From Terriglobia bacterium (GTDB lineage: Bacteria > Acidobacteriota > Terriglobia > Acidiferrales > UBA7541): DNA of 62,024 nucleotides. Under the pieces are notes generated by a model, which ran no database searches, was not told where the DNA came from, and saw only the letters and a program-made list of their open reading frames with translations. Below, piece after piece: positions 1 to 62,024 of the stretch. Each line of letters begins with the position of its first letter. Position 1 is the first letter of the stretch. The DNA lies in contig JAIQGC010000059.1 of the NCBI GenBank assembly GCA_020072805.1, positions 1 to 62,024 of the forward strand, in the 5' to 3' direction. The position numbers and the translations under genes are program-made.

Positions 1-1
1 C

Positions 2-907
2 GACGGCTGGCCGGACCTGTTCGTCGCCTGCGATTCCACTCCCAACCTGCTCTTCCGCAACAACGTCGGCCAGTCCAACCACTGGCTGCGCCTCATCCTC
101 GTTGGCGACAAGCAAACCGGCCTCGACGCCTACGGCTCCGTCGCTCGCGTAAAAACCTCCGCCGGCATCCTCACCAAAATAAAAGACGGCGGCGCCGGCT
201 ATCTCTCCCAGCACGACCCGCGCCTGCTCTTCGGCCTCGGCCGCGACGAAAAAGCCCAATCCATCGCCGTCACCTGGTCCAACGGCACGGTCGAATCCTT
301 CCCCGCCGACGCCAAGGCCGGCTCCACTCTCCTGCTCAAAAAAGACACGGGCCGCGCCCAGGAACTCCAACTCCCCAGCGCCTCTCTTCCCGATCCCCTC
401 ACCCGCGGCGAACTCCTCGCCCGCTCCCTCAAAATTCATCCCGGTGCGGCCTTTCCCGATCTCGCCCTCAAGAATCTCGCCGGCCAGCCTTCATCTCTCC
501 TCAAACAATTGCAGCCCGGCCATCGCCTGCTCATCAACCTCTGGGCCACCTGGTGCCGCCCCTGCGCCGCGGAAATGCCCGAACTCGAAAATCTCCGCCC
601 GCGCCTCGCCGCCAATCATGTCGGCATCCTCGGCCTGGACCTCGATGCCGATCCCGCCGCCCCCGTCGCTTCCTTTGTGGAAAAAATTGGCGTCCGCTAT
701 CCCGTCTTTCTCGGCGGCCCCGCGGCCATCGAGCAGATCTTCTCCGGCGAGGAAATGTCCGTCCCGCTCTCCGTCCTCGTGGACGACCACGGCATCGTCC
801 TGGAAATCATCCCCGGCTGGTCCGGCGCAACCCGCCAAAAATTCCTCGACCTCGCCGGAGAGCCCGCCCACCCTGCTGCTGTTTCTCCCCCGGCGCCCCG
901 CCCCTGA
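2..907 (+). CDS. ASPIC/UnbV domain protein with C-terminal TlpA-like thioredoxin domain (5' truncated)
   Basis: The open frame runs in from the left edge, so the N-terminus is missing. The visible start (DGWPDLFVACDSTPNLLFRN) is the end of an FG-GAP/VCBS repeat region. An ASPIC/UnbV module follows (NHWLRLILVG... then GLG and SIAVTWSNG). After about residue 150 comes a thioredoxin fold with NLWATWCRPCAAEMPEL, containing a WCxxC redox centre. By family, these are exported proteins: a beta-propeller-like domain joined to a periplasmic thiol-disulfide oxidoreductase. The pairing is common in Acidobacteriota. The real substrate is unknown. The domain call is firm; the cellular role is inferred. 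Confidence 0.85.
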   Translation, partial: DGWPDLFVACDSTPNLLFRNNVGQSNHWLRLILVGDKQTGLDAYGSVARVKTSAGILTKIKDGGAGYLSQHDPRLLFGLGRDEKAQSIAVTWSNGTVESFPADAKAGSTLLLKKDTGRAQELQLPSASLPDPLTRGELLARSLKIHPGAAFPDLALKNLAGQPSSLLKQLQPGHRLLINLWATWCRPCAAEMPELENLRPRLAANHVGILGLDLDADPAAPVASFVEKIGVRYPVFLGGPAAIEQIFSGEEMSVPLSVLVDDHGIVLEIIPGWSGATRQKFLDLAGEPAHPAAVSPPAPRP

Positions 908-1064
908 CCCGCTCCGGGAATCGCCGGCATTCTTGCCTCTATTGGCAACAAAGTGACTCTCTCGGTCCATGAGTTCACCCGGCCTCTGCCCCGCGCGCAA
1001 TCCCCGGAAAGTTGATAGAATGGTACGTACAGTTTTCCCGCGCTATCCGCTAAGGAGTTGTTCC

Positions 1065-2447
1065 ATGCCGTCCACAACCACCAAGGCCCCCCGCCCGGTC
1101 TGGAAGCGGTCCGCTCGCATTGCCGCCGCCGGCCAGCCTTTCAAGTATCCCCTTGAACGCGCATGCGTCGAGCCGGACTGGCGCCGTTTTCCCGGCTGGC
1201 ATGACGTCACCCGCGAGCAGTGGGAATCCGCTCTCTGGCAGCGCCAGCACACTGTCAAAAACCTCAAGGAACTGAAGGAGGTCATGGGCCCCCTGCTCCC
1301 CCAGGACCTCGAAGCCGGCATCGAGCGCGATATCCGCGAGCGCGCCACCATGTCCATGCTCGTCCCGCCCCAGATGATCAACACCATGAACGAGCAGGAT
1401 CTCTGGAACGATCCCGTTCGCCATTACATGCTTCCCGCCTTTGAAGACCGTCATCCCGAATGGCCCAGTCATCCCAAGGCCAGCCGCGACAGCCTCCACG
1501 AATCCGATATGTGGGCCGTCGAAGGCCTCACCCACCGCTACCCCACCAAAGTCCTCGCTGAAATGCTTTCCACCTGTCCTCAATATTGCGGCCACTGCAC
1601 CCGCATGGACCTCGTCGGCAACGACGTTCCCCAAGTCACCAAACTCCGCTTTCAGATTCAGCAGAAGGACCGTTACGCGCAGATGCTCGACTATCTGCGC
1701 CGCACGCCCCAGGTCCGCGACGTCGTCGTCTCCGGCGGCGATATCGCTAACACCCCCATCCAGACCCTCGAACCCTTCGTCAGCGCTCTGCTCGATATTC
1801 CCAACATCCGCGACATCCGCCTCGCTTCCAAGGGCCTCGTCGGCATTCCCCAGCATTTCCTCCAGGACGAAGTCCTCGACGGCTACGCCCGCCTCGCCAA
1901 GAAATCACGCGAGCGCGGCGTCAGCCTGGCCTTCCACACTCACGCCAACCATGCCGCCCAGGTCACTCCCCTCGTGGCCAAAGCCGCCCGCCGCCTCCTC
2001 GAAATCGGCTTCCGCGACGTGCGCAATCAGGGCGTGCTCCTCCGCGGCGTCAACGCTTCCTCCGGGGATCTTCTCGAACTTTGCTTCATGCTCATGGATC
2101 ACGCCTCCATCACTCCCTACTACTTCTATATGTGCGACATGATCCCCAACGCCGAACACTGGCGCCTCGCCGTTCACGAGGCCCAGCAGTTACAGCACGA
2201 CATCATGGGCTACCTTCCCGGTTTTGCCACTCCCCGCATCGTCTGCGACGTTCCCTTCGTCGGCAAACGCTGGATTCACCAATTGAAGCAATACGACCGC
2301 GAAAAAGGCGTCTCCTATTGGACCAAGAACTACCGCACCGGCATCGAAGCCCAGGACCCCGAGGCCCTCAGCCGCCAATACGAATATTCTGAGCAGCAGC
2401 CCCTGTACAGTTCTGTGAGCCTGCCGCGCACCCGTGATAATGTCTAG
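1065..2447 (+). CDS. KamA-family radical SAM aminomutase (lysine 2,3-aminomutase-like)
   Basis: A 460-residue radical SAM, PLP-dependent aminomutase of the KamA family, which moves an amino group from the 2 to the 3 position of lysine or a related amino acid. The [4Fe-4S]/SAM motif is C171-x3-C175-x2-C178 (CPQYCGHC). D358 (MCD) and D395 (VCD) lie 37 residues apart, like the two substrate-binding aspartates of clostridial lysine 2,3-aminomutase. K401 (VGK) is the candidate PLP lysine. The ATG at 1065 is chosen for the aaggag at 1052-1057; an upstream in-frame ATG at 969 lacks a ribosome site. No epm/efp gene adjoins it, so beta-lysine may serve another purpose here. Glutamate specificity cannot be excluded. 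Confidence 0.88.
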   Translation: MPSTTTKAPRPVWKRSARIAAAGQPFKYPLERACVEPDWRRFPGWHDVTREQWESALWQRQHTVKNLKELKEVMGPLLPQDLEAGIERDIRERATMSMLVPPQMINTMNEQDLWNDPVRHYMLPAFEDRHPEWPSHPKASRDSLHESDMWAVEGLTHRYPTKVLAEMLSTCPQYCGHCTRMDLVGNDVPQVTKLRFQIQQKDRYAQMLDYLRRTPQVRDVVVSGGDIANTPIQTLEPFVSALLDIPNIRDIRLASKGLVGIPQHFLQDEVLDGYARLAKKSRERGVSLAFHTHANHAAQVTPLVAKAARRLLEIGFRDVRNQGVLLRGVNASSGDLLELCFMLMDHASITPYYFYMCDMIPNAEHWRLAVHEAQQLQHDIMGYLPGFATPRIVCDVPFVGKRWIHQLKQYDREKGVSYWTKNYRTGIEAQDPEALSRQYEYSEQQPLYSSVSLPRTRDNV

Positions 2448-2460
2448 GAGAGGCAGAGGC

Positions 2461-2892
2461 ATGGAACCGCTTTCCACTCAGGTCGCTGAAAAGAACAATC
2501 GCCGCCGCAGCCAGCGCGTCTTGCTGGGCTTGACGGTCACCGTGATCGGCCAGACCCCCGACAAGAAACCGCTCGAGGAAAAAACTCGCACCCTGGTCAT
2601 CAACGCGCACGGCGCCCTGGTCACTCTGGATATGCGCGTCTCCATCGGCATGCAACTCACCCTGCGCAACGGCAAAACCAATGAAGAAGTCGCTTGCCGC
2701 GTAGTTTACGCCGGCCAGCAATTAAGCAAGGCCGAAGTGGGCCTCGAGTTCCTCAAGCCCGCCCCCAATTTCTGGCATATCGCTTTCCCGCCCGCGGACT
2801 GGACCCCCCGCAGCCCCGAAGCCAAAAGCTCCGTATCTCGTCCGGCCGTTCCCCCGCGCCCCAACCTGCCCAATCCAGCCATCAAGAAATAA
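2461..2892 (+). CDS. PilZ-like domain protein
   Basis: A 143-residue single-domain protein. It has an N-terminal RxxxR-like motif (RRSQR, residues 15-19), then a beta-barrel with VINAHGALVTL and GLEFL, as in PilZ c-di-GMP receptors. The usual D/NxSxxG signature is replaced by NAHGAL, so nucleotide binding is uncertain. The start at 2461 is supported by aggag at 2447-2451 overlapping the kamA stop region; the longer 2434 start would overlap kamA. Tight spacing suggests co-transcription with kamA. The N-terminal domain of the TonB fusion at 22032 belongs to the same sub-family (FARGAVL and NFW motifs). Confidence 0.75.
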   Translation: MEPLSTQVAEKNNRRRSQRVLLGLTVTVIGQTPDKKPLEEKTRTLVINAHGALVTLDMRVSIGMQLTLRNGKTNEEVACRVVYAGQQLSKAEVGLEFLKPAPNFWHIAFPPADWTPRSPEAKSSVSRPAVPPRPNLPNPAIKK

Positions 2893-2935
2893 CCGCCCCG
2901 CAAGCTCTAAGCTTTTTTCTCTCGCTTTTGTTGAG

Positions 2936-3077
2936 GCCGGGCTTCAGAGTCTGTGCGAGAACTTCTGTTTTCAAGGGGGTCGGAGTTTTAACTCCGACAT
3001 AAACGCTTTCTTTCCAATGCGGCTTTAGCCGCTGAGGAACTGATTTTCGGGTTGTCACACAGGCTCTTTAGCCCGGC
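2936..3077 (+). repeat. 142-bp interspersed palindromic repeat, copy 1 of 3
   Basis: The element is bounded by GCCGGGCTT and AGCCCGGC. It holds two internal palindromes, GTCGGAGTTTTAACTCCGAC and GCGGCTTTAGCCGC, and a constant tail TGATTTTCGGGTTGTCACAC. Near-identical copies lie at 13709-13848 and 36373-36514, all in the same orientation and all intergenic or at a gene end. No coding potential is seen. It may fold as a multi-hairpin RNA or act as a mobile non-autonomous element. Confidence 0.9.
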
Positions 3078-3108
3078 TGCCCGGCTCTTGTTTTCTCCAG
3101 CCTAGAAA

Positions 3109-5682
3109 TCAAACTTCCGGCCCCGCCAGCGCCCGCCGCAGTTCCTCCTGCAGCCCCTTCTCCAGTTTCTTCCCCCGCGCCGTCAGATAAAATACGTCAA
3201 TCGCCTTTTGCCCTTCCGTGTCAATCAGCGCAACCTCGATATTGCATCCGCACCGCGCCAGTTCCGACCCCACCTGATACAGCAGCCCCACGCGGTCCTG
3301 CGTGATCAGTTCCAGCAGCGTGCAGCGCTCCGAGGATTCCTCGTCGAACCGTATCGTTGTCTCCACCGCCACCTTCGGCGCCCGGCTCCGCGCCGCCGAT
3401 AGCCTTCCTTTCAGCAGCGGCTCCAGCGGTGCCTTCCCGCTGACCACATCCTCCAGGCTGCTCAAAAATCGCCCCGTCTCCCCGGGATTCAGCTCCAGCG
3501 TCCGGTGCAAATCCTCGAAATGAAATGTATCCAGCACGATTCCCGCCGCGTTGGCGAAGGCGTCCGCTTTCACGATGTTCATCCCCCAGCCCGCCAGCAC
3601 CCCCGCGATCGTCGCAAAGAGCGCCGGACGGTCCGGCGTCAGCAGCGTCAGCGAGTACGCGTGCCCCCCCGCCCGCAGTTCCGTCTGCACCGGCGCATTC
3701 GCCAGTTTCTTGTACATCCCGAAATGCGCCGCCACTTCCGCCGCCGAGTGCACCGCCAGATACCGCCGCGGAAATCCCTCCAGAAACCATTCGATGTCCT
3801 CGATCCGCGCTCCCGCGATCCGCCGCGTCTCCTCGATGAACGGCGTCTGGTGGTCGATATGCAGCCGCTCCCGGTCCAGTTCCCGGCTCAGGTGATTCGA
3901 AGTCGCCGCGAAGAGCTGCCACAGCATCTCCGCCTTCCACGGCGTCAGCGCTTCCGGGTTTACCGCGTGAATGTCCGCATACGTCAGCAGGCACAGCCGG
4001 TTCAGCCGCTCCTGCGTCTCCACCACCCGCGCGAACGCCGCGATTGTCGCCGGATCGAAAATATCCCGCCGCAGCAGCGTCGCCGACATGTCCAGATGAT
4101 GCTCGATCAAAAAGTGAATCTCCGCCCGTTCCTGCGAATCCAGCCCCAGCCGCTCCGCCGCCGTTCCCAGCGCCTCCAGGCTTCCCGTGACATGGTTGTC
4201 CCCGGCCATTCCTTTCCCGATGTCGTGCAGCAGCAGCGCCAGCACCAGCAGGTCGCGCCGCTCCAGCGCCTTCCACAGCCCCGAAAGATTCCGCGCCCGT
4301 TCCTCGCGCGGCTCGCCCAGCTCCTGCAAATGCTCGATGGCCCGCAGCGAATGTTCGTCCACCGTGTAGCGGTGATAAAAATCCCGCACCACCAGCGCGT
4401 CGATCCTCCGGAACTCCGGCAGCATCTCCGCCAGCAGCCCCAGCCGGTGCATCGGCCGCAGCGCCGCCGCCGGATATGCCGCCTCCAGGATCTCCCGCAG
4501 CGCCGGCCATAAGGCTCGCGCCTCTTCGCTCGGTCCTGCCGCGCCGCGCTTCCACGATTCGCCCAGCCGTTGTTCCGCTTCCCGCGCCGGCGGGCAGCCC
4601 GTGCGCGCCGCTTCCTTTAGAAAAGCGAATACCGCCGCGCGTCCCTCCAGCGCCGCCGCATCCTTCGCCACCAGTCTTCCTTCTTCGGTGTAAATCGGTT
4701 TGCCTCGCCGCCCCGCCGGCCGCCAGAATGCGCCTCCCCAGAACGACCGCCGCTTCGCCGGCACATCCAGCTCCTGTAAGAGTTGCCGGTTCAGCGCGCG
4801 CGCATGCTGAAAATAAAGCTGCATCCACGCCGCCGGATCGCGCGGGACGCCGTCCCCGGCCCCCAGCGCCCGCTGCGCCGCGATCTTCTGCAGCTCATAC
4901 GTCAGCCCGTTGTCGTTGCGCCCGTTGGCGTAGTGCAGAAAGCAGCGCACCGCCGACAGAAATTCGATGGCCGCGGCGGACGCCTTGCTCTTCCGCGCCT
5001 CAAACTCCGCTTCCGCCGGTTTTCCCGATATGATTTCCAGCCACAGCGCCGCGTGGTGGTCCCGCAATCCACCGGGCGCATCCTTGATGTTGGGTTCCAG
5101 ATGGAAAATCGTGTTCCCGTAGCGCGCGTGCCGTTCCCGCGTCAGCTCGCGGATTTTTCCCGCCAGAAATTCGCTGCGGTTCCGCTCCGAATCCCGGAAA
5201 ATCGCCGTGTCCACGCTGTGAAACATCTCCCGGTCGCCCGCCAGAAATCGCCGCTCCAGCAGCGCCAGGTGAAATTCCGCGTTGTCCTCCTCGATCCGCT
5301 TGCATTCCTCCACGGTCCGTCCCGCCGAACTCACCCGGAATCCCAGGTCCCACAATCTTCGCGACAGCTCCGCCACCAGCGGCTGAAACTCCTTTTCCGC
5401 CCCCGCATCCTCGAACAGAAAAAGAATATCCAGGTCCGAGCACGGAAACAGCATCCGCCTCCCGTAGCCCCCCAGCGCCAGCAGCGCGAACCGCCGCGGC
5501 CGCTCCGGCCTCAGCCCGTCCCAGATTTGCAGCAGCGTCTCGTCCGCGAAGTCGCACAGCTCCCGCACCGTGTAGGATCCCGTGGCCCCGGCTTCGAACT
5601 CCCGCCGGATTCGCGCGCGCTGCTCCCGGCACGCGGACGCCAGCGTCTCCGCCGGACGAATCGCCGTGTTGTGGTCGTTCAT
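3109..5682 (-). CDS. glnD: Bifunctional [protein-PII] uridylyltransferase / uridylyl-removing enzyme GlnD
   Basis: An 857-residue protein that senses glutamine and adds or removes UMP on PII (Tyr51). The domains are in the usual order. The nucleotidyltransferase has GGYGRR at 71-76 and DLD at 83-85. The GlnD-type helical domain follows. The HD hydrolase (LLLHDIGKG) lies near residue 485, and two ACT domains near 675 (TPDRPALFATIAGVL) and 787 (TQDRVGLLYQVG) bind glutamine. All key motifs are present and the length is close to the E. coli protein. It lies 40 bp downstream of glnB and is read in the same direction, so the modifier and its target form an operon. Confidence 0.97.
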   Translation of the reverse strand: MNDHNTAIRPAETLASACREQRARIRREFEAGATGSYTVRELCDFADETLLQIWDGLRPERPRRFALLALGGYGRRMLFPCSDLDILFLFEDAGAEKEFQPLVAELSRRLWDLGFRVSSAGRTVEECKRIEEDNAEFHLALLERRFLAGDREMFHSVDTAIFRDSERNRSEFLAGKIRELTRERHARYGNTIFHLEPNIKDAPGGLRDHHAALWLEIISGKPAEAEFEARKSKASAAAIEFLSAVRCFLHYANGRNDNGLTYELQKIAAQRALGAGDGVPRDPAAWMQLYFQHARALNRQLLQELDVPAKRRSFWGGAFWRPAGRRGKPIYTEEGRLVAKDAAALEGRAAVFAFLKEAARTGCPPAREAEQRLGESWKRGAAGPSEEARALWPALREILEAAYPAAALRPMHRLGLLAEMLPEFRRIDALVVRDFYHRYTVDEHSLRAIEHLQELGEPREERARNLSGLWKALERRDLLVLALLLHDIGKGMAGDNHVTGSLEALGTAAERLGLDSQERAEIHFLIEHHLDMSATLLRRDIFDPATIAAFARVVETQERLNRLCLLTYADIHAVNPEALTPWKAEMLWQLFAATSNHLSRELDRERLHIDHQTPFIEETRRIAGARIEDIEWFLEGFPRRYLAVHSAAEVAAHFGMYKKLANAPVQTELRAGGHAYSLTLLTPDRPALFATIAGVLAGWGMNIVKADAFANAAGIVLDTFHFEDLHRTLELNPGETGRFLSSLEDVVSGKAPLEPLLKGRLSAARSRAPKVAVETTIRFDEESSERCTLLELITQDRVGLLYQVGSELARCGCNIEVALIDTEGQKAIDVFYLTARGKKLEKGLQEELRRALAGPEV

Positions 5683-5722
5683 GGGCAGGTTCCGGATCTT
5701 CGGCCGCTCTCCGTGCGGCAGG

Positions 5723-6109
<387 letters not shown>

Positions 6110-6124
6110 TCAAGCTCGGCGCGC

Positions 6125-6141
6125 CGGCACTGTTCGCGCAC
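6125..6141 (+). promoter_or_regulatory. Possible sigma-54 (-24/-12) element upstream of the porin-amt operon
   Basis: The sequence CGGCACTGTTCGCGCA has GG at 6126-6127 and GC at 6138-6139, the N10 spacing of sigma-54 promoters, and it keeps the GGCAC block. The -12 half is weak (CGCGCA against TTGCA). Its place between glnB and the ammonium-transport operon makes nitrogen control plausible. A GG-N10-GC match is easy to find by chance in GC-rich DNA. Confidence 0.2.
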
Positions 6142-6341
6142 CTGCGTATCATGCATATCTCCGCTCGCCCGGCCAACTCAATAATTTGCGTTTCTCCGAT
6201 TGAAATCTGTTTGCCTGCTTTGCTTCTTTCATTTCTCGAATGAAAAACTTACGTTCGCCTTCCGCCTCCGCTCCCTGTACTCTCCGCCCTCAAGCGAGTT
6301 TCTTTTCAGTGCTCGCCACGTCCAGTCGAAGGAGATCAAGA

Positions 6342-7538
6342 GTGTCCATCCGCCGCGCGCTACTGTTCCTAAGCCTTTCCGCTTTACTGATGTCTTCCCG
6401 GGCCAGCGGTCAGGCTGCTCCACCCGCCTCGCCCGCTACCCCCGCCCCGGCTGCTGCCCCGCCGCCGGATCCCGCCCCCTCGCCCACCTGGTCCGCGGGG
6501 CCCATCGACTTCAGCGGCCTCATTGATGGCTATTATAGCTTCAACTTCAACCACCCGGCCTCCGGTTTCAATCAACTCTATAACTTCAATGTCCGCTCCA
6601 ACGAGTTTAGCCTCAACATGGCCAAACTCTCTCTGTCCCACACCGCCGACCCCGTCGGCTTCCAGGTCGACTTCGGCTTCGGCCGCGCCTTCGACATCAT
6701 CTCCTCCAACGAAAAAGCTCCCCAAATCTTCCGCTATATCGAACAGGCCTACGTCAGCCTCAAGCCCCCCAAGGGCAAGGGTTTCCAGGTGGACTTCGGC
6801 AAATTCGTCACCAGCGACGGCGCCGAAGTCATCGAATCCAACGGCAACTGGAACTATTCCCGCTCGCTCCTCTTCGCCTGGGCCATTCCTTATTATCACT
6901 TCGGCGTGCGCGCCACCTTCCCCGTGGGCAAGCGCTTCACCGGCGGCGTCATGCTCGTCAACGGCTGGAACAATGTCGAGGACAATAACTCCGGCAAGAC
7001 CCTGATGTTCACCGGAACCTACACTGCCAAAAAATTCGCCTGGACCAATAACTTCCATACCGGCCCGGAAAAGCCCGGCACCAACAAAGGCTTCCGCAAT
7101 CTTTATGACACCACTCTCTTGCTTACGCCCACGGCCAAATGGAACGCCTACCTCAACTTCGACTACGGCTCGGACAAGAACATTGGCCCCGGCTCGCAAG
7201 TCTGGTACGGCGCCGCCGCCGCCGTGCACTACCAGGCCACCCCGAAAATCTCTTTCACCCCGCGCGTCGAATGGTTCAACGATCGCGACGGCTTCGCCAC
7301 CGGCACCGGCGTCCAGCAGCAGATCAAGGAAGGCACCTTCACCGGCGAATACAAATTTCCCGAAGGCCTCCTGGCTCGCCTCGAATACCGCCATGACTGG
7401 TCCAATCAGCCCTTTTTCCAGCGCGGCGGCTCCGTCAGTCCGCTGGACGTATCAACCTATATGGGTCCCGTGGGCACGGCCAAGAGTCAGGACACTCTGA
7501 CCTTGGGCATCGTCGCTTTCTTTGGGCCCAAGCGTTAA
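6342..7538 (+). CDS. Outer-membrane beta-barrel protein, porin-like (OmpL/Bbp2 type)
   Basis: A 398-residue exported protein. The signal peptide is IRRALLFLSLSALLMSSRASGQA, followed by a Pro/Ala-rich linker. Next come many alternating aromatic/hydrophobic strands (LIDGYYSFNFNHP, VGFQVDFGFGRAFD, FTGEYKFPEG), ending in a C-terminal LGIVAFFGPKR strand. The start is set at GTG 6342 because gaaggag lies at 6328-6334 and the signal peptide begins there; the ATG at 6240 would add an unlikely 34-residue leader. It is the first gene of the amt operon, so it is probably an outer-membrane pore for ammonium or another small nitrogen solute (inferred). Confidence 0.8.
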   Translation: MSIRRALLFLSLSALLMSSRASGQAAPPASPATPAPAAAPPPDPAPSPTWSAGPIDFSGLIDGYYSFNFNHPASGFNQLYNFNVRSNEFSLNMAKLSLSHTADPVGFQVDFGFGRAFDIISSNEKAPQIFRYIEQAYVSLKPPKGKGFQVDFGKFVTSDGAEVIESNGNWNYSRSLLFAWAIPYYHFGVRATFPVGKRFTGGVMLVNGWNNVEDNNSGKTLMFTGTYTAKKFAWTNNFHTGPEKPGTNKGFRNLYDTTLLLTPTAKWNAYLNFDYGSDKNIGPGSQVWYGAAAAVHYQATPKISFTPRVEWFNDRDGFATGTGVQQQIKEGTFTGEYKFPEGLLARLEYRHDWSNQPFFQRGGSVSPLDVSTYMGPVGTAKSQDTLTLGIVAFFGPKR

Positions 7539-7606
7539 CGCACAAATATGATTTTGCTGTTGGTTGTGCTGTACCAATCATTCTTTAACGAAAAAGGAGG
7601 AACTAC

Positions 7607-7792
7607 ATGGGGGCAAATTCCACTCAGGCCGTTGCGGTCACGGCCTTTCTGCTGGGCTTCACGGCGCTGTCCGCCGCGATCATGAAGGGCAGCTTCCTGC
7701 TGTATCTGGCGACGGCGGCGCTCTTGGTCTTTTCCGTCGGCGCCTTTCTCAAATGCAAACCGCTGGAACACGCGGAGAAGGGAGGACAGTGA
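7607..7792 (+). CDS. Small two-helix membrane protein in the amt operon
   Basis: A 61-residue protein with two hydrophobic segments (about 8-25 and 28-47) and a charged tail ending EHAEKGGQ. It is preceded by a strong ribosome site (aaaggagg just upstream of 7607). The family is not recognised. It lies between the porin and amt genes and is followed after 2 bp by another small membrane protein. Its position suggests a helper or regulatory peptide of the Amt transporter or porin, but that is only inference. It could be overlooked because of its size. Confidence 0.7.
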   Translation: MGANSTQAVAVTAFLLGFTALSAAIMKGSFLLYLATAALLVFSVGAFLKCKPLEHAEKGGQ

Positions 7793-7794
7793 AC

Positions 7795-7977
7795 ATGATT
7801 TTCATCGGACTGCTTGTGATCATGCTGGGCTTCGTCATTTCCGTTCTGAGTCTGGCTCTCCACTCCGTGGGAGCGCAGCTCGCTGTCGTTCTGTTCGGTT
7901 TGGCCGTCAGCCTCTACGGCATCATGGGCGTGCTCAACCGGGCCTATCTTAAAAACGCAATCTGGAAGAAGGGGTGA
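7795..7977 (+). CDS. Second small membrane protein in the amt operon
   Basis: A 60-residue protein starting at ATG 7795, with agggagga just upstream. It is almost wholly hydrophobic, with two helices (MIFIGLLVIMLGFVISVLSL and LAVVLFGLAVSLYGIMGVL) and a short cationic tail KNAIWKKG. It starts 2 bp after the previous gene and ends 1 bp before the amt start, so translation is probably coupled across all three. The family is not recognised. Confidence 0.7.
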   Translation: MIFIGLLVIMLGFVISVLSLALHSVGAQLAVVLFGLAVSLYGIMGVLNRAYLKNAIWKKG

Positions 7978-7978
7978 G

Positions 7979-9643
7979 ATGAGAATGAAAACAACACGGA
8001 AGTTCTTGTTTCTAATTCTGCTGGCTGCGGCTTCTCTCGCGCCTCGCAGCTTTGCCCAGGCGCCTCCCGCTGCCGCGGCGGCTCCGCCTCCCGCTGCCGC
8101 TCCGGCTCCCAAGCCCGTTCCTATCACTGACGCCGATCTCGCCGGCGCTCCCGTGCCTTCCGCGGACGCCCGCGCCAAAGGCGATCCGGACGGCTCGCTC
8201 ACCGGCACGGCCAGCGATATCACCGTCAGCGATGCCAAGAAGGGCGTCACCATCGGCGATCTCGCCAATCAGGTCGGCCAAAACAAAATCGCCATCAACT
8301 TCGTCTGGACCCTGGTCACCGGCTTCCTGGTCATGTTCATGCAAGCCGGCTTCGCCATCGTCGAGACCGGCCTCTGCCGCGCCAAAAACGCCAATCACAC
8401 CATGATGATGAACTTCGCCGTCTACGGTGTCGGCATGCTGGCCTACTGGCTTATCGGCTTCGCCATTCAGATGGGCGGCGTCGGCGCCACCGCCAACCTC
8501 GGCGGCACTCCTCCTTTGTCCGCCGAATTCGCAATTACTCTTTTCGGCAAGCCCTTCGGCCTCTTCGGCCAGAACGGCCTCTTCCTCATGCACAAGGGCA
8601 CCTATGACGTCTCCGTCATGGTTCTCTTCCTCTTCCAAATGGTCTTCATGGACACCGCCCTCACCATCGTCACCGGCTCCGCCGCAGAACGCTGGAAGTA
8701 CGCCGCCTTCGTCGTCTCTTCTTTCCTCATGGGCGCCTTCACCTATCCCATCTTCGCCAACTGGGCCTGGGGTGGCGGCTGGCTCGCCAATCTCGGCGCC
8801 AATTTCAATCTCGGCAAGGGCTATTGCGACTTTGCCGGCTCGGGCGTGGTCCACGCCGTCGGCGGCATCACCGCCCTCGCCGTCTCCATGATCATCGGCC
8901 CGCGCATCGGCAAATACGACCGCACCGGAAAGCCCAACGCCATCCTCGGCCACGATATCGTCCTCGTGCTCCTCGGCTGCTTCATCCTGGCCTTCGGCTG
9001 GTTTGGCTTCAACCCCGGTTCCACTCTCGGCGCTTCCGGTAACGGCGCCCTGCGCATCGGCTCGGTCGCCGTCAACACCATGCTCGCGGGCATGGCCGGC
9101 GGCTTCGGTGCCATGCTCTATATGTGGACCCGCTACGGCAAGCCCGACGCCAGCATGAGCGGCAACGGCCTGCTCGCCGGGCTCGTCGCCATCACCGCTC
9201 CCTCCGGCTTCGTCAACCCCGTCGGCTCCGTGATCATCGGCCTCATCGCCGGCGTTCTCGTCTGCCTCTCCGTCGAGTTCGTCGACCGCGTCCTCAAAGT
9301 GGACGACCCGGTCGGCGCCATCTCTGTTCACGGCACCAATGGCCTCTGGGGCGTCATCTCCATCGGCCTCTTCGCCGACGGCAAGAGCAACTACGGCGGC
9401 TCCTGGAACGGCGTTACTGGCTCCGTCACCGGCATCTTCTACGGTGACAACGGCGGCCAGCTCGTCGCTCAGCTGATCGGCGTGGTCACTCTCGTCGGTT
9501 TCGTCTTCACTCTCAGCTTCATCTTCAACCTGCTTGTGGATTGGTTCGTCGGCCAGCGCGTTTCCGCTAAAGCCGAACTCGAAGGCCTGGACCTCCCCGA
9601 AATGGGCGCTCTCGGCTATCCCGAGTTCGAGCTGAAATCCTAA
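7979..9643 (+). CDS. amt: Ammonium transporter (Amt) with an N-terminal signal peptide and extension
   Basis: A 554-residue Amt/Mep/Rh channel. Residues 1-27 form a cleavable signal (FLFLILLAAASLAPRSFAQA). A Pro/Ala-rich periplasmic linker runs to about residue 95, followed by eleven membrane helices. The twin pore histidines are seen in GSGVVHAVGG and SVHGTNGLWG. AGFAIVETGLCRAKN and GSAAERWK are family signatures. It is translationally coupled to the two small membrane proteins before it. The C-terminal tail ELEGLDLPEMGALGYPE matches the PII-contact region of AmtB. PII from 5723 or 11768 would be the expected gate. The length is greater than usual because of the N-terminal extension. Confidence 0.95.
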   Translation: MRMKTTRKFLFLILLAAASLAPRSFAQAPPAAAAAPPPAAAPAPKPVPITDADLAGAPVPSADARAKGDPDGSLTGTASDITVSDAKKGVTIGDLANQVGQNKIAINFVWTLVTGFLVMFMQAGFAIVETGLCRAKNANHTMMMNFAVYGVGMLAYWLIGFAIQMGGVGATANLGGTPPLSAEFAITLFGKPFGLFGQNGLFLMHKGTYDVSVMVLFLFQMVFMDTALTIVTGSAAERWKYAAFVVSSFLMGAFTYPIFANWAWGGGWLANLGANFNLGKGYCDFAGSGVVHAVGGITALAVSMIIGPRIGKYDRTGKPNAILGHDIVLVLLGCFILAFGWFGFNPGSTLGASGNGALRIGSVAVNTMLAGMAGGFGAMLYMWTRYGKPDASMSGNGLLAGLVAITAPSGFVNPVGSVIIGLIAGVLVCLSVEFVDRVLKVDDPVGAISVHGTNGLWGVISIGLFADGKSNYGGSWNGVTGSVTGIFYGDNGGQLVAQLIGVVTLVGFVFTLSFIFNLLVDWFVGQRVSAKAELEGLDLPEMGALGYPEFELKS

Positions 9644-9662
9644 CTTCAAGGAGCGTACTCAC

Positions 9663-10196
9663 ATGTCCACTACGACCACAGCACTGCAAGCCCGGCCGGG
9701 AGCTATTCTCCCCGGCCGGGAATTTTCCCGCCTCCCGGCCATGCCCTGGCGCGACCCTCATTCCGTCTCGCCTCAGGAACTCGCCGAGCTCATCGTCTCC
9801 CTCCAGGAGGCCTGCGCCCTGAATCCTCAAAACGCCGACCTGCGCACCTGCCTCGGCATCGCCCATGCCATGAACTTCGACCCCTACCGCTCCCTGGACG
9901 CCTTGGAAGAAGCCCGCAAACTGGACCCCGAAAATTTCTTCGCCCAGTTCAAGTACGCCGAACTCTATTACCGTCTTCGCGCCCTCGAAAAAGCCGAAGC
10001 CGAAACCCAGCACGCCCTCCAACTCGCCGTCACCGGAGGCGAACTGGCCCTCGCCCGCCACCAGCTCACCGAAATTCGCCGCCTTCGCCGTGAAGGCACT
10101 CAGCGCCCCAACTGGACCAAATCTCTAAAAGTCCCCGCGCTCGGCCTCGGCTTGGTTATGATGGTCGTCACGGTTCTCTTTATCGTGTTTCGATGA
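9663..10196 (+). CDS. Tail-anchored TPR protein
   Basis: A 177-residue protein with about two and a half tetratricopeptide-like repeats between residues 35 and 130 (ACALNPQNADLRTCLGIAHA, ARKLDPENFFAQFKYAELYY). A single C-terminal membrane helix (VPALGLGLVMMVVTVLFIVF) is followed by one Arg. It therefore probably exposes the TPR domain to the cytosol from the inner membrane. It follows amt by 19 bp with an aaggag-type site and overlaps the next small frame at ATGA, so it belongs to the amt operon. Partner and function are unknown. Confidence 0.7.
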   Translation: MSTTTTALQARPGAILPGREFSRLPAMPWRDPHSVSPQELAELIVSLQEACALNPQNADLRTCLGIAHAMNFDPYRSLDALEEARKLDPENFFAQFKYAELYYRLRALEKAEAETQHALQLAVTGGELALARHQLTEIRRLRREGTQRPNWTKSLKVPALGLGLVMMVVTVLFIVFR

Positions 10197-10216
10197 AATA
10201 TTCAGGGAGCCTGAAA

Positions 10217-10423
10217 ATGAAAGCAAAAATAAATTCCAAAACGAATTCCAAAATGAATCCCAAGTGGAATCTCTTCTTCGCCGCCGCCCTTCTCGGCGCC
10301 TATATGCTCATCTCCCACGGCATCCCCATCGTTCCCGTCCTGGGCGGTTGCGCACTGGCCGCTCTCTTCACTTGGCGCCAGATCGCCCGCAAGCCCGTGC
10401 CGCAGCCCGCGCGGATTCGCTGA
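10217..10423 (+). CDS. Small membrane protein, hypothetical
   Basis: A 68-residue protein from ATG 10217, chosen because cagggag lies 8-14 bases upstream; an alternative ATG at 10193 would overlap the TPR gene but lacks a ribosome site. A Lys/Asn-rich N-terminus is followed by two hydrophobic segments (WNLFFAAALLGAYMLI, GGCALAALFTW) and an Arg/Pro tail. It lies between the TPR protein and the antiporter, in the same operon. No family is recognised. Confidence 0.5.
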   Translation: MKAKINSKTNSKMNPKWNLFFAAALLGAYMLISHGIPIVPVLGGCALAALFTWRQIARKPVPQPARIR

Positions 10424-10432
10424 CGCCCGCAC

Positions 10433-11599
10433 ATGCACGATTCGATGCCGCTTCCGCTCGCCATGCTCATTGTCTTCGGCTCGGCCAAGCTCCTCTCCGA
10501 GCTGTTTGAGCGCTGCAAGCAGCCCGGCATCGTCGGCGAAATTCTCGCCGGCGCCCTCATCGGCCCCAGCGTTCTCGGCTGGATCCATCCCAATGATACC
10601 CTCAAAGCCCTCTCCGACCTCGGCGTCATGTTTCTCCTCTTCGGCGTCGGCCTCGAAGTCAAAGCCTCCGAACTCCTCAAGGTCGGCGGCAAAGCCACCC
10701 TCGTCGCCACCATCGGCGTCATCGTCCCCTTCTTCGCCGGCTGGGGCATTCTTCTCGCCTGGGGCGCTCCGCAGGTCGAAGCCATCTTCGTCGGCGCGGC
10801 CATGGTGGCCACCAGCGTGGGCATCACCGCTTCCGTTCTCTCCGGGCGCGGTCTGCTCCACGAAATCGCCAGCAAAATCATCCTCGCCGCCGCCGTTATT
10901 GACGACGTCCTCGGCCTCATCGTCCTGGCTGTCGTCAGCGCCATTGCCCGCGGCCGCATCAACTTCTGGGAGATCGCTCTCACCGCCGCGCTGGCCACCG
11001 GCTTCACCGTTCTCATGGCCGTTTGGGGCACCACCGCCCTCAATCGCTTGCTCCCCCATTTCCAGTCTCGCGCCCGCGCCGATGACGCCAAGTTCCACAT
11101 CGCCCTCGTTCTCCTCTTCGCCCTCGCCCTCCTCGCCCAATACACTGGAGTCGCCGCCATCGTCGGCGCCTTCCTCGCCGGCCTCGCTCTCACCGACGGC
11201 GCCGACGCCCGCGTGCGCACCCTGACCCGCGGCGTCAGCGAACTCCTGGTCCCTTTCTTTCTCGTCGGCATTGGGTTGAACTTAAACGTGCGCGTCTTCC
11301 GCTCCAAATCCATTCTCGCCCTGGCCCTGCTCATTCTCGCCGCCGCCGTCGTCACCAAGCTGGTCGGCTGCGGCCTCGGCGCTCTTTCCCTCGGCTGGGA
11401 AAATGTCCTGAAGGTGGGTCTGGGCATGGTTCCGCGCGGCGAAGTGGGCATGGTCGTGGCCCAGATCGGTCTCGGTTTGTCCGTGATCAGTTCGGAAGTC
11501 TATGCCGTGGTCGTCTTCATGGTCGTCGCCACCACGCTGGTTACTCCGCTGCTCTTGAAACTCGCCTTCCGCTCGCCGCAGCCGCTTCCTGCCTCATAA
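10433..11599 (+). CDS. Cation:proton antiporter, CPA2 (KefB/NapA-like) family
   Basis: A 388-residue inner-membrane protein with about 12 helices and no cytosolic RCK/TrkA domain. It contains ELFERCKQPGIVGEILAGALIGPSVLG and AAAVIDDVLGLIVLAVVS; the DD pair is the proton/cation-binding site of CPA2 exchangers. MVPRGEVGMVVAQIGL is the conserved late helix. It is the last gene of the amt operon, so it may balance protons or K+/NH4+ during ammonium uptake (inferred). The start is uncertain between 10433 and 10445, as neither has a clear ribosome site. Na+ or K+ preference cannot be read. Confidence 0.85.
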   Translation: MHDSMPLPLAMLIVFGSAKLLSELFERCKQPGIVGEILAGALIGPSVLGWIHPNDTLKALSDLGVMFLLFGVGLEVKASELLKVGGKATLVATIGVIVPFFAGWGILLAWGAPQVEAIFVGAAMVATSVGITASVLSGRGLLHEIASKIILAAAVIDDVLGLIVLAVVSAIARGRINFWEIALTAALATGFTVLMAVWGTTALNRLLPHFQSRARADDAKFHIALVLLFALALLAQYTGVAAIVGAFLAGLALTDGADARVRTLTRGVSELLVPFFLVGIGLNLNVRVFRSKSILALALLILAAAVVTKLVGCGLGALSLGWENVLKVGLGMVPRGEVGMVVAQIGLGLSVISSEVYAVVVFMVVATTLVTPLLLKLAFRSPQPLPAS

Positions 11600-11621
11600 C
11601 AGATCGCGATAAAAAGGAATT

Positions 11622-11676
11622 TGTCATTCCGACCGGAGGGACGGCGCTTTTTGCCGTCCCGGAGTGGAGGAATCTC
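11622..11676 (+). repeat. TGTCATTCC...AATCTC repeat arm with hairpin, between convergent operons
   Basis: This element has the TGTCATTC head and GAGGAATCTC tail of a family also seen at 21655 and 34239. Inside is a hairpin with stem GGGACGGC/GCCGTCCC (11638-11645 and 11653-11660) and a loop ending in T5. It separates the convergent antiporter and PII genes, so it may double as a bidirectional terminator. Confidence 0.65.
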
Positions 11677-11767
11677 CCGGGAATTCAGACTTTAGCGTGT
11701 GCTAGACAGGGTTTGCACGAGTCGCCAGTCACTTTGCACTTTCACGCCTCAACTTCATATGTCAGCC

Positions 11768-12157
<390 letters not shown>

Positions 12158-13579
12158 TCAGCCCTCCAGATTATAGGCCTCCTCGCCGTGCTGTGTAATG
12201 TCCAATCCTTCGAGTTCTTCCTCCTCGCTAACCCTCACCCCCACCAGCAAATCCACAATCTTCAGCAGCACCAGCGTTCCCACCGCCGCCAGCACCCAGG
12301 CCATCACCACCCCCAGCGCCTGATAGCCCACCTGCCCGAAATGCCCGTCAATCCATCCGCTGGCCGTCACATTGTTCTGCGCATCGTGAAAAATTGGATT
12401 GATCGCCTTCGACGCGAACACTCCCGTCAGCAGCGCCCCGATCGTCCCCCCGGCCCCGTGCACCCCGAACGCGTCCAGCGAATCGTCATACCCGAACACT
12501 GCCTTCACCTTTGTCACCATCAGGTAGCAGAACACTCCCGCCACCAGCCCGATCAGCAGCGCCGGCATCGGCCCCACGAATCCGGCCGCCGGCGTGATCG
12601 CCACCAATCCCGCCACCGCTCCCGAAATCCCTCCCAGCGCGCTGGCCTTTCCGTTCCGGATCCATTCCGCCGCCAGCCACCCCATCGCCGCCGCCGCCGA
12701 TGCGAAATGCGTCGCCACGAAAGCGCTCGTCGCCAGGCTCCCCGCCGCCAGCGCGCTCCCCGCGTTAAACCCGAACCATCCCACCCACAGCAGGCACGCC
12801 CCGATAAAGCTCAGCACCATGCTGTGCGGCGGCATCGGCTGCCGCGGATAGCCCGTCCTCTTTCCCAGATACAGCGCGCACACCAACGCCGATACTCCCG
12901 AACTGATATGCACCACCGTCCCGCCAGCAAAATCCAGGGTAGGGAAGCGCCCGCCCGCCGCCGCATTTAGCATCCCGCCCTGGCCCCACACCATGTGCGC
13001 CAGCGGCGCGTACACCACCAGGAACCACAGCGTCGTAAACAGCATCGTCGCGCTGAACTTCATCCGCTCCGCCGCCGCCCCGGTAATCAGCGCCGGCGTG
13101 ATAATCGCGAACATCAGCTGGTAAATCATGAACGTAAGGTGCGGAATCGTCGCCGCATAAGTCGCGTTCGGCTCTGCCCCCACCCCGCGCAGAAACGCAT
13201 ACTGAAAATTCCCGATAAAACTCCCGCTGCCGCCGAAGCACAGGCTGTACCCCACCAGCGCCCACAGCACTGTCACCAGCGCCATCAGCGCGAAACTCTG
13301 CATCATCAGCGCCAGCACGTTTTTTCTCCGCACCAGCCCCCCGTAAAACAGCGCCAGCCCCGGTCCCGTCATCATCAGCACCAGCGCCGTGCTCACCAGC
13401 ATCCACGCGTTGTCCGCCGAAGATTGCGCCGCAGCCACCCGCCCGTCCAGCCGCGCCATCGCCTCCCCAGCCGCCACCGTCCCCTGCGCCGCAATCGGCG
13501 CCGCAAACACCCCCGCGCTCGCCAATATCGCCAATCCCGCCAGCAAAACCAGGGCCACGTGCGCTCGCCTGCTGTTCAT
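12158..13579 (-). CDS. amt: Ammonium transporter (second copy)
   Basis: A 473-residue Amt with a signal-like first helix (VALVLLAGLAILASAGVFA), a short linker, and the eleven-helix channel. The pore histidines are in GGTVVHISSG and FGVHGAGG. The C-terminal tail ELEGLDITQHGEEAY is the PII docking segment. The start at 13579 is supported by ggaggactgc at 13581-13590; the upstream ATG at 13609 is rejected. It forms an operon with glnK downstream. It differs clearly from the first Amt: a short N-terminal linker, and FALMALVTVLWALVGYSLCF at helix 2-3. The two may differ in affinity. Confidence 0.95.
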   Translation of the reverse strand: MNSRRAHVALVLLAGLAILASAGVFAAPIAAQGTVAAGEAMARLDGRVAAAQSSADNAWMLVSTALVLMMTGPGLALFYGGLVRRKNVLALMMQSFALMALVTVLWALVGYSLCFGGSGSFIGNFQYAFLRGVGAEPNATYAATIPHLTFMIYQLMFAIITPALITGAAAERMKFSATMLFTTLWFLVVYAPLAHMVWGQGGMLNAAAGGRFPTLDFAGGTVVHISSGVSALVCALYLGKRTGYPRQPMPPHSMVLSFIGACLLWVGWFGFNAGSALAAGSLATSAFVATHFASAAAAMGWLAAEWIRNGKASALGGISGAVAGLVAITPAAGFVGPMPALLIGLVAGVFCYLMVTKVKAVFGYDDSLDAFGVHGAGGTIGALLTGVFASKAINPIFHDAQNNVTASGWIDGHFGQVGYQALGVVMAWVLAAVGTLVLLKIVDLLVGVRVSEEEELEGLDITQHGEEAYNLEG

Positions 13580-13612
13580 CGCAGTCCTCCCGCCAAAAAG
13601 ATGATGCAAGGC

Positions 13613-13618
13613 ATTATA
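13613..13618 (-). promoter_or_regulatory. Perfect -10 element (TATAAT) for amt-glnK
   Basis: On the minus strand, TATAAT is followed 34 bases later by the amt start codon, giving a leader of about 27 nucleotides. The matching -35 region at 13636-13641 (GCGGGT on the minus strand) is poor, so an activator may be needed. This rests on pattern only. Confidence 0.4.
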
Positions 13619-13708
13619 AAGTTTGCTTCATCTCCACCCGCAGAAATTATTTGCATCCCAGAAATGTAAATCTCTTCTGCCGCCCGCTTATCTGCGGCTT
13701 ATGTAGCA

Positions 13709-13848
13709 CCGGGCTTCAGAGTCCGTGTGGTAACTCTTGTTTTATAGGGGGTCGGAGCTTTAGCTCCGACATAAACGCTTCCTTTCAGTGCGGCTTTAGC
13801 CGCTGGGGAACTGATTTTCGGGTTGTCACACAGGCTCTTCAGCCCGGC
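13709..13848 (+). repeat. 142-bp-class interspersed palindromic repeat, copy 2 of 3
   Basis: Same element as at 2936 and 36373, about 140 bp here. One internal palindrome has drifted in compensation (GTCGGAGCTTTAGCTCCGAC), keeping the inverted symmetry, which suggests that the fold is conserved. Its right end supplies the last codons and stop of the endonuclease V gene at 13839. Confidence 0.9.
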
Positions 13849-14624
13849 ATCTTCTCCTTCCTTGCTCTTGGGCTCCCTGCACCCGCCCTCTTCAACTCCC
13901 CTACATACCGGTCCGCCTCCCGCGTCGGCCGCGGAATCCTAGATCCATCGCACACCGCCAGCGTTAGCCGGATCGCCGTCTCCAGCGTTACTCGGTGCCC
14001 CTGCGAAACGTAAATCGGCCGCACCCCGTCTCGCGTCCGCAGCACCGCCCCAATTGTTTCTTTCTTCCCGCCGCTCCCAACTGTAAGCGCCGTCCAGTTT
14101 CCCGCCCGCTGTCCCGGCTCTCGCTCCTCCCCGATCAGCCGCGACTTCGCGCATCCGCTCGTCGGCCGGTCCAGCAGCCCCCCCAGATGACACGCCAGTC
14201 CAAACCGCCGCGGATGCGCGATACCCTGCCCGTCGCAAAAAATCACGTCCGGCTCGTGCTTCAATTTTCGAAACGCCGCCAGCAGGGCAGGGCATTCCCG
14301 AAAACTCAAAAGCCCCGGCACATACGGAAACCGCAACGGCGCCTGCGCATACACCCGCTCCACCTCGATCATGTCCGGAAAGCGATACACGATCACCCCG
14401 GCAATCGCCCGGTTGGCTTCCCGCAGCGCTCCCTGCCGCGAACGTTTTCCGAGTGCCTGCGAGCCGCCCAAAAAATACGCCGCGTCGCATCCGGCCACAT
14501 ACGCAATCTTCCCCGCCCCCTCCGCAAAGCGGTCGCACCCCTCCCACCGTCCGCGCCGTTCGCTCCGCACGCGCGCCGCCTCCCGCGGCGTCAGGTTCCA
14601 GGAATGAAGTTTATGAACGCGCAT
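13839..14624 (-). CDS. nfi: Endonuclease V (deoxyinosine 3' endonuclease)
   Basis: A 261-residue enzyme that nicks DNA one base 3' of deoxyinosine and similar deaminated bases. D47 (AGCDAAYF), E110 (YVPGLLSFRE), D131 and H137 (CDGQGIAHPRRFG) form the metal-binding and strand-separating core. HLGGLLDRPTSGCAKS and GHRVTLETA are further family blocks. The reading frame ends inside an interspersed repeat, so the last three residues (MPG) come from it, and the tail after about residue 245 is probably not functional. It stands alone and diverges from the STAS gene at 14733. Confidence 0.93.
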   Translation of the reverse strand: MRVHKLHSWNLTPREAARVRSERRGRWEGCDRFAEGAGKIAYVAGCDAAYFLGGSQALGKRSRQGALREANRAIAGVIVYRFPDMIEVERVYAQAPLRFPYVPGLLSFRECPALLAAFRKLKHEPDVIFCDGQGIAHPRRFGLACHLGGLLDRPTSGCAKSRLIGEEREPGQRAGNWTALTVGSGGKKETIGAVLRTRDGVRPIYVSQGHRVTLETAIRLTLAVCDGSRIPRPTREADRYVGELKRAGAGSPRARKEKMPG

Positions 14625-14732
14625 TCATTGGCCTTCCCGCCGCGCCATCGTATAATGCCCACGGGCCGAAGAAAATAGCGCCCCGCGCGCCGCAACAGAA
14701 CAAAAAAAAACGCGCGGATGGAGAGCAAGAGC

Positions 14733-15071
14733 ATGGATATTGCCGTTCACGAAGAACATGGCGTCCACATCGTCCGCGTCACCGGCCGCCTCATCATCGG
14801 CTCCCCCAGCGATAAACTCAACGCCGCCCTCGAAAAACTCGAAGCCGGCGGCTCCTTGAAAATTATCGTCAACCTCGACGCCGTCGAACAAATCGACAGC
14901 TCCGGCCTGGCCACCCTCGTCCGCCACATGTCCCTCCTCCGCCGCGATTCCGGCGCCCTCCGCCTCGTCTGCGGCGAAGGCCGCGTCCGCGAAGCCCTCA
15001 CCATCACCCGCCTCCTCGAAGCCATCCCCACCTACCTGAACGAATCCGCCGCCCTCGCCGCCTTCTCCTGA
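14733..15071 (+). CDS. STAS-domain protein (anti-sigma factor antagonist-like)
   Basis: A 112-residue single STAS domain. The switch-helix motif NLDAVEQIDSSGLATL has S56/S57, the serine that partner kinases phosphorylate in SpoIIAA/RsbV proteins. The ATG at 14733 is preferred over 14718 because ggag lies 9 bases upstream. In the usual system such a protein releases an anti-sigma kinase when unphosphorylated. No HATPase kinase or sigma gene adjoins it, so it is an orphan here. It could also sit in a chemosensory or lipid-transport complex. Confidence 0.85.
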   Translation: MDIAVHEEHGVHIVRVTGRLIIGSPSDKLNAALEKLEAGGSLKIIVNLDAVEQIDSSGLATLVRHMSLLRRDSGALRLVCGEGRVREALTITRLLEAIPTYLNESAALAAFS

Positions 15072-15178
15072 CGATTTTTGCACGGCTATTCCGTCCTCTG
15101 AATACACCCGGGCCCTTCTTGGTTGGTGAAAATGTTTTTTCTGGGAATGTTGCTGCGATCCCTGTGTGGAGAGAAACC

Positions 15179-15766
15179 CTACCCGCCCTTTTTCAATTCT
15201 GCCAGCACCAGCTTGGCTACTTCCTTCAGCGTCTCGAACACGCCCTGTCCCGTCACCGCCACTCCCTCGATGACCGGCTCGCCCTTCTTCTGCAGTTGTT
15301 TGGTCAATTCCGCCACGGACATCGCGTTGGGCAGATCCCGCTTGTTCAGTTGCAGCACATAGGGAATCGTCGCGAAATCCAGGTTGTGTTCCTTCAAATG
15401 CTCCATCAGGTTCTCGAACGTCTCGAAATTCGCGTCCAGCCGCTCTTCCTGCGAATCCGCCACGAACACCACTCCGTCCGCGCCCTTCAAAATCAGTTTC
15501 CGGCTGGCCTCATAGAACACCTGCCCCGGCACCGTATAGAGATGAAAGCGCGTCTTGAACCCGCGCACCGTCCCCAGATCCAGCGGCAGAAAGTCGAAAA
15601 ACAGCGTCCGGTCGGTCTCCGTCGCCAGGGAAACCATTTTCCCCTTGGCGTTCTGGCCCGTATGGTCGTAGACCCACTGCAGGTTCGCGGTCTTTCCGCC
15701 CAGACCTGGACCGTAGTACACCAGCTTGCAGTTGATTTCGCGCGCAGGAAAGTTAATAAATGGCAC
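15179..15766 (-). CDS. mglA: MglA-type Ras-like GTPase
   Basis: A 195-residue small GTPase. The P-loop is GPGLGGKT (19-26), switch regions include [13 protein letters not shown] and [10 protein letters not shown], and the base-recognition motif is NKRDLPN. In Myxococcus, MglA sets cell polarity for motility; here it is a lone gene without mglB beside it. The start codon is GTG at 15766 with only a weak ribosome site; protein alignment to the family ([20 protein letters not shown]) supports it. The C-terminus [11 protein letters not shown] is typical. Confidence 0.93.
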
Positions 15767-15977
15767 TTGTTCTTGCTCAACCCGACTTTTTAATTTAACA
15801 CACGCCCAGCGGGCAGGCTAGTACCTGCCCATGCCCACGGACACAACTTCATCGCTTCTATTTTCATCCAGATTCCTGTTCTCCGCGGCTATATTTTGTG
15901 CGCATGTCACGGACATGCCACCCTCGCTCTCCCGCCCCATCCCTCAGGGGGGCCTAAAAAGGCCAAAACTGCCCGGA

Positions 15978-16006
15978 TTGACGATAAACTAAGCCTCTGT
16001 TAGCAT
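15978..16006 (+). promoter_or_regulatory. Candidate sigma-70 promoter for the TPR gene, possibly leaderless
   Basis: The -35 is TTGACG (15978-15983), then a 17-bp spacer, and the -10 is TAGCAT (16001-16006). The expected transcription start falls at about 16013, one base before the ATG at 16014. The upstream in-frame ATG at 16005 lies within the -10 box, so it is unlikely to be used. Confidence 0.45.
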
Positions 16007-16013
16007 GCGCGCT

Positions 16014-16649
16014 ATGGCTAAACCAAGGAAACCATCGGCCAAGCGGGCTGCTTCCAGGAAGCGTTCTTCCGCTGGAACCTCCAAATCGCGCAAAAAGCGC
16101 TCCGCGGTTCCTGCGCCGCCGCCCACTCGTGGCGGTGTCGAGATGGTGGACCCCCTCGTCCAAGCCCAGATGAAAACTTATGAGGGCGCCGTGCTACTCT
16201 TTCAGCAGCAGAAATTCGCCAAGGCCAAGCAGGACCTCGAAAAAGTCATCGCCGGACCCAGCAGGGAACTGGCCGACCGCGCCCGCATGCACCTGCGCAT
16301 CGTCGAGCAGCGCATGAAGCCCAGCTCCGAGCAGAATCCCAAGAGCGCCGAAGAGCATTACCAGCGCGGCGTCACCCTCATGAACATGGCCCGCTGGGAC
16401 GAAGCCCGCGAGCACCTGCAAAAGGCCCGCAAACTCGCTCCCAAGACCGACTACATTCACTACGCCCTCGCCGCGCTCGATTGCCTCACCGGCGAAGCCC
16501 AGTCGGCTCTCGAGAATCTCAAGGTGGCCATCCAACTTCGCCCGGAAAACCGCTACCACGCCCGCAACGATGAAGACTTCGCCTTTCTCCAGGAAGACCC
16601 TCAATTCACCGAGCTGCTCTACCCGGAAAAAGACGGCACCGCCGGCTGA
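16014..16649 (+). CDS. TPR-repeat protein
   Basis: A 211-residue protein. The N-terminus (1-40) is a Lys/Arg/Ser-rich basic tail (KPRKPSAKRAASRKRSS), perhaps nucleic-acid binding. TPR-like helices follow: TYEGAVLLFQQQKFAKAKQDLEKVI, SAEEHYQRGVTLMNMARWDEAREHLQKARKLAPK, and YALAALDCLTGEAQSALENLKVAIQLRPEN. It ends with DEDFAFLQEDPQFTELLYPE, common in such proteins. It lies 18 bp upstream of yvcK, so the two are probably co-transcribed. The function is unknown. The start is chosen from the promoter position; 16005 is the alternative. Confidence 0.75.
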   Translation: MAKPRKPSAKRAASRKRSSAGTSKSRKKRSAVPAPPPTRGGVEMVDPLVQAQMKTYEGAVLLFQQQKFAKAKQDLEKVIAGPSRELADRARMHLRIVEQRMKPSSEQNPKSAEEHYQRGVTLMNMARWDEAREHLQKARKLAPKTDYIHYALAALDCLTGEAQSALENLKVAIQLRPENRYHARNDEDFAFLQEDPQFTELLYPEKDGTAG

Positions 16650-16667
16650 TCTCCCAGGGGCCTTCCC

Positions 16668-17712
16668 TTGAAATCCCAGCGCAGCAAATCCAAAGCATCC
16701 CCCCGCGCCCCTCGCGCCGGGCTGCGCATCGTCGCTCTGGGCGGCGGCACCGGCCTTTCCGCTCTCCTCCGCGGCCTGAAGGAATTCACATCGCTCCACC
16801 CCGACCACCCCACCCCCCGCTCCCATCGCCGATCTCACCGCCATCGTTACCGTCACCGACGACGGTGGCAGCTCCGGCCGTCTCCGCCGCGAATACCGCA
16901 TCCTTCCCCCTGGCGATATTCGCAACTGCATGGTGGCCCTTGCCGACGACGAAGCCCTGCTCAGCCGCCTCTTCCAGTACCGTTTTCCCCCCGCCGGAAA
17001 AGACCTCGCCGGCCACAGCTTCGGCAACCTCTTTCTCACCGCCCTCACCCACGTCACCGGTGATTTCACCGAAGCCGTGCGCGTCAGCGGCAAAGTCCTG
17101 GCCATTCGCGGGCGCATCTTTCCCTCCACACTGGCCAACGTAACCCTCGAAGCCACGCTCGAAAACGGCCGCCGCGTGCGGGGCGAAACGCGCATCTCCC
17201 AAAGCACCGCGCGCATCCGCCGCATCGCCCTCGTCCCCCGCAACGTTCGCCCCCTCGCCGAAGCCCTCGCCGCCGTTGCCGCCGCCGACCTCATCGTCCT
17301 TGGCCCCGGCTCGCTTTATACCAGCATCATCCCCAATCTCCTCATCCCGGAGATGGCCCGCGCCATCGCCCGCTCCAAAGCCCCGCGCGTTTACATTGCC
17401 AACCTCATGACCCAGCCCGGCGAAACCACCGGCTATACCCTCGCCGACCACGTCCGCGCCATTCAAGAGCACACCCCCGGCCGCGTCCTCGATTGGGTCG
17501 TCGCCAACCACAAAGTCGTCTCCCCCGCCGTGGCCCGCCGCTACCGCCGCCAGGGCGCCCAACAGGTCATCGTGGACCTCCCCGCGCTCCAAAAACTCGG
17601 CCTCCGCGCCATCCTCGACAACCTCATCGAAGAACACGGCGTCATCCGCCACAACTCCCGCCGCCTCGCCCGCCTGCTGCTGGAAGAGTTTTCCTCCCCC
17701 CGTCTCAATTAG
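16668..17712 (+). CDS. yvcK: YvcK/GlmR-type (CofD-like) protein, disrupted by a one-base shift
   Basis: This is the gluconeogenesis-factor family that binds UDP-GlcNAc and links carbon flow to cell-wall synthesis. The first part (TTG start 16668) reads LRIVALGGGTGLSALLRGLKE. The rest, ADLTAIVTVTDDGGSSGRLRREYR, GDIRNCMVAL and LVLGPGSLYTSIIPNLL (approximate), is in another frame. Removing one C from the C6 run at 16813-16818 gives one continuous frame of about 347 codons to 17712. The downstream frame has a TGA just upstream of the junction, so this is a true shift and not a misplaced start. Either a consensus error in the homopolymer or a real inactivation fits. Confidence 0.85.
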
Positions 17713-17784
17713 GGTTGTGGACCAGACACGCTTCGCCGGGTATCTAGTTAACAATATGACCCCCACCCCCTATCTTTTCTGTAA

Positions 17785-17982
17785 GTGCTGATTCTGCGGG
17801 GTTTTAAGTCCTTTGTTTTGGAACTGCTGATTATACAGGGGTTACAAGCGTGTTTTTTGGAACTGCAGATTCTACAGCGTTTAGGCGATTTTTGGTTCGG
17901 GCCGGAGGAGTTTTCGGGGACAATGGCGTGTCGCGACTGGGGCGATCCCTCTCGCTGCATTCTGAAACGTATGTTACCTTAA
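17785..17982 (+). CDS. Small open frame over the 39-bp tandem repeats (doubtful)
   Basis: A 65-codon frame from GTG 17785. Because the repeat period is 39 bp (13 codons), the product has three 13-residue leucine-rich units (LILRGFKSFVLEL, LIIQGLQACFLEL, QILQRLGDFWFGP) and then a tail ending RCILKRMLP. There is no clear ribosome site. The open frame may be a by-product of the repeat. It sits in the 444-bp spacer between yvcK and the TIR cassette, where nothing else coding was seen. Confidence 0.2.
   Translation: MLILRGFKSFVLELLIIQGLQACFLELQILQRLGDFWFGPEEFSGTMACRDWGDPSRCILKRMLP
17786..17902 (+). repeat. 39-bp degenerate tandem repeat, three units
   Basis: Units begin at 17786, 17825 and 17864 with TGCTGATTCT, TGCTGATTAT and TGCAGATTCT, exactly 39 bp apart. 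Each continues with C(G/A)GGG-like and TTTT-rich blocks; TTTTGGAAC precedes units two and three. The array marks the point where base composition falls on entering the TIR island. It could be a recombination or att remnant, or a protein-binding array. Confidence 0.7.
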
Positions 17983-18156
17983 AAGTACCTTACTGTCAAC
18001 AGATAATATTGATGGGCACCAAATTTACGACCGATGGACATTGCGCGGCGCGGCGGTGGTGTGCATCCAGCTGCCAAGGGTTGCATCTTTGCTTATTCGG
18101 AGTATGATGGTGGCGATAAGAGCAGCAATTAATCAGTACAGTGGCACAAATAAACT

Positions 18157-20037
18157 ATGGGCATCGTATATTTGCTCGCTCCGAAATTGACGCTGGGTCA
18201 GTCAGTAGAAGCCGAGAGGTTTTTTGTAGCGTGCAAAGTTGAATTGGCATTGTATGTTTCAGTATCGGAAATACAAAACGGAACGGTACTGCAAGCATGT
18301 CGGCTAGGTTCTGGCGACGCCATTATTATCTTTAACCGCCTTGACAGGCAATACGATCCCTTGATCCTCGGTTTTCTGGCCGATGCCGTCCGCGATGGAG
18401 CTGACATCGTTTCAGTGGCTATAACCGTGGACAGCCGACGTCCACCGCCGCCTGTTGAAAACCAGCAAAGTTTTGATGTTACAGAGCAGCTTCGCCGCCG
18501 GTCGCTTTCTTCTGCCCAGTTGGAAGTGATCGCTGCCGTCTTCTCGCGACAACTTCTTGCCAGGCTTGAACCGACATTAACGAACGAACCCATGCATCTC
18601 TTCCTAAGTTATCGTCGCATTGACGGAGAGGAGACCGCTGGTTGGTTTGGCGACGACATGGTCGTGCGTGCACAGGGAGTTTTTCGAGACCTGATGAGCG
18701 TTCGAATCGGCCAGGATGCGCAGGATGTAATCGAAGAGAATCTCTCTCAGTCTGACGCCGTGGTTTTCCTCGATACGCCAAAGGCAGGAGCTTCCACGTG
18801 GATCGAAAGAGAGCTTCAAATTGCGCTTTCTTTGGGCCTTCCAATTGTCTGGGTTCGTGTAGGGGCAGAAGCGGGCCGCTCTGTTCAGCGCCTCCGCCCA
18901 GCCCAGCGTCCTCATTTTTCTTTTCCGGAGTTGCAAATGATGGGTGGGCGAATTCCCGCTGAAGCAATCGACGCCATAGCCCACAAAGCTTTTGCGATTT
19001 GTCGCGAGGCGTTCGCGAGCCGCATTCTTGGCCAGATTAACCACCTGCGACGCTTAGCTGTCGCGCATGGAGCCACTTTTGATGAATTAGATAAGCCGCG
19101 GCTTCTTTATACGATCACACTTCCTCGCAAAGGATTTCGATATCCCGAGCGCCCTATAACGCAGGTTTTGCAGTTCTTTGGGCGTTGGCCGACAGAAAAT
19201 GATCGTGGTCAGATAGACCCATGCTTAAAGAAGTACGGTTACGAACCGCATCCTAGGCACGGCCCCTACTATGACGCAGCTCTACTCCTAGCTCCTGTGC
19301 CGACGAGGCCGAATAAGGTCAACCAAGGCACCCCTCGTCTGTGCGTCGAGTCTTCGGATGACTATGTGAAATTTATCGAGGGTTATCTCGTTCCGAAGAA
19401 AAGATCCCCGGGCAAGAAGGGCCTTATCATATCGGGCGCATTTCCTGATTGTGAGCCCGATTGCCAACAAAATTTAACGGACTCGGTTCACGCTTTCACT
19501 CGGGGATGTCTTGATCGTCAGGGAATCGTCATTTTTGGCGCTCATCCAACTTTTCAGCACTTGATTTTTGATATGGCGAGACGCCGCCGCGCAGATGATT
19601 ATAAAACCGCTCTTCATATGTACGTTTCCCGTTTTTTCGCAACCAATGAAGCGATCGATGAATATGCGAAATATGCTTCAATATTTCCTACCGATTCTGT
19701 TCCCGGGGGCCGTGACGATAGCCTGACCGCGATGAGGCGGGCGATGATTAACGATGCTCAGGCTGCGGGGATTGTGGTTATCGGAGGAAAGACCGCGGCA
19801 GGTGGCCATACGCCGGGGGTTGACGAGGAGATAGCCCTAGCGCGTGAAGCTGACATTCCTGTGTTTGTCGTTGGGTCGGTCGGAGGACGCTCTGGACAGT
19901 TGGCGTCCGAGTGGAAGTCGGGCAATGCGAAGGGAAATGCGCTCAATTCACTAACGGCAGAACAGAACAACCAACTTCTTAACACTATCGATTATGTAAG
20001 TCTAGCTGCTTTGGTTCTAGACTCTCTGGGCTGGTGA
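18157..20037 (+). CDS. TIR-SLOG domain protein, Thoeris-like effector or sensor
   Basis: A 626-residue protein. Residues 1-145 form an unassigned Rossmann-like N-terminus (SGDAIIIFNRLDRQYDPLIL). Residues 146-265 form a TIR domain: MHLFLSYRRIDGEETAGWF, SQSDAVVFLDTP, and STWIERELQIAL, where E219 sits four after W215 like the catalytic Glu of NADase TIRs. Residues 422-625 look like a SLOG (LOG/Rossmann) sensor: KGLIISGAFPDCE, GIVIFGAHPTFQHLI, VVIGGKTAAGGHTPGVDEE, VFVVGSVGG. In ThsA of Thoeris, SLOG binds the cyclic signal made by ThsB and activates a SIR2 NADase. Here a TIR appears in place of SIR2, which is inference. The gene is A/T-richer than its flanks, has no clear ribosome site, and is followed by two ThsB-like genes. 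Confidence 0.75.
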   Translation: MGIVYLLAPKLTLGQSVEAERFFVACKVELALYVSVSEIQNGTVLQACRLGSGDAIIIFNRLDRQYDPLILGFLADAVRDGADIVSVAITVDSRRPPPPVENQQSFDVTEQLRRRSLSSAQLEVIAAVFSRQLLARLEPTLTNEPMHLFLSYRRIDGEETAGWFGDDMVVRAQGVFRDLMSVRIGQDAQDVIEENLSQSDAVVFLDTPKAGASTWIERELQIALSLGLPIVWVRVGAEAGRSVQRLRPAQRPHFSFPELQMMGGRIPAEAIDAIAHKAFAICREAFASRILGQINHLRRLAVAHGATFDELDKPRLLYTITLPRKGFRYPERPITQVLQFFGRWPTENDRGQIDPCLKKYGYEPHPRHGPYYDAALLLAPVPTRPNKVNQGTPRLCVESSDDYVKFIEGYLVPKKRSPGKKGLIISGAFPDCEPDCQQNLTDSVHAFTRGCLDRQGIVIFGAHPTFQHLIFDMARRRRADDYKTALHMYVSRFFATNEAIDEYAKYASIFPTDSVPGGRDDSLTAMRRAMINDAQAAGIVVIGGKTAAGGHTPGVDEEIALAREADIPVFVVGSVGGRSGQLASEWKSGNAKGNALNSLTAEQNNQLLNTIDYVSLAALVLDSLGW

Positions 20038-20105
20038 TTGAAAGGGAAGATAGCGCTAGATTGTTAGTTGTGGGTGTTTTTCGCAGATGTTCAGTGGAGG
20101 ATGAT

Positions 20106-20483
20106 ATGGCCAAGAAAAAAGTATTTGTAAGCTTCGATTTTGACAACGATAAGGTTTTGAAAGATTTCATGGTCGGCCAAGCGAAACTCAATGATTCTCC
20201 TTTTGAGATAATTGACTTCTCTTTGAAGGAGGCTGCCCCTGAGAAGGACTGGCTCGATAAAGCGCGAGCGGCTGTTAGCAAGTCGGAAGTATTTATTGTG
20301 ATGTTGGGGTCGAAGACGAAGAATGCCCCTGGTGTTCTCAAGGAGATCAAGCTTGCTAATGAGTTGAAGAAACCAAAATTTCAAATCATCGGTTACAAGG
20401 AGGGCTCTGAGGACTGGGCCGTCCCTGATGGAGGCCGGGTCTATAGATGGAACTGGGAGAATCTCAAGCAGTTGCTGTCCTAA
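20106..20483 (+). CDS. ThsB-like TIR-domain protein 1
   Basis: A 125-residue stand-alone TIR-like domain of the ThsB type (PF08937-like). It begins KKKVFVSFDFDNDK, followed by SPFEIIDFSLKEA, then VSKSEVFIVMLGSKT. PGVLKEIKLANEL holds E80 in the catalytic-Glu position. The tail RVYRWNWENLKQLL is typical. The ATG at 20106 has gtggagg six bases upstream. In Thoeris, ThsB senses infection and makes a cyclic-ADP-ribose-type signal from NAD+. It lies 68 bp after the TIR-SLOG gene and 38 bp before the next TIR gene, forming one operon. Sequence divergence from the next ThsB suggests different triggers. Confidence 0.75.
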   Translation: MAKKKVFVSFDFDNDKVLKDFMVGQAKLNDSPFEIIDFSLKEAAPEKDWLDKARAAVSKSEVFIVMLGSKTKNAPGVLKEIKLANELKKPKFQIIGYKEGSEDWAVPDGGRVYRWNWENLKQLLS

Positions 20484-20521
20484 ATTGTTTTCTCGAGCTA
20501 AGGCAAGGAGGAGACTCAACA

Positions 20522-20988
20522 ATGGCTAGGAGGGTGTTTTTCAGTTTCCACTATAGCAACGATATTTGGCGGGCAAATCAGGTGAGAAATTCCAACGTGG
20601 TCGCTGGAGTGGATGCCGCGGGGTTCTTTGATCATTCCGAATATGAGGAAGCAAAGAAAAAGGGTAAGGACGGAATCGAGCGGATGATTCTGAAGAATCT
20701 CAAAAACACTTCAGTAACTGTGGTGCTGATCGGAAAGGAAACCGCTTCAAGGCCGTGGGTTAAATACGAAATTAAGCAGTCAATCGCCCAGAGGAACGGA
20801 CTTCTCGGCATCTATATCCATCATCTCAAAGACCAGGATAGTGATAGTGCTTTTTTCGGGGCTTTAAGCCGGAAGTGCCCGCAGTGATTGAATTTCCTGC
20901 TTATGATTGGGACAAAGACCTTGATAGGTTTAGGAAAGCTATTGAGGCTGCAGGGAAGAGGTCTGACGCCTTGCGGAACGTGTCTTAG
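20522..20988 (+). CDS. ThsB-like TIR-domain protein 2, shifted near its C-terminus
   Basis: This is the canonical ThsB look: RRVFFSFHYSNDIWRANQVRN, AAGFFDHSEYEEAKKKG, LKNTSVTVVLIGKETASRPW, VKYEIKQSI and GLLGIYIHHLKDQ. W79 and E83 match the WxxxE of active TIRs. aaggagg precedes ATG 20522. The uninterrupted frame stops at 20887 after 121 residues. The expected family ending (PAVIEFPAYDWDKDLDRFRKA, then IEAAGKRSDALRNVS) follows in another frame to the stop at 20986-20988. Adding one T to the T6 run at 20851-20856 joins them (about 155 residues). The catalytic core is upstream of the shift. Error and real truncation are both possible. Confidence 0.75.
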
Positions 20989-21232
20989 CGGGTTGGTGAA
21001 GTCAGAGTCGCATCTTAAGCTGTAAGAATCGCCGATATGATTGGTGTAGTGGTAGCGCGAGATGCCAATGCTGCCCAGGGCCGTAAAGATAACCCGTTCT
21101 GGCAGGATGAATCAGGAAGGATCCAGTGAGAACAGGGAATTCCTTAGTAGCACAACCAGGAATGGCCCTGATCTCTGTCTTCATGCTAATTTTAAACCTG
21201 CAATTCTTCTGGCACACAATCGAGGGAGCCCC

Positions 21233-21631
21233 ATGGCTACATTCGGACTGATCGAATACAAAGACGCAAGCCCCGAAGTCCGCGCCATCTACGACGACAT
21301 CATGGCCACGCGCAAGACCGACTGGATCAACGACTTCTGGAAGGCCATCGCCCACGACCCGGCCACGCTCAAGCGCACCTGGGAAGACATCAAGCAGATC
21401 ATGGCCCCCGGCGCGCTCGACCCCCTCACCAAGGAGCTCATCTACGTGGCCGTCAGCGTCACCAACAATTGCCACTACTGCATCGCTTCGCACACGGCCT
21501 CGGCCAAAAACAAGGGCATGACCGACGCCATGTTCAAGGAACTCCAGGCGGTGATCGGCATGGCCAACGAAACCAATAAGCTGGTCACCGGCTATCAGGT
21601 GGAAATAGACGACCGCTTCAAAACGCCCTAG
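21233..21631 (+). CDS. Carboxymuconolactone decarboxylase / AhpD-like protein
   Basis: A 132-residue all-helical protein of the CMD/AhpD superfamily. The redox motif is C80-H-Y-C83 with H87 (TNNCHYCIASHTA), as in AhpD alkylhydroperoxidases. The start at 21233 has gaggga upstream; an in-frame ATG at 21062 would add a leader reading into island-like DNA and is rejected. High GC returns here, marking the right edge of the TIR island somewhere in 20990-21230, a 244-bp spacer with no gene seen. Probably a peroxidase or thiol oxidoreductase (family knowledge). Confidence 0.85.
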   Translation: MATFGLIEYKDASPEVRAIYDDIMATRKTDWINDFWKAIAHDPATLKRTWEDIKQIMAPGALDPLTKELIYVAVSVTNNCHYCIASHTASAKNKGMTDAMFKELQAVIGMANETNKLVTGYQVEIDDRFKTP

Positions 21632-21654
21632 CAGTCCGCGGAAAAAGAGGAATT

Positions 21655-21769
21655 TGTCATTCTGAGCCTCGGTGCCTTTTACCGGGGCGAAGAATCTCAG
21701 CTTCATGTGCTGCAGACACTTGCAGTCGAGATGCTTCGGCGAACCTCATCGGTTCGCCTCAGCATGACA
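21655..21769. repeat. Inverted pair of TGTCAT-YCTGAG repeat arms
   Basis: The left arm 21655-21700 (TGTCATTCTGAGCC to GGCGAAGAATCTCAG) and the right arm 21723-21769 (reverse complement TGTCATGCTGAGG to CGAAGCATCTCGACTG) face each other around a 22-bp centre. The same layout is found at 34239-34363, and a single arm at 11622. The remaining spacer to 22031 (about 260 bp) shows no gene. This whole 400-bp gap holds only the repeat. Confidence 0.8.
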
Positions 21770-22031
21770 CTGGTAATGGAGTTCTTCCCTAGCCTATTAG
21801 ACGCGTCCGCCCGGCCCGCGCTTCTCCTGTCCGCGCCGCCGCTTCTCCTGTTCTGTCCTTTGGGACAGGTCAATTCAATCACCCTCCTCCGGACACTGGC
21901 CCATCTTTGTACTTCCGTACAATAGATTTTGCGCTTGCGCAGGCTGACTATAGGTTGACCGCGTGGTTCGGGGGAGAGTCCACGAATCCGCGAACCATGC
22001 TCCCCACAGGAGCCGTTCCCGAGAGACAGTC

Positions 22032-23753
22032 ATGCCGCCGACGCTGAAAGAATCCGGAAATTCGCAGAACGCCGCCAGCGCTCCGCGCTCCGCTCCCGTC
22101 TGCCTGGAAGTTCCCGTAACCGTGCGCGGCGCCGTCATTGACGACCAGACCAATCACAGCCAATCCTTTTCCGAGCGTACCCGCACCGTCCTGGTCTTCG
22201 CCCGCGGCGCCGTGCTGCGCCTGGCCGCTCCGGTCACGCCGGGGCAGACGGTCATCCTGGTCAACGAGCACACCAAAAATGAAGTTCGCTGCGAGGTGCT
22301 GAAGTCCAAAGCCCACGCCGCCGGCTCGGGCGTGATCGAACTCGAATTCAGCGAGCGCAGCGACAATTTCTGGGGCATGAGTTTTCCTGGCGAAAAGCCC
22401 GCGCGCAAACCCGCAACAATCCCCGCGGCGCAGCCCGCGCAAGAGTCCGACGGCCCGGCCTGGCCGCTCGAGGACCGGCCGCTCGGCGTGCCTCCTCCTG
22501 TAGTCAATTCCTATTCCGGCCAAGCGGACCTGGCTCCCTTTGCGGAGACCCCTAAGGCCCCGCCCGCCCCCGCTCCTGCGGAGCATGCCGCCCCGGTGCA
22601 GGAATCCCAGGCCATGCCCGCCTGGCTGGAAAATCCCGAAGCCTCCAGCGAACCCGCCTCCGTGCGCTTTGCAAGCGCTTTCGCGCCGGCTCTCGGCTCT
22701 TCCCAGCCTGCGCATGACGAACCGCTTGATTTCAATCCGGCCGCCGAATCGCGTAAACCGAAATCAGAGCCGCTGGCGCAGGCGGCGGAATCAGATACCG
22801 TGGCGCTTCCCGACTTCCTGAAGCCCTCTTCCTCCTCCCGCCGCCCCCTTCCCGAAATTATTCATCCTCCCAGCGCCACTTCGACCGGCGCGCGCCTTCT
22901 GCTTCGCGCTTCCCTCGCCGTGGTCATTGCGTTCAGCCTGGCCGGCGGCGGTTGGTATCTGTGGCAACGGCCCGGACGCGCCGCTTGGATGTCCTCTCTC
23001 CTCGCCCCCAAACCGGCGGACCAGGCCGCCCATCACGCTCCCCTGAGCAGCGAACCGCCGCAGCCTCTTCCCCCGCAGACCCCCGGCCCCCTTGCGGCCT
23101 CCTCTCCTCTCTCGGCATCTACGAGCTACGATTCTTCCGCTCCCCTGACCGCCAGAAAATCTCCCGAGGAATTGTCCCAGCCCGGTTTCTCCCTGCCCGC
23201 CGCCGCTCCCGGCTTCTCCCCAACTCAGTCTGACTCCCTGCATTCCTCCGCGCTCTCTTCCGCTCCCGTCTTTTCCAACCCGGACAATTCCTCTCATCTC
23301 CCCATCCCCCCCGATGCCGCCCTGGCCACGCTTGCCTCTTCTCCAGCCGAGCCGGTGCCTGCTCCGACCGGGTCGGGGCCTGCACGCACGTCGCAGCCCT
23401 CGTCCGCAATCCCTGGCAGCATGGCCCCCGTCACTTCCGCTGCCCTGCAGGAAACCGGCAAGTCTCCCAAGCCCGCGGGCGGGTTAACACGCCCCGCGCG
23501 GCTCATTGCTTCCGTTCCGCCGGACTTTCCTCTCGCTGCCCGCTCCCAGCACATCTCCGGTGACGTGGTTGTGGATGCGCTCATTGAGTCCACCGGCCAT
23601 GTCGGCGCCATGAAAATTGTTTCCGGCAACACTCTCCTCCGCCAGGCCGCCATGGACGCCCTGCGCAAATGGCGTTATCAGCCCGCCCTCTTGAACGGTG
23701 AGCCCGTAGCCACGCATCTCCAGCTCACCATTCAGTTCCGCTTCCGCAATTAA
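22032..23753 (+). CDS. PilZ-like / TonB C-terminal fusion protein
   Basis: A 573-residue protein. Residues 20-120 form a PilZ-like barrel (TRTVLVFARGAVLRL, NEVRCEVLKSK, DNFWGMSFPGEKP) related to the protein at 2461 but without the RxxxR motif. A Pro/Ala/Ser-rich linker follows to about 275. One membrane helix (LLLRASLAVVIAFSLAGGGWYLW) comes next, then a long Pro/Ser-rich, periplasm-spanning segment. The TonB C-terminal domain ends the protein (PPDFPLAARSQHISGDVVVD, AAMDALRKWRYQPALLNG). TonB transmits energy to outer-membrane receptors. Here a possible c-di-GMP-type domain sits on the cytosolic side. No exbBD adjoins it. The start has gagagacagtc upstream. Confidence 0.85.
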   Translation: MPPTLKESGNSQNAASAPRSAPVCLEVPVTVRGAVIDDQTNHSQSFSERTRTVLVFARGAVLRLAAPVTPGQTVILVNEHTKNEVRCEVLKSKAHAAGSGVIELEFSERSDNFWGMSFPGEKPARKPATIPAAQPAQESDGPAWPLEDRPLGVPPPVVNSYSGQADLAPFAETPKAPPAPAPAEHAAPVQESQAMPAWLENPEASSEPASVRFASAFAPALGSSQPAHDEPLDFNPAAESRKPKSEPLAQAAESDTVALPDFLKPSSSSRRPLPEIIHPPSATSTGARLLLRASLAVVIAFSLAGGGWYLWQRPGRAAWMSSLLAPKPADQAAHHAPLSSEPPQPLPPQTPGPLAASSPLSASTSYDSSAPLTARKSPEELSQPGFSLPAAAPGFSPTQSDSLHSSALSSAPVFSNPDNSSHLPIPPDAALATLASSPAEPVPAPTGSGPARTSQPSSAIPGSMAPVTSAALQETGKSPKPAGGLTRPARLIASVPPDFPLAARSQHISGDVVVDALIESTGHVGAMKIVSGNTLLRQAAMDALRKWRYQPALLNGEPVATHLQLTIQFRFRN

Positions 23754-23813
23754 CCGCATCCCCGCGCTTCCTCCTGCTGCTGCCTCATTCGCTCCTTTTC
23801 TCCCTTTGCCAGC

Positions 23814-23843
23814 TTGCGGCCCCCTCCATTTGCTCCGTATACT
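23814..23843 (+). promoter_or_regulatory. Candidate sigma-70 promoter of the glutamate dehydrogenase gene
   Basis: The -35 is TTGCGG (23814-23819), then an 18-bp spacer, and the -10 is TATACT (23838-23843). It would give a leader of about 110 nucleotides before ATG 23960. This rests on pattern only. Confidence 0.45.
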
Positions 23844-23959
23844 GACGGAACGTCCTGACGGGCATGGCGTTTACGGGGTAGCCGCCACTCTCGCCCTCAA
23901 GGTCCCGGCAGTTCGCTCGTCCATCGAAAAGGGCGCCTGCCGACCAAGGAGAACTGCGC

Positions 23960-25231
23960 ATGTCGAATTTGCCTCTTCCCGAGGAGATGAACGTATACCA
24001 GAACGCCGAAGCGCGCTTCGAAGTCGCCGCGCAGAAAATCGGCCTCGAGCAGGGCCTTTACCGTTATCTGAAATATCCCAGCAAGGAAATCACCCTCTAT
24101 ATTCCCGTGGGCATGGACAACGGCCAGTTGGAAGTTTTCACCGGCTACCGCGTCCTGCATTCCACCGTGCGCGGCCCCGGTAAGGGCGGCATCCGCTTTG
24201 CTCCCGACGTTTCTCTCGATGAAGTCCGCGCCCTGGCCACCTGGATGACCTGGAAGTGCGCCGTCGTCAACATCCCCTTCGGCGGCGCCAAGGGGGGCAT
24301 CATCTGCAACCCTCAGAAAATGTCCAAGGGCGAACTCGAGCGCATGACCCGCCGCTACACAGCCGAACTGGCCAACTGGCTGGGGCCCGAAAAAGACGTC
24401 CCCGCTCCCGACGTGGGCACCAACGAGCAGACCATGGCCTGGGTCATGGACACCTATTCCATGCACACCGGCGAAGCCACCACCGCCGTCGTCACCGGCA
24501 AGCCCATCGAACTCGGCGGCTCCCGCGGACGCAAGGAAGCCACCGGCCGCGGCGTCTTGATGTGCTGCGACAAGGCCCTCTCCAAACTCGGCATAAAGCA
24601 CGATGGCTGCCGCGTCATCATTCAAGGCTTCGGCAATGTCGGCTCCATGGCCGCCATGCTCATGCACGAATCCGGCTATAAAATTGTCGGCCTCTCGGAC
24701 ATCGCCGGAGGCCTCTACAACGAAAAGGGCTTCGACGTCCCCAAGGTTATCGACTGGGTCTACACCCAGAAAAAATCCCTCCAGGATTTTCCCGCCGGCG
24801 GAACCAAGCTCAGCTCCCGCGACGTTCTCTTTCAGCCCTGCGAGATCGTCATCCCCGCGGCCATTGAAAATCAGATCACCGAGAAAAACGCCGCCCAGGT
24901 CCAGGCCAGAATTCTCTGCGAAGGCGCCAACGGCCCCACCACCTGGCAGGCCGATGCCATCATCGACAAGAAGGGCATCTTCACCGTCCCCGACATCCTC
25001 GGCAACGCCGGCGGCGTCACCGTCAGCTATTTCGAATGGGTTCAGGACCGCCAGGGCTTCTTCTGGCGCGAATCCGAAGTTAACGAACGCCTCCATGACT
25101 TCATGGATCATGCCTTCGATGAAGTTGTGCGCTACGCCGAACTACACAAGGTCAATAACCGCATCGCCGCCTACATGCTGGCCATCGACCGCGTCGCTTC
25201 CGCGCTCCGCCTGCGCGGCATCTACGCATAA
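23960..25231 (+). CDS. gdhA: Glu/Leu/Phe/Val dehydrogenase (glutamate dehydrogenase)
   Basis: A 423-residue enzyme that converts 2-oxoglutarate and ammonium to glutamate, or the reverse, with NAD(P). K75 ([10 protein letters not shown]), K99 (WMTWKC) and the catalytic K111 (FGGAKGGI) are in place. The dinucleotide fold has [23 protein letters not shown] and [15 protein letters not shown] are family hallmarks. aaggag precedes ATG 23960. The length is typical of the hexameric 48-kDa class. It fits with the two Amt systems in this window as an entry point for ammonium, although it is 10 kb away. Catabolic or anabolic use cannot be told. Confidence 0.95.
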
Positions 25232-25445
25232 CGCCGCACTGCCCGGCGGCCGCTCGCCGGAGTGACTCGCACGGAAGGGAATTATCCCCCGCCGGATGGC
25301 GCATGCGTAACAGCCGCGGGCTTTCCCTCTGGTTTTTCGCCCCCCAATGGGTGTAATCTGCGGGTCGCACGGGGCCTGCTCTGAATCCCAACCTTCGGAG
25401 CCGCTGCTGCTTTTTGCCCCCGCGGCCAAAGGAAAGGTTCAGCCG

Positions 25446-26258
25446 ATGCCGTCGGAATCGCCCTTGCCGGGCCAAGCAAAATCGGAGCAGCAGCACCGCC
25501 AGGAAATCTGTTCCGTCGGCCGCTGGATGTACGAGCGCGGCTTCATCGTCGCCTGCGAGGGCAATATCTCCGTTCGCCTCGATGGCGCCCGCATCCTGGC
25601 CACTCCCACCGGCCTCAACAAAGGCATGCTCTCCCCCGATGACCTGGTCATCACCGACATGGCCGGCCACCAGATCAGCGGTACGCGCAAAGTCTCCTCC
25701 GAACTGGCCATGCACGTTTTGATTTACCGCCTGCGCTCCGATGTCCAGGCTATCTGCCACGCCCATCCTCCCACCGCCACCGGGTTTGCCGCCGCTGGCC
25801 GCGCTCTCGACCAGGCCCTTCTCCCCGAAGTCGTCGTCGGCCTTGGTCAAGTCCCTCTCGCCCGCTATGGCACTCCCGGCACTCCCGAATTGAGCGCCAC
25901 CCTCGAACCGCTCGTCCCGCACTACGACGCCATTCTCATGTCCAATCACGGTGCCGTTGCTTTCGGCTCCGATCTCCTCTCCGCTTTCTTCCGCCTTGAA
26001 ACCGTCGAGCAGTTCGCCAAGATCTCCCTCGTCACCACTCTTCTCGGCACTCCCAAGCTTCTCTCCGGCCGTGAAGTCGCCAAGCTCATTGCCGCGCGCG
26101 CCCGCTACGGCTGCGCTCCGCCTCCCGGCGCCAGCCCCGAACTCCCCATCACCGCTGAACTCGCCGATTCCGGCGAAGGCGAATCCATCACCTTCACCCC
26201 CAAGGAACTCGAAGCCCTCATCGACGAAGCCGTCCGCAAAGACCGCGCCCGCCGCTAA
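25446..26258 (+). CDS. Class II aldolase/adducin family protein
   Basis: A 270-residue protein with the zinc site of FucA/RhaD aldolases. E86 (SSELAMH), H105 and H107 (CHAHPP), and a third His in SNHGAV near residue 168 match the Glu/His/His/His pattern. GNISVRLDGARILATPTG binds the phosphate. The start at 25446 follows aaaggaaagg; the longer frame from 25347 has no support. A C-terminal extension (after about 215, GCAPPPGASPELPI...) is not part of the aldolase core. The substrate is probably a sugar phosphate such as fuculose-1-phosphate or a 5-deoxy sugar, but this is not determinable. Confidence 0.88.
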   Translation: MPSESPLPGQAKSEQQHRQEICSVGRWMYERGFIVACEGNISVRLDGARILATPTGLNKGMLSPDDLVITDMAGHQISGTRKVSSELAMHVLIYRLRSDVQAICHAHPPTATGFAAAGRALDQALLPEVVVGLGQVPLARYGTPGTPELSATLEPLVPHYDAILMSNHGAVAFGSDLLSAFFRLETVEQFAKISLVTTLLGTPKLLSGREVAKLIAARARYGCAPPPGASPELPITAELADSGEGESITFTPKELEALIDEAVRKDRARR

Positions 26259-26310
26259 CCCGCCGGGCGCGGTGTCCCCGCGGGGTTCCTGTTTTCCACA
26301 ATGAATTCGC

Positions 26311-26339
26311 TTGACAGTCATATTCCGCCGGTACTAAAT
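26311..26339 (+). promoter_or_regulatory. Candidate promoter of the S53 peptidase gene
   Basis: A perfect -35 TTGACA (26311-26316) lies about 16 bp before a TACTAAAT block (26332-26339) that could serve as the -10. The leader to ATG 26455 would be about 110 nucleotides. Confidence 0.4.
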
Positions 26340-26454
26340 AACGGCTGCTTCGCGCTGTTCTTCCCGTCCCGTGGAACTTCGCGAACCGTGCGCGTGCGTT
26401 GCGGTTTTACTGTCCGCGGTTTCGAACGAAATATCTTCAACGGAGGGAATTGAA

Positions 26455-27526
26455 ATGGGGTTCAAGAAAACAGGTTGGTCACGTTATTTTCTGCTTGTTC
26501 TGGCGCTCACGGCGCTCGTTCTTCAGCCCATGTTCACCGATCGTGCTTGGGCGGAGCGGCCGCCGGACGGCTACGCCCGTCCGCCAATTCACGTGAAGGG
26601 TAACGCCACTTCGGCCCCCACGGGTCTCTCTCCCGCCCTGACTCGCCACGCCTACGGCTTCGATCTGATTTCCAGTCAGGGCGCCAGCCAGACCATCGCC
26701 ATCGTGGACGCCTACGACGATCCCAACATCGAATCCGACCTCGGTGTCTTTGATTCGCAGTACAATCTTCCCGCCTGCACCACCAGCAACGGCTGCTTCC
26801 GGAAAATTTATGCCTCCGGATCGAAACCCACGACCAACTCCGGCTGGTCGCTCGAAATTTCCCTCGACGTGGAATGGTCCCACGCCATCGCTCCGCGAGA
26901 CCGCCTACGATACCCACTTCGCCGTCAACGGCGTCACCTTCACTGCCTCCTCGGGCGATGCCGGTCACGGCGTCGAATACCCCGCGGCCTCCCCGGACGT
27001 TGTCGCCGTCGGCGGCACCACCCTGAGCATCGATTCGAGTGGAAACTACATCAGCGAATCCGCTTGGAGCGGCAGCGGTGGCGGCCAGAGCGCCTATGAG
27101 TTCGAACCCCTCTACCAAGCCAACTTTCCCATCCCCAACGACCCCACCGGTGTGCGCGGCGTCCCCGATGTGGCCTACGACGCCGACCCTAGTTCCGGAT
27201 TCTCCGTCTATGACACCGTTCGCTACCAGGGCCAGTCCGGATGGTTCAAGGTTGGCGGCACCAGCGCCGGCGCTCCCCAGTGGGCCGCTCTGTTCGCCAT
27301 CGCCAACTCCGTTCGCGTTGCCGCCGGCAAAGCCACCCTCACCAGCACCGGCACCCCGGTCTATGCCGTCGCCAAGGCCAACTACTCCACCAATCTCCAT
27401 GACATCACCTCTGGCACCAACGGCACCTGCGGCACGCTCTGCACTGCCACAACCGGCTACGACTACGTCACCGGTCTCGGCAGTCCCCAGGCCAACAACA
27501 TCATCACCGCCCTGGCCAACTACTAA
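26455..27526 (+). pseudogene. S53 (sedolisin-like) peptidase with internal deletion and frameshift
   Basis: The N-terminal part has a signal peptide (GWSRYFLLVLALTALVLQPMF), a short pro-segment, QTIAIVDAYDDPNIESDL, and the catalytic ExxxD dyad E134/D138 (WSLEISLDVEWSHAIAP). The C-terminal part, in another frame, resumes at ETAYDTHFAVNGVTFTASSGD, then DVVAVGGTTL and the Ser motif GGTSAGAPQWAALF, ending at the stop 27524-27526. The two halves meet at about 26892-26897. In intact relatives, about 40-50 residues lie between them (the AxILLVEA...VSMSWG strand-helix stretch); here they are missing. The loss is not a multiple of three. The gene is therefore inactive as read, unless the deletion is an assembly collapse. 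Confidence 0.8.
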
Positions 27527-27550
27527 CCGCGAATTGCGCAATCCCATCCA

Positions 27551-27584
27551 GGGGCGCTCGCCTCCACCGGCGATCGCCCCTTTT
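27551..27584 (+). terminator. Rho-independent terminator after the S53 gene
   Basis: The stem is GGGGCGCTCGCC / GGCGATCGCCCC with one mismatch, the loop is TCCACC, and T4 follows. It lies 25 bp after the S53 stop. Confidence 0.75.
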
Positions 27585-27605
27585 CCATTTCCAAGCAACA
27601 GGATG

Positions 27606-27645
27606 CCGCATGCTTCGCGCCTTTCGCGAAGCTTGCGGTTTTTTT
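27606..27645 (+). terminator. Second strong terminator-like hairpin
   Basis: CGCATGCTTCGCG and CGCGAAGCTTGCG pair at 12 of 13 positions around loop CCTTT, followed by T7 and a further T4. A third hairpin (GCCCTCGA-TTT-TCGAGGGC, 27722-27740) with a T-rich tail follows. The 336-bp gap 27527-27862 holds only these three hairpins and no gene. Confidence 0.75.
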
Positions 27646-27862
27646 CTTTTCCCCAGGTACCCTGAACGTCGGGTTTACGTGCGAGGCTTTTGTTTTCCTC
27701 TGTTCTTCTCCTGGGTGCCCTGCCCTCGATTTTCGAGGGCGGGGTCTTTGCCTTTTTCAATTGAACCCCGCCCAAAAATGAATTGGTCCCTCTTCGATCT
27801 CTCCCTCTATTCACAACCCCCTACCCCTGCGCTATTCTTGCTCTGAAAGAAGGACTCTCCTC

Positions 27863-28531
27863 ATGAGCGACACCAAACCATTCTTCCAGGCCATCCAGGA
27901 AGGCAACGCCGCTGCCGTAGCCGCACTCCTCTCCGCCGACCCTTCCCTGGCTTCCTCCATAAACGACCGCGGCCAATCCGCCATCCTCGCCGCCGTCTAC
28001 AGCGGTAAGACCTCCATCCGTGATCTCCTCCTCGCCCACGGCGTTCAACTTCATCTCCACGAAGCCGTCGCCGCCGGTCAGCTCGACAGAGTGAAATCCC
28101 TCGTCGTCCGCCGCAGCGAACTCGCCCGCGCCTCCTCTCCCGACGGTTTCCCCCTCCTGGCTCTCGCCGCCGCTTTCGGCCACCTCGATGCCGCTCAATA
28201 TCTCTTCTCCCACGGCGCCGACGTCAACGCCGCCGCTTCCAACGGCAGCGGCTACACTGCCCTTACCGGCGCCGTCACGGGTGGCCATCGCGACATCGTC
28301 GCCTGGCTCCTCGAAAAGGGCGCCGACGTCAACCACCGCTACGGTCCCGGTTACTCCCCGCTTCTCGCCGCCGCCGCTAACGGCCATCTCGAAATTGTAA
28401 AGCTCCTCCTCGATCACGGCGCCGACCTCCGCGCCTCCAGCGACGACGGCCAGACCGCTCTGCTCCTCGCCGAATCCCGCGGCCACCGCCCCGTCGCCGA
28501 CTTTCTCCGCTTCCGCGGCCTCTCCACATGA
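27863..28531 (+). CDS. Ankyrin-repeat protein
   Basis: A 222-residue protein made of five to six ankyrin repeats of about 33 residues. Examples are GFPLLALAAAFGHLDAAQYL, FSHGADVNAAASNGSGYTAL, GHRDIVAWLLEKGADVNHRY, GHLEIVKLLLDHGADLRASS and DGQTALLLAESRGHRPVADF. There is no signal peptide, so it is cytosolic. Ankyrin repeats bind other proteins; the partner is unknown. The terminators upstream and the 156-bp spacer downstream suggest a single-gene unit. Confidence 0.9.
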   Translation: MSDTKPFFQAIQEGNAAAVAALLSADPSLASSINDRGQSAILAAVYSGKTSIRDLLLAHGVQLHLHEAVAAGQLDRVKSLVVRRSELARASSPDGFPLLALAAAFGHLDAAQYLFSHGADVNAAASNGSGYTALTGAVTGGHRDIVAWLLEKGADVNHRYGPGYSPLLAAAANGHLEIVKLLLDHGADLRASSDDGQTALLLAESRGHRPVADFLRFRGLST

Positions 28532-28687
28532 AACGCGGTTTTTCCCGCTCATTTCCCGGTGGGCGATTATCAAGAAATCGTTCCTTTTAGGCACTTGCCT
28601 TGGCACGGCAGTGGCGAGAAAATGCCAAGCGCCCCGTCGCATGGGCAATTACAGGCGCTTCAGTAACCTGAATCAGCGGAGGATGGA

Positions 28688-30955
28688 ATGATCGAAGTAG
28701 CGAATGTCACACGGCGCGGTTTCCTGCAGGGAATGCTTTCCGCGGGAGCCTTCGTTCTCACCGTTCAAGTATTTCCGGAAACCCTGATCGCTTCCGCTTC
28801 CGCCGCTGGTGAAAATTCCTTCGCCGCCGCTGCATTCCATTCGGGCGTCTATCTCGCCATTGAAACCGACGGCACCGTTCACATCATCGCCCACCGCTCC
28901 GAAATGGGGAACGGCAGCAAAACCTCGCTGCCCCTCGTCCTCGCCGACGAACTCGATGCCGATTGGAAGCGCGTCAAGCTGCAACAGGCCGACGCCGACG
29001 AAAAATACGGCTCCCAGGATACCGACGGCTCCCACTCTGTCCGCGACTTTTTCGAACCCATGCGCCAGGCCGGCGCCACCGCCCGCCTCATGCTCGTCCG
29101 CGCCGCCGCGCAAAGATGGAACGTCCCCGAAAAAGAGTGCCACGCCGATCTCCACCGGATCGTCCACACTCCCTCCGGCAAGAAACTCGGCTACGGCGAA
29201 CTCGCCTCCGCAGCAGCTGCTCTCCCCGTTCCCAAAAAAGAAGAGCTCCAGTACAAGCCAAAAACCGCCTGGCGCTACATCGGCAAAGGCGCCAAGACTT
29301 ACGACCTCCGCAACATGGTTTCCGGCAAAGCCCTCTACGGCCAGGACGCCCGCATCGACGGCATGCTCTACGCCGCGATCGCCCATCCCCCCGTCCTCGG
29401 CGGTACGGTCAAATCCCTCGACGACAAGGACGCCCTCGCCTTCCCCGGCGTAAAACAGACTCACACCATTGACACCTTCAAAGCCCCTCACGCTTTCCAG
29501 GCCCTCGGCGGCGTCGCCGTTCTCGCCGACAGCACCTGGGCCGCTTTTCAGGGCCGCAAGAAACTGAAAATCGAATGGGCCCTCGGCGCCCACGGCGTCT
29601 TCACCTCCGACGCCTACAAGAAGCAGCTCCAGGAAACCGCGCGCAAGCCCGGAAAAGTTTTTCGCAACAACGGCGACGTTGACGCGGTCTTCGCCAAGGG
29701 CGGAAAAATCATCGAAGCCGAATACTACGCCCCGCTCCTCGCCCACGCCTCCATGGAACCCCCCGCCGCCGCCGCCGAATTTGCGGACGGCAAAGTCACC
29801 GTGTGGGCCTGCACGCAAAATCCCCAGGGCGTTCAGGAAGCCATCGCCGGCACTCTCGGCATCAAGAAAGAAGATGTCACTTGCCACGTCACTCTGCAGG
29901 GCGGCGCCTTCGGCCGCAAATCCTTTCCCGATTTCGCCGTCGAAGCCGCGGTGCTTTCGAAGAAAACCGGCAAGCCCGTCAAAGTCGTCTGGAGCCGCGA
30001 AGACGACATTAAGTTCGACAGCTACCACTCCGTCGCCGCCATGTACATGAAGGCCACTCTCGGCCCCGACGGCAAGCCCGAAGCCTGGCTGCAGCGCTCC
30101 GTCTTTCCGCCCATCAACTCCACTTTCATTCCCGGCACGGTCAATAGCGAGCCTTTCGAAATGAGCCTCGGTTTCACCGACGTGGCCTTCGCTCTCGCCA
30201 ATCACCGCGTGGAAAACGGCGCCGCCGAAGCCCACGTGCGCATCGGCTGGCTGCGCTCCGTCGCCAACATCTATCACGCCTTCGCCATTCACTCCTTCGC
30301 CGACGAGCTCGCCCACGCCGCCGGCAAGGACCCGCTCGAATACGTTCTCTCGCTCCTCGGCCCTGCGCGCATCATGGACCGCAAGGAACTCCCCGCCGAC
30401 TATCCCAATCAAGAAGCCGACTACAAGGACTACCCCATCGACATCGGCCGCATGCGCCACGTCCTCGAACTCGCCGCCGAAAAAGCTGCTTGGGGCAAGA
30501 AGCATCTTCCCAAGGGCCATGGCATGGGCCTCGCCGTCCACCGCAGCTTCCTCACCTACGTAGCCACAGTCGTTCACGTGGAAGTCACCAAGGACGGGGA
30601 ACTCATCATTCATCAGGTGGACACCGCTGTCGACGCCGGACAGATCGTCAATCCCATCACCGTGCAGCAGCAATTCGAAGGCGCCGCTGTCTTCGGCACC
30701 AGCCTCGCCCGCACCGGGGAAATTACCGCCACCAATGGCGTGATTGACCAGTCCAACTTCAACGACTATCCCGTGGCCCGCATCAACGAAGCTCCTCGCG
30801 CCACCCACGTGCACATCGTCCCCAGCGACGCTCCGCCCGCCGGCATCGGCGAACCCGGCGTTCCCCCCTTCGCCCCGGCGCTGTATAATGCCATCTTCGC
30901 CGCGACAGGCAAGCGGCACCGCGAACTCCCGCTCACCCGCGTCCAGCTGGTCTGA
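28688..30955 (+). CDS. Molybdopterin-binding aldehyde/xanthine dehydrogenase large subunit (IorB-like), Tat-exported
   Basis: A 755-residue molybdenum hydroxylase large subunit of the isoquinoline 1-oxidoreductase beta type. The Tat signal [17 protein letters not shown] (8-24) indicates folded export to the periplasm. The conserved blocks are [62 protein letters not shown] and [10 protein letters not shown]. The active-site Glu lies in GIGEPGVPP near residue 721. A [2Fe-2S] small subunit (IorA) is normally encoded beside it, but none is seen in the window, so the electron path is unclear. The substrate is unknown (aldehyde or N-heterocycle). Confidence 0.9.
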
Positions 30956-31082
30956 GCGCCAGGGAGTAAAAAAAATCGCGGGGGTGTTCTGAATGAACGT
31001 TGCAAACCGGCGCGTCTCATCCGGCCACTTTCTGGTCCCTCTGCTTTGCGCGGCGCTCGCGCTTTGCGCAGGAGGTGACCCC

Positions 31083-31574
31083 ATGTCCGCCGTTCCCAAG
31101 CCCACTCTTATCGCCAAACTCACTCTCACCAGCAGCGCCTTCGCACCCGGCGCTAAAATCCCGCACCACCACACTTGCTCCGCCGCCGACGTCTCCCCGC
31201 CCCTAGCTTGGAGCGAGCCCCCCGCCGGCACCCAAAGCTTCGCCCTCATCATGGACGACCCCGACGCCCCCGGCGGCACGTGGACCCACTGGGTCATCTT
31301 CGATTTGCCCGCGCAAACCCGCTCTCTCGATGAAAACGTCGAAAAACAAAAAGAGCTTTCGAACGGCGCCCGCCAGGGCCGCAACGACTTCGGCAAATTC
31401 GGCTACGGTGGCCCCTGTCCGCCCCCCGGCAAACCCCACCGCTACTTCTTCAAACTCTACGCCCTCGACCGCAAACTCGCCCTAATCCCCGGCGCCACCA
31501 AGGAAAACGTCGAAAAAGCCATGCAAGGCCACGTACTCGCCGAGGGCGAATTGATGGGACGGTTCGGGCGGTAA
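31083..31574 (+). CDS. YbhB/YbcL family (PEBP-like) protein
   Basis: A 163-residue phosphatidylethanolamine-binding-protein fold. [59 protein letters not shown] and GELMGRFGR are the family blocks forming the anion pocket. The start at 31083 has a near-perfect aggaggtga four bases upstream. An alternative ATG at 30993 would add a hydrophobic leader ([16 protein letters not shown]) that could be a signal peptide, so an exported form is possible. The role is not established in bacteria. It is the last normal-composition gene before the A/T-rich insert with the deaminase. Confidence 0.9.
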
Positions 31575-31669
31575 GCGCTAATCGCAATGGCGTCAAGGGT
31601 TCATCTCCGTGCTTGCTGTCTATTTTCGCTGCAGTACCGAGAACTAAACATTCACTTGACTGCTGGAGT

Positions 31670-33199
31670 ATGAGAGAGGACTATTTGCATGGGATGTACC
31701 CCATACACCTAATCCGGCACAGTAATCCCGAGCTATTTTTTGCTATTGCAGCCCCTGTCGGTGCTGACGTCGAAAGGGTGTGTGAAGGTCTGGCTAAGGC
31801 GTTGAAATATTTTGACTACAATCTAGAAGTAATCAGTCTAATCGAGCAGTTAAAGCAAATAGAAGGGTATCTTCAAAATGAGCCAACCGCGCTTGATGAG
31901 CAAATTTGGAACAGGATGGATGAGGGCGATAGATTTCGCTCTGAGACACAGAAAGATGATGCTTTAGCAATCTTGGCAATACATAAAATCCTTCAGTTTC
32001 GTGAAAAGCACGATTCGAAAGATAGACCGATTCCTAGGCAGGCTTATCTTTTCCGCTCCCTAAAACGGCCCGAAGAAGTTACATCGCTCAGGCGAATTTA
32101 TGGATCCAATCTGATTGTAATTGGTGCTCACTCTGGCCGCGAGAAGCGGGTCGAAAATCTCGCCGAACGAATTGCAAACTCACGTTTTTCGGCCCAGCGA
32201 GATCGGTATCGTGATAAGGCCGAGAAGTTAATTATCCGCGACGAATCCGATGAGTCTAGGCTGCATGGCCAGCGCCTGAGAAAGGCATTTCCGTTAGCAG
32301 ATGTTTTTTTTGACTCCTCAAATCCTCAGGCAATCGAAGGTGAAATAAAACGATTCTTGAACCTTCTTTTTGGGAAGCCAGTTGTTACCCCTACTGCAGA
32401 TGAATTGGGGATGGCCCATGCATATACCGCAGCTATGCGGTCTTCGGAAATGGGCAGACAAGTAGGAGCGGCGATTACAGGCAAAGACGGAAACGTGATC
32501 GCCGTCGGTACAAATGAAGTCCCAAAGGCACACGGCGGCTGTTATTCGGATGGGGATTCACCGGACGGAAGAGATTGGAGCCGAGGCGTCGATAGCTCTG
32601 ACTATTACAAAATAGCGAACCTCGGAGAGCTTCTGCAAGCGCTGTCTGGCGCGAAATTGCTCAGAGAGGATTTCAATGGGCTTCCAACCCCTGAACAGAT
32701 TGAGCAGATTTCTCCTATATTAAAACAGACTAGATATATGCAATTGATAGAATTCATTAGAGCAGTGCATGCGGAGATGAGTGCATTGGTTGATGCCGCT
32801 AGGCGTGGTGTCTCTGTCGCTGACAGCACCATGTATGTTACGACTTTTCCCTGTCACGAATGTGCGAGGAATATTGTTGCTGCTGGAATTGCGCGTGTTG
32901 TTTACATCGAGCCCTACGCAAAAAGCTTAGCGCTGGAACTACACGAAAATTCAATTCAACTTGACGTTGATACCGATTCGATGAAAATACCGTTCATGCC
33001 ATTCTTGGGAGTATCTCCGAGGAACTATTCAAATATATTTGAGATGTCAGAGCGCAAGAAAGATGGAAAGGTGATTGCATGGGAGGCGGCGACAGCCAAC
33101 CCGAGAGTGTCAGGATCATTCTGGTCTTATTTAGAATATGAAAAAGAGGATCTAGAGCGTCTTAGATCTCTGATTGACAAACTGAATTCGAAGACTTAA
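31670..33199 (+). CDS. Anti-phage dCTP/dCMP deaminase (DCD/AvcD type)
   Basis: An approximately 509-residue two-domain protein. The N-terminus carries a degenerate P-loop nucleotide-kinase-like domain (FFAIAAPVGADVERVCEGLAKAL, then YLFRSLKRPEEVTSLRRIYG and LIVIGAHSGR). The C-terminus is a zinc cytidylate-deaminase domain: H367-A-E369 (VHAEMSAL) and C395/C398 (PCHEC). In DCD/AvcD defence, phage infection frees the enzyme, which depletes dCTP/dCMP and stalls phage DNA synthesis. AvcD is normally held off by the adjacent AvcI RNA. The 95-bp A/T-rich region before 31670 is where such an RNA could lie. The start is uncertain (31670 or 31694). Codons are much A/T-richer than the neighbours, indicating transfer. 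Confidence 0.82.
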   Translation: MREDYLHGMYPIHLIRHSNPELFFAIAAPVGADVERVCEGLAKALKYFDYNLEVISLIEQLKQIEGYLQNEPTALDEQIWNRMDEGDRFRSETQKDDALAILAIHKILQFREKHDSKDRPIPRQAYLFRSLKRPEEVTSLRRIYGSNLIVIGAHSGREKRVENLAERIANSRFSAQRDRYRDKAEKLIIRDESDESRLHGQRLRKAFPLADVFFDSSNPQAIEGEIKRFLNLLFGKPVVTPTADELGMAHAYTAAMRSSEMGRQVGAAITGKDGNVIAVGTNEVPKAHGGCYSDGDSPDGRDWSRGVDSSDYYKIANLGELLQALSGAKLLREDFNGLPTPEQIEQISPILKQTRYMQLIEFIRAVHAEMSALVDAARRGVSVADSTMYVTTFPCHECARNIVAAGIARVVYIEPYAKSLALELHENSIQLDVDTDSMKIPFMPFLGVSPRNYSNIFEMSERKKDGKVIAWEAATANPRVSGSFWSYLEYEKEDLERLRSLIDKLNSKT

Positions 33200-33224
33200 A
33201 TTCTGTGCCTACAATGAGGAAGCC

Positions 33225-33413
33225 ATGAAAGTATCGAAACAGCTCAATGAAGCACTACAGGCGATATCTAAGGAAGTTGAAGCATGGCCTCAATGGAAAC
33301 GTAGTATCGACCCTCGAGATCATCAGGAGTTAACTACGAAAGGGGCGACTCCTTTTGAGAAGTCAAAGGGGAATGAGAAAGCGCGCTTATCAGATTGCGC
33401 TGCTCAAGGCTGA
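33225..33413 (+). CDS. Small hypothetical protein downstream of the deaminase
   Basis: A 62-residue protein starting 25 bp after the deaminase stop, with gaggaag before its ATG, so probably in the same operon. The first 30 residues (KVSKQLNEALQAISKEVEAW, then PQWKRS) are amphipathic helical and resemble short proteins often seen near defence genes; this is an impression, not a family call. Another frame from about 33373 reads RKRAYQIALLKAESNQRLQK and LLFRHFE to 33459, so the C-terminus may be shifted. The 180 bp to ruvA hold no other gene. Confidence 0.5.
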   Translation: MKVSKQLNEALQAISKEVEAWPQWKRSIDPRDHQELTTKGATPFEKSKGNEKARLSDCAAQG

Positions 33414-33556
33414 GTCGAATCAGCGACTCCAAAAACTGCTTTTCCGGCACTTTGAGTAGGCGATCCCCGGTTGCAGCAATTATTGGAGGTTTGCTTGAGT
33501 AATGGTGTAGTCCTCGCGATGGTTCTGGAAACAAGCCAAGTGACGCTACCCCCCCG

Positions 33557-33585
33557 TTGACAGGCGAAGAAAAAGCGGCAATACT
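33557..33585 (+). promoter_or_regulatory. Candidate sigma-70 promoter directly in front of ruvA
   Basis: The -35 is TTGACA (33557-33562), then a 17-bp spacer, and the -10 is AATACT (33580-33585). The predicted start of transcription lies 1-2 bases before the ruvA ATG at 33594, which would make a leaderless message. It restores ruvAB expression despite the insert upstream. Confidence 0.5.
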
Positions 33586-33593
33586 GGCTCGCC

Positions 33594-34229
33594 ATGATCG
33601 CCCAGTTGCGCGGCTCCCTCGCCGATAAGCGTCCCAACCAGGTCATTCTCGACGTTGCTGGCGTCGGCTATCTCGTGCACATCCCCCTCTCCACCTTCTC
33701 CGCCCTCGGAGAACTCCGCGCCGAAGTCACTCTGCTCATCCACATGCACGTCCGCGAAGACGCCCTCTCCCTCTACGGCTTTCTCTCCTCCCGCGAAAAA
33801 CATCTTTTCGAAATGCTCCTCTCCGCCTCCGGTGTCGGCCCTTCGCTCGCCCTCAAAATTCTCTCCGGCATGAGCGTCGAGGAACTCGTCCCCGCCATCC
33901 GCGCGGGCGACGTGGCCCGTCTCACGCGCATTCCCGGCGTCGGCAAAAAAACCGCCGAGCGCATGGTCGTCGAACTCAAGGACAAACTCGAAGCCGTGGC
34001 CATCGAGCACGAACGCCCCGCTCCCTCCTCTCCCGCCGGCGCCGCCGCCGACGTCGTCTCCGCCCTCACCAACCTCGGCTACGACCCCCGCGCCGCGGAA
34101 ACAGCCGTCGAAGATGCCCGCCGCGCTTCCGCCTCCGCCAACTTCGAGACGCTTCTGCGCGCCGCCCTGCATTCCCTGAGCCAGTCTCCGGCCCAGCCCC
34201 GACCCCGCGCCGCGCGCTCTTCGCCGTGA
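33594..34229 (+). CDS. ruvA: Holliday junction DNA helicase subunit RuvA
   Basis: A 211-residue protein that binds four-way junctions as a tetramer and loads the RuvB motor. Domain I (MIAQLRGSLADKRPNQVILD, VAGVGYLVHIP) is followed by two helix-hairpin-helix motifs (LLSASGVGPSLALKILSGM and LTRIPGVGKKTAERMVVEL). A flexible linker (about 140-155) and the C-terminal RuvB-binding domain (VSALTNLGYDPRAAETAVED) complete it. The length is normal. ruvC is not next to it; the deaminase insert occupies the upstream side. ruvB follows after a 243-bp repeat-filled spacer. Confidence 0.97.
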   Translation: MIAQLRGSLADKRPNQVILDVAGVGYLVHIPLSTFSALGELRAEVTLLIHMHVREDALSLYGFLSSREKHLFEMLLSASGVGPSLALKILSGMSVEELVPAIRAGDVARLTRIPGVGKKTAERMVVELKDKLEAVAIEHERPAPSSPAGAAADVVSALTNLGYDPRAAETAVEDARRASASANFETLLRAALHSLSQSPAQPRPRAARSSP

Positions 34230-34238
34230 TTGAATGGC

Positions 34239-34363
34239 TGTCATCCTGAGTCCCGGTGTTTTTTTACCGGGACGAAGGATCTCAACGTAAGCTTTGGCAC
34301 GCCGCCGGCAACGCCAGCAGAGAACGACCAGTTGAGATCCTTCGGCTTCGCCTCAGGATGACC
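34239..34363. repeat. Inverted pair of TGTCATCCTGAG repeat arms between ruvA and ruvB
   Basis: The left arm 34239-34287 (TGTCATCCTGAG to GAAGGATCTCAACG) and the right arm 34329-34363 (reverse complement GTCATCCTGAGG to GGATCTCAACTG) face each other with about 41 bp between. It contains a hairpin TCCCGG...CCGGGA with a T-rich loop. A low-complexity stretch of GTTCGAGTTTCG-type words follows at 34390-34430. Same family as 11622 and 21655. Confidence 0.8.
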
Positions 34364-34472
34364 GAGTATGCGGAGGGGTAGCAGGAAAGTTCGAGTTTCG
34401 TATTTCGAGTTTCGAATTTCGCGGTTCGGCTCTAAACTGAAAACGGCTAACTGACAACTGTCAACTTTACCC

Positions 34473-35504
34473 ATGCCCGACCAGAACAACCCGCCCCGCA
34501 TCATCTCCGGCCAGGCCATCGACGAAGACGCGCGCCTCGACGCCAGCGTCCGCCCCAAATCCCTCGCCGAATATATCGGCCAGAAGCGCGTCAAGGACAA
34601 CATCCAGATCGCCATCGAAGCTGCCCGCTCCCGCGGCGAAGCCCTCGACCACGTCCTCCTCTACGGCCCTCCCGGCCTCGGCAAAACCACCCTTGCCCAG
34701 ATCATCGCCCACGAAATGAACGTCCCCATCAAAACCAGCGCCGGCCCGCTCCTCGACCGCAAAGGCGACCTCACCGCCGTCCTCACCGGCCTCGAAGCCC
34801 GCGAAGTTTTTTTCCTCGACGAAATTCACCGCCTGCAGCCCGCCGTCGAGGAAGTCCTCTACCCCGCCATGGAAGATTTTCGCGTTGACCTCATCATCGG
34901 CCAGGGCCCCGGCGCGCGCGTCCACCCCTTTCCTCTCGCGCACTTCACTCTCGTCGGCGCCACCACCCGCGCCGGTCTCATCACCGCCCCGCTGCGCTCC
35001 CGCTTCGGCATCGTCCACCGCCTGGATTTCTACGAACCGGCGGATCTGCTCATCATCCTGCACCGCTCCGCCAAAATCCTGAATATCCAAATGGACGAAT
35101 CCGGCGCCGAAGTAATCGCCCGCCGCTGCCGCGGAACGCCGCGCGTCGCCAACCGCCTCCTTCGCCGCACCCGCGATTTCGCCGAAGTCCGCGCCGCCGG
35201 CCGCATCACCCGCGAAGTCGCCCAGGACTCCCTGCGCATGCTCGGCGTGGACGAGAGCGGCCTCGACGAAGTCGACCGCAACCTCATGCTCGCCCTCCTC
35301 GATAAATACGCCGGCGGCCCCGTCGGCCTCGGCACCCTCGCCGCCGTCCTCAGCGAGGAAGAAGACGCCATCGAGGAAATCTACGAACCCTACCTCATGC
35401 AGATCGGCATGATCGACCGCACCCCCCGCGGCCGCGTTGCCACCCCCCGCGCCTACGAATATTTTGGCCGCCAGCTCCCCAAACGCCAGCCCCGCCTCTT
35501 CTGA
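34473..35504 (+). CDS. ruvB: Holliday junction branch-migration ATPase RuvB
   Basis: A 343-residue hexameric AAA+ motor. Walker A is GPPGLGKTT (65-73), Walker B is VFFLDEIHRL, sensor I is LVGATTRAGLI, followed by the arginine-finger region SRFGIVHRLDFY. The winged-helix C-terminus has QIGMIDRTPRGRVATPRAYEYFG. It acts with RuvA in branch migration during recombinational repair. The distance from ruvA (repeat-filled) suggests it may also have its own promoter. It is separated from the DUF2306 gene by another palindromic repeat. Confidence 0.98.
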   Translation: MPDQNNPPRIISGQAIDEDARLDASVRPKSLAEYIGQKRVKDNIQIAIEAARSRGEALDHVLLYGPPGLGKTTLAQIIAHEMNVPIKTSAGPLLDRKGDLTAVLTGLEAREVFFLDEIHRLQPAVEEVLYPAMEDFRVDLIIGQGPGARVHPFPLAHFTLVGATTRAGLITAPLRSRFGIVHRLDFYEPADLLIILHRSAKILNIQMDESGAEVIARRCRGTPRVANRLLRRTRDFAEVRAAGRITREVAQDSLRMLGVDESGLDEVDRNLMLALLDKYAGGPVGLGTLAAVLSEEEDAIEEIYEPYLMQIGMIDRTPRGRVATPRAYEYFGRQLPKRQPRLF

Positions 35505-35531
35505 AATTTCCACCTTCCAAAATTTCTGTAG

Positions 35532-35578
35532 CCGCCCTCTTCAGTCGCAAGACTCCGGGCAGCAGCCGGAGAGGGCGG
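35532..35578. repeat. Nested palindromic element downstream of ruvB
   Basis: The outer stem CCGCCCTC (35532-35539) pairs with GAGGGCGG (35571-35578), and an inner CTCCGG/CCGGAG flanks GCAGCAG. No T-tract follows directly. It is likely one of the small interspersed repeats of this genome; it may also slow transcription. Confidence 0.55.
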
Positions 35579-35673
35579 GCCTTTCCTTGCTATTGTCAGG
35601 TGCAGGGTCCTGAGCTATACTCCGCCACGTTTTGTAATTATTGCGCCGCTGCGCGCCATGGAGGAAATACACA

Positions 35674-36318
35674 ATGGCCACCGCCGCTCCCAATTCCATG
35701 ACTCGCTCAACCTTCCTCCAGGCCAAGCATGTCTTCTGGACTCTCTTCGCCCTGATGACGCTCCTCGTCCTGCTCACCCGCGAGCGCATGCTCCTCGACG
35801 CCCACTCCTTCTTGCGCCAGCGCTACGCCCCCATCCCCTGGCTCATGCTCGCCCATGGCGTTCCCGGCGCTCTCGCTCTTTCCCTCGGCGTCTTTCAGTT
35901 TTCCACCCGCTTCCGCCAGCGCCACCAGCAGCTCCATCGCGTCATGGGCCGCGTCTACGTCGCCTGCGCGATCATCTCCGCTCCCGTTGCCGTCGCTGTG
36001 GCCGTCGCTCTGCCCCTGCCAACGCTCCTCTCGGCTACCGTGATCCAAGCCTTCGGCTGGCTCGTCACCATCGCCACTGCCCTCTATTGCGTGCGCACCG
36101 GCCGCATCCAGCAGCATCGCGAATGGATGATGCGCAGCTATCCCTTCGCCGCCATGTTCGTCATCGTCCGCGTCATTCTCCTGATCCCCGCCATCGAACG
36201 CACCGGCCCCCTCGGCATCGCCTCCGTGGTCTGGAGCGTCCTCGCCGTTTCCTGCTTCCTCCCTTCCTTCTTCATCGCCTGGAAGTCCCTGGCCTCCACC
36301 CGCCGCCGCCCCGCATGA
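35674..36318 (+). CDS. DUF2306 membrane protein
   Basis: A 214-residue protein with about six helices of the DUF2306 family. The typical blocks are PWLMLAHGVPGALALSLGVFQF, QRHQQLHRVMGRVYVACAII and GRIQQHREWMMRSYPFAAMF. Conserved histidines (HGV, HRVMG, HREWM) could bind haem or metal, as in other ferric-reductase-like families, but the function is unknown. The start at 35674 is preceded by ggaggaa (about 8 bases). The longer frame from 35641 is not supported. It is a single-gene unit between repeats. Confidence 0.8.
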   Translation: MATAAPNSMTRSTFLQAKHVFWTLFALMTLLVLLTRERMLLDAHSFLRQRYAPIPWLMLAHGVPGALALSLGVFQFSTRFRQRHQQLHRVMGRVYVACAIISAPVAVAVAVALPLPTLLSATVIQAFGWLVTIATALYCVRTGRIQQHREWMMRSYPFAAMFVIVRVILLIPAIERTGPLGIASVVWSVLAVSCFLPSFFIAWKSLASTRRRPA

Positions 36319-36372
36319 AAATTTTTTATGCGGTCATCGCGCCTGCCTTGCTCTTCTCCTGATTTTGTAGAG

Positions 36373-36514
36373 GCCGGGCTTTAGAGTCTGTGTGGGAACT
36401 CCTGTTTTCAAGGGGGTCGGAGTTTTAACTCCGACATAAATGCGTGCTTTCCAATGCGGCTTTAGCCGCTGGGGAACTGATTTTCGGGTTGTCACACAGG
36501 CTCTTCAGCCCGGC
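36373..36514 (+). repeat. 142-bp interspersed palindromic repeat, copy 3 of 3
   Basis: Same element as at 2936 and 13709, with GCCGGGCTT and AGCCCGGC ends, GTCGGAGTTTTAACTCCGAC and GCGGCTTTAGCCGC inside, and the TGATTTTCGGGTTGTCACAC tail. It occupies most of the spacer between the convergent DUF2306 and DinB genes. Confidence 0.9.
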
Positions 36515-36582
36515 TTCTTTTCAGTCCTTTACCTGCTCGAAAACATTCCCTGCGCCAGTTTTCAGTCCTTTCCCGCAATCCT

Positions 36583-37125
36583 CTAAATCTTGATCCCCGC
36601 CGCCGCCATCCGCGCCTTCATCTCCCTCGTCAGGTGCGGCTCGACCCCGAACAGCCGCTCGATCAGCATCAACTGCCCCCGGTGATGCATCTCGTGTTCC
36701 TTCACGCTCAAAATCATCTCGAACCGGCTTCGCGATGCCGGGTTCGCACCGGGGGGCATCTGCACCCGCTCTGCCAGAAACTTCTCGCTCAGCCCCTCCA
36801 GAAATCCTGCCCATTGCTCCCCGTTGCTCCGCAGCAGCTCCACCACCTGCTTCTTGCTGCGCGCCTGTTTTTCCTCCGCCACCGCCTTCTGAATGAACCC
36901 GGCAAAATCGAATCCCTCGAACGAACTCCGCCGGTCCACCGCGTGCAGCCGGTACTGCATCCCGCACGACAAGGCGATATGCGCCAGCAACTCCCCTACG
37001 CTCCGCCCCTCCGCAAACGCCCGGAACCCGTACTTTTCCTCCGGCACATCCTCCGCCACCACAATCGTATTCTTCCGCACCGTCCGGAAACTCTCCGCCA
37101 GTTCCTTCGCTCCGTAGCCATTCAT
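36583..37125 (-). CDS. DinB-family protein
   Basis: A 180-residue four-helix-bundle protein of the DinB/YfiT superfamily. The metal-binding histidines are in ELLAHIALSCGMQYR and in EHEMHHRGQLMLIERLFG. The start at 37125 is supported by aaggag upstream; the frame from 37182 is longer but lacks a site. Members are often thiol-dependent (mycothiol or bacillithiol) transferases or damage-induced proteins of unknown reaction. A second, more distant member is at 60641. Confidence 0.88.
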   Translation of the reverse strand: MNGYGAKELAESFRTVRKNTIVVAEDVPEEKYGFRAFAEGRSVGELLAHIALSCGMQYRLHAVDRRSSFEGFDFAGFIQKAVAEEKQARSKKQVVELLRSNGEQWAGFLEGLSEKFLAERVQMPPGANPASRSRFEMILSVKEHEMHHRGQLMLIERLFGVEPHLTREMKARMAAAGIKI

Positions 37126-37563
37126 AGTGCCCCCTTCTCCTTGTGATCTCGGAAATACCCGCAAACCCCAAAATCGAACCATACACCTTTCTCCCCGCCG
37201 ATGGCATATCCGTTTCGCTCCAGAACCAGCGGGGGTGCCGCACCCTTATGCTTTTTAAGGGTGCGGGTTTTGACTTTCCTCGCCATTTTTTCGCCGCCAG
37301 CCAGTCTCTCCTCGAAGCGTGACCCGCTTCCGCGCCGCCTCCGCCGCCAAAGCCCCGGCCAGCCAGTCCCCTGAGCCATCAACAAATCAACCGATCCCCA
37401 TGCGCCAGCCTCAGAGTGGCACAGCCATTCCTGGCTGTGCGCCTTTCCCGTCCCCCGTTTTTCCCCATGAATAGACCAACCACGCCAGTAAAGAAACCTC
37501 CTGCGGAACTCCCGCGCCAGCCATGAGCATCCCACCGCCCTCACGGGCTACAATGGTCCAGCC
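37126..37563. other. 438-bp gene-free spacer with two hairpin repeats
   Basis: No convincing gene is seen on either strand. Two palindromes are present. CCGCACCCTT/AAGGGTGCGG with a 9-base loop lies at 37238-37266. GCACAGCCA-TTCC-TGGCTGTGC lies at 37419-37440. The rest is a divergent promoter region for dinB-like (minus) and folK (plus). Confidence 0.6.
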
Positions 37564-38070
37564 ATGCCCATGCAACAAATCTACCTCTCGCTCGGCTCCA
37601 ACGTGGGCGACCGCCCCGCCAATCTCCGCTCCGCCCTCGCCGCCCTCGAACAAGCGGGCGTCCACGTTCTCCGCGTCTCCTCCCTCTACGAAACCGAGCC
37701 CGTCGACTTCCTCGACCAGCCCTGGTTCCTCAATTGCGTCCTCCACGCCGAAACCGAGCTTCCCGCGCGGGATCTCCTCCGCGCCCTCCGCGCCATCGAA
37801 GCCTCCCTCGGCAGCAGCAAGCTCATCCCCAAAGGTCCGCGCCTCCTCGATCTGGACATCCTTCTCTACGGCCTGGAAACCATTGCCGAGCCTGACTTAC
37901 AGATCCCTCACCCGCGGATGCTCCAGCGCCGCTTCGTCCTCATCCCCCTCGCCGAGCTGGCCCCGGCCCTCCGCCATCCCTCCTGGGATGCAACCGCCGC
38001 CGAACTGCTCGCCCGCTGTCCCGACCGCAGCACTGTCCGCCCCGGTCCTACTGGCCTTTCGGACAATTAA
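37564..38070 (+). CDS. folK: 2-amino-4-hydroxy-6-hydroxymethyldihydropteridine pyrophosphokinase
   Basis: A 168-residue enzyme of folate synthesis that transfers pyrophosphate from ATP to 6-hydroxymethyl-7,8-dihydropterin. IYLSLGSNVGDRPANLRSAL, SLYETEPVDFLDQPWFLNCV, GPRLLDLDILLYG (the catalytic metal-binding block) and IPHPRMLQRRFVLIPLAEL are all conserved. folP and folB are not adjacent. The start could be either ATG at 37564 or 37570. It is followed by the S1C protease after 93 bp. Confidence 0.95.
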   Translation: MPMQQIYLSLGSNVGDRPANLRSALAALEQAGVHVLRVSSLYETEPVDFLDQPWFLNCVLHAETELPARDLLRALRAIEASLGSSKLIPKGPRLLDLDILLYGLETIAEPDLQIPHPRMLQRRFVLIPLAELAPALRHPSWDATAAELLARCPDRSTVRPGPTGLSDN

Positions 38071-38163
38071 CTTATACGCGTTCTCCGTGCCCGTTTCCGT
38101 TGCCCCGTTCCGAGACTGCTCCCATCATCATAAAAGCACTAATCTTGCGCGAGGGAAACCGTT

Positions 38164-39852
38164 ATGAAACGTATTGGCATCTTTGCCGCTCTTCTTCTGG
38201 CCTCTCTCCTGGGAACCCCGGCGCACGCCGCTCCCGTCAAGGTCCGCCTCCGTGTCATCCTCGTCGACGGCGACCTGAACCAGAAGCCCGTACCGTTCCT
38301 GACCGTCGCCTTCAAAGGCGCCGGCGCCTCCTCCGAAGTCAAAACTGCCCTCGACGGCACCGCGGAAACCAATCTCGCTCCCGGCGCTTACACCGTCTCG
38401 ACGATCAAGCCCGTGGAATTGGCGGGCAAGCGTTATTCGTGGTCCGTTCACGTAACCCTTTCCGGCGCTGAGAAAACCATTGACCTGACCAACGAGAACG
38501 CCAAAGAGGAGGAATCCGCCGCCTCGGCTTCGCCGCGCTCCGCCGGAGCCTCCGCGGGCGACCTCACCGAGCAATTCAAAAGACTGAAAAATACCGTGGT
38601 CACCGTGATCAGCGAATCCGGTCACGGCACCGGCTTTTTCGTGGACGGCAAGGGCCTGGTCCTCACCAACCAGCACGTCGTCGGAAAATCCGAATATCTC
38701 GCCGTGCAGTTCGACCGCGAACGCAAAATCGCTGCGCGCTTGATCGCCTCCGATGCGCAGAAGGATGTGGCCCTGCTGTGGGTCAATATGAGCGCCCTGC
38801 CCAGCGCCGCTCCCGCCGTGCTGGCCCGCGGCCACGCCCAGGTGCAGGAGGGCGAACGCGTCTTCACCATCGGCAGCCCCCTCAGTTTGGACAAGATCAT
38901 CACCACCGGCATCATCAGCAAGGTGGACGCGCACACTATCATGTCCGACATCAATATCAATCCCGGAAATTCCGGCGGGCCGCTCTTCAACAACGCCGGC
39001 CAGGTCGTTGGTCTGACCACCTTCGGCACCAGCGCGGCTGTCGGCCCCGGCGTTTCCGGCGTCGTGCGCATCGAAGAAGCCCTCGCGCTGCTCGATGAAA
39101 ATCGCGCCAAGGCCGCCGGCACTCCGCCGCCGGGCGCGCTCCTTCCGGTCGAGCCGCTCACTCCCTATCCGGTGGAGGGATTGAAAGCCGCCTTGCAGGG
39201 AGAAAAATTCGATCCCAAGCCGTATTACCTGAGCGCCGGTGATTTCAATATCGCCCTCTCCACTCCGCCCTTTGATTACCGCGAAAAGGAAGAGAATCGT
39301 CTGCGCGCCGAACGCACCCAGAAGAAGCGCAACAAGCGCGGCCACGGCGGCGACGCGGAGCCCGCGGACGACGGCGGCGAGGATTCCCCGCGCGACTGGC
39401 AATCCGAAACCGGCGGCCACAAAGCCGTTTTCGGCATTTATGTTCAGCCCAAGGTAAAGGAAGGATTCGGTTCGTCTTTTTCCCGCAGCCTGCGCAATGG
39501 TTACGGCGCCGCCAAAATGAAGTTCAAGACCGACTTCCAGAGCATGAAACTCTTCTGCGGCGACAAGGAAGTTCAGCCCATTCTTCCCGGAAGAATGCCC
39601 ATCACCGTCAACGTCCGCAACTCCTCCGTGCGCATGGAGGATTCCAGTTACAAGGGCGTCTACTTGTACTCTCCCGATGCCGTCAATCCCGATTGCGGCG
39701 CCGTGAAAATTGCCATCTATTCCTCGAAGAACGATGAGCCGGTCATCAAACAGCTGGATGGAAACACCGTGGACCACATCTGGGCCGATTTCGAGTCCTT
39801 CCGCCAGGCCGAAGCGCAGGCTCATCCCGGCGGCGGCAAGAAGAAGCGTTAG
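38164..39852 (+). CDS. Exported S1C-type serine protease (DegP/HtrA-like catalytic domain, no PDZ)
   Basis: A 562-residue protein with signal peptide MKRIGIFAALLLASLLGTPA. Residues 25-110 resemble a carboxypeptidase-regulatory-like beta domain (VPFLTVAFKGAGASSEVKT). The trypsin-like domain carries H171 (TNQHVVG), D201 (QKDVALLW) and S270 (NPGNSGGPLF). No PDZ domain follows. The remaining 240 residues include a basic stretch (RTQKKRNKRGHGG) and a beta-rich tail of unknown family. It is probably a periplasmic quality-control or processing protease. A strong terminator follows at 39889. Confidence 0.88.
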   Translation: MKRIGIFAALLLASLLGTPAHAAPVKVRLRVILVDGDLNQKPVPFLTVAFKGAGASSEVKTALDGTAETNLAPGAYTVSTIKPVELAGKRYSWSVHVTLSGAEKTIDLTNENAKEEESAASASPRSAGASAGDLTEQFKRLKNTVVTVISESGHGTGFFVDGKGLVLTNQHVVGKSEYLAVQFDRERKIAARLIASDAQKDVALLWVNMSALPSAAPAVLARGHAQVQEGERVFTIGSPLSLDKIITTGIISKVDAHTIMSDININPGNSGGPLFNNAGQVVGLTTFGTSAAVGPGVSGVVRIEEALALLDENRAKAAGTPPPGALLPVEPLTPYPVEGLKAALQGEKFDPKPYYLSAGDFNIALSTPPFDYREKEENRLRAERTQKKRNKRGHGGDAEPADDGGEDSPRDWQSETGGHKAVFGIYVQPKVKEGFGSSFSRSLRNGYGAAKMKFKTDFQSMKLFCGDKEVQPILPGRMPITVNVRNSSVRMEDSSYKGVYLYSPDAVNPDCGAVKIAIYSSKNDEPVIKQLDGNTVDHIWADFESFRQAEAQAHPGGGKKKR

Positions 39853-39888
39853 CGCCGGGCAGTCCGCCGCGGCGGATACGGGAAATAG

Positions 39889-39923
39889 CAGGGGCCCCGG
39901 TCACTCCGGGGCCCCTGTTTTTT
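39889..39923 (+). terminator. Strong rho-independent terminator
   Basis: A perfect 12-bp stem CAGGGGCCCCGG / CCGGGGCCCCTG, loop TCACT, then T6. It closes the S1C protease gene and lies 14 bp before the end of the convergent DUF6569 gene. It also lies within the interval where the GC skew changes sign. Confidence 0.92.
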
Positions 39924-39937
39924 GCCCGGGCAATCGC

Positions 39938-41095
39938 TCAGGACGTGCGCCGCACCAGCAGCCGGTGCAGCAGCAGCGGCTTCGGCGCGAGCGACTCCAG
40001 CTCAACCAGCGACAGATGCCCTTCGCTGATCTCCCGCACGCGATACACGCCGGGTTCGCTCTCCTCCTGTTCGTGCCCCGCCGGACGCCGCAGGAACTCG
40101 CGCGCGCTTTCCACCGTGGCGGTTTCGCGGAGGCCCGGCCGCGCCAGCGCCTCGACGGAGTAACTGCGCAGCAGCTTGCCCGAGTACTGCTCGAAGAGCG
40201 CGCCGGAAGCGAAGATGTCGCTCCAGGCCACTTCTCCGCCGTAGGCCACGATCACGCCCACCACGCGCTCGCCCTTGAGCCCGGCGGTGGCTTGCGCGAA
40301 GCGCTTGCGCAACTCCTCGGAGAAGCTGTCCACCGAAGCGCCCGCCCCGCTCTCCTGGTAGATCTTGGCGTAGGACTGCGTCGGCGCATCGGCGGCGATG
40401 GTGCGGGCGATCTCGCTGGCCGTAAGACTCGGCGCGGCTGCGGCCGCGCCGCCGGAGCGCATCTCCGCGGTCGAGCCGGAACTCACCGCGGCCCACACTT
40501 CGGCCTGCTTGTGGGCAATGGCGGCCTTCTCGCGCACGCTGGGGTGCACGATGATCTTCGAGGCGCTGAAGTTTGCTCCCGAGGACCAGCGGCCGTGTTC
40601 CACGCAGAAGACGTCGAGCGGCAGCGGCGCGGAGCCGGGCGGCACGATGCGGTCTTTGGCGATCACGCGGTCCTGCTTGCCGCCGCTGACCAGTTCTCCG
40701 GCGAGCAGCAGCAGGGGGCGCTTGCCGCGGTTGATGAGCACGAGGTTGTTGACCGATGCTCCGCGGTAATCATCGGGGGGCGTGGGGTGGCGGGAATCGC
40801 GGCTGCGGGCCATGCCTTCCGCGCCCTGTTCGCTGACCATCACCTCGCCGCTGGCCAGGCCCTGATCGAGGGTAAGAAAGGCGCTGGTGTCCGCGTCCGC
40901 CGCGCTGACCACGGGGAACAGGGTGATGTTCTCGTAGCTGACGGGAGCAAGAAGCCGCCAGACGGGTGCCGGGGATGACGTCCGCGGAGCGGCTCCGGCC
41001 GGTGCGCCGTGCCCGGCCCAGGCGGCGGCCAGGGTAAATAAAGCACAGAGAATGAGTATGTTGCGTGCGTGGCGGTGCAGGCGTGCGTGGTTCAT
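39938..41095 (-). CDS. DUF6569 (ARPP-1-like) exported protein
   Basis: A 385-residue protein beginning with a signal peptide (NILILCALFTLAAAWAGHGAP). The body holds the DUF6569 blocks: WRLLAPVSYENITLFPVVSA, YLTLDQGL-like FLTLDQGLASGEVMVSEQG, VNNLVLINRGKRPLLLLAGE, LVSGGKQDRVIAKDRIVPPG and LDVFCVEHGRW. The start at 41095 follows agggaggaattc; the frame could extend to 41320 but would cross the divergent gene. No biochemical function is known to me. It is divergent from the M20 hydrolase gene with a 149-bp shared spacer. Confidence 0.75.
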   Translation of the reverse strand: MNHARLHRHARNILILCALFTLAAAWAGHGAPAGAAPRTSSPAPVWRLLAPVSYENITLFPVVSAADADTSAFLTLDQGLASGEVMVSEQGAEGMARSRDSRHPTPPDDYRGASVNNLVLINRGKRPLLLLAGELVSGGKQDRVIAKDRIVPPGSAPLPLDVFCVEHGRWSSGANFSASKIIVHPSVREKAAIAHKQAEVWAAVSSGSTAEMRSGGAAAAAPSLTASEIARTIAADAPTQSYAKIYQESGAGASVDSFSEELRKRFAQATAGLKGERVVGVIVAYGGEVAWSDIFASGALFEQYSGKLLRSYSVEALARPGLRETATVESAREFLRRPAGHEQEESEPGVYRVREISEGHLSLVELESLAPKPLLLHRLLVRRTS

Positions 41096-41244
41096 GAATT
41101 CCTCCCTTTCGAATGCAATGGCATGTGCGTACAGGACGCTGCGGCGGGACTTCCGCGCAGCGCTCCTGGGAAGAGAACGGGCGGGCGGGGAATTCTTGCA
41201 GGGAATTTTTGCGTGTGCGAGACTGCGGTCCGGGAGAATCGGCC

Positions 41245-42585
41245 ATGTCCAGGAACGGGATTCGAAACTTTGCGGTGGGGTTGAGTCTGGCGCTGCTGGC
41301 GGGAAGTTCGGGGAGCGCACAGCAGAGCGGCGGGGCTGCCGCCGAAAGGAACGTGCGGCAGGAGCGGCTGTGGTTGACGCTCGAAAAACTCGGTGAGTTT
41401 GGAAAAAATCCCGAAGGAGGAGTGAGCCGGGTGGGATTCACGGAGGAGGATCTGGCCGGGCGGGCGTACGTGATGGGGCTGATGCGCGAAGCGGGGCTGG
41501 AGGTGCGCGTGGATGCCGCGGGAAATATTTTCGGGCGGCGCGCGGGGCGCGAGAATCTCCCCGTGCTGCTCTTCGGCTCGCACATTGATTCGGTGCCGCA
41601 CGGAGGAAATTTCGACGGGGACGTGGGCAGCCTGAGCGCCATCGAAGTGATCCGCGCGCTGGGCGAGCACAAGGTGACGACGCGGCATCCGCTGGAGGTG
41701 GTCATCTGGTCGAACGAAGAGGGCGGGCGGTATTATTCCGGGCTGTTTGGCTCTTCGGCGGCGGCGGGGATTTTGCCGGCGGAGGTGGCCGGGCGCAAGG
41801 ATGAAAAGGGCGAAACGCTGGGAAACTGGCTCGCGCGCATGGGCGGAGTCGGCGCGCGGATCGCGGAGGCGAAGATTGCTCCGGGACGCGTGGCCGGGTA
41901 CGTGGAGCTGCACATCGAGCAGGGCGCGACGCTTGACGAAGCGAAGACGCCGATTGGGGTGGTGCAGGGAATCGTGGGGATCAGCCTGCGGTATTGCACG
42001 GTTGTGGGATTTGCCAATCATGCGGGAACGACGCCGATGAACCGCCGCCGCGACGCGCTGGCCGCGGCAGCGCGGGCGGTGCTGGCGCTGCGGGAGGAAG
42101 TTCGCGCGGAGCCGGGACGGCAGGTGGGCACGGTAGGGGAGTTGAAGCTGGAGCCGGGGGCGAGCAACGTCATCCCGGGCCGCGTCGTGTTTTCGGTGGA
42201 GCTGCGCGATCTCGATGCCGATAAAATTGCGCGAATTGGCGAGCGGATTCAGCGGCGGCTGGAAATCATCGGCAAGGAAGAAAACGTGGCCATCGCCTGC
42301 ACGGAGGCGGACCTGCACCGGCCGGCGCTGACGGCGCCCGCGTTTCAGGAGGCCATTCGCGCGTCGGCGCGCGAGGCGGGACTGGCGACGATGGATTTAC
42401 CCAGCGGGGCAGGGCATGACGCGCAGAATGTGGCGCGGTTCGCCCCGGTGGGGATGATCTTCGTGCCCAGCCGCGGGGGCATCAGCCATTCACCGCTGGA
42501 GTTTACCCCGCCGGAAGCGGTGGCCAATGGCGCGGAGGTGCTCTACCGGGCAGTGCTGCGGCTGGACGGGGTACTGGATAAGTAG
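41245..42585 (+). CDS. M20-family Zn-dependent hydrolase (N-carbamoyl-amino-acid/allantoate amidohydrolase-like), exported
   Basis: A 446-residue protein with a signal-like N-terminus (FAVGLSLALLAGSSGSAQQ). H113 and D124 (GSHIDSVPHGGNFDGDVG), E158/E159 (WSNEEGGRY) and a His in VELHIEQG make the two-zinc site. GFANHAGTTPMNRRRDAL and SGAGHDAQNVARFAPVGMIF are hallmarks of the carbamoylase/allantoate branch. The start at 41245 has gggag upstream. An exported form of this family is uncommon among characterised members. Hydantoin or ureide breakdown would supply ammonium, in line with the nitrogen genes here, but no pathway partner adjoins it. Confidence 0.9.
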   Translation: MSRNGIRNFAVGLSLALLAGSSGSAQQSGGAAAERNVRQERLWLTLEKLGEFGKNPEGGVSRVGFTEEDLAGRAYVMGLMREAGLEVRVDAAGNIFGRRAGRENLPVLLFGSHIDSVPHGGNFDGDVGSLSAIEVIRALGEHKVTTRHPLEVVIWSNEEGGRYYSGLFGSSAAAGILPAEVAGRKDEKGETLGNWLARMGGVGARIAEAKIAPGRVAGYVELHIEQGATLDEAKTPIGVVQGIVGISLRYCTVVGFANHAGTTPMNRRRDALAAAARAVLALREEVRAEPGRQVGTVGELKLEPGASNVIPGRVVFSVELRDLDADKIARIGERIQRRLEIIGKEENVAIACTEADLHRPALTAPAFQEAIRASAREAGLATMDLPSGAGHDAQNVARFAPVGMIFVPSRGGISHSPLEFTPPEAVANGAEVLYRAVLRLDGVLDK

Positions 42586-42715
42586 GTTGGATGTGGGGTT
42601 ATCTTGAGGCTGCATGAAATCCAATGATTATTTGGCGATTTGCGGAGAAATGATATGCTCGCGCGGCATGGGGGAATCCAGAAAATAAAGCCGGAAGGCG
42701 AGGGTCAGCGGGACG

Positions 42716-44329
42716 ATGAGCAAACCACTGCTGCCGATACAGGAGATTGCGCGCAAGCTGGGCATTTCGGAGGCTCACTATGAGCCTATCGGGAATTACG
42801 GCGCGAAACTCAAGCTGGAACTGCTGAACGATCCCGCGTTTCCCCGGCGCGGCAAACTCATCCTGGTGACGGCCACGACGCCGACGGCTTCGGGCGAAGG
42901 CAAGACGGTCACTTCCATCGGGCTGACCCAGGGGCTCGAGAGGATCGGCAAGAAAACGGTCATCACCTCGCGGGAGCCTTCGCTGGGGCCGATTTTTGGG
43001 ATCAAAGGGGGAGCGGCGGGCGGGGGCATGTCCCAGCTAGAACCCAGCCAGAAGATTAATCTGCACTTTCATGGCGATTTTCATGCGGTGACGACGGCGC
43101 ACAATCTGCTGGCCGCGCTGATTGACGCGCATCTCTTTCACGGCAACGATTTGCAGTTGGACCCCGAGCTGGTGAGCTGGCCGCGCACGATGGACATGAA
43201 CGACCGCGCGCTGCGGCGCATTGCCGTGAGCTTGGGCGGAAAAGAGGATGGCGCGGGGCGGCAGACGGGTTTTGTGATCACCGCGGCCTCGGAAGTGATG
43301 GCCATCCTGGCGCTGGCCAAGAATCGCGAGGATTTGCGGCGGCGGCTGGGAGAAATCGTCGTGGGGGTTTCGCGCTCCGGGAAGAAAGTGACCGCGCACG
43401 ATCTGGGCGCGACCGGCGGCATGCTGGCGCTGCTCACCGACGCCATCCTGCCGAATCTGGTGCAGACCAGCGAAGGCACCCCGGCGATGGTGCATGCGGG
43501 CCCGTTTGGAAATATCGCGCATGGAACGAGCAGCGTGATTTCGCATGAGATGGGCCTGCGCCTGGCGGAGTATGTGGTGAACGAGGCGGGATTCGCGGCG
43601 GATCTCGGCGCGGAAAAGTACATGGACATCGTGATGCGCACGTCGGGGATTGCGCCCGCGGCGGCGGTGCTGGTGACCTCGGTGCAGAGCCTGAAGCTGC
43701 AGGGCGAAGGGGAGTTGCAGCGGGGCTTCGCCAATCTGGGCAGGCACGCGGAAAATCTGCGGCGTATGGGGCTGCCCACCGTCGTGGCCATCAATCATTT
43801 TCCTAAAGACACGCAGGACGAACTCGAGCGCATCGCCGCATTTTGCGGAGAACTGGGCGTGGCCCATGCGCAGAGCGAAGCGTTCGCCAAGGGCGGCCTG
43901 GGCGCGGTGGCGCTGGCCGAGAAAGTGGTGGAGACGATCGGAAAAAATCCCGATGCCAAACCGCGGTCCGTCTATCCGCTCGAAGACGCGCTGACGGTGA
44001 AGATCGAAAAAGTGGCCAAGGAGATTTACGGGGCCAGCGGTGTGAACTACAGCGAGAAAGCCCAGGCCAAGCTGCAGCGATTCAGCGAGTGGGGCTGCGC
44101 GGGGCTGCCCATTTGCATCGCCAAGACGCAGTACTCTTTTTCCGATAATCCCAAACTGATGGGAGCGCCGCGGGACTGGACGTTGCAGGTCACCGACGCA
44201 TCGCTTTCGGCCGGCGCGGGCTTCGTGGTGGTGATGGCCGGAAACATCATGCTCATGCCGGGCCTGCCGAAAGTTTCGCGGGCCGCGCAGATTGACGTGT
44301 CACCGGGGGGAGAAATCCTGGGCGTGTGA
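42716..44329 (+). CDS. fhs: Formate--tetrahydrofolate ligase
   Basis: A 537-residue ATP-dependent enzyme that joins formate to THF, giving 10-formyl-THF for one-carbon metabolism. The P-loop is TPTASGEGKT (55-64). SREPSLGPIFGIKGGAAGGG, MDMNDRALRRI and FGNIAHGTSSVI are signature blocks, as is ICIAKTQYSFSDNPKLMGAP near the C-terminus. It is about 18 residues shorter than the usual 555. It is a single-gene unit; no folD or purine gene adjoins it. The upstream ribosome site is weak (agcggg). Confidence 0.97.
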   Translation: MSKPLLPIQEIARKLGISEAHYEPIGNYGAKLKLELLNDPAFPRRGKLILVTATTPTASGEGKTVTSIGLTQGLERIGKKTVITSREPSLGPIFGIKGGAAGGGMSQLEPSQKINLHFHGDFHAVTTAHNLLAALIDAHLFHGNDLQLDPELVSWPRTMDMNDRALRRIAVSLGGKEDGAGRQTGFVITAASEVMAILALAKNREDLRRRLGEIVVGVSRSGKKVTAHDLGATGGMLALLTDAILPNLVQTSEGTPAMVHAGPFGNIAHGTSSVISHEMGLRLAEYVVNEAGFAADLGAEKYMDIVMRTSGIAPAAAVLVTSVQSLKLQGEGELQRGFANLGRHAENLRRMGLPTVVAINHFPKDTQDELERIAAFCGELGVAHAQSEAFAKGGLGAVALAEKVVETIGKNPDAKPRSVYPLEDALTVKIEKVAKEIYGASGVNYSEKAQAKLQRFSEWGCAGLPICIAKTQYSFSDNPKLMGAPRDWTLQVTDASLSAGAGFVVVMAGNIMLMPGLPKVSRAAQIDVSPGGEILGV

Positions 44330-44388
44330 GGGAATTTTTAGCGGGATGATTTTGTCGAGGGCGGTGGGACAGGCAAGCGTGGTTATGC

Positions 44389-44418
44389 CGTAGGGGCACG
44401 GCATGCCGTGCCCCTACG
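44389..44418. repeat. 30-bp perfect palindrome
   Basis: The two half-sites are CGTAGGGGCACGGCA and TGCCGTGCCCCTACG. A near-copy with one mismatch lies at 61195-61226. Both lie just outside gene 3' ends and are followed by no T-tract. Confidence 0.85.
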
Positions 44419-44425
44419 AAAAAGG

Positions 44426-45039
44426 TCAGGGCAGGATGATGCGCGGTTCTTCGCGCTGTAATTCGGGCGATTGGGGAAACTGGGTGCGGAGAAATTCCAG
44501 GAAGCGCCGCGAGCGCGGGCGCGCGTTGCCGCGCAGAAGCCCCATGCGGTAGAGAAACACAATCAGCAGGAAAATCTGGGAATCATTGGCGGGAGGAACG
44601 CCCGCGGGGGCGTCGCCCTGCCGCTTCGTCTCGGTCAAAAATTCCATCAGTGCGGCGTAGAGTGCCTGCTGCAAGTGATGCCGCCGCGGAGCGTTTTGTA
44701 GGTTTCGCCGAGAGCGTGCAGAGCGGACATGGCGTCGGAATCGGTGGCGGCGGGATTGCCGGATGCGAACCTGGCGATGGTAAAGGCGATGCCGGAGAGC
44801 AGATGCTGCTGCTGGTAGACGACTTCGCGGGAAAGGTCCACGTCGAGGAAGGGAGCATCGGCGGGAGCGGGGCGGGGATGCTCATTCTCGTAGCGGTGCG
44901 CCGCATGAAGATAGGCGCAGGCGGAGGGGCAGTCGATGGTGACTTCGCGCTCGGTGCCGCAGCAGACCGGGCAGATGGTTTCGCCCTTGGCGGGGCAGAA
45001 GCGGCCGGGTTTTCTTTTTTCGCAGATGGGACAGGCCAC
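44426..45039 (-). CDS. Cys-rich zinc-ribbon-like protein, frame disrupted
   Basis: The N-terminal part (45039 to the stop at 44647) reads ACPICEKRKPGRFCPAKGE and TICPVCCGTEREVTIDCPSA; paired CxxC motifs suggest a zinc ribbon. It ends ALGETYKTLRGGIT before running into unrelated codons. The second part (44674 to 44426, another frame) reads LQQALYAALMEFLTETK, SQIFLLIVFLYRMGLLRGNA, RPRSRRFLEFLRTQFPQSPE and LQREEPRIILP, which looks like the natural C-terminus. Adding one base at about 44675 (ATCACT to ATCCACT on the coding strand) joins them. I therefore read one gene of about 204 codons with a shift. The function is unknown. Confidence 0.6.
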
Positions 45040-45089
45040 GGACGTTTCCTCGCAGGAGCCGGTAAAAAGAAAGGATACGCGGAGCGGGG

Positions 45090-47477
45090 TTAAAAGACAA
45101 AAGTGCGGCGGAGGAGGGTTTCGTCGCCAGAGTGATGGGGGATGGAGTCGGGGGGGCGAGAAGAAAAAGTTTTGCCGGGGATTTCGGGGAGGCCGGAAGA
45201 GCGGCTGACGACGGAAAGTTTCAGCGTGGCGGGGCCGCGGAGGATGAGTTTGAGTTCGATGCCTTCGGCGGGGGGATTCGAATAAGTCAGCATCCAGTTT
45301 CCACCGGGATTGAAGCGGGCGGCCTTAGGGTCGCCCAATTTCTTTCCATTCACCCAGGAGTCCACGATTTGCGAATCGGAGACGGAAAGGGAGAGGACGC
45401 GGGCGGGGCGAGGAGCGGTGATGCGCAGAAGGAGAGTGCGCGTGTCGGCGGCGACGGTGGATTCGAGGAGACGCGCTTCGGGCGGGGGGAGCGGGAGGAC
45501 GGGAGCGTCGTGCTGGAGGAGTTCGGCCTGATGCCACGGGGGGAAGAAGGCGGGGAGTTTGGCGCGGATGGGTGAATCGCCGACGAATTGCTGGGTCCAG
45601 GAGTCGGCGCGGAAGGAAGTGGAAGCCCAGAGGGCTTTGCCGGAATCGGCGTCGAGGGCATAGACCAACATGCTGGGCTGGGGATGATCGGGGCTGTAGC
45701 GGGTGAAGAGCGCGCCGGCGGCGAAGAAGAGGAGGGCGGCGGCCAGCGCATTCAGCGGAAGGAGGACGCCTTCCGTGGCGAGGAGAGCTTCGATGGCCGG
45801 GGCCAGGGACATGAAGAGAAGAGCGAGAAGAAGAGCGAGGAGCGGAGCGCCCATGGTGGTGAGGCCGAGAGCGACGTAGAAGCCGTGGAAGAGCGGAAGG
45901 ATGAGGAGCAGAGCGGGGAGGGAAATGAGGCACAGGACGACGGCGTAGGCCACAGAGGCGAGCGTGGCGGCAGCGGAAGTGTGTGAGGCCGCGGAGGAGT
46001 TTTCTTCGGACGGAGTTTCTTCCTGGGGCGCGAGCGCGGGCGCTTCTTCTTGCGGCGGTTCGGGAGCGGAGAAATCGAGCATGGCCTGGAGGACGAAGAG
46101 GGGCCAGAGGAAGGCGTAGTTGCCGCCGGGGAGCCATTTGGCGAGTGCGAGAGTGACAGCGAGGAGAATGAGCGCGCCGCCAAGATTGAGCGGGAGCGGA
46201 CCCCAGATTTTTCTGCGCCAGAGGAGCAGGGCGGTCCAGAGAGCGGCGCAGAGAGCGATCAGGCTGAGGAGGTACCAGACGTTCTGCGTTAGATCGCCCG
46301 CGGGAAGTTTTTTCCCGTGCAGCCAGGCGATTAATTTTATAAAACCGAAAGCCACGAGGGGAAGCGCGAGCAGGGCCAAAAGATTTACGCCCAGGCCTTG
46401 CAGGACGCGCTTGTAAGAAATTTGCGCAGCGGGGGAGCGCAGATAGAAAAAACGGGCGAAAGAAATAGCGGTGAGAGCGAGGGCCACGAGGGAGAGAGGC
46501 CAGGTCCAGGAAGCGGGGTAGTGGAGGAAAGCGATGCCGGGGAGGGAGAAATAGACGGCGTCGGGCTCCTGCAATTTGGCGAGATCGGCATTGCCGAAAA
46601 AGCGGGCGAGGGAGAGAGCCGCCTCGCCATGCTGCTGGAGGCTGCCGCGGTCGAGTTCATCGGGATTATCGAGCGGCGTGTGATAGGCGGCCCAATGGCC
46701 GATGAAGGCGAAGTTCATCGCGGGAGCGCCGGATTTTTTGAAAATGGTCAAGTCGGTGTCGTTGGGCATGCGGCGATAGATTTCGTAGGTGAAGGAGGAG
46801 CCGGCGGGGTGGGGAGATTTGGCGAGGGCGGAGATGAGCAGGCCGTTCTGGGAGCTGGTTTCGAAAAGTTGGGAGACGCCGGAGTTTCCGCGGGCTTCGA
46901 AATTGATGGCGATGCGGACGTCGGGCGCCCAGGGATGTTCGGCCATGAAGGCGGAAGCGCCGAGCAGGCCGTCTTCCTCGGCATCGGTGAAGAGGAAGAT
47001 GACGTCATGGAGCAGGGGAGGGGAGGCGCGAAGGGCGCGGAGAGTTTCGAGAAGGGCGGCGACGCCGGCGGCGTCATCGCCCGCGCCGGGACCGGCGGCG
47101 ACGGAATCGTAATGAGCGGCGAGGAGAATGGCGCCGCCGCTGCCGGACAAGCCGGGAAGGCGCGCGGCGATATTTTCGACGGAACCGGCTGCGAGATATT
47201 TTTCGGTGACGGCGGTGGTGCGCTGAATTTGCGGGTCGAGGCCGAGGCGGGTGAGTTCGGCGACGAGGGCGTCACGGACGCGATTGTGTTCGGCGCTGCC
47301 GGAGGGGTGGGGTCTGCGGGCGATCTGGTATTCGTAAGTCATGGCGCGCTCGGCGGAGAATTCGGCGGCGGGGGCGGTTTCTCCAGCGGGATGAGGAGGA
47401 ATTTCGAGGAGGATACAGAGAGAGGAGGCAAGGAGAAGGAAAAGCAAGATTGCCGAGTTGGCCGCTTTGCCGCGCAT
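45090..47477 (-). CDS. M28-family membrane metallopeptidase
   Basis: A 795-residue protein. A first helix (residues 8-24) anchors an M28 aminopeptidase domain in the periplasm. The zinc ligands are H122 (AAHYDSV), D134 (GAGDDAAG), E168 (DAEEDGLLG, with the neighbouring E167 as catalytic base), E194 (NFEARGNSG) and H266 (AYHTPLDN). About eight more membrane helices follow between 320 and 640, then a C-terminal beta-rich domain of about 150 residues. The layout matches the ERMP1/Fxna-like M28 group of eukaryotes and some bacteria. The substrate is unknown. Confidence 0.9.
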   Translation of the reverse strand: MRGKAANSAILLFLLLASSLCILLEIPPHPAGETAPAAEFSAERAMTYEYQIARRPHPSGSAEHNRVRDALVAELTRLGLDPQIQRTTAVTEKYLAAGSVENIAARLPGLSGSGGAILLAAHYDSVAAGPGAGDDAAGVAALLETLRALRASPPLLHDVIFLFTDAEEDGLLGASAFMAEHPWAPDVRIAINFEARGNSGVSQLFETSSQNGLLISALAKSPHPAGSSFTYEIYRRMPNDTDLTIFKKSGAPAMNFAFIGHWAAYHTPLDNPDELDRGSLQQHGEAALSLARFFGNADLAKLQEPDAVYFSLPGIAFLHYPASWTWPLSLVALALTAISFARFFYLRSPAAQISYKRVLQGLGVNLLALLALPLVAFGFIKLIAWLHGKKLPAGDLTQNVWYLLSLIALCAALWTALLLWRRKIWGPLPLNLGGALILLAVTLALAKWLPGGNYAFLWPLFVLQAMLDFSAPEPPQEEAPALAPQEETPSEENSSAASHTSAAATLASVAYAVVLCLISLPALLLILPLFHGFYVALGLTTMGAPLLALLLALLFMSLAPAIEALLATEGVLLPLNALAAALLFFAAGALFTRYSPDHPQPSMLVYALDADSGKALWASTSFRADSWTQQFVGDSPIRAKLPAFFPPWHQAELLQHDAPVLPLPPPEARLLESTVAADTRTLLLRITAPRPARVLSLSVSDSQIVDSWVNGKKLGDPKAARFNPGGNWMLTYSNPPAEGIELKLILRGPATLKLSVVSRSSGLPEIPGKTFSSRPPDSIPHHSGDETLLRRTFVF

Positions 47478-47658
47478 GGGACTCCCTGAGCAAAACCGGA
47501 TGGGAGCGCTTTGCCGGAGAGGGCCAAAGCGAACCGGGGAAAAGGGTAGGCTGAAACTGGGGGAGGCGCAAGTGGGGGATGAAAGTCAGAGGCCGTTGCG
47601 CACGTCACGGAACGGCGTCCAGGAATCGTTTCCGAGCGGGAGAGGATTCGTCTGGAGG

Positions 47659-48144
47659 TTAAAAGGTCAATTTGTAAATGTTGTCCTTGTTGTCTTTGGC
47701 GACGCCTTTGATGACGCCGGGGCTAGACCCCGGCGGTGCGTTATCAGGCTTGTACATTTCCACAGTGAGGATGCTTCCGCGATTTCCGGAGAGAACGGAG
47801 CGGGCCAAAAACCGGGTGCCCAGGATGTTGGCGACAAAATAGCCTGGCCCGTAAACGGCATCCCACTCGGCGGACAGGGAGTTGGACTCGGGAGCGCTCG
47901 GAGCATGTGGTCCGGTGGTGGCGAGGTCTTGGCGGACCAATCGCCAGTGTCCTTTGCAGACTTCGCCATCAGCGAGGGTGACGGAAATGTTCCCGGAGTT
48001 GAATATTTCGGTGACCCTGGCGTGGAGAATGGGAGGAGGAGTTTGATCGGAGAGCGGGCCGCGGACCGGATAGAGCCGCGCGAAGTTGATGCAGCCGCAG
48101 AGGAGGGGAATTCCCAGCAGGAAAAGGAAGAATTTGATCTTCAT
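47659..48144 (-). CDS. Putative lipoprotein, hypothetical
   Basis: A 161-residue protein. The signal KIKFFLFLLGIPLLCGC ends in an LCGC lipobox-like motif, so C17 or C19 is probably lipidated. The mature part (LYPVRGPLSDQTPPPILHAR, VTEIFNSGNISVTLADGEVC, KGHWRLVRQD) is predicted to be beta-rich and resembles small bacterial lipoproteins of unknown function. The start at 48144 has ggaggcc upstream; the 48201 start is rejected. The 291-bp gap to the next gene holds the SYLF terminator and no gene. Confidence 0.65.
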   Translation of the reverse strand: MKIKFFLFLLGIPLLCGCINFARLYPVRGPLSDQTPPPILHARVTEIFNSGNISVTLADGEVCKGHWRLVRQDLATTGPHAPSAPESNSLSAEWDAVYGPGYFVANILGTRFLARSVLSGNRGSILTVEMYKPDNAPPGSSPGVIKGVAKDNKDNIYKLTF

Positions 48145-48376
48145 GGAAAGGCCTCCGGGAAACGAGAAAGCAATGCTGAAGCCTGGTCCGGGCCGGTGCA
48201 CCGGAAAGGCCGCGGCGCGGGCGAAGAATAGAGGCGCCCGCGATTGCGGTGCAGGTAGTTAGTGTAAGGCTACTTAACCTGGCAAACAAAGGAAAATGAA
48301 TGGCGACCTGGAGCGGCTCGGCGGCCGGCGGAGAAGACGGGGCAATCGAGGTGCGGGCGGGAGGAGAACGGAGCAG

Positions 48377-48408
48377 AAAAAAAAGCGTCCCGGCTGGCAC
48401 CGGGACGC
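48377..48408 (-). terminator. Rho-independent terminator of the SYLF gene
   Basis: On the minus strand the stem is GCGTCCCGG / CCGGGACGC with a six-base loop, followed by T8. It lies 27 bp after the SYLF stop codon. Confidence 0.92.
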
Positions 48409-48435
48409 TGGGGAAAGTTGGGTTGATGGAAAAAA

Positions 48436-49152
48436 TTATTTCAGGGACTCTGGGTCGGACATATTCTTCGGGGATTTCTGGTTGAGGGTGTTGACCAGGG
48501 TGTGGCCCGAAGCGGGGACGCCGGCGGCGCCTTTACGGATGATGTCCTTGGCAGTGAGACGGCGGCCATAGATTTTTTCGTTGGCCTGGTTGTCCTGGCG
48601 AAGGGTGGAGCCTTCGAGGGAGATGCCGGCGAAAAGGCCGCGCGAGCGGGAATAGCTGAGGATTTCCGCGCGCATGGTGATGTCGCTGGCGGCGGCGGCG
48701 TCGCGGCCCTTGGGGCCGGCGGCGGCCGCGGCGTCAGCGCCGAGCTTTACTTTGCTCTTCATGAGGGATTCGGCGCCGCGGGGATTCATGACGAGCAGGA
48801 CGAAGTCGGTGGCCTGGCCGCCAAGCTGGAAGCCGATGCCGATGCCTTCGAGGCGCATCATGGAGGGAGCGCTCCAGGGGCCGGTGAAATGCTCGCCAGT
48901 GCGGCAGCTCATGGCTCCCTTGCCGGCATTGCCGCTGACGCCCAAGGCGAATTTGATGACGCTGGGAATGACGATGACGCACTCGGCCTGGTTGAGCAGG
49001 TCGGTGGGAATATCGTCGGGGATGTTGAGAATTTCCTTGAGGACCGTGCCGCAGTTTTCCAGGCGTTCGGTTTCTTTTTTATCTTTCTGTGCAGCGAGCG
49101 GAAGGGCCGCCAGGGAGAGAGCCATCAACAGAGACGTCATTTTCTTGATCAA
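48436..49152 (-). CDS. SYLF-domain (DUF500/Ysc84-like) lipid-binding protein, exported
   Basis: A 238-residue protein. The signal peptide is MIKKMTSLLMALSLAALPLAAQ. The SYLF domain includes LNQAECVIVIPSVIKFALGV, GGNAGKG-like GNAGKGAMSCR, and DFVLLVMNPRGAESLMKSKV, KLGADAAAAAGPKGRDAAAA and ILSYSRSRGLFAGISLEGS. The last of these is the family's most conserved strand-helix. In eukaryotes SYLF binds phosphoinositides. In bacteria it is a periplasmic protein of unknown task. The start is TTG 49152 with gaggtg close upstream, because it provides the basic n-region; ATG 49140 is the alternative. Confidence 0.9.
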   Translation of the reverse strand: MIKKMTSLLMALSLAALPLAAQKDKKETERLENCGTVLKEILNIPDDIPTDLLNQAECVIVIPSVIKFALGVSGNAGKGAMSCRTGEHFTGPWSAPSMMRLEGIGIGFQLGGQATDFVLLVMNPRGAESLMKSKVKLGADAAAAAGPKGRDAAAASDITMRAEILSYSRSRGLFAGISLEGSTLRQDNQANEKIYGRRLTAKDIIRKGAAGVPASGHTLVNTLNQKSPKNMSDPESLK

Positions 49153-49336
49153 TTTTCACCTCGCAGGATACTGGGCTTGTTTATCATACGTAATTTTCGA
49201 AGTGGAGCGCAATGCTGGGCGTCAAATTGGATGTGGGGGGAGGGGGGCGGGTTGTTTGGGGTGAGAATGGCGAAGCCGGGGGATTGGGCAACCTGCTAGA
49301 CTAGCGATTATTCGGAAAGAAGCGGGAGAGTGCGTG

Positions 49337-50947
49337 ATGGTTTGTCTCGATTGGCGGAAGAGAGTTTACCTGGCGCTGGCGGTGGCGGCGGTGGGGATGG
49401 GTGTGCCGGGGGCATTTGCGCAGCAGCGGACAACGAAGAGCGCGGAGGGTATGGCGGTTTGCTGCGCGGGGAATGGGGCGGAAAAGGGCGGAGGAGCGGC
49501 GGCGGAAGCGAAGAGGAGATTCGCGGAGAGCGCGGAGAAAATCGTGGAAGGGCCGGCGGGAGCGAAGGCAGCGTGGGGAATTCTTGTGGTGGATGGAGAG
49601 ACGGGCGCGACGCTATACGAAAAGAACGCGGACCGGTATTTTGTGCCGGCTTCGAATATGAAATTGTTTGCGACGGCGCTGGCGCTGGAGCGGCTGGGGA
49701 AGGGCTACCGGTTTCACACGACGCTGGAAACGCGGGGAACGCTGACGAAGCAGGGGCGTCTGCGGGGGGATCTGGCGCTGGTGGGGCGGGGCGATCCGAA
49801 TCTTTCCGGGAGGAAATTTCCGTTTGCGCGAGAGGCGGAGTTCGACGGGCCGCCGGAGCGGGCGCTGGTGGATTTGGCGGAGCAGTTGAAGGAGCGCGGG
49901 GTGCGGGAGATTGACGGCAACATCGTGGGGGACGACAGCTATTTTCCGCGGGCGCGGTATCCGTCGGGGTGGGAAGTGGACGACATGGTGTGGTCGTACG
50001 GAGCGGCGGTGTTGGCGCTGGCGGTGAACGACAACACGGTGACGATGACGGTGCAGCCGGGGGAGCGGGCGGGCGAGGCCGCGCGAATTGTGGTCGAACC
50101 GGCGACCGGGGATTTTACGGTGCGCAACGGAGTGGTGACGGCGGGAGCGGAGACGAAAGCGGCCCTGCGGCTGGTGCGCGAGCCGGGAGCGCGCTGGGTG
50201 GAACTGCAAGGGACGGTTCCGGCGCGCGGAGCGGCGCGCAAGATGACGCTGGCGGTGGAGGAGCCGGCGGAGCAGGCGGCGGAGATGATGCGGCGGGTGC
50301 TGGAAGAGCGCGGGATTCGCGTGCGGGGCGCGGCGCGGGTGCGGCACGAGGCCGGGGAGGAGAAGGAGGAGGCGTATGTGCTGGCGGAGCATGTGTCGGT
50401 GCCGCTAGGGGAGGCGGTCGCGGCGGTGAACAAGATGAGCGAAAATTTGCACACGGAGCTGCTGCTGCGGACGGCGGCACGGCAGGCGGGCCTGTGGCGG
50501 GAGTTTTCGGACGTGGCGAAGTATGCGGGGGAGTTTTACGCGCAGGCGGGGATTGCGGCGGGAGACGTGATGCAGAGCGACGCTTCGGGACTTTCGCGGA
50601 AGGATTTGGTGACGCCGCGGGCGATCGTGGCGCTGCTGCGCTTTGCGGCGCGGCAGGCGTGGTTCGGCGCGTATTATGATTCGCTGCCGGTGGCCGGGGT
50701 GGATGGAACGCTGGGGGAGCGGATGAAGAGTTCGCCGGCGGCGGGAAAGATTCATGCGAAGACGGGGACAGTGGAACATGTGCGGGCGCTATCGGGGTTT
50801 GCGGAAGTGGGCGGAGGGAAGCGGGTGATTTTTTCGTTCTTGACGAATAATCAAGGCGGGAGAAACGGAGAGGCCGCGGCGGCGCTGGATGGATTGGCGG
50901 AGGCGGTGGTGGAGGCGTTTGGGGAGTCGGCGGTGGCGGCGCGGTAG
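49337..50947 (+). CDS. dacB: D-alanyl-D-alanine carboxypeptidase/endopeptidase (PBP4, S13 family)
   Basis: A 536-residue periplasmic peptidoglycan hydrolase. The signal peptide ends GVPGAFAQ. The S13 active site shows S106-x-x-K109 (PASNMKL), S-E-N near residue 367 (KMSENLHTELLLR), and KTG near 473 (IHAKTGTVEHVRALSGF). The large insert between SxxK and SxN, typical of PBP4, is present (GDLALVGRGDPNLSGR, DGNIVGDDSYFP). ATG 49337 follows gggagag; a GTG lies one codon upstream. It trims or cleaves D-Ala cross-links in the wall. It is a stand-alone gene. Confidence 0.95.
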   Translation: MVCLDWRKRVYLALAVAAVGMGVPGAFAQQRTTKSAEGMAVCCAGNGAEKGGGAAAEAKRRFAESAEKIVEGPAGAKAAWGILVVDGETGATLYEKNADRYFVPASNMKLFATALALERLGKGYRFHTTLETRGTLTKQGRLRGDLALVGRGDPNLSGRKFPFAREAEFDGPPERALVDLAEQLKERGVREIDGNIVGDDSYFPRARYPSGWEVDDMVWSYGAAVLALAVNDNTVTMTVQPGERAGEAARIVVEPATGDFTVRNGVVTAGAETKAALRLVREPGARWVELQGTVPARGAARKMTLAVEEPAEQAAEMMRRVLEERGIRVRGAARVRHEAGEEKEEAYVLAEHVSVPLGEAVAAVNKMSENLHTELLLRTAARQAGLWREFSDVAKYAGEFYAQAGIAAGDVMQSDASGLSRKDLVTPRAIVALLRFAARQAWFGAYYDSLPVAGVDGTLGERMKSSPAAGKIHAKTGTVEHVRALSGFAEVGGGKRVIFSFLTNNQGGRNGEAAAALDGLAEAVVEAFGESAVAAR

Positions 50948-50955
50948 GCACGCAA

Positions 50956-50977
50956 GAGCCGGCCTGAAGGCCGGCCT
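50956..50977. repeat. Short GC-rich inverted repeat
   Basis: GAGCCGGCCTGAAGGCCGGCCTC, followed by TACA. It lies directly after the dacB stop. This is a small interspersed palindrome; it lacks a T-tract. Confidence 0.6.
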
Positions 50978-51010
50978 CTACAGAAGTGCGGGAAAGAGAG
51001 TTTAGCTGCG

Positions 51011-51511
51011 ATGAGTGAAGAGCGGGCGATGATTACGGTGTTTGGGAGTTCGCGGCCGCAGGCGGGGGAGGCGGAATACGAGGAGGCGCGCGAGTTGGGC
51101 GGAGAATTGGCGCGGCGGGGATTTGCCGTGTGCAGCGGAGGATACGGCGGAGTGATGGAAGCGGTGTCGCGGGGAGCGAAAGAGGCAGGCGGGCGCACGG
51201 TGGGAGTAACGGCGGATTTTTTCAGCGTGCGAGTGAATGAGTGGATCGAGGAAGAGATTCGCGTGGCGACGCTGGCGGTGGTGTGGGAGATGGTGAACAA
51301 GCAGGTGATTGCGGGCAAGCCGCTGGTGGTGCTGGGGGATTTCTGGCAGCCGGTGCTGGAGCGGGTGCGCGAGGTGGAGCGCGTGCCCCGATGGAATCGG
51401 GGCGGGCATGCTTCGCGGTGGGGCGAAGCGAACGGAGATTTGGTGCACGTGGCGGCGACGGTGGAGGATGCGGCGGGGTATTTGGGGAACAAATTGCGCA
51501 GGCCCCAATAA
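51011..51511 (+). CDS. LOG-family (TIGR00725-like) protein with internal deletion of the PGGxGT motif
   Basis: A 166-residue Rossmann-like protein. The N-terminus ITVFGSSRPQ and SGGYGGVMEAVSRGAKEAGG fits the LOG/lysine-decarboxylase-like family. At residues 85-87 (EEEIRV joined to ATLAVVWEMVNK) the segment that carries PGGxGTxxE in family members is absent, an in-frame loss of roughly 25-30 residues. Near the C-terminus, residues 125-142 (VPRWNRGGHASRWGEANG) are encoded by a palindromic element (GCCCCGATGGAATCGGGGC, 51385-51403, and CTTCGC...GCGAAG). A related palindrome spans the stop codon (51502-51519). The gene is probably non-functional or decaying. It is adjacent to mutS2. Confidence 0.75.
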   Translation: MSEERAMITVFGSSRPQAGEAEYEEARELGGELARRGFAVCSGGYGGVMEAVSRGAKEAGGRTVGVTADFFSVRVNEWIEEEIRVATLAVVWEMVNKQVIAGKPLVVLGDFWQPVLERVREVERVPRWNRGGHASRWGEANGDLVHVAATVEDAAGYLGNKLRRPQ

Positions 51512-51531
51512 ATCGGGGCGGAAGAGTGCGA

Positions 51532-53952
51532 ATGGCGAGAACGGCGGAGACGGTGCTGGAGTTTGACGGGCTGCTGGAGATGTTGCGGCGGAGGACGACG
51601 TGTGCGCCGGGCAGGCGGGCGGTGGATGGGTTTGTGCCGCGCGGGGAGCGCGCGGAGCTGGAGGCGGAATTTGCGCTGGTGAGCGAGGCGCGGGAATGGC
51701 TGCGGTGGGGCGGGGAGATGGGATTTGGAGGGCTGGCGGATCCGCGAGAGTGGATGGGGCTGCTGGTGCAGGAAGAGGAGGGCGCGGGCGGTTCGGCGGC
51801 GGGAGCGATCCTCGAGCCGAAGCAGTTGCTGGATGCGGCGTCGTTGCTGGAAACGGCGGCGTGGCTGAAGCAGCAGTTTCCGGAAGATGTGGAGGAAAAA
51901 TATCCGCGGCTGGCGGCGCGGGCCAATGCGCTGGGGAATTTTCAGGCGCTGCTGGGGACGATCAAGCGGGCGATTCTGCCGAACGGGGAGATCAGCGACG
52001 ACGCTTCGCCGGCGCTGCGGAGGATCCGGGCGAGCGTGGTGGAGACGCGCGAGTCGGTGCAGAAGCTGCTGAAGCAGATCTTGCGGAAGCGCGAGGCGGC
52101 GGGTGGAGAGGACTACGTGACGCTGCGCGGCGACCGCTTCGTGATTCCGGTGCGCGCGGAGAACCGGCGGGCGGTGCCGGGCGTGGTGCACGGAGCGAGC
52201 GGAACGGGGCAGACGCTCTTTGTGGAGCCGCTGGAGGCGCTGGACGCGAATAACCAGTTGGTGCAATTGAACGAGGAAGAGGCGGCGGAGATTTTGCGCA
52301 TTTTGCAGGAGCTGACGCGGCGGCTGCAGATGGAGCTGGGCGGATTGCGCGCGGCGGCGGAAACAATTGCGGAGATGGACGGAGTCTTTGCGCGGGGAAG
52401 ATTCGCGCGGGAGTTCGACGCGGCGATACCGGAGTTCAGCGAAGCGGGGGCGCTGCAACTGGTGGAGGCGCGGCATCCGGTGCTGGAGGACAAGCTGCGC
52501 CGGGAGAATCGCGCGATTGTGCCGATGACACTGGCGCTGGGCGGAGACGAGCGCGTGCTGGTGATCAGCGGGCCGAACACGGGCGGGAAGACGGTGGCGC
52601 TGAAGACGACGGGAATGGCAGCGCTGGCGGCGCAGGCGGGAATACCGGTGACGGCGCAGCGCGCGGTGCTGCCGCTGTTCGACCGCGTGCTGGTGGATAT
52701 TGGCGATGAGCAATCGATTGCGGCGGACCTTTCGACGTTTTCGGCGCACATGGTGAATTTGAAGGCCATGCTGGAAGCGGCGACGCCGCGTTCGCTGGTG
52801 CTGGTGGACGAAATGGGAACGGGGACGGCGCCGGAAGAAGGAGCAGCGCTAGCCGTGGCCCTGCTCGATGAGTTTCGCGGGAAAAACTGCATCGTGCTGG
52901 CGACGACGCATCACGACCGGCTGAAGACGTACGCCTCGACGACGGCGGGGGTGGTGAACGCGGCGGTGGAGTTTGACGAAGTGAATCTGCGGCCGACGTA
53001 CCGGCTGATGGTGGGAGTGCCGGGCGGGTCGAGCGGGATCGCGATTGCGAAGAGGCTGGGGATTGGCGAGGCGGTGATCGAACGAGCGCGGGCGCTGCTG
53101 TCGCCGGAGACGCTCGAGGCGGCGGATTTGATTGCGTATTTGCACCGCAGCCGGGACGAGCTGGACCGCATGCGCGCGCAAATGAACGAAGAGCGGCGCG
53201 GCCTGGAAGAGGAAAGAAAAAAGTTGCGCGGGGAGTGGGTCGCGCGGCAGCAGAAGAGGATTGCGGAGCTGGAAGCGAAATTCGCGGAGATGCAGAAGCG
53301 CTTTGACGCCAACGTGGCCAGCGTGGTGGAGGCGGTGAAGGAGCGCGAGCTGCGCGGGCAATTGGAGAAGACGGCGCGGCGGAAAATGCAGGAGGCGCGC
53401 GGCGAGGCCAAGGAAGAGCTGAACGCGGCGGTGGTGCAGACGCTATCGGAGTCGCAGGCGGATCTGGGCGCGGTGGTTGCGCCGGCGGGAGCGGTGAGCG
53501 CGGAGCGGCTGGTGCCGGGGGCGCGGCTGATCGTGAAGGGATTCCGGCAGCCGGTGGTGCTGCGGCGATTGGAGGGAACGTCGGCGGAAGTGGAGGCGGG
53601 GCCGCTGCGGATGAAGATAGCGGTGGAGGAGATTACGGGGATTGAGGCGGGGGGAGGCAAGGTTTCGCGCGGGGTGACGGTTACGGCTGCGCCCGGCGAA
53701 GGCTCAGTTTCGAATGAAATTAACTTGATAGGGATGAGGGTGGAGCAGGCGATCGAGCGAGTGGATAAATTTCTTGATGAGGCGGTGATTGCGAATCAGC
53801 AGCGCGTGCGGATCATTCATGGACATGGCACGGGCGCTTTGCGCAAGGGGTTGGCGGAGTTCTTGAAAACGCATCCGTCGGTGGAGTCGTTTGAGTTTGA
53901 AGTGGAAGAGCGCGGCGGCAAAGCGGTTACGGTTGTAGAATTGCGGACTTAG
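51532..53952 (+). CDS. mutS2: MutS2 (Smr-domain MutS-like ATPase/endonuclease)
   Basis: An 806-residue protein. The core domain (VLEFDGLLEMLRRRTTCAPG) and clamp are followed by the ATPase, with Walker A GPNTGGKT near residue 346 and FDRVLVDIGDEQSIAADLST plus LVLVDEMGTGTAPEEGAAL. A coiled-coil rich in Glu/Arg runs from about 540 to 660. The KOW-like region and C-terminal Smr nuclease domain (GMRVEQAIERVDKFLDEAVI, RIIHGHGTGALRKGLAEF) end the protein. MutS2 suppresses recombination or rescues collided ribosomes in different bacteria. It lies 5 bp upstream of dnaG, so they form an operon. The start is at 51532; no site supports the long upstream extension. Confidence 0.96.
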   Translation: MARTAETVLEFDGLLEMLRRRTTCAPGRRAVDGFVPRGERAELEAEFALVSEAREWLRWGGEMGFGGLADPREWMGLLVQEEEGAGGSAAGAILEPKQLLDAASLLETAAWLKQQFPEDVEEKYPRLAARANALGNFQALLGTIKRAILPNGEISDDASPALRRIRASVVETRESVQKLLKQILRKREAAGGEDYVTLRGDRFVIPVRAENRRAVPGVVHGASGTGQTLFVEPLEALDANNQLVQLNEEEAAEILRILQELTRRLQMELGGLRAAAETIAEMDGVFARGRFAREFDAAIPEFSEAGALQLVEARHPVLEDKLRRENRAIVPMTLALGGDERVLVISGPNTGGKTVALKTTGMAALAAQAGIPVTAQRAVLPLFDRVLVDIGDEQSIAADLSTFSAHMVNLKAMLEAATPRSLVLVDEMGTGTAPEEGAALAVALLDEFRGKNCIVLATTHHDRLKTYASTTAGVVNAAVEFDEVNLRPTYRLMVGVPGGSSGIAIAKRLGIGEAVIERARALLSPETLEAADLIAYLHRSRDELDRMRAQMNEERRGLEEERKKLRGEWVARQQKRIAELEAKFAEMQKRFDANVASVVEAVKERELRGQLEKTARRKMQEARGEAKEELNAAVVQTLSESQADLGAVVAPAGAVSAERLVPGARLIVKGFRQPVVLRRLEGTSAEVEAGPLRMKIAVEEITGIEAGGGKVSRGVTVTAAPGEGSVSNEINLIGMRVEQAIERVDKFLDEAVIANQQRVRIIHGHGTGALRKGLAEFLKTHPSVESFEFEVEERGGKAVTVVELRT

Positions 53953-53957
53953 GAGCC

Positions 53958-55727
53958 ATGGCTGAAGCGGGATCATTCGCGGAGAAGGTGAAGCAGCAGG
54001 CGGACATTGTCCGCGTGGTGGGCGAATACGTGCGCCTGCGGAAGACGGGGAAGGATTTCAGCGGGCTGTGTCCGTTCCATCAGGAGAAGACGCCGTCGTT
54101 CACGGTTTCTCCGGTGAAGCAGATTTTCTATTGTTTCGGGTGCGGCAAGGGCGGGGATGTTTACAACTTCGTGATGGACATGGAGAAGTGCGAGTTTCCG
54201 GAGGCGGTGCGCACGGTGGCGGAGAAATGCGGGATTGCCATCCCCGCGCCGCGCGAGCGGTCGCCCGAGGAGCGCAAGGAGAATCAGCAGCGGTCGGTGC
54301 TGGTGGAGATGCACCGCGAGGCGCAGAGTTTTTTTGTGAAGCAACTGGAAGCGACGGCGGAGGGGCGGGCGGCGCGGGCGTATCTGGAGGACCGCGGTTT
54401 GGATAAGGAGGCGCTGGAGCGGTTCGGGATTGGCTACGCGCCAAGCGGCGGAGATATTCTGCTGCGGCAGTTGAAGGCCAAATACAAGGAAACGCAACTG
54501 GTGGAATCGGGGCTGATTTCACGGGACCAGCAGAGCGGACGGCTGTTCGACCGCTTCCGGCGGCGGATCATGTTTCCGATCGCCAATGATTCGGGAAAGA
54601 TCGTGGCGTACGGCGGGCGGGCGCTGGGCGACGACATGCCGAAATATCTGAATTCGTCGGAGACGCCGATCTATTCGAAGAGCAACATTCTGTATCACAT
54701 GGACCGTGCCAAGGAGGCACTGCGACGGCAGGACTACGCGGTGCTGGTGGAAGGATATATGGATGCGATCGCGGTGGCGCGCGCGGGAGTGAGCAACGTG
54801 GTGGCGGGTTGTGGGACGAGCCTGGCGGAGGCGCAGATCAAGCTGCTGGCGCGGTTCACGCGGCGCGTGGTGGTGAACTACGACCCGGACACGGCGGGGC
54901 TGGCGGCGACGGAGCGGTCGCTGGCGCTGCTGCTGGAGCAGGGGTTCGAGGTGAAGGTGCTGGCGCTGCCGGCGATTGGGGACAAGAAGGCCGACCCGGA
55001 TCTTTTTATACGGGAAAAGGGAGCGGCGGCGTACATCGAGCAATTGAAGGGCGCGCCGGAGTATGTGGATTACCTGATTGCGCGTGCCGCGAAAATGGAT
55101 TTGACGAGCGGAGAGGGAAAGCTGCGCGCGGTGAATTATCTGCTGCCGTATTTGCAGCGCATCCCCAACAAACTGCTACGTTCGGAATGGGCCACGAGGA
55201 TTTCGCAGCAGTTACGCATCGAGGAGCCGGTGCTGCGGGAGTCGCTGCGCAAGGCGGCGGCGGAACGCAGCGGGGTGGTGAAGACCAAGCCGGAACTGGT
55301 GAGCCGGGCGGGGCGGCCGGCGGAGCGGCGGTTGCTGCAAATGCTGGCGGAGGCGGAAGAGTTCCGCATGGAGCTGGCGAAAAGACTGCAGGAGGAGCGG
55401 CTGTATCAGGGGCTGGAGACGGAGAAAAGTTTCGTGGCGCTGATCGTGGCGAATCTTTCGGGCGAGCCGGTGCAGGTGAGCGAGCTGGCGGGAATGCTGG
55501 AGGAGCGGGAGAGGCGGCTGCTCTACGAGATTCTTTTCGAAAGCGGGGCGGAGCCGAGTTGGGAGGAGGCCGAGAGCTGCCTGGAGGCGCTGCGGCGGAG
55601 GAAAGTGGAAGTGGAGCTGGGGGAGGTACAGAGGGCGCTGGAGTCGAAGCCCGCAGCGGGGGAATTGAACGGGCTGCTGGAACGCAAGATGACGCTGATG
55701 CGCAAGCTGGCGTCGCTGGCGGGGTGA
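53958..55727 (+). CDS. dnaG: DNA primase
   Basis: A 589-residue replication primase. The CHC2 zinc finger has C38, H41, C59 and C62 (LCPFHQEKTPSF, YCFGCGKGGD). The TOPRIM core starts near residue 261 (VLVEGYMDAIAVARAG) with YDPDTAG near 311. The C-terminal DnaB-binding helical domain begins near 430. taggagcc precedes ATG 53958. In many bacteria dnaG and rpoD are neighbours (macromolecular-synthesis operon); here the pair is interrupted by an oppositely read M13 peptidase. It is co-directional with rpoD and with the G-rich (leading-type) strand. Confidence 0.97.
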   Translation: MAEAGSFAEKVKQQADIVRVVGEYVRLRKTGKDFSGLCPFHQEKTPSFTVSPVKQIFYCFGCGKGGDVYNFVMDMEKCEFPEAVRTVAEKCGIAIPAPRERSPEERKENQQRSVLVEMHREAQSFFVKQLEATAEGRAARAYLEDRGLDKEALERFGIGYAPSGGDILLRQLKAKYKETQLVESGLISRDQQSGRLFDRFRRRIMFPIANDSGKIVAYGGRALGDDMPKYLNSSETPIYSKSNILYHMDRAKEALRRQDYAVLVEGYMDAIAVARAGVSNVVAGCGTSLAEAQIKLLARFTRRVVVNYDPDTAGLAATERSLALLLEQGFEVKVLALPAIGDKKADPDLFIREKGAAAYIEQLKGAPEYVDYLIARAAKMDLTSGEGKLRAVNYLLPYLQRIPNKLLRSEWATRISQQLRIEEPVLRESLRKAAAERSGVVKTKPELVSRAGRPAERRLLQMLAEAEEFRMELAKRLQEERLYQGLETEKSFVALIVANLSGEPVQVSELAGMLEERERRLLYEILFESGAEPSWEEAESCLEALRRRKVEVELGEVQRALESKPAAGELNGLLERKMTLMRKLASLAG

Positions 55728-55735
55728 AGAAGGAA

Positions 55736-55765
55736 AGTGACTCGTGATTCGTGACTGGTGACTCG
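55736..55765 (+). repeat. Short direct repeats (GTGACTCGT type)
   Basis: Four imperfect copies of an 8-9-base word (GTGACTCGT, GATTCGT, GACTGGT, GACTCGT) lie in a row after dnaG. This is low-complexity spacer DNA with no gene. Confidence 0.5.
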
Positions 55766-55862
55766 TATTGAGAGCACCAAGCACAGAACTTTTATAGCAA
55801 TGCCGCTGTTGGCGTCAACGCACAAACCAGTGGCACGGAAAAGAAAACATCCCTGGCGGAAA

Positions 55863-57965
55863 TTACCAGACGCGGCAGACCTTCGGGCTGACCATTTTGT
55901 GGCCCTCTTTGCAACCGAAAACCTTGGCGAATTCGGAATTGTTCTGAAGAGCGCCGATGACGCGGTAGCGGCCGGGGGAGTGCGGATCCACCTTGGCGAG
56001 AAGGCGTGTGCTTTCGGGGGTTCTGTTTTCGCACCAGATTTGCGCGAAGCTCAGGAAAAAGCGCTGTTCGGCGGTGAAGCCGTCCTTTAGCTGGCCGGCG
56101 GCTTCGCTCTTTGCGCCGGAGAGAACTGCGCCGCGGAGAGCGAGGAGGGCGATGGTCACGCCGCCGTTGTCGGCGGTATTTTCGCCGAGGGTGAGGCGGC
56201 CGTTGAGGTGAACGTCATCCACGGGAACAAAGGAGGAGTACTCGTCGGCGAGGCAGGTGGTGCGCTTTTCGAATTCGGATTTGTCCGTTGGCGTCCACCA
56301 GTCGCGGAGATTGCCTTCCGGGCCGAACTTGCTGCCCTGGTCGTCGAAGCCGTGAGTGAGTTCGTGGCCGATGACCACGCCGATGCCGCCGAAATTGACG
56401 GCGTCGTCCTCGGACTTGTCAAAGAAGGGCGGCTGCAGGATGCCGGTGGGGAAGTTGATGTTGTTCTGCAGGGGGCTGTAGTAGGCGTTGACGGTGGGCG
56501 GGGACATGCCCCATTCGGATTTGTCCACGGGCGTGCCGATTTTACCGAGGTCGCGCTGGGATTCGAATTGCCGCGCGCGCAGGGCGTTGCCGAGCAGGTC
56601 GCCGCGCTGGATGGCCACAGTGCTGTAATCCTTCCATTTATCCGGATAACCGATCTTATTGGTGATGGCGCTGAGTTTGGCGATGGCCTGCTTTTTGGTT
56701 TCCTCGGACATCCAGGAAAGAGTCTGAATGTCCTGCCCCAAGGCCTTTTCGAGGGCGTCCACCATCTTCAGCATGCGTTCCTTGCCGTCCTTGCCGAAGG
56801 TTTCCTCGACGTAGGGCTGGCCGAGGGCTTCGCCGAGAAGCTGGTCGGTGGCGACGACGCAGCGCTTCCAGCGCGTCTGGAGTTCCTTCTGGCCGTTGAG
56901 GAAGCGGCCGAAAAAGGAAAAGTTTTCCAGGACAAAAGGTTCGGAGAGCAGCGGGGCGGCGGCGCGGGAAGCGTGCGCGCGGAGATAGGATTTCCAGTCC
57001 TCGAGGGAGGCGGATTCGATCAGGGAGTTAGTTTTCTGAAAGAAATCCGGGGGAGCGACGTTCAGTTCAGAGAAAGCGGGGGCCTGGGTGGCGGCGAAAT
57101 ATTTTGGAAACTGAAAATTGGGAGCGAGCGCGGCGAGTTCGCTGAGCTTCATCTTGTGATCGCGGCTCTTGGGGTCGCGCATTTTTACGCGGTCGAAGGA
57201 GGCTTCGGCTAGGCTGGTTTCAATGTTCAGCACGGCGCGGGCTTCCTGGGCGGCGGAGTCCCTGGAATCGCCGAGGAGAAAAAACATGTTCTGGAGGTGT
57301 TCGGTGTATTTCTGGCGGGTCTCGCGGGATTTGGCGTCCTGGTTGAGGTAATAATCGCGGTCGGGGAGGCCGAGGCCGCCCTGGCTGATGCCGGCGATGG
57401 TCTGGCTGGCGTTGTGGAAATCGGACTGCGGGCCGAAGTTGAAGAGGACATTGATTTCCCGGGATTGGAGGAAGGCGATGGCGCCCATCAACTGGTCGCG
57501 GGTGGTAATTGCGGCAATGCGCTCGAGGAGCGGGTTCAGCGGCGCCGCGCCTTTGGCGTTCACGGCAGTCTCGTCCATGCAGGAGGCGTAGAAGTCGCCG
57601 ATTTTTTGGGTGACGGGGCCGCGCTGGGGGTCGTTGGCGGAAGCTCTTTCCAGAATTTGGTGGAGCACCTGGCGGTTGTATTCGGCGAGTTCGTTGAAGC
57701 GCCCCCAGCGGGCCTGGTCGGAAGGGATGGGGTTGTTCTTGCGCCAGGCGCCGCAAGCGTATTCGTAGAAGTCGTCGCAGGGATTGACGGATTTGTCCAT
57801 GGCGGCGAGGTCGAAGGACTTGGGGCGGACGACGGGCCGGGCTTCGGCAGGAGCGGGGGCAGCGCTATTTTTCCCTGTGTCCGGCGCTTGCTGGGCGGAG
57901 GCAATGGGGCAGTGGGCCGCTGCCAGCAGCAGGCCAAGGATGGCGATGGTCTTTTTGCGGAACAT
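55863..57965 (-). CDS. M13-family zinc metallopeptidase (neprilysin/PepO-like), exported
   Basis: A 700-residue protein. The signal peptide TIAILGLLLAAAHCPIASAQ is followed by FDLAAMDKSVNPCDDFYEYA, CGAWRKNNPIP, the N-terminal M13 block. The zinc site is VIGHELTHGFDDQG (HExxH near residue 530). The third ligand is the Glu of GENTADNGG, followed by the C-terminal VSPKVCRVW motif (CxxW). The size matches the family. The start at 57965 has gaggtg upstream. It probably degrades small peptides in the periplasm. It sits between dnaG and rpoD and is read against them. Confidence 0.95.
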   Translation of the reverse strand: MFRKKTIAILGLLLAAAHCPIASAQQAPDTGKNSAAPAPAEARPVVRPKSFDLAAMDKSVNPCDDFYEYACGAWRKNNPIPSDQARWGRFNELAEYNRQVLHQILERASANDPQRGPVTQKIGDFYASCMDETAVNAKGAAPLNPLLERIAAITTRDQLMGAIAFLQSREINVLFNFGPQSDFHNASQTIAGISQGGLGLPDRDYYLNQDAKSRETRQKYTEHLQNMFFLLGDSRDSAAQEARAVLNIETSLAEASFDRVKMRDPKSRDHKMKLSELAALAPNFQFPKYFAATQAPAFSELNVAPPDFFQKTNSLIESASLEDWKSYLRAHASRAAAPLLSEPFVLENFSFFGRFLNGQKELQTRWKRCVVATDQLLGEALGQPYVEETFGKDGKERMLKMVDALEKALGQDIQTLSWMSEETKKQAIAKLSAITNKIGYPDKWKDYSTVAIQRGDLLGNALRARQFESQRDLGKIGTPVDKSEWGMSPPTVNAYYSPLQNNINFPTGILQPPFFDKSEDDAVNFGGIGVVIGHELTHGFDDQGSKFGPEGNLRDWWTPTDKSEFEKRTTCLADEYSSFVPVDDVHLNGRLTLGENTADNGGVTIALLALRGAVLSGAKSEAAGQLKDGFTAEQRFFLSFAQIWCENRTPESTRLLAKVDPHSPGRYRVIGALQNNSEFAKVFGCKEGHKMVSPKVCRVW

Positions 57966-58091
57966 GAGCACCTCGATGGAGTGGGGGAAGTCCAAGAGAA
58001 TCCGCAATCTAAACCGGAAAGAGGGCCGCGTCAACGGGCAAAAGGAGCGATGGCGAGAAAGGGAGGGAGGGGCGGAAAAGCAACAAATGCG

Positions 58092-58121
58092 TTGACAGGA
58101 ATGGACTTAGCCGTGTAGCGT
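58092..58121 (+). promoter_or_regulatory. Candidate sigma-70 promoter of rpoD
   Basis: The -35 is TTGACA (58092-58097), then an 18-bp spacer, and a weak -10 TAGCGT (58116-58121). It would give a leader of about 220 nucleotides. The 380-bp gap 57966-58345 otherwise holds only short accidental frames. Confidence 0.4.
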
Positions 58122-58345
58122 GGTACGGTTCAAGCGAGTAACGGTTCCCGTGTTCGGCGCATCTATCTCCATGTGGAAGAGCGCACGAGCGCGAAGGGCG
58201 GGATTGCGTCCACAACAAGGAATTGCGCCGGGAGCGGAAAAACGTTCCGCGGAGCGCCGCGGGATAACAAGCGGGATAGTGTTCGCGCCCGAGAGCAGCG
58301 CGGCGGCGGAGCGGGAAAAATCAAGATGAGGGTGGGAGGCGTTTT

Positions 58346-60076
<1,731 letters not shown>

Positions 60077-60116
60077 AGAGGGTTGAAAGTTAACAATTGA
60101 AAGTTGAAAGAGAGAG

Positions 60117-60143
60117 CGCCTCCGGGCTGACCGGGGGCGTTTT
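60117..60143 (+). terminator. Rho-independent terminator of rpoD
   Basis: The stem is CGCCTCCGG / CCGGGGGCG with one G-T pair, loop GCTGA, then T4 and a further T-rich run. Confidence 0.8.
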
Positions 60144-60174
60144 CATTTTTTGGAGCAGCTTGCACCGGGGGGAA

Positions 60175-60390
60175 TCAATCTGGGAATTCGACGCAGACGG
60201 CGTAGGAACAAGGGGCAGGGAGGGGCTGGCCGTGAATGCGGAGGGAGTCGAGATAGGAGGCAATGGCCTGGCGCATGTTTTTTTCGAGGGCTTCGCGGGT
60301 GTGGGCGGTGGAGGACCAGCCGGGGAGGTCCGGGGAGGATGCGAAAAAGCCCGCGTCAGTTTGTTCGACCACGATTAAATATCGCTTCAT
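60175..60390 (-). CDS. HicB-like antitoxin-type protein
   Basis: A 71-residue protein with the partial RNase H fold of HicB antitoxins: KRYLIVVEQTDAGFFASSPD, then LPGWSSTAHTREALEKNM and RQAIASYLDSLR. No DNA-binding tail follows. A HicA toxin (a short dsRNA-binding-like protein with a GSH motif) is normally next to it, but none is seen. The preceding short frame (60387-60524) overlaps its start by ATGA. It could be a solitary HicB relative rather than half of a toxin-antitoxin pair. Confidence 0.75.
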   Translation of the reverse strand: MKRYLIVVEQTDAGFFASSPDLPGWSSTAHTREALEKNMRQAIASYLDSLRIHGQPLPAPCSYAVCVEFPD

Positions 60391-60524
60391 TCGATCTCGT
60401 GCCGGGAGATTTCTTTCATCATTGGAAGCGGATAGCAGAATTTCGGTTGCCAGAAGGGGCGGGCCGGCCGCAAAAAATTTTTGGAGCGCCGATTAGCGTC
60501 GTCATCCACTAAAAGAATTTTCAC
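60387..60524 (-). CDS. Short frame overlapping the HicB-like gene (doubtful)
   Basis: A 45-residue frame from GTG 60524 with ggagagaag about 8 bases upstream, ending in a 4-base ATGA overlap with the HicB-like gene. The start VKILLVDDDANRR looks like the first strand of a response regulator, but the rest (SKNFLRPARPFW) does not. The end PMMKEISRHEIE could be the beginning of a lost toxin. It may be a gene remnant. The coupling to the next gene is the best evidence for translation. Confidence 0.3.
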   Translation of the reverse strand: MKILLVDDDANRRSKNFLRPARPFWQPKFCYPLPMMKEISRHEIE

Positions 60525-60640
60525 GAAACACTCTTCTCTCCGGCGCAGACGCACGGACAGTCAGACCCCTTATCGCCCGGGGGCGGGGAGAGCTTTATGG
60601 GGAAGGGGATTTGTTCCAACGTGAAACAGATTACGGGTTG

Positions 60641-61144
60641 TTAGAGGGCGGTGCCCGCGGCTTTGACTTGTTCGGAGGTGGCGCCGAAGAGCGGAGGAGC
60701 GGCGACGCCGAACAGACCTAGATAGTGGTAGACCTCGCCGCGATGATGGATTTCGTGCTCGGTCATGGCGCGGAGGAGAACCCAGACGGGAATTTGCGCG
60801 CCGGTGGGCGTGGTGCAGAGGCGCTGGAGATCGGCGTCGGAGAGGCGGGAGAGGAGTTCGCGGGATTCGGCGTGGAGGCGCTCAAGGAGGGCGAGGACGT
60901 TGTCGAGACCGTCGGCGAGCTGTCTGCTTTCCGTGGTGTAGCGGTGGGGATGGCCGAGAACGGTTTCGGCGAACATGAAGCGTTTGGTGACAGCGATGTG
61001 GCGGAGGAGATCGCCGGCGGTGAATTTTCCGGGGGCGCAGAGAGATTCGAGTTTGTCCGCGGGGATGCAGCGGGCGGCGCGAAGGGTGCGTTCGTGAATG
61101 CTGTCGAGATATTCGAGGAAGGGCTTGATGGTGCGGATTTCCAT
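60641..61144 (-). CDS. DinB-family protein
   Basis: A 167-residue four-helix-bundle protein of the DinB superfamily. LLRHIAVTKRFMFAETV, and TEHEIHHRGEVYHYLGLFG with the HxxxH-type metal ligands, are recognisable. The start ATG 61144 has gaggctcccatg-like context (ggagg nearby). The same superfamily as the gene at 36583 but only distantly similar. The reaction is unknown; it may be a thiol-dependent transferase or detoxifying enzyme. Confidence 0.88.
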   Translation of the reverse strand: MEIRTIKPFLEYLDSIHERTLRAARCIPADKLESLCAPGKFTAGDLLRHIAVTKRFMFAETVLGHPHRYTTESRQLADGLDNVLALLERLHAESRELLSRLSDADLQRLCTTPTGAQIPVWVLLRAMTEHEIHHRGEVYHYLGLFGVAAPPLFGATSEQVKAAGTAL

Positions 61145-61194
61145 GGGAGCCTCCGTGCCGGGGATTATGCCACAGGTATGCAGTCATGTGGCAG

Positions 61195-61226
61195 CCGTAG
61201 GGGCGCGGCATGCCGTGCCCCTACGG
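61195..61226. repeat. 32-bp near-perfect palindrome
   Basis: The two halves are CCGTAGGGGCGCGGCA and TGCCGTGCCCCTACGG, with one mismatch. It matches the palindrome at 44389-44418 and lies between two minus-strand genes. Confidence 0.85.
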
Positions 61227-61246
61227 TGATCGAGAAAACTGCGGGC

Positions 61247-62024
61247 TTAGCGGAGAAGCTGGCGGGCGCGGGCGGCGGAGAAGGTGGCGGCGAGATAGAG
61301 GAGGGCGAGGAGGAAGAAGCCGGTGGCGATGCCCACGGATTGAGCGATCCAGCCGAGGGCCACGCTCATGGTGACCTGAAGAGAGGTGGTGAGGATGGCG
61401 ATGGCGGATTGGGTGCGGCCCATGAAGTGACGCGGGACGATGGTGAGCAGCGCGGATTGTGCGACGACGCCGCCCGTGGCGCGGCAGAGTCCGGCGACGG
61501 CCTGCAGGGCGACGGCGCCGGCGAGGAAGGCCACGAAGGGAATGGTGATATGGACGAAGACGAGAAGAGCCATGGCGGCGACGTAGCCGGCCAGGCGGAT
61601 TTTTTGCGGGAGCTGGCTGGCGATGAGACCGCCGGCGACGGCGCCGAGGGCCCATCCGGATTCGAGAAAGCCGAGGCCGGTTGCGCCGGAGTGCAGGACG
61701 TCATTGGCGAGAGCCACGAGGACGATATTGCTGCTGACGACGCTGGCCATCATGACGGCGTGGGTGAGGCCTAGCGAGCGCACGACGGGCTGGGATTTCA
61801 GGTAGGCGAAGCCTTCTTTGAGGTCGGCGTAGATGGCCAGAGAGAGGCCGGCTTCGGCGACGGCGGGATTTTCGCCCGATTCGAGGGCTTCAGCGGTGGC
61901 TTCGGTGGCCGGAGAAAATTCGCGGGGATATTTCAGGTGCTCGCGGGGGGAAACATAGCCGCGGCGCACGTGAAAGAGGCAGAAGGCGGAGACGAAATAG
62001 GTGAGGCCGTCAATGAAGAGAATA
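61247..62024 (-). CDS. MFS transporter (N-terminus beyond the right edge)
   Basis: The frame is open to the window edge, so the start is missing; about 259 residues are present. It shows a transmembrane segment at the edge (IDGLTYFVSAFCLF), a long cytosolic loop (HVRRGYVSPREHLKYPREFS), and six further helices including ESGWALGAVAGGLIASQLPQ, AVALQAVAGLCRATGGVVAQ and ALGWIAQSVGIATGFFLLAL. The order and the MGRTQSAIAI block fit MFS efflux proteins of the DHA3/enterobactin-exporter-like type. The substrate is unknown. Confidence 0.85.
   Translation of the reverse strand, partial: ILFIDGLTYFVSAFCLFHVRRGYVSPREHLKYPREFSPATEATAEALESGENPAVAEAGLSLAIYADLKEGFAYLKSQPVVRSLGLTHAVMMASVVSSNIVLVALANDVLHSGATGLGFLESGWALGAVAGGLIASQLPQKIRLAGYVAAMALLVFVHITIPFVAFLAGAVALQAVAGLCRATGGVVAQSALLTIVPRHFMGRTQSAIAILTTSLQVTMSVALGWIAQSVGIATGFFLLALLYLAATFSAARARQLLR

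What the first reader, a model, noticed from the sequence alone, without database searches (positions are those of the whole stretch)
39300..40800. GC-skew sign change with origin-type polarity
From 1 to about 39 kb the + strand is C-rich in genes of both directions (for example glnD on minus, amt on plus). From about 40.7 kb on it is G-rich in genes of both directions (for example M28 on minus, dnaG on plus). A change from C-rich to G-rich is what is seen at replication origins. dacB, mutS2, dnaG and rpoD on the right are all read away from the switch. I see no DnaA-box cluster and no dnaA/dnaN. A recent inversion or a false join at the repeat-poor border is an alternative.
Basis: partly seen in the sequence, partly recalled or inferred. 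Interest (0 to 1): 0.65.

Follow-up and report, generated by a model that had tools for sequence, protein, structure and literature searches.

The report
Many origin-like strand switches, one bacterium
The strand switch in this stretch of a bacterial genome is real, but it is only one of many such switches along the chromosome, in a sawtooth pattern like that of human DNA, which is copied from many starting points, and not what is expected in bacteria, which normally start copying at a single site.

Summary
Confirmed and extended. The + strand is C-rich in 36 of 40 1-kb steps left of 40 kb and G-rich in 21 of 21 right of 41 kb; change point 40.36 kb. The sign ignores gene direction and also holds between genes. 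A unique oriC, a false join or a simple inversion do not fit: dnaA and dnaN lie on another contig, no DnaA-like box lies within 1 kb, and gene order across the switch is kept in relative G009. In 1.10 Mb held of this 3.98-Mb genome, sharp upward jumps outnumber sharp downward ones 19 to 3, with slower declines between: the N-domain sawtooth of human DNA. Of 15 relatives examined, 9 have an upward jump of at least 0.15 at this locus. Best reading: one of tens of replication-initiation zones of a bacterial chromosome, placed without DnaA boxes. Fork direction was not measured; recurrent break or recombination sites are the main rival. Against tight conservation, local skew at 62 orthologous positions does not correlate with G009 (r=0.04). 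Ten library searches listed no such sawtooth in a bacterium, though multiple polarity changes have been reported (PMC3269012).

The parts
1..39850 (+). C-rich (pyrimidine-rich) skew domain, interrupted by two low-GC islands
39300..41250 (.). Switch zone; cumulative minimum 40,355, likelihood change point 40,361; GC 0.70 within 500 bp, lowest 100-bp GC within 1.5 kb 0.49
41000..62024 (+). G-rich (purine-rich) skew domain; by gene order in G009 it continues on contig C16, where the skew declines to zero
38164..39852 (+). Trypsin-like peptidase gene, left partner of the convergent pair at the switch
   Evidence: Pfam PF13365
39938..41095 (-). ARPP-1 domain protein gene, right partner of the convergent pair; the change point falls inside it
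   Evidence: Pfam PF20208
34473..35504 (+). ruvB, anchor used to find the same locus in relatives
37416..37449 (+). REP-like hairpin repeat, also found near some other switches and mostly on the pyrimidine-rich strand
49334..60076 (+). dacB, mutS2, dnaG, rpoD on the G-rich strand (a 723-aa minus ORF lies between dnaG and rpoD)

Best explanation
The switch is one of tens of places from which replication forks habitually leave in both directions in this genus of Acidobacteria-like bacteria (about 47 in this genome, extrapolated from 6 in 508 kb of unselected contigs). Forks from neighbouring zones meet in broad regions in between. Over long times the strand copied as leading strand became rich in G and A, so each zone shows as an abrupt C-to-G jump and each meeting region as a slower decline. 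The zones are not marked by DnaA boxes, lie more often than chance at boundaries between oppositely read genes, and drift by several kb between species. Shown: the switches, the sharp-up/slow-down shape, independence from gene direction, recurrence at this locus in a majority of the relatives examined. Inferred: that the polarity is replication-fork direction, and that the zones are active today.
For: 19 upward against 3 downward peaks at a threshold of 0.2 over 0.81 Mb scanned. Largest change over 6 kb +0.42 upward, -0.22 downward; falling intervals are more numerous (238 v 155) and gentler (mean -0.07 v +0.12). At the strongest switches a plateau of about 14-39 kb precedes the decline (C19, C13, C103, window). 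Third-position skew has the sign of the surrounding domain in 99-100% of genes of either direction in strong domains (304 genes), intergenic DNA follows, and only 139 of the 304 lie on the G-rich strand. In 56 loci of other bacteria (those of the 80 that are 14 kb or longer) 0.45% of positions exceed +0.2 and none -0.2; here 9.6% and 0.5%. In 9 of 15 relatives this locus has an upward jump of at least 0.15 against 5 of 37 overlapping 40-kb windows of one relative and 0 of 18 shorter blocks. Several sign changes occur inside long contigs of relatives. A REP hairpin sits on the pyrimidine-rich strand in 12 of 13 cases.
Against: No fork direction, read depth or timing was measured. No shared motif at the 16 switches used; DnaA-like boxes occur at only one of them (C94, two relaxed matches within 1 kb). 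Local skew at 62 orthologous positions does not correlate with G009 (r=0.04), and third-position skew over 110 syntenic orthologues only weakly (r=0.22; same sign in 44 of 73 strongly skewed genes). Not all switches have a plateau: C93, C61 and C15 fall to near zero within about 6-10 kb. Four of 15 long stretches (C12, C13, C54, C128) hold no listed switch. In 400 kb of G036 there are 2 upward and 1 downward jumps at 0.15, so its asymmetry is weaker and its spacing larger. Six of 15 relatives stay at 0.08-0.14 here, and the loci L009 and L010 of gp2 Acidobacteria are flat over 17-21 kb. Genes show no orientation preference. Bacteria are held to use one origin per chromosome (PMC10331603, passages).
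Confidence: 0.5

Rival explanations
1. Recurrent double-strand breaks or recombination hot spots. At each switch the ends are cut back, leaving single-stranded 3' tails that mutate (loss of G, gain of T), or they seed recombination-dependent synthesis outward. Skew then falls with distance.
For: Same polarity expected (inference); between genes AT skew has the same sign as GC skew in strong domains, and fourfold sites differ from G009 mainly by C-G transversion, not by the C-to-T change usually invoked. REP hairpins lie near switches (median 3.3 v 13.3 kb, 13 copies). No initiator motif. Some switches decay within 6-10 kb.
Against: Plateaus of tens of kb next to the strongest jumps are not a simple decay; recurrence in the genus needs stable break sites.
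Confidence: 0.21
2. Another strand-asymmetric process with fixed polarity domains, such as an unknown repair or DNA-transfer process.
For: Unusual substitution pattern; no orientation preference of genes.
Against: I know of no process other than replication or resection that makes outward domains of 40-80 kb symmetrical about a point.
Confidence: 0.15
3. This switch is the single main oriC; the other switches come from rearrangements and foreign DNA.
For: It has the largest of the 19 peaks (0.447), and an upward switch recurs at this locus in 9 of 15 relatives.
Against: Rearrangements add sharp up and down steps equally, not 19 to 3. No DnaA boxes here and dnaA/dnaN elsewhere. In G009 the next switch (about 653 kb) is stronger than the one near this locus (0.28 v 0.13).
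Confidence: 0.08
4. Assembly or binning artefact, or a recent local inversion.
For: Draft of 157 contigs; sharp downward steps near the locus in G023 and G042 look like breakpoints.
Against: Gene order across the switch is kept in G009 on a 767-kb contig and in part in G008, G010 and G006; sign changes also occur in long contigs of other genomes.
Confidence: 0.03
5. Transcription-driven skew.
For: The gene gap nearest the switch is a strand boundary in 11 of 16 cases v about 33% at random points.
Against: Sign is independent of gene direction, in genes and between them.
Confidence: 0.03

Closest known systems
Skew N-domains of the human genome (PMC4729899, passages read)
   Same: Abrupt upward jumps, gradual decline between, many per chromosome, initiation in zones
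   Different: Human domains are 0.5-3 Mb and backed by timing and Okazaki data; here about 70 kb, bacterial, sequence only. Human initiation prefers divergent gene pairs; here 7 of 16 convergent and 4 divergent
DnaA-independent multi-origin replication of Synechocystis 6803, Nostoc 7120 and dnaA-less cyanobacteria (PMC7198777, passages read)
   Same: Bacterial chromosome copied from several sites without a DnaA-oriC signature
   Different: There initiation is asynchronous and skew irregular; here strong, ordered domains. [quoted passage not shown] here their domain matches are 1.4 kb apart
Skew-based proposals of multi-origin bacteria (Xia 2012, PMC3269012, passages; Gao 2015, PMC4403523, part 1 of 2; SkewDB, PMC8941118, passages)
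   Same: Several polarity changes read as possible multiple origins (Wigglesworthia, Wolbachia, Synechocystis, Mycoplasma pulmonis; one Salmonella chromosome)
   Different: Those authors leave rearrangement, transfer or assembly open; here the sharp-up/slow-down asymmetry, independence of gene direction and recurrence in a genus were tested
Multi-origin archaea (Sulfolobus three origins, Haloferax volcanii two; PMC3269012, passages)
   Same: Several origins on one chromosome visible in skew
   Different: Two or three origins, not tens; archaeal initiators (recalled)

Membership tests
Canonical bacterial oriC | Cluster of DnaA boxes | tested here: not met
   No match to TTWTNCACA within 1 kb of the window switch; 1 exact TTATCCACA in the 1.10 Mb held, on C93
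Canonical bacterial oriC | Next to dnaA/dnaN | tested here: not met
   dnaA and dnaN matches on C94
Canonical bacterial oriC | AT-rich unwinding element | tested here: not met
   GC 0.70 within 500 bp of the switch; lowest 100-bp GC within 1.5 kb 0.49, random mean 0.44
Canonical bacterial oriC | Unique upward skew switch | tested here: not met
   19 upward peaks in the sequence scanned
Skew N-domain (multi-origin replication) | Sharp upward jumps with slower decline between | tested here: met
   for this genome; weaker in G036 (2 up, 1 down)
Skew N-domain (multi-origin replication) | Skew not explained by transcription | tested here: met
Skew N-domain (multi-origin replication) | Fork direction reverses at the jumps | not testable with these tools
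   needs Okazaki or fork-direction sequencing
Skew N-domain (multi-origin replication) | Positions conserved between related species | tested here: inconclusive
   9 of 15 relatives have the jump at this locus, but pointwise correlation with G009 is absent
Inversion or false join | Sharp up and down switches in equal number, broken gene order | tested here: not met
   19 up v 3 down; collinear in G009
R-loop origins through loss of RNase HI | No RNase HI | tested here: not met
   RNase_H match at 3e-47 in this genome; recG match in 36 of 36 genomes, over cut-off in 30
Cyanobacterial-type DnaA-independent multi-origin replication | dnaA dispensable for replication | not testable with these tools
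   needs genetics; dnaA is present in this genome

The most novel reading that the evidence does not exclude
A bacterial genus whose chromosome is copied in a eukaryote-like way from tens of initiation zones that keep their rough positions over evolutionary time and are independent of DnaA boxes, with zone spacing (about 70 kb to some 300 kb) differing between species.
Probability: 0.4. Interest if true: 0.95.

Novelty: new variant of a known kind. Interest (0 to 1): 0.85.

Why it matters
One origin per chromosome is treated as a rule for bacteria and underlies models of cell-cycle control, gene order and growth-rate estimates from coverage. A genus with tens of fixed initiation zones would break that rule and make the question of why bacteria use one origin directly testable. 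Even if the cause is recurrent breakage, a bacterial genome with polarity domains of tens of kb would be an unusual record of strand-biased mutation.

Tried and rejected
Rejected: unique oriC at the switch; inversion or chimera; transcription as the cause; loss of RNase HI or RecG. The word CCGTATCC is within 1 kb of 8 of 16 switches but is only marginal after allowing for the 15,840 words tested (about 0.08), and its contexts have nothing in common. GC dips at switches: p 0.09. A first REP pattern had the wrong spacer and found nothing; corrected. All ten paper searches (others returned nothing) looked for precedents; I saw the listings, and passages or parts of seven papers (PMC8941118, PMC10331603, PMC4403523, PMC7198777, PMC7111523, PMC3269012, PMC4729899). 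None listed describes a sharp-up/slow-down sawtooth in a bacterium; preprints and most subscription papers are not in that library.

Rows dropped: of the 19 upward peaks, three were left out of later counts: C13 at 13.3 kb and C152 at 17.7 kb (beside short stretches of opposite skew; at C152 a low-GC island) and C140 at 12.9 kb (a shoulder). The three downward peaks were C13 7.4 kb, C15 32.2 kb and C103 87.5 kb. Stretches held: contigs C1-C20 unselected; C61, C126, C103, C140, C54, C93, C102, C128 taken because they matched repeats of the window, so REP-bearing contigs are over-represented; C94 for dnaA; C152 the window. Several contigs were held in part. The density estimate uses only C1-C20 (6 of the 16 switches in 508,232 bases). 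The 15 relatives are those of the 35 other genus members with enough sequence around ruvB; G003 (split over contigs) and G007 (fragmented) also matched and were left out.

Full report
What was asked.

Skew in 1-kb steps is negative in 36 of 40 steps on the left and positive in 21 of 21 on the right; the best split exceeds all of 5000 block shuffles. The change point is 40.36 kb, inside the right partner of a convergent pair: a trypsin-like peptidase gene and an ARPP-1 domain gene. The left domain is broken at two low-GC islands (18-21 and 32-33 kb), which encode Thoeris-like proteins and a dCTP deaminase-like defence protein. That these probably foreign genes lack the skew of their place suggests that the skew is acquired slowly by residence (inference).

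The genome. The window is contig C152 of a 3.98-Mb genome in 157 contigs, 99.8% complete. The best named matches for one protein (M20 peptidase) are 'Acidobacteria gp2' metagenome genomes at 60 and 68% identity. With its own, 36 genomes of the genus were searched. dnaA and dnaN matches lie 1.4 kb apart on C94.

It is one of many. I hold 1.10 Mb of this genome, window included. Of the 15 stretches of 30 kb or more, 11 contain at least one of the 16 switches used later; C12, C13, C54 and C128 do not, although C13 shows the long decline. The typical shape is an abrupt rise from about -0.2..-0.39 to +0.15..+0.36 and then a slower fall over tens of kb to negative values before the next rise (for example C19 at 20 kb, C103 at 42 kb, C126 at 16 kb). 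At the strongest switches a plateau of 14-39 kb precedes the fall; at C93, C61 and C15 the skew is near zero within 6-10 kb. At a threshold of 0.2 between flanks of 6 kb there are 19 upward and 3 downward peaks over 0.81 Mb. Over 6 kb the largest rise is +0.42 and the largest fall -0.22. Inversions or joins cannot do this, since they add sharp steps of both signs equally. In 56 loci from other bacteria (of 80 fetched, those of 14 kb or more) 0.45% of positions exceed 0.2 upward and none downward, with one locus reaching 0.24; here 9.6% and 0.5%. In E. coli, 50 kb around oriC change by about 0.1.

It is not transcription. Taking the sign of each domain from flanking DNA, third-position skew in strongly C-rich domains is -0.46 in + genes (n=83) and -0.34 in - genes (n=65); in strongly G-rich domains +0.39 (n=74) and +0.49 (n=82). 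Between genes in these domains the skew is -0.13 to -0.20 and +0.12 to +0.22, and AT skew has the same sign. 139 of 304 genes lie on the G-rich strand. Genes came from a simple caller of my own, which missed at least the ARPP-1 gene. At fourfold sites of 49 genes in strong domains, compared with relative G009, C on the purine-rich strand of G009 is G here at 62% of sites, and G is C at 6%: the difference is mainly C-G transversion, not the C-to-T change usually invoked. The genomes are diverged, so multiple changes per site are likely and direction is not proven.

Relatives. G009 contig C1 (767 kb) follows C152 and then C16 in gene order over about 100 kb, apart from one inverted segment of about 8 kb and missing genes such as formate-THF ligase, which is on another contig there; so the two contigs probably adjoin here. 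The distance between successive upward switches is then about 69 kb in both species (40.4 kb of C152 to 47.1 kb of C16, ignoring any gap; 584.3 to about 653.3 kb in G009, the latter near the edge of the scan), displaced by roughly 12 and 4 kb. Pointwise, however, local skew at 62 orthologous positions does not correlate (r=0.04), and third-position skew over 110 syntenic orthologues correlates weakly (r=0.22; same sign in 44 of 73 strongly skewed genes). At the ruvB-ARPP1-dacB locus, third-position skew tends from negative on the left to positive on the right in most of the relatives, with the flip at different genes; G025 and G030 are unclear at gene level. An upward jump of at least 0.15 is found in 9 of 15 relatives, the other six having 0.08-0.14, against 5 of 37 overlapping 40-kb windows of G036 and 0 of 18 shorter blocks, 16 of them from weakly skewed G009. 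The peaks lie from about 13 kb left to 9 kb right of ruvB where ruvB was placed. G036 has larger domains: 2 upward and 1 downward jump at 0.15 in 400 kb. dnaA in G009, G003, G004 and G006 does not sit at a sharp upward switch in the 20 kb fetched around it; in this genome dnaA is too near a contig end to tell.

What marks the switches. Nothing obvious. No enriched word survives testing and there is no AT-rich dip. DnaA-like boxes occur near only one of 16 switches: C94 at 46 kb has two relaxed matches within 1 kb where 0.02 are expected; it is the contig that also bears dnaA, 42 kb away, and may hold the DnaA-dependent origin. The gene gap nearest a switch is a strand boundary in 11 of 16 cases against about 33% at random. 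A REP-like hairpin lies on the pyrimidine-rich strand in 12 of 13 cases, median 3.3 kb from a switch against 13.3 kb at random; numbers are small. RNase HI and RecG are present, so R-loop origins through loss of RNase HI are unlikely here.

Reading. The shape resembles the skew N-domains of human chromosomes, where jumps were read as origins and linear declines as gradual change of fork direction, later confirmed by Okazaki sequencing (PMC4729899, passages). In bacteria, replication from several origins has been shown in some cyanobacteria with irregular skew (PMC7198777, passages) and proposed from skew in a few others (PMC3269012, passages; PMC4403523, part 1 of 2). A recent review states a single origin per chromosome for all bacteria (PMC10331603, passages). 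I judge multi-zone replication the best explanation (0.50) and recurrent breakage or recombination the main rival (0.21); the first was lowered from 0.52 in the returned draft after noting that plateaus are missing at some switches and that G036 is less asymmetric. Fork direction was not measured, outgroups could not be fetched, and conservation is only regional.

Noticed in passing
window 18157-20884: Low-GC island with a TIR plus SLOG/STALD-like protein and two ThsB-like proteins: Thoeris-like defence genes (best PADLOC match 5e-51)
   Followed up: partly
window 31613-33199: Low-GC gene for a deaminase with a strong match to a PADLOC dCTPase defence model (4.6e-147)
   Followed up: partly
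window 37416-37449 and 18 other places in the genome: REP-like hairpin GGCACAGCCATTCCTGGCTGTG and variants; 19 matches in the genome, five of them within 0.5 kb on C117
   Followed up: partly
C94 (L111), 45.2-46.6 kb of the contig: Two relaxed DnaA-like boxes beside a skew switch on the contig that also bears dnaA, a possible DnaA-dependent origin
   Followed up: partly
strongly skewed 4-kb blocks of the genome held (544 kb): Octamer GGGCGGCT is over-represented on the purine-rich strand (96 seen, 49 expected; 10 on the other strand), possibly a polar motif
   Followed up: no
G023 (L223-L224) and G042 (L215-L216): Sharp downward skew steps about 4-8 kb left of ruvB where the window's left-hand genes were not found, likely rearrangement breakpoints
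   Followed up: no
genus, PF00075 search: RNase_H matches below 1e-40 only in G000, G009 and G025; the 31 other genomes with a match have E between 2e-16 and 8e-6, and 2 of 36 have none
   Followed up: no
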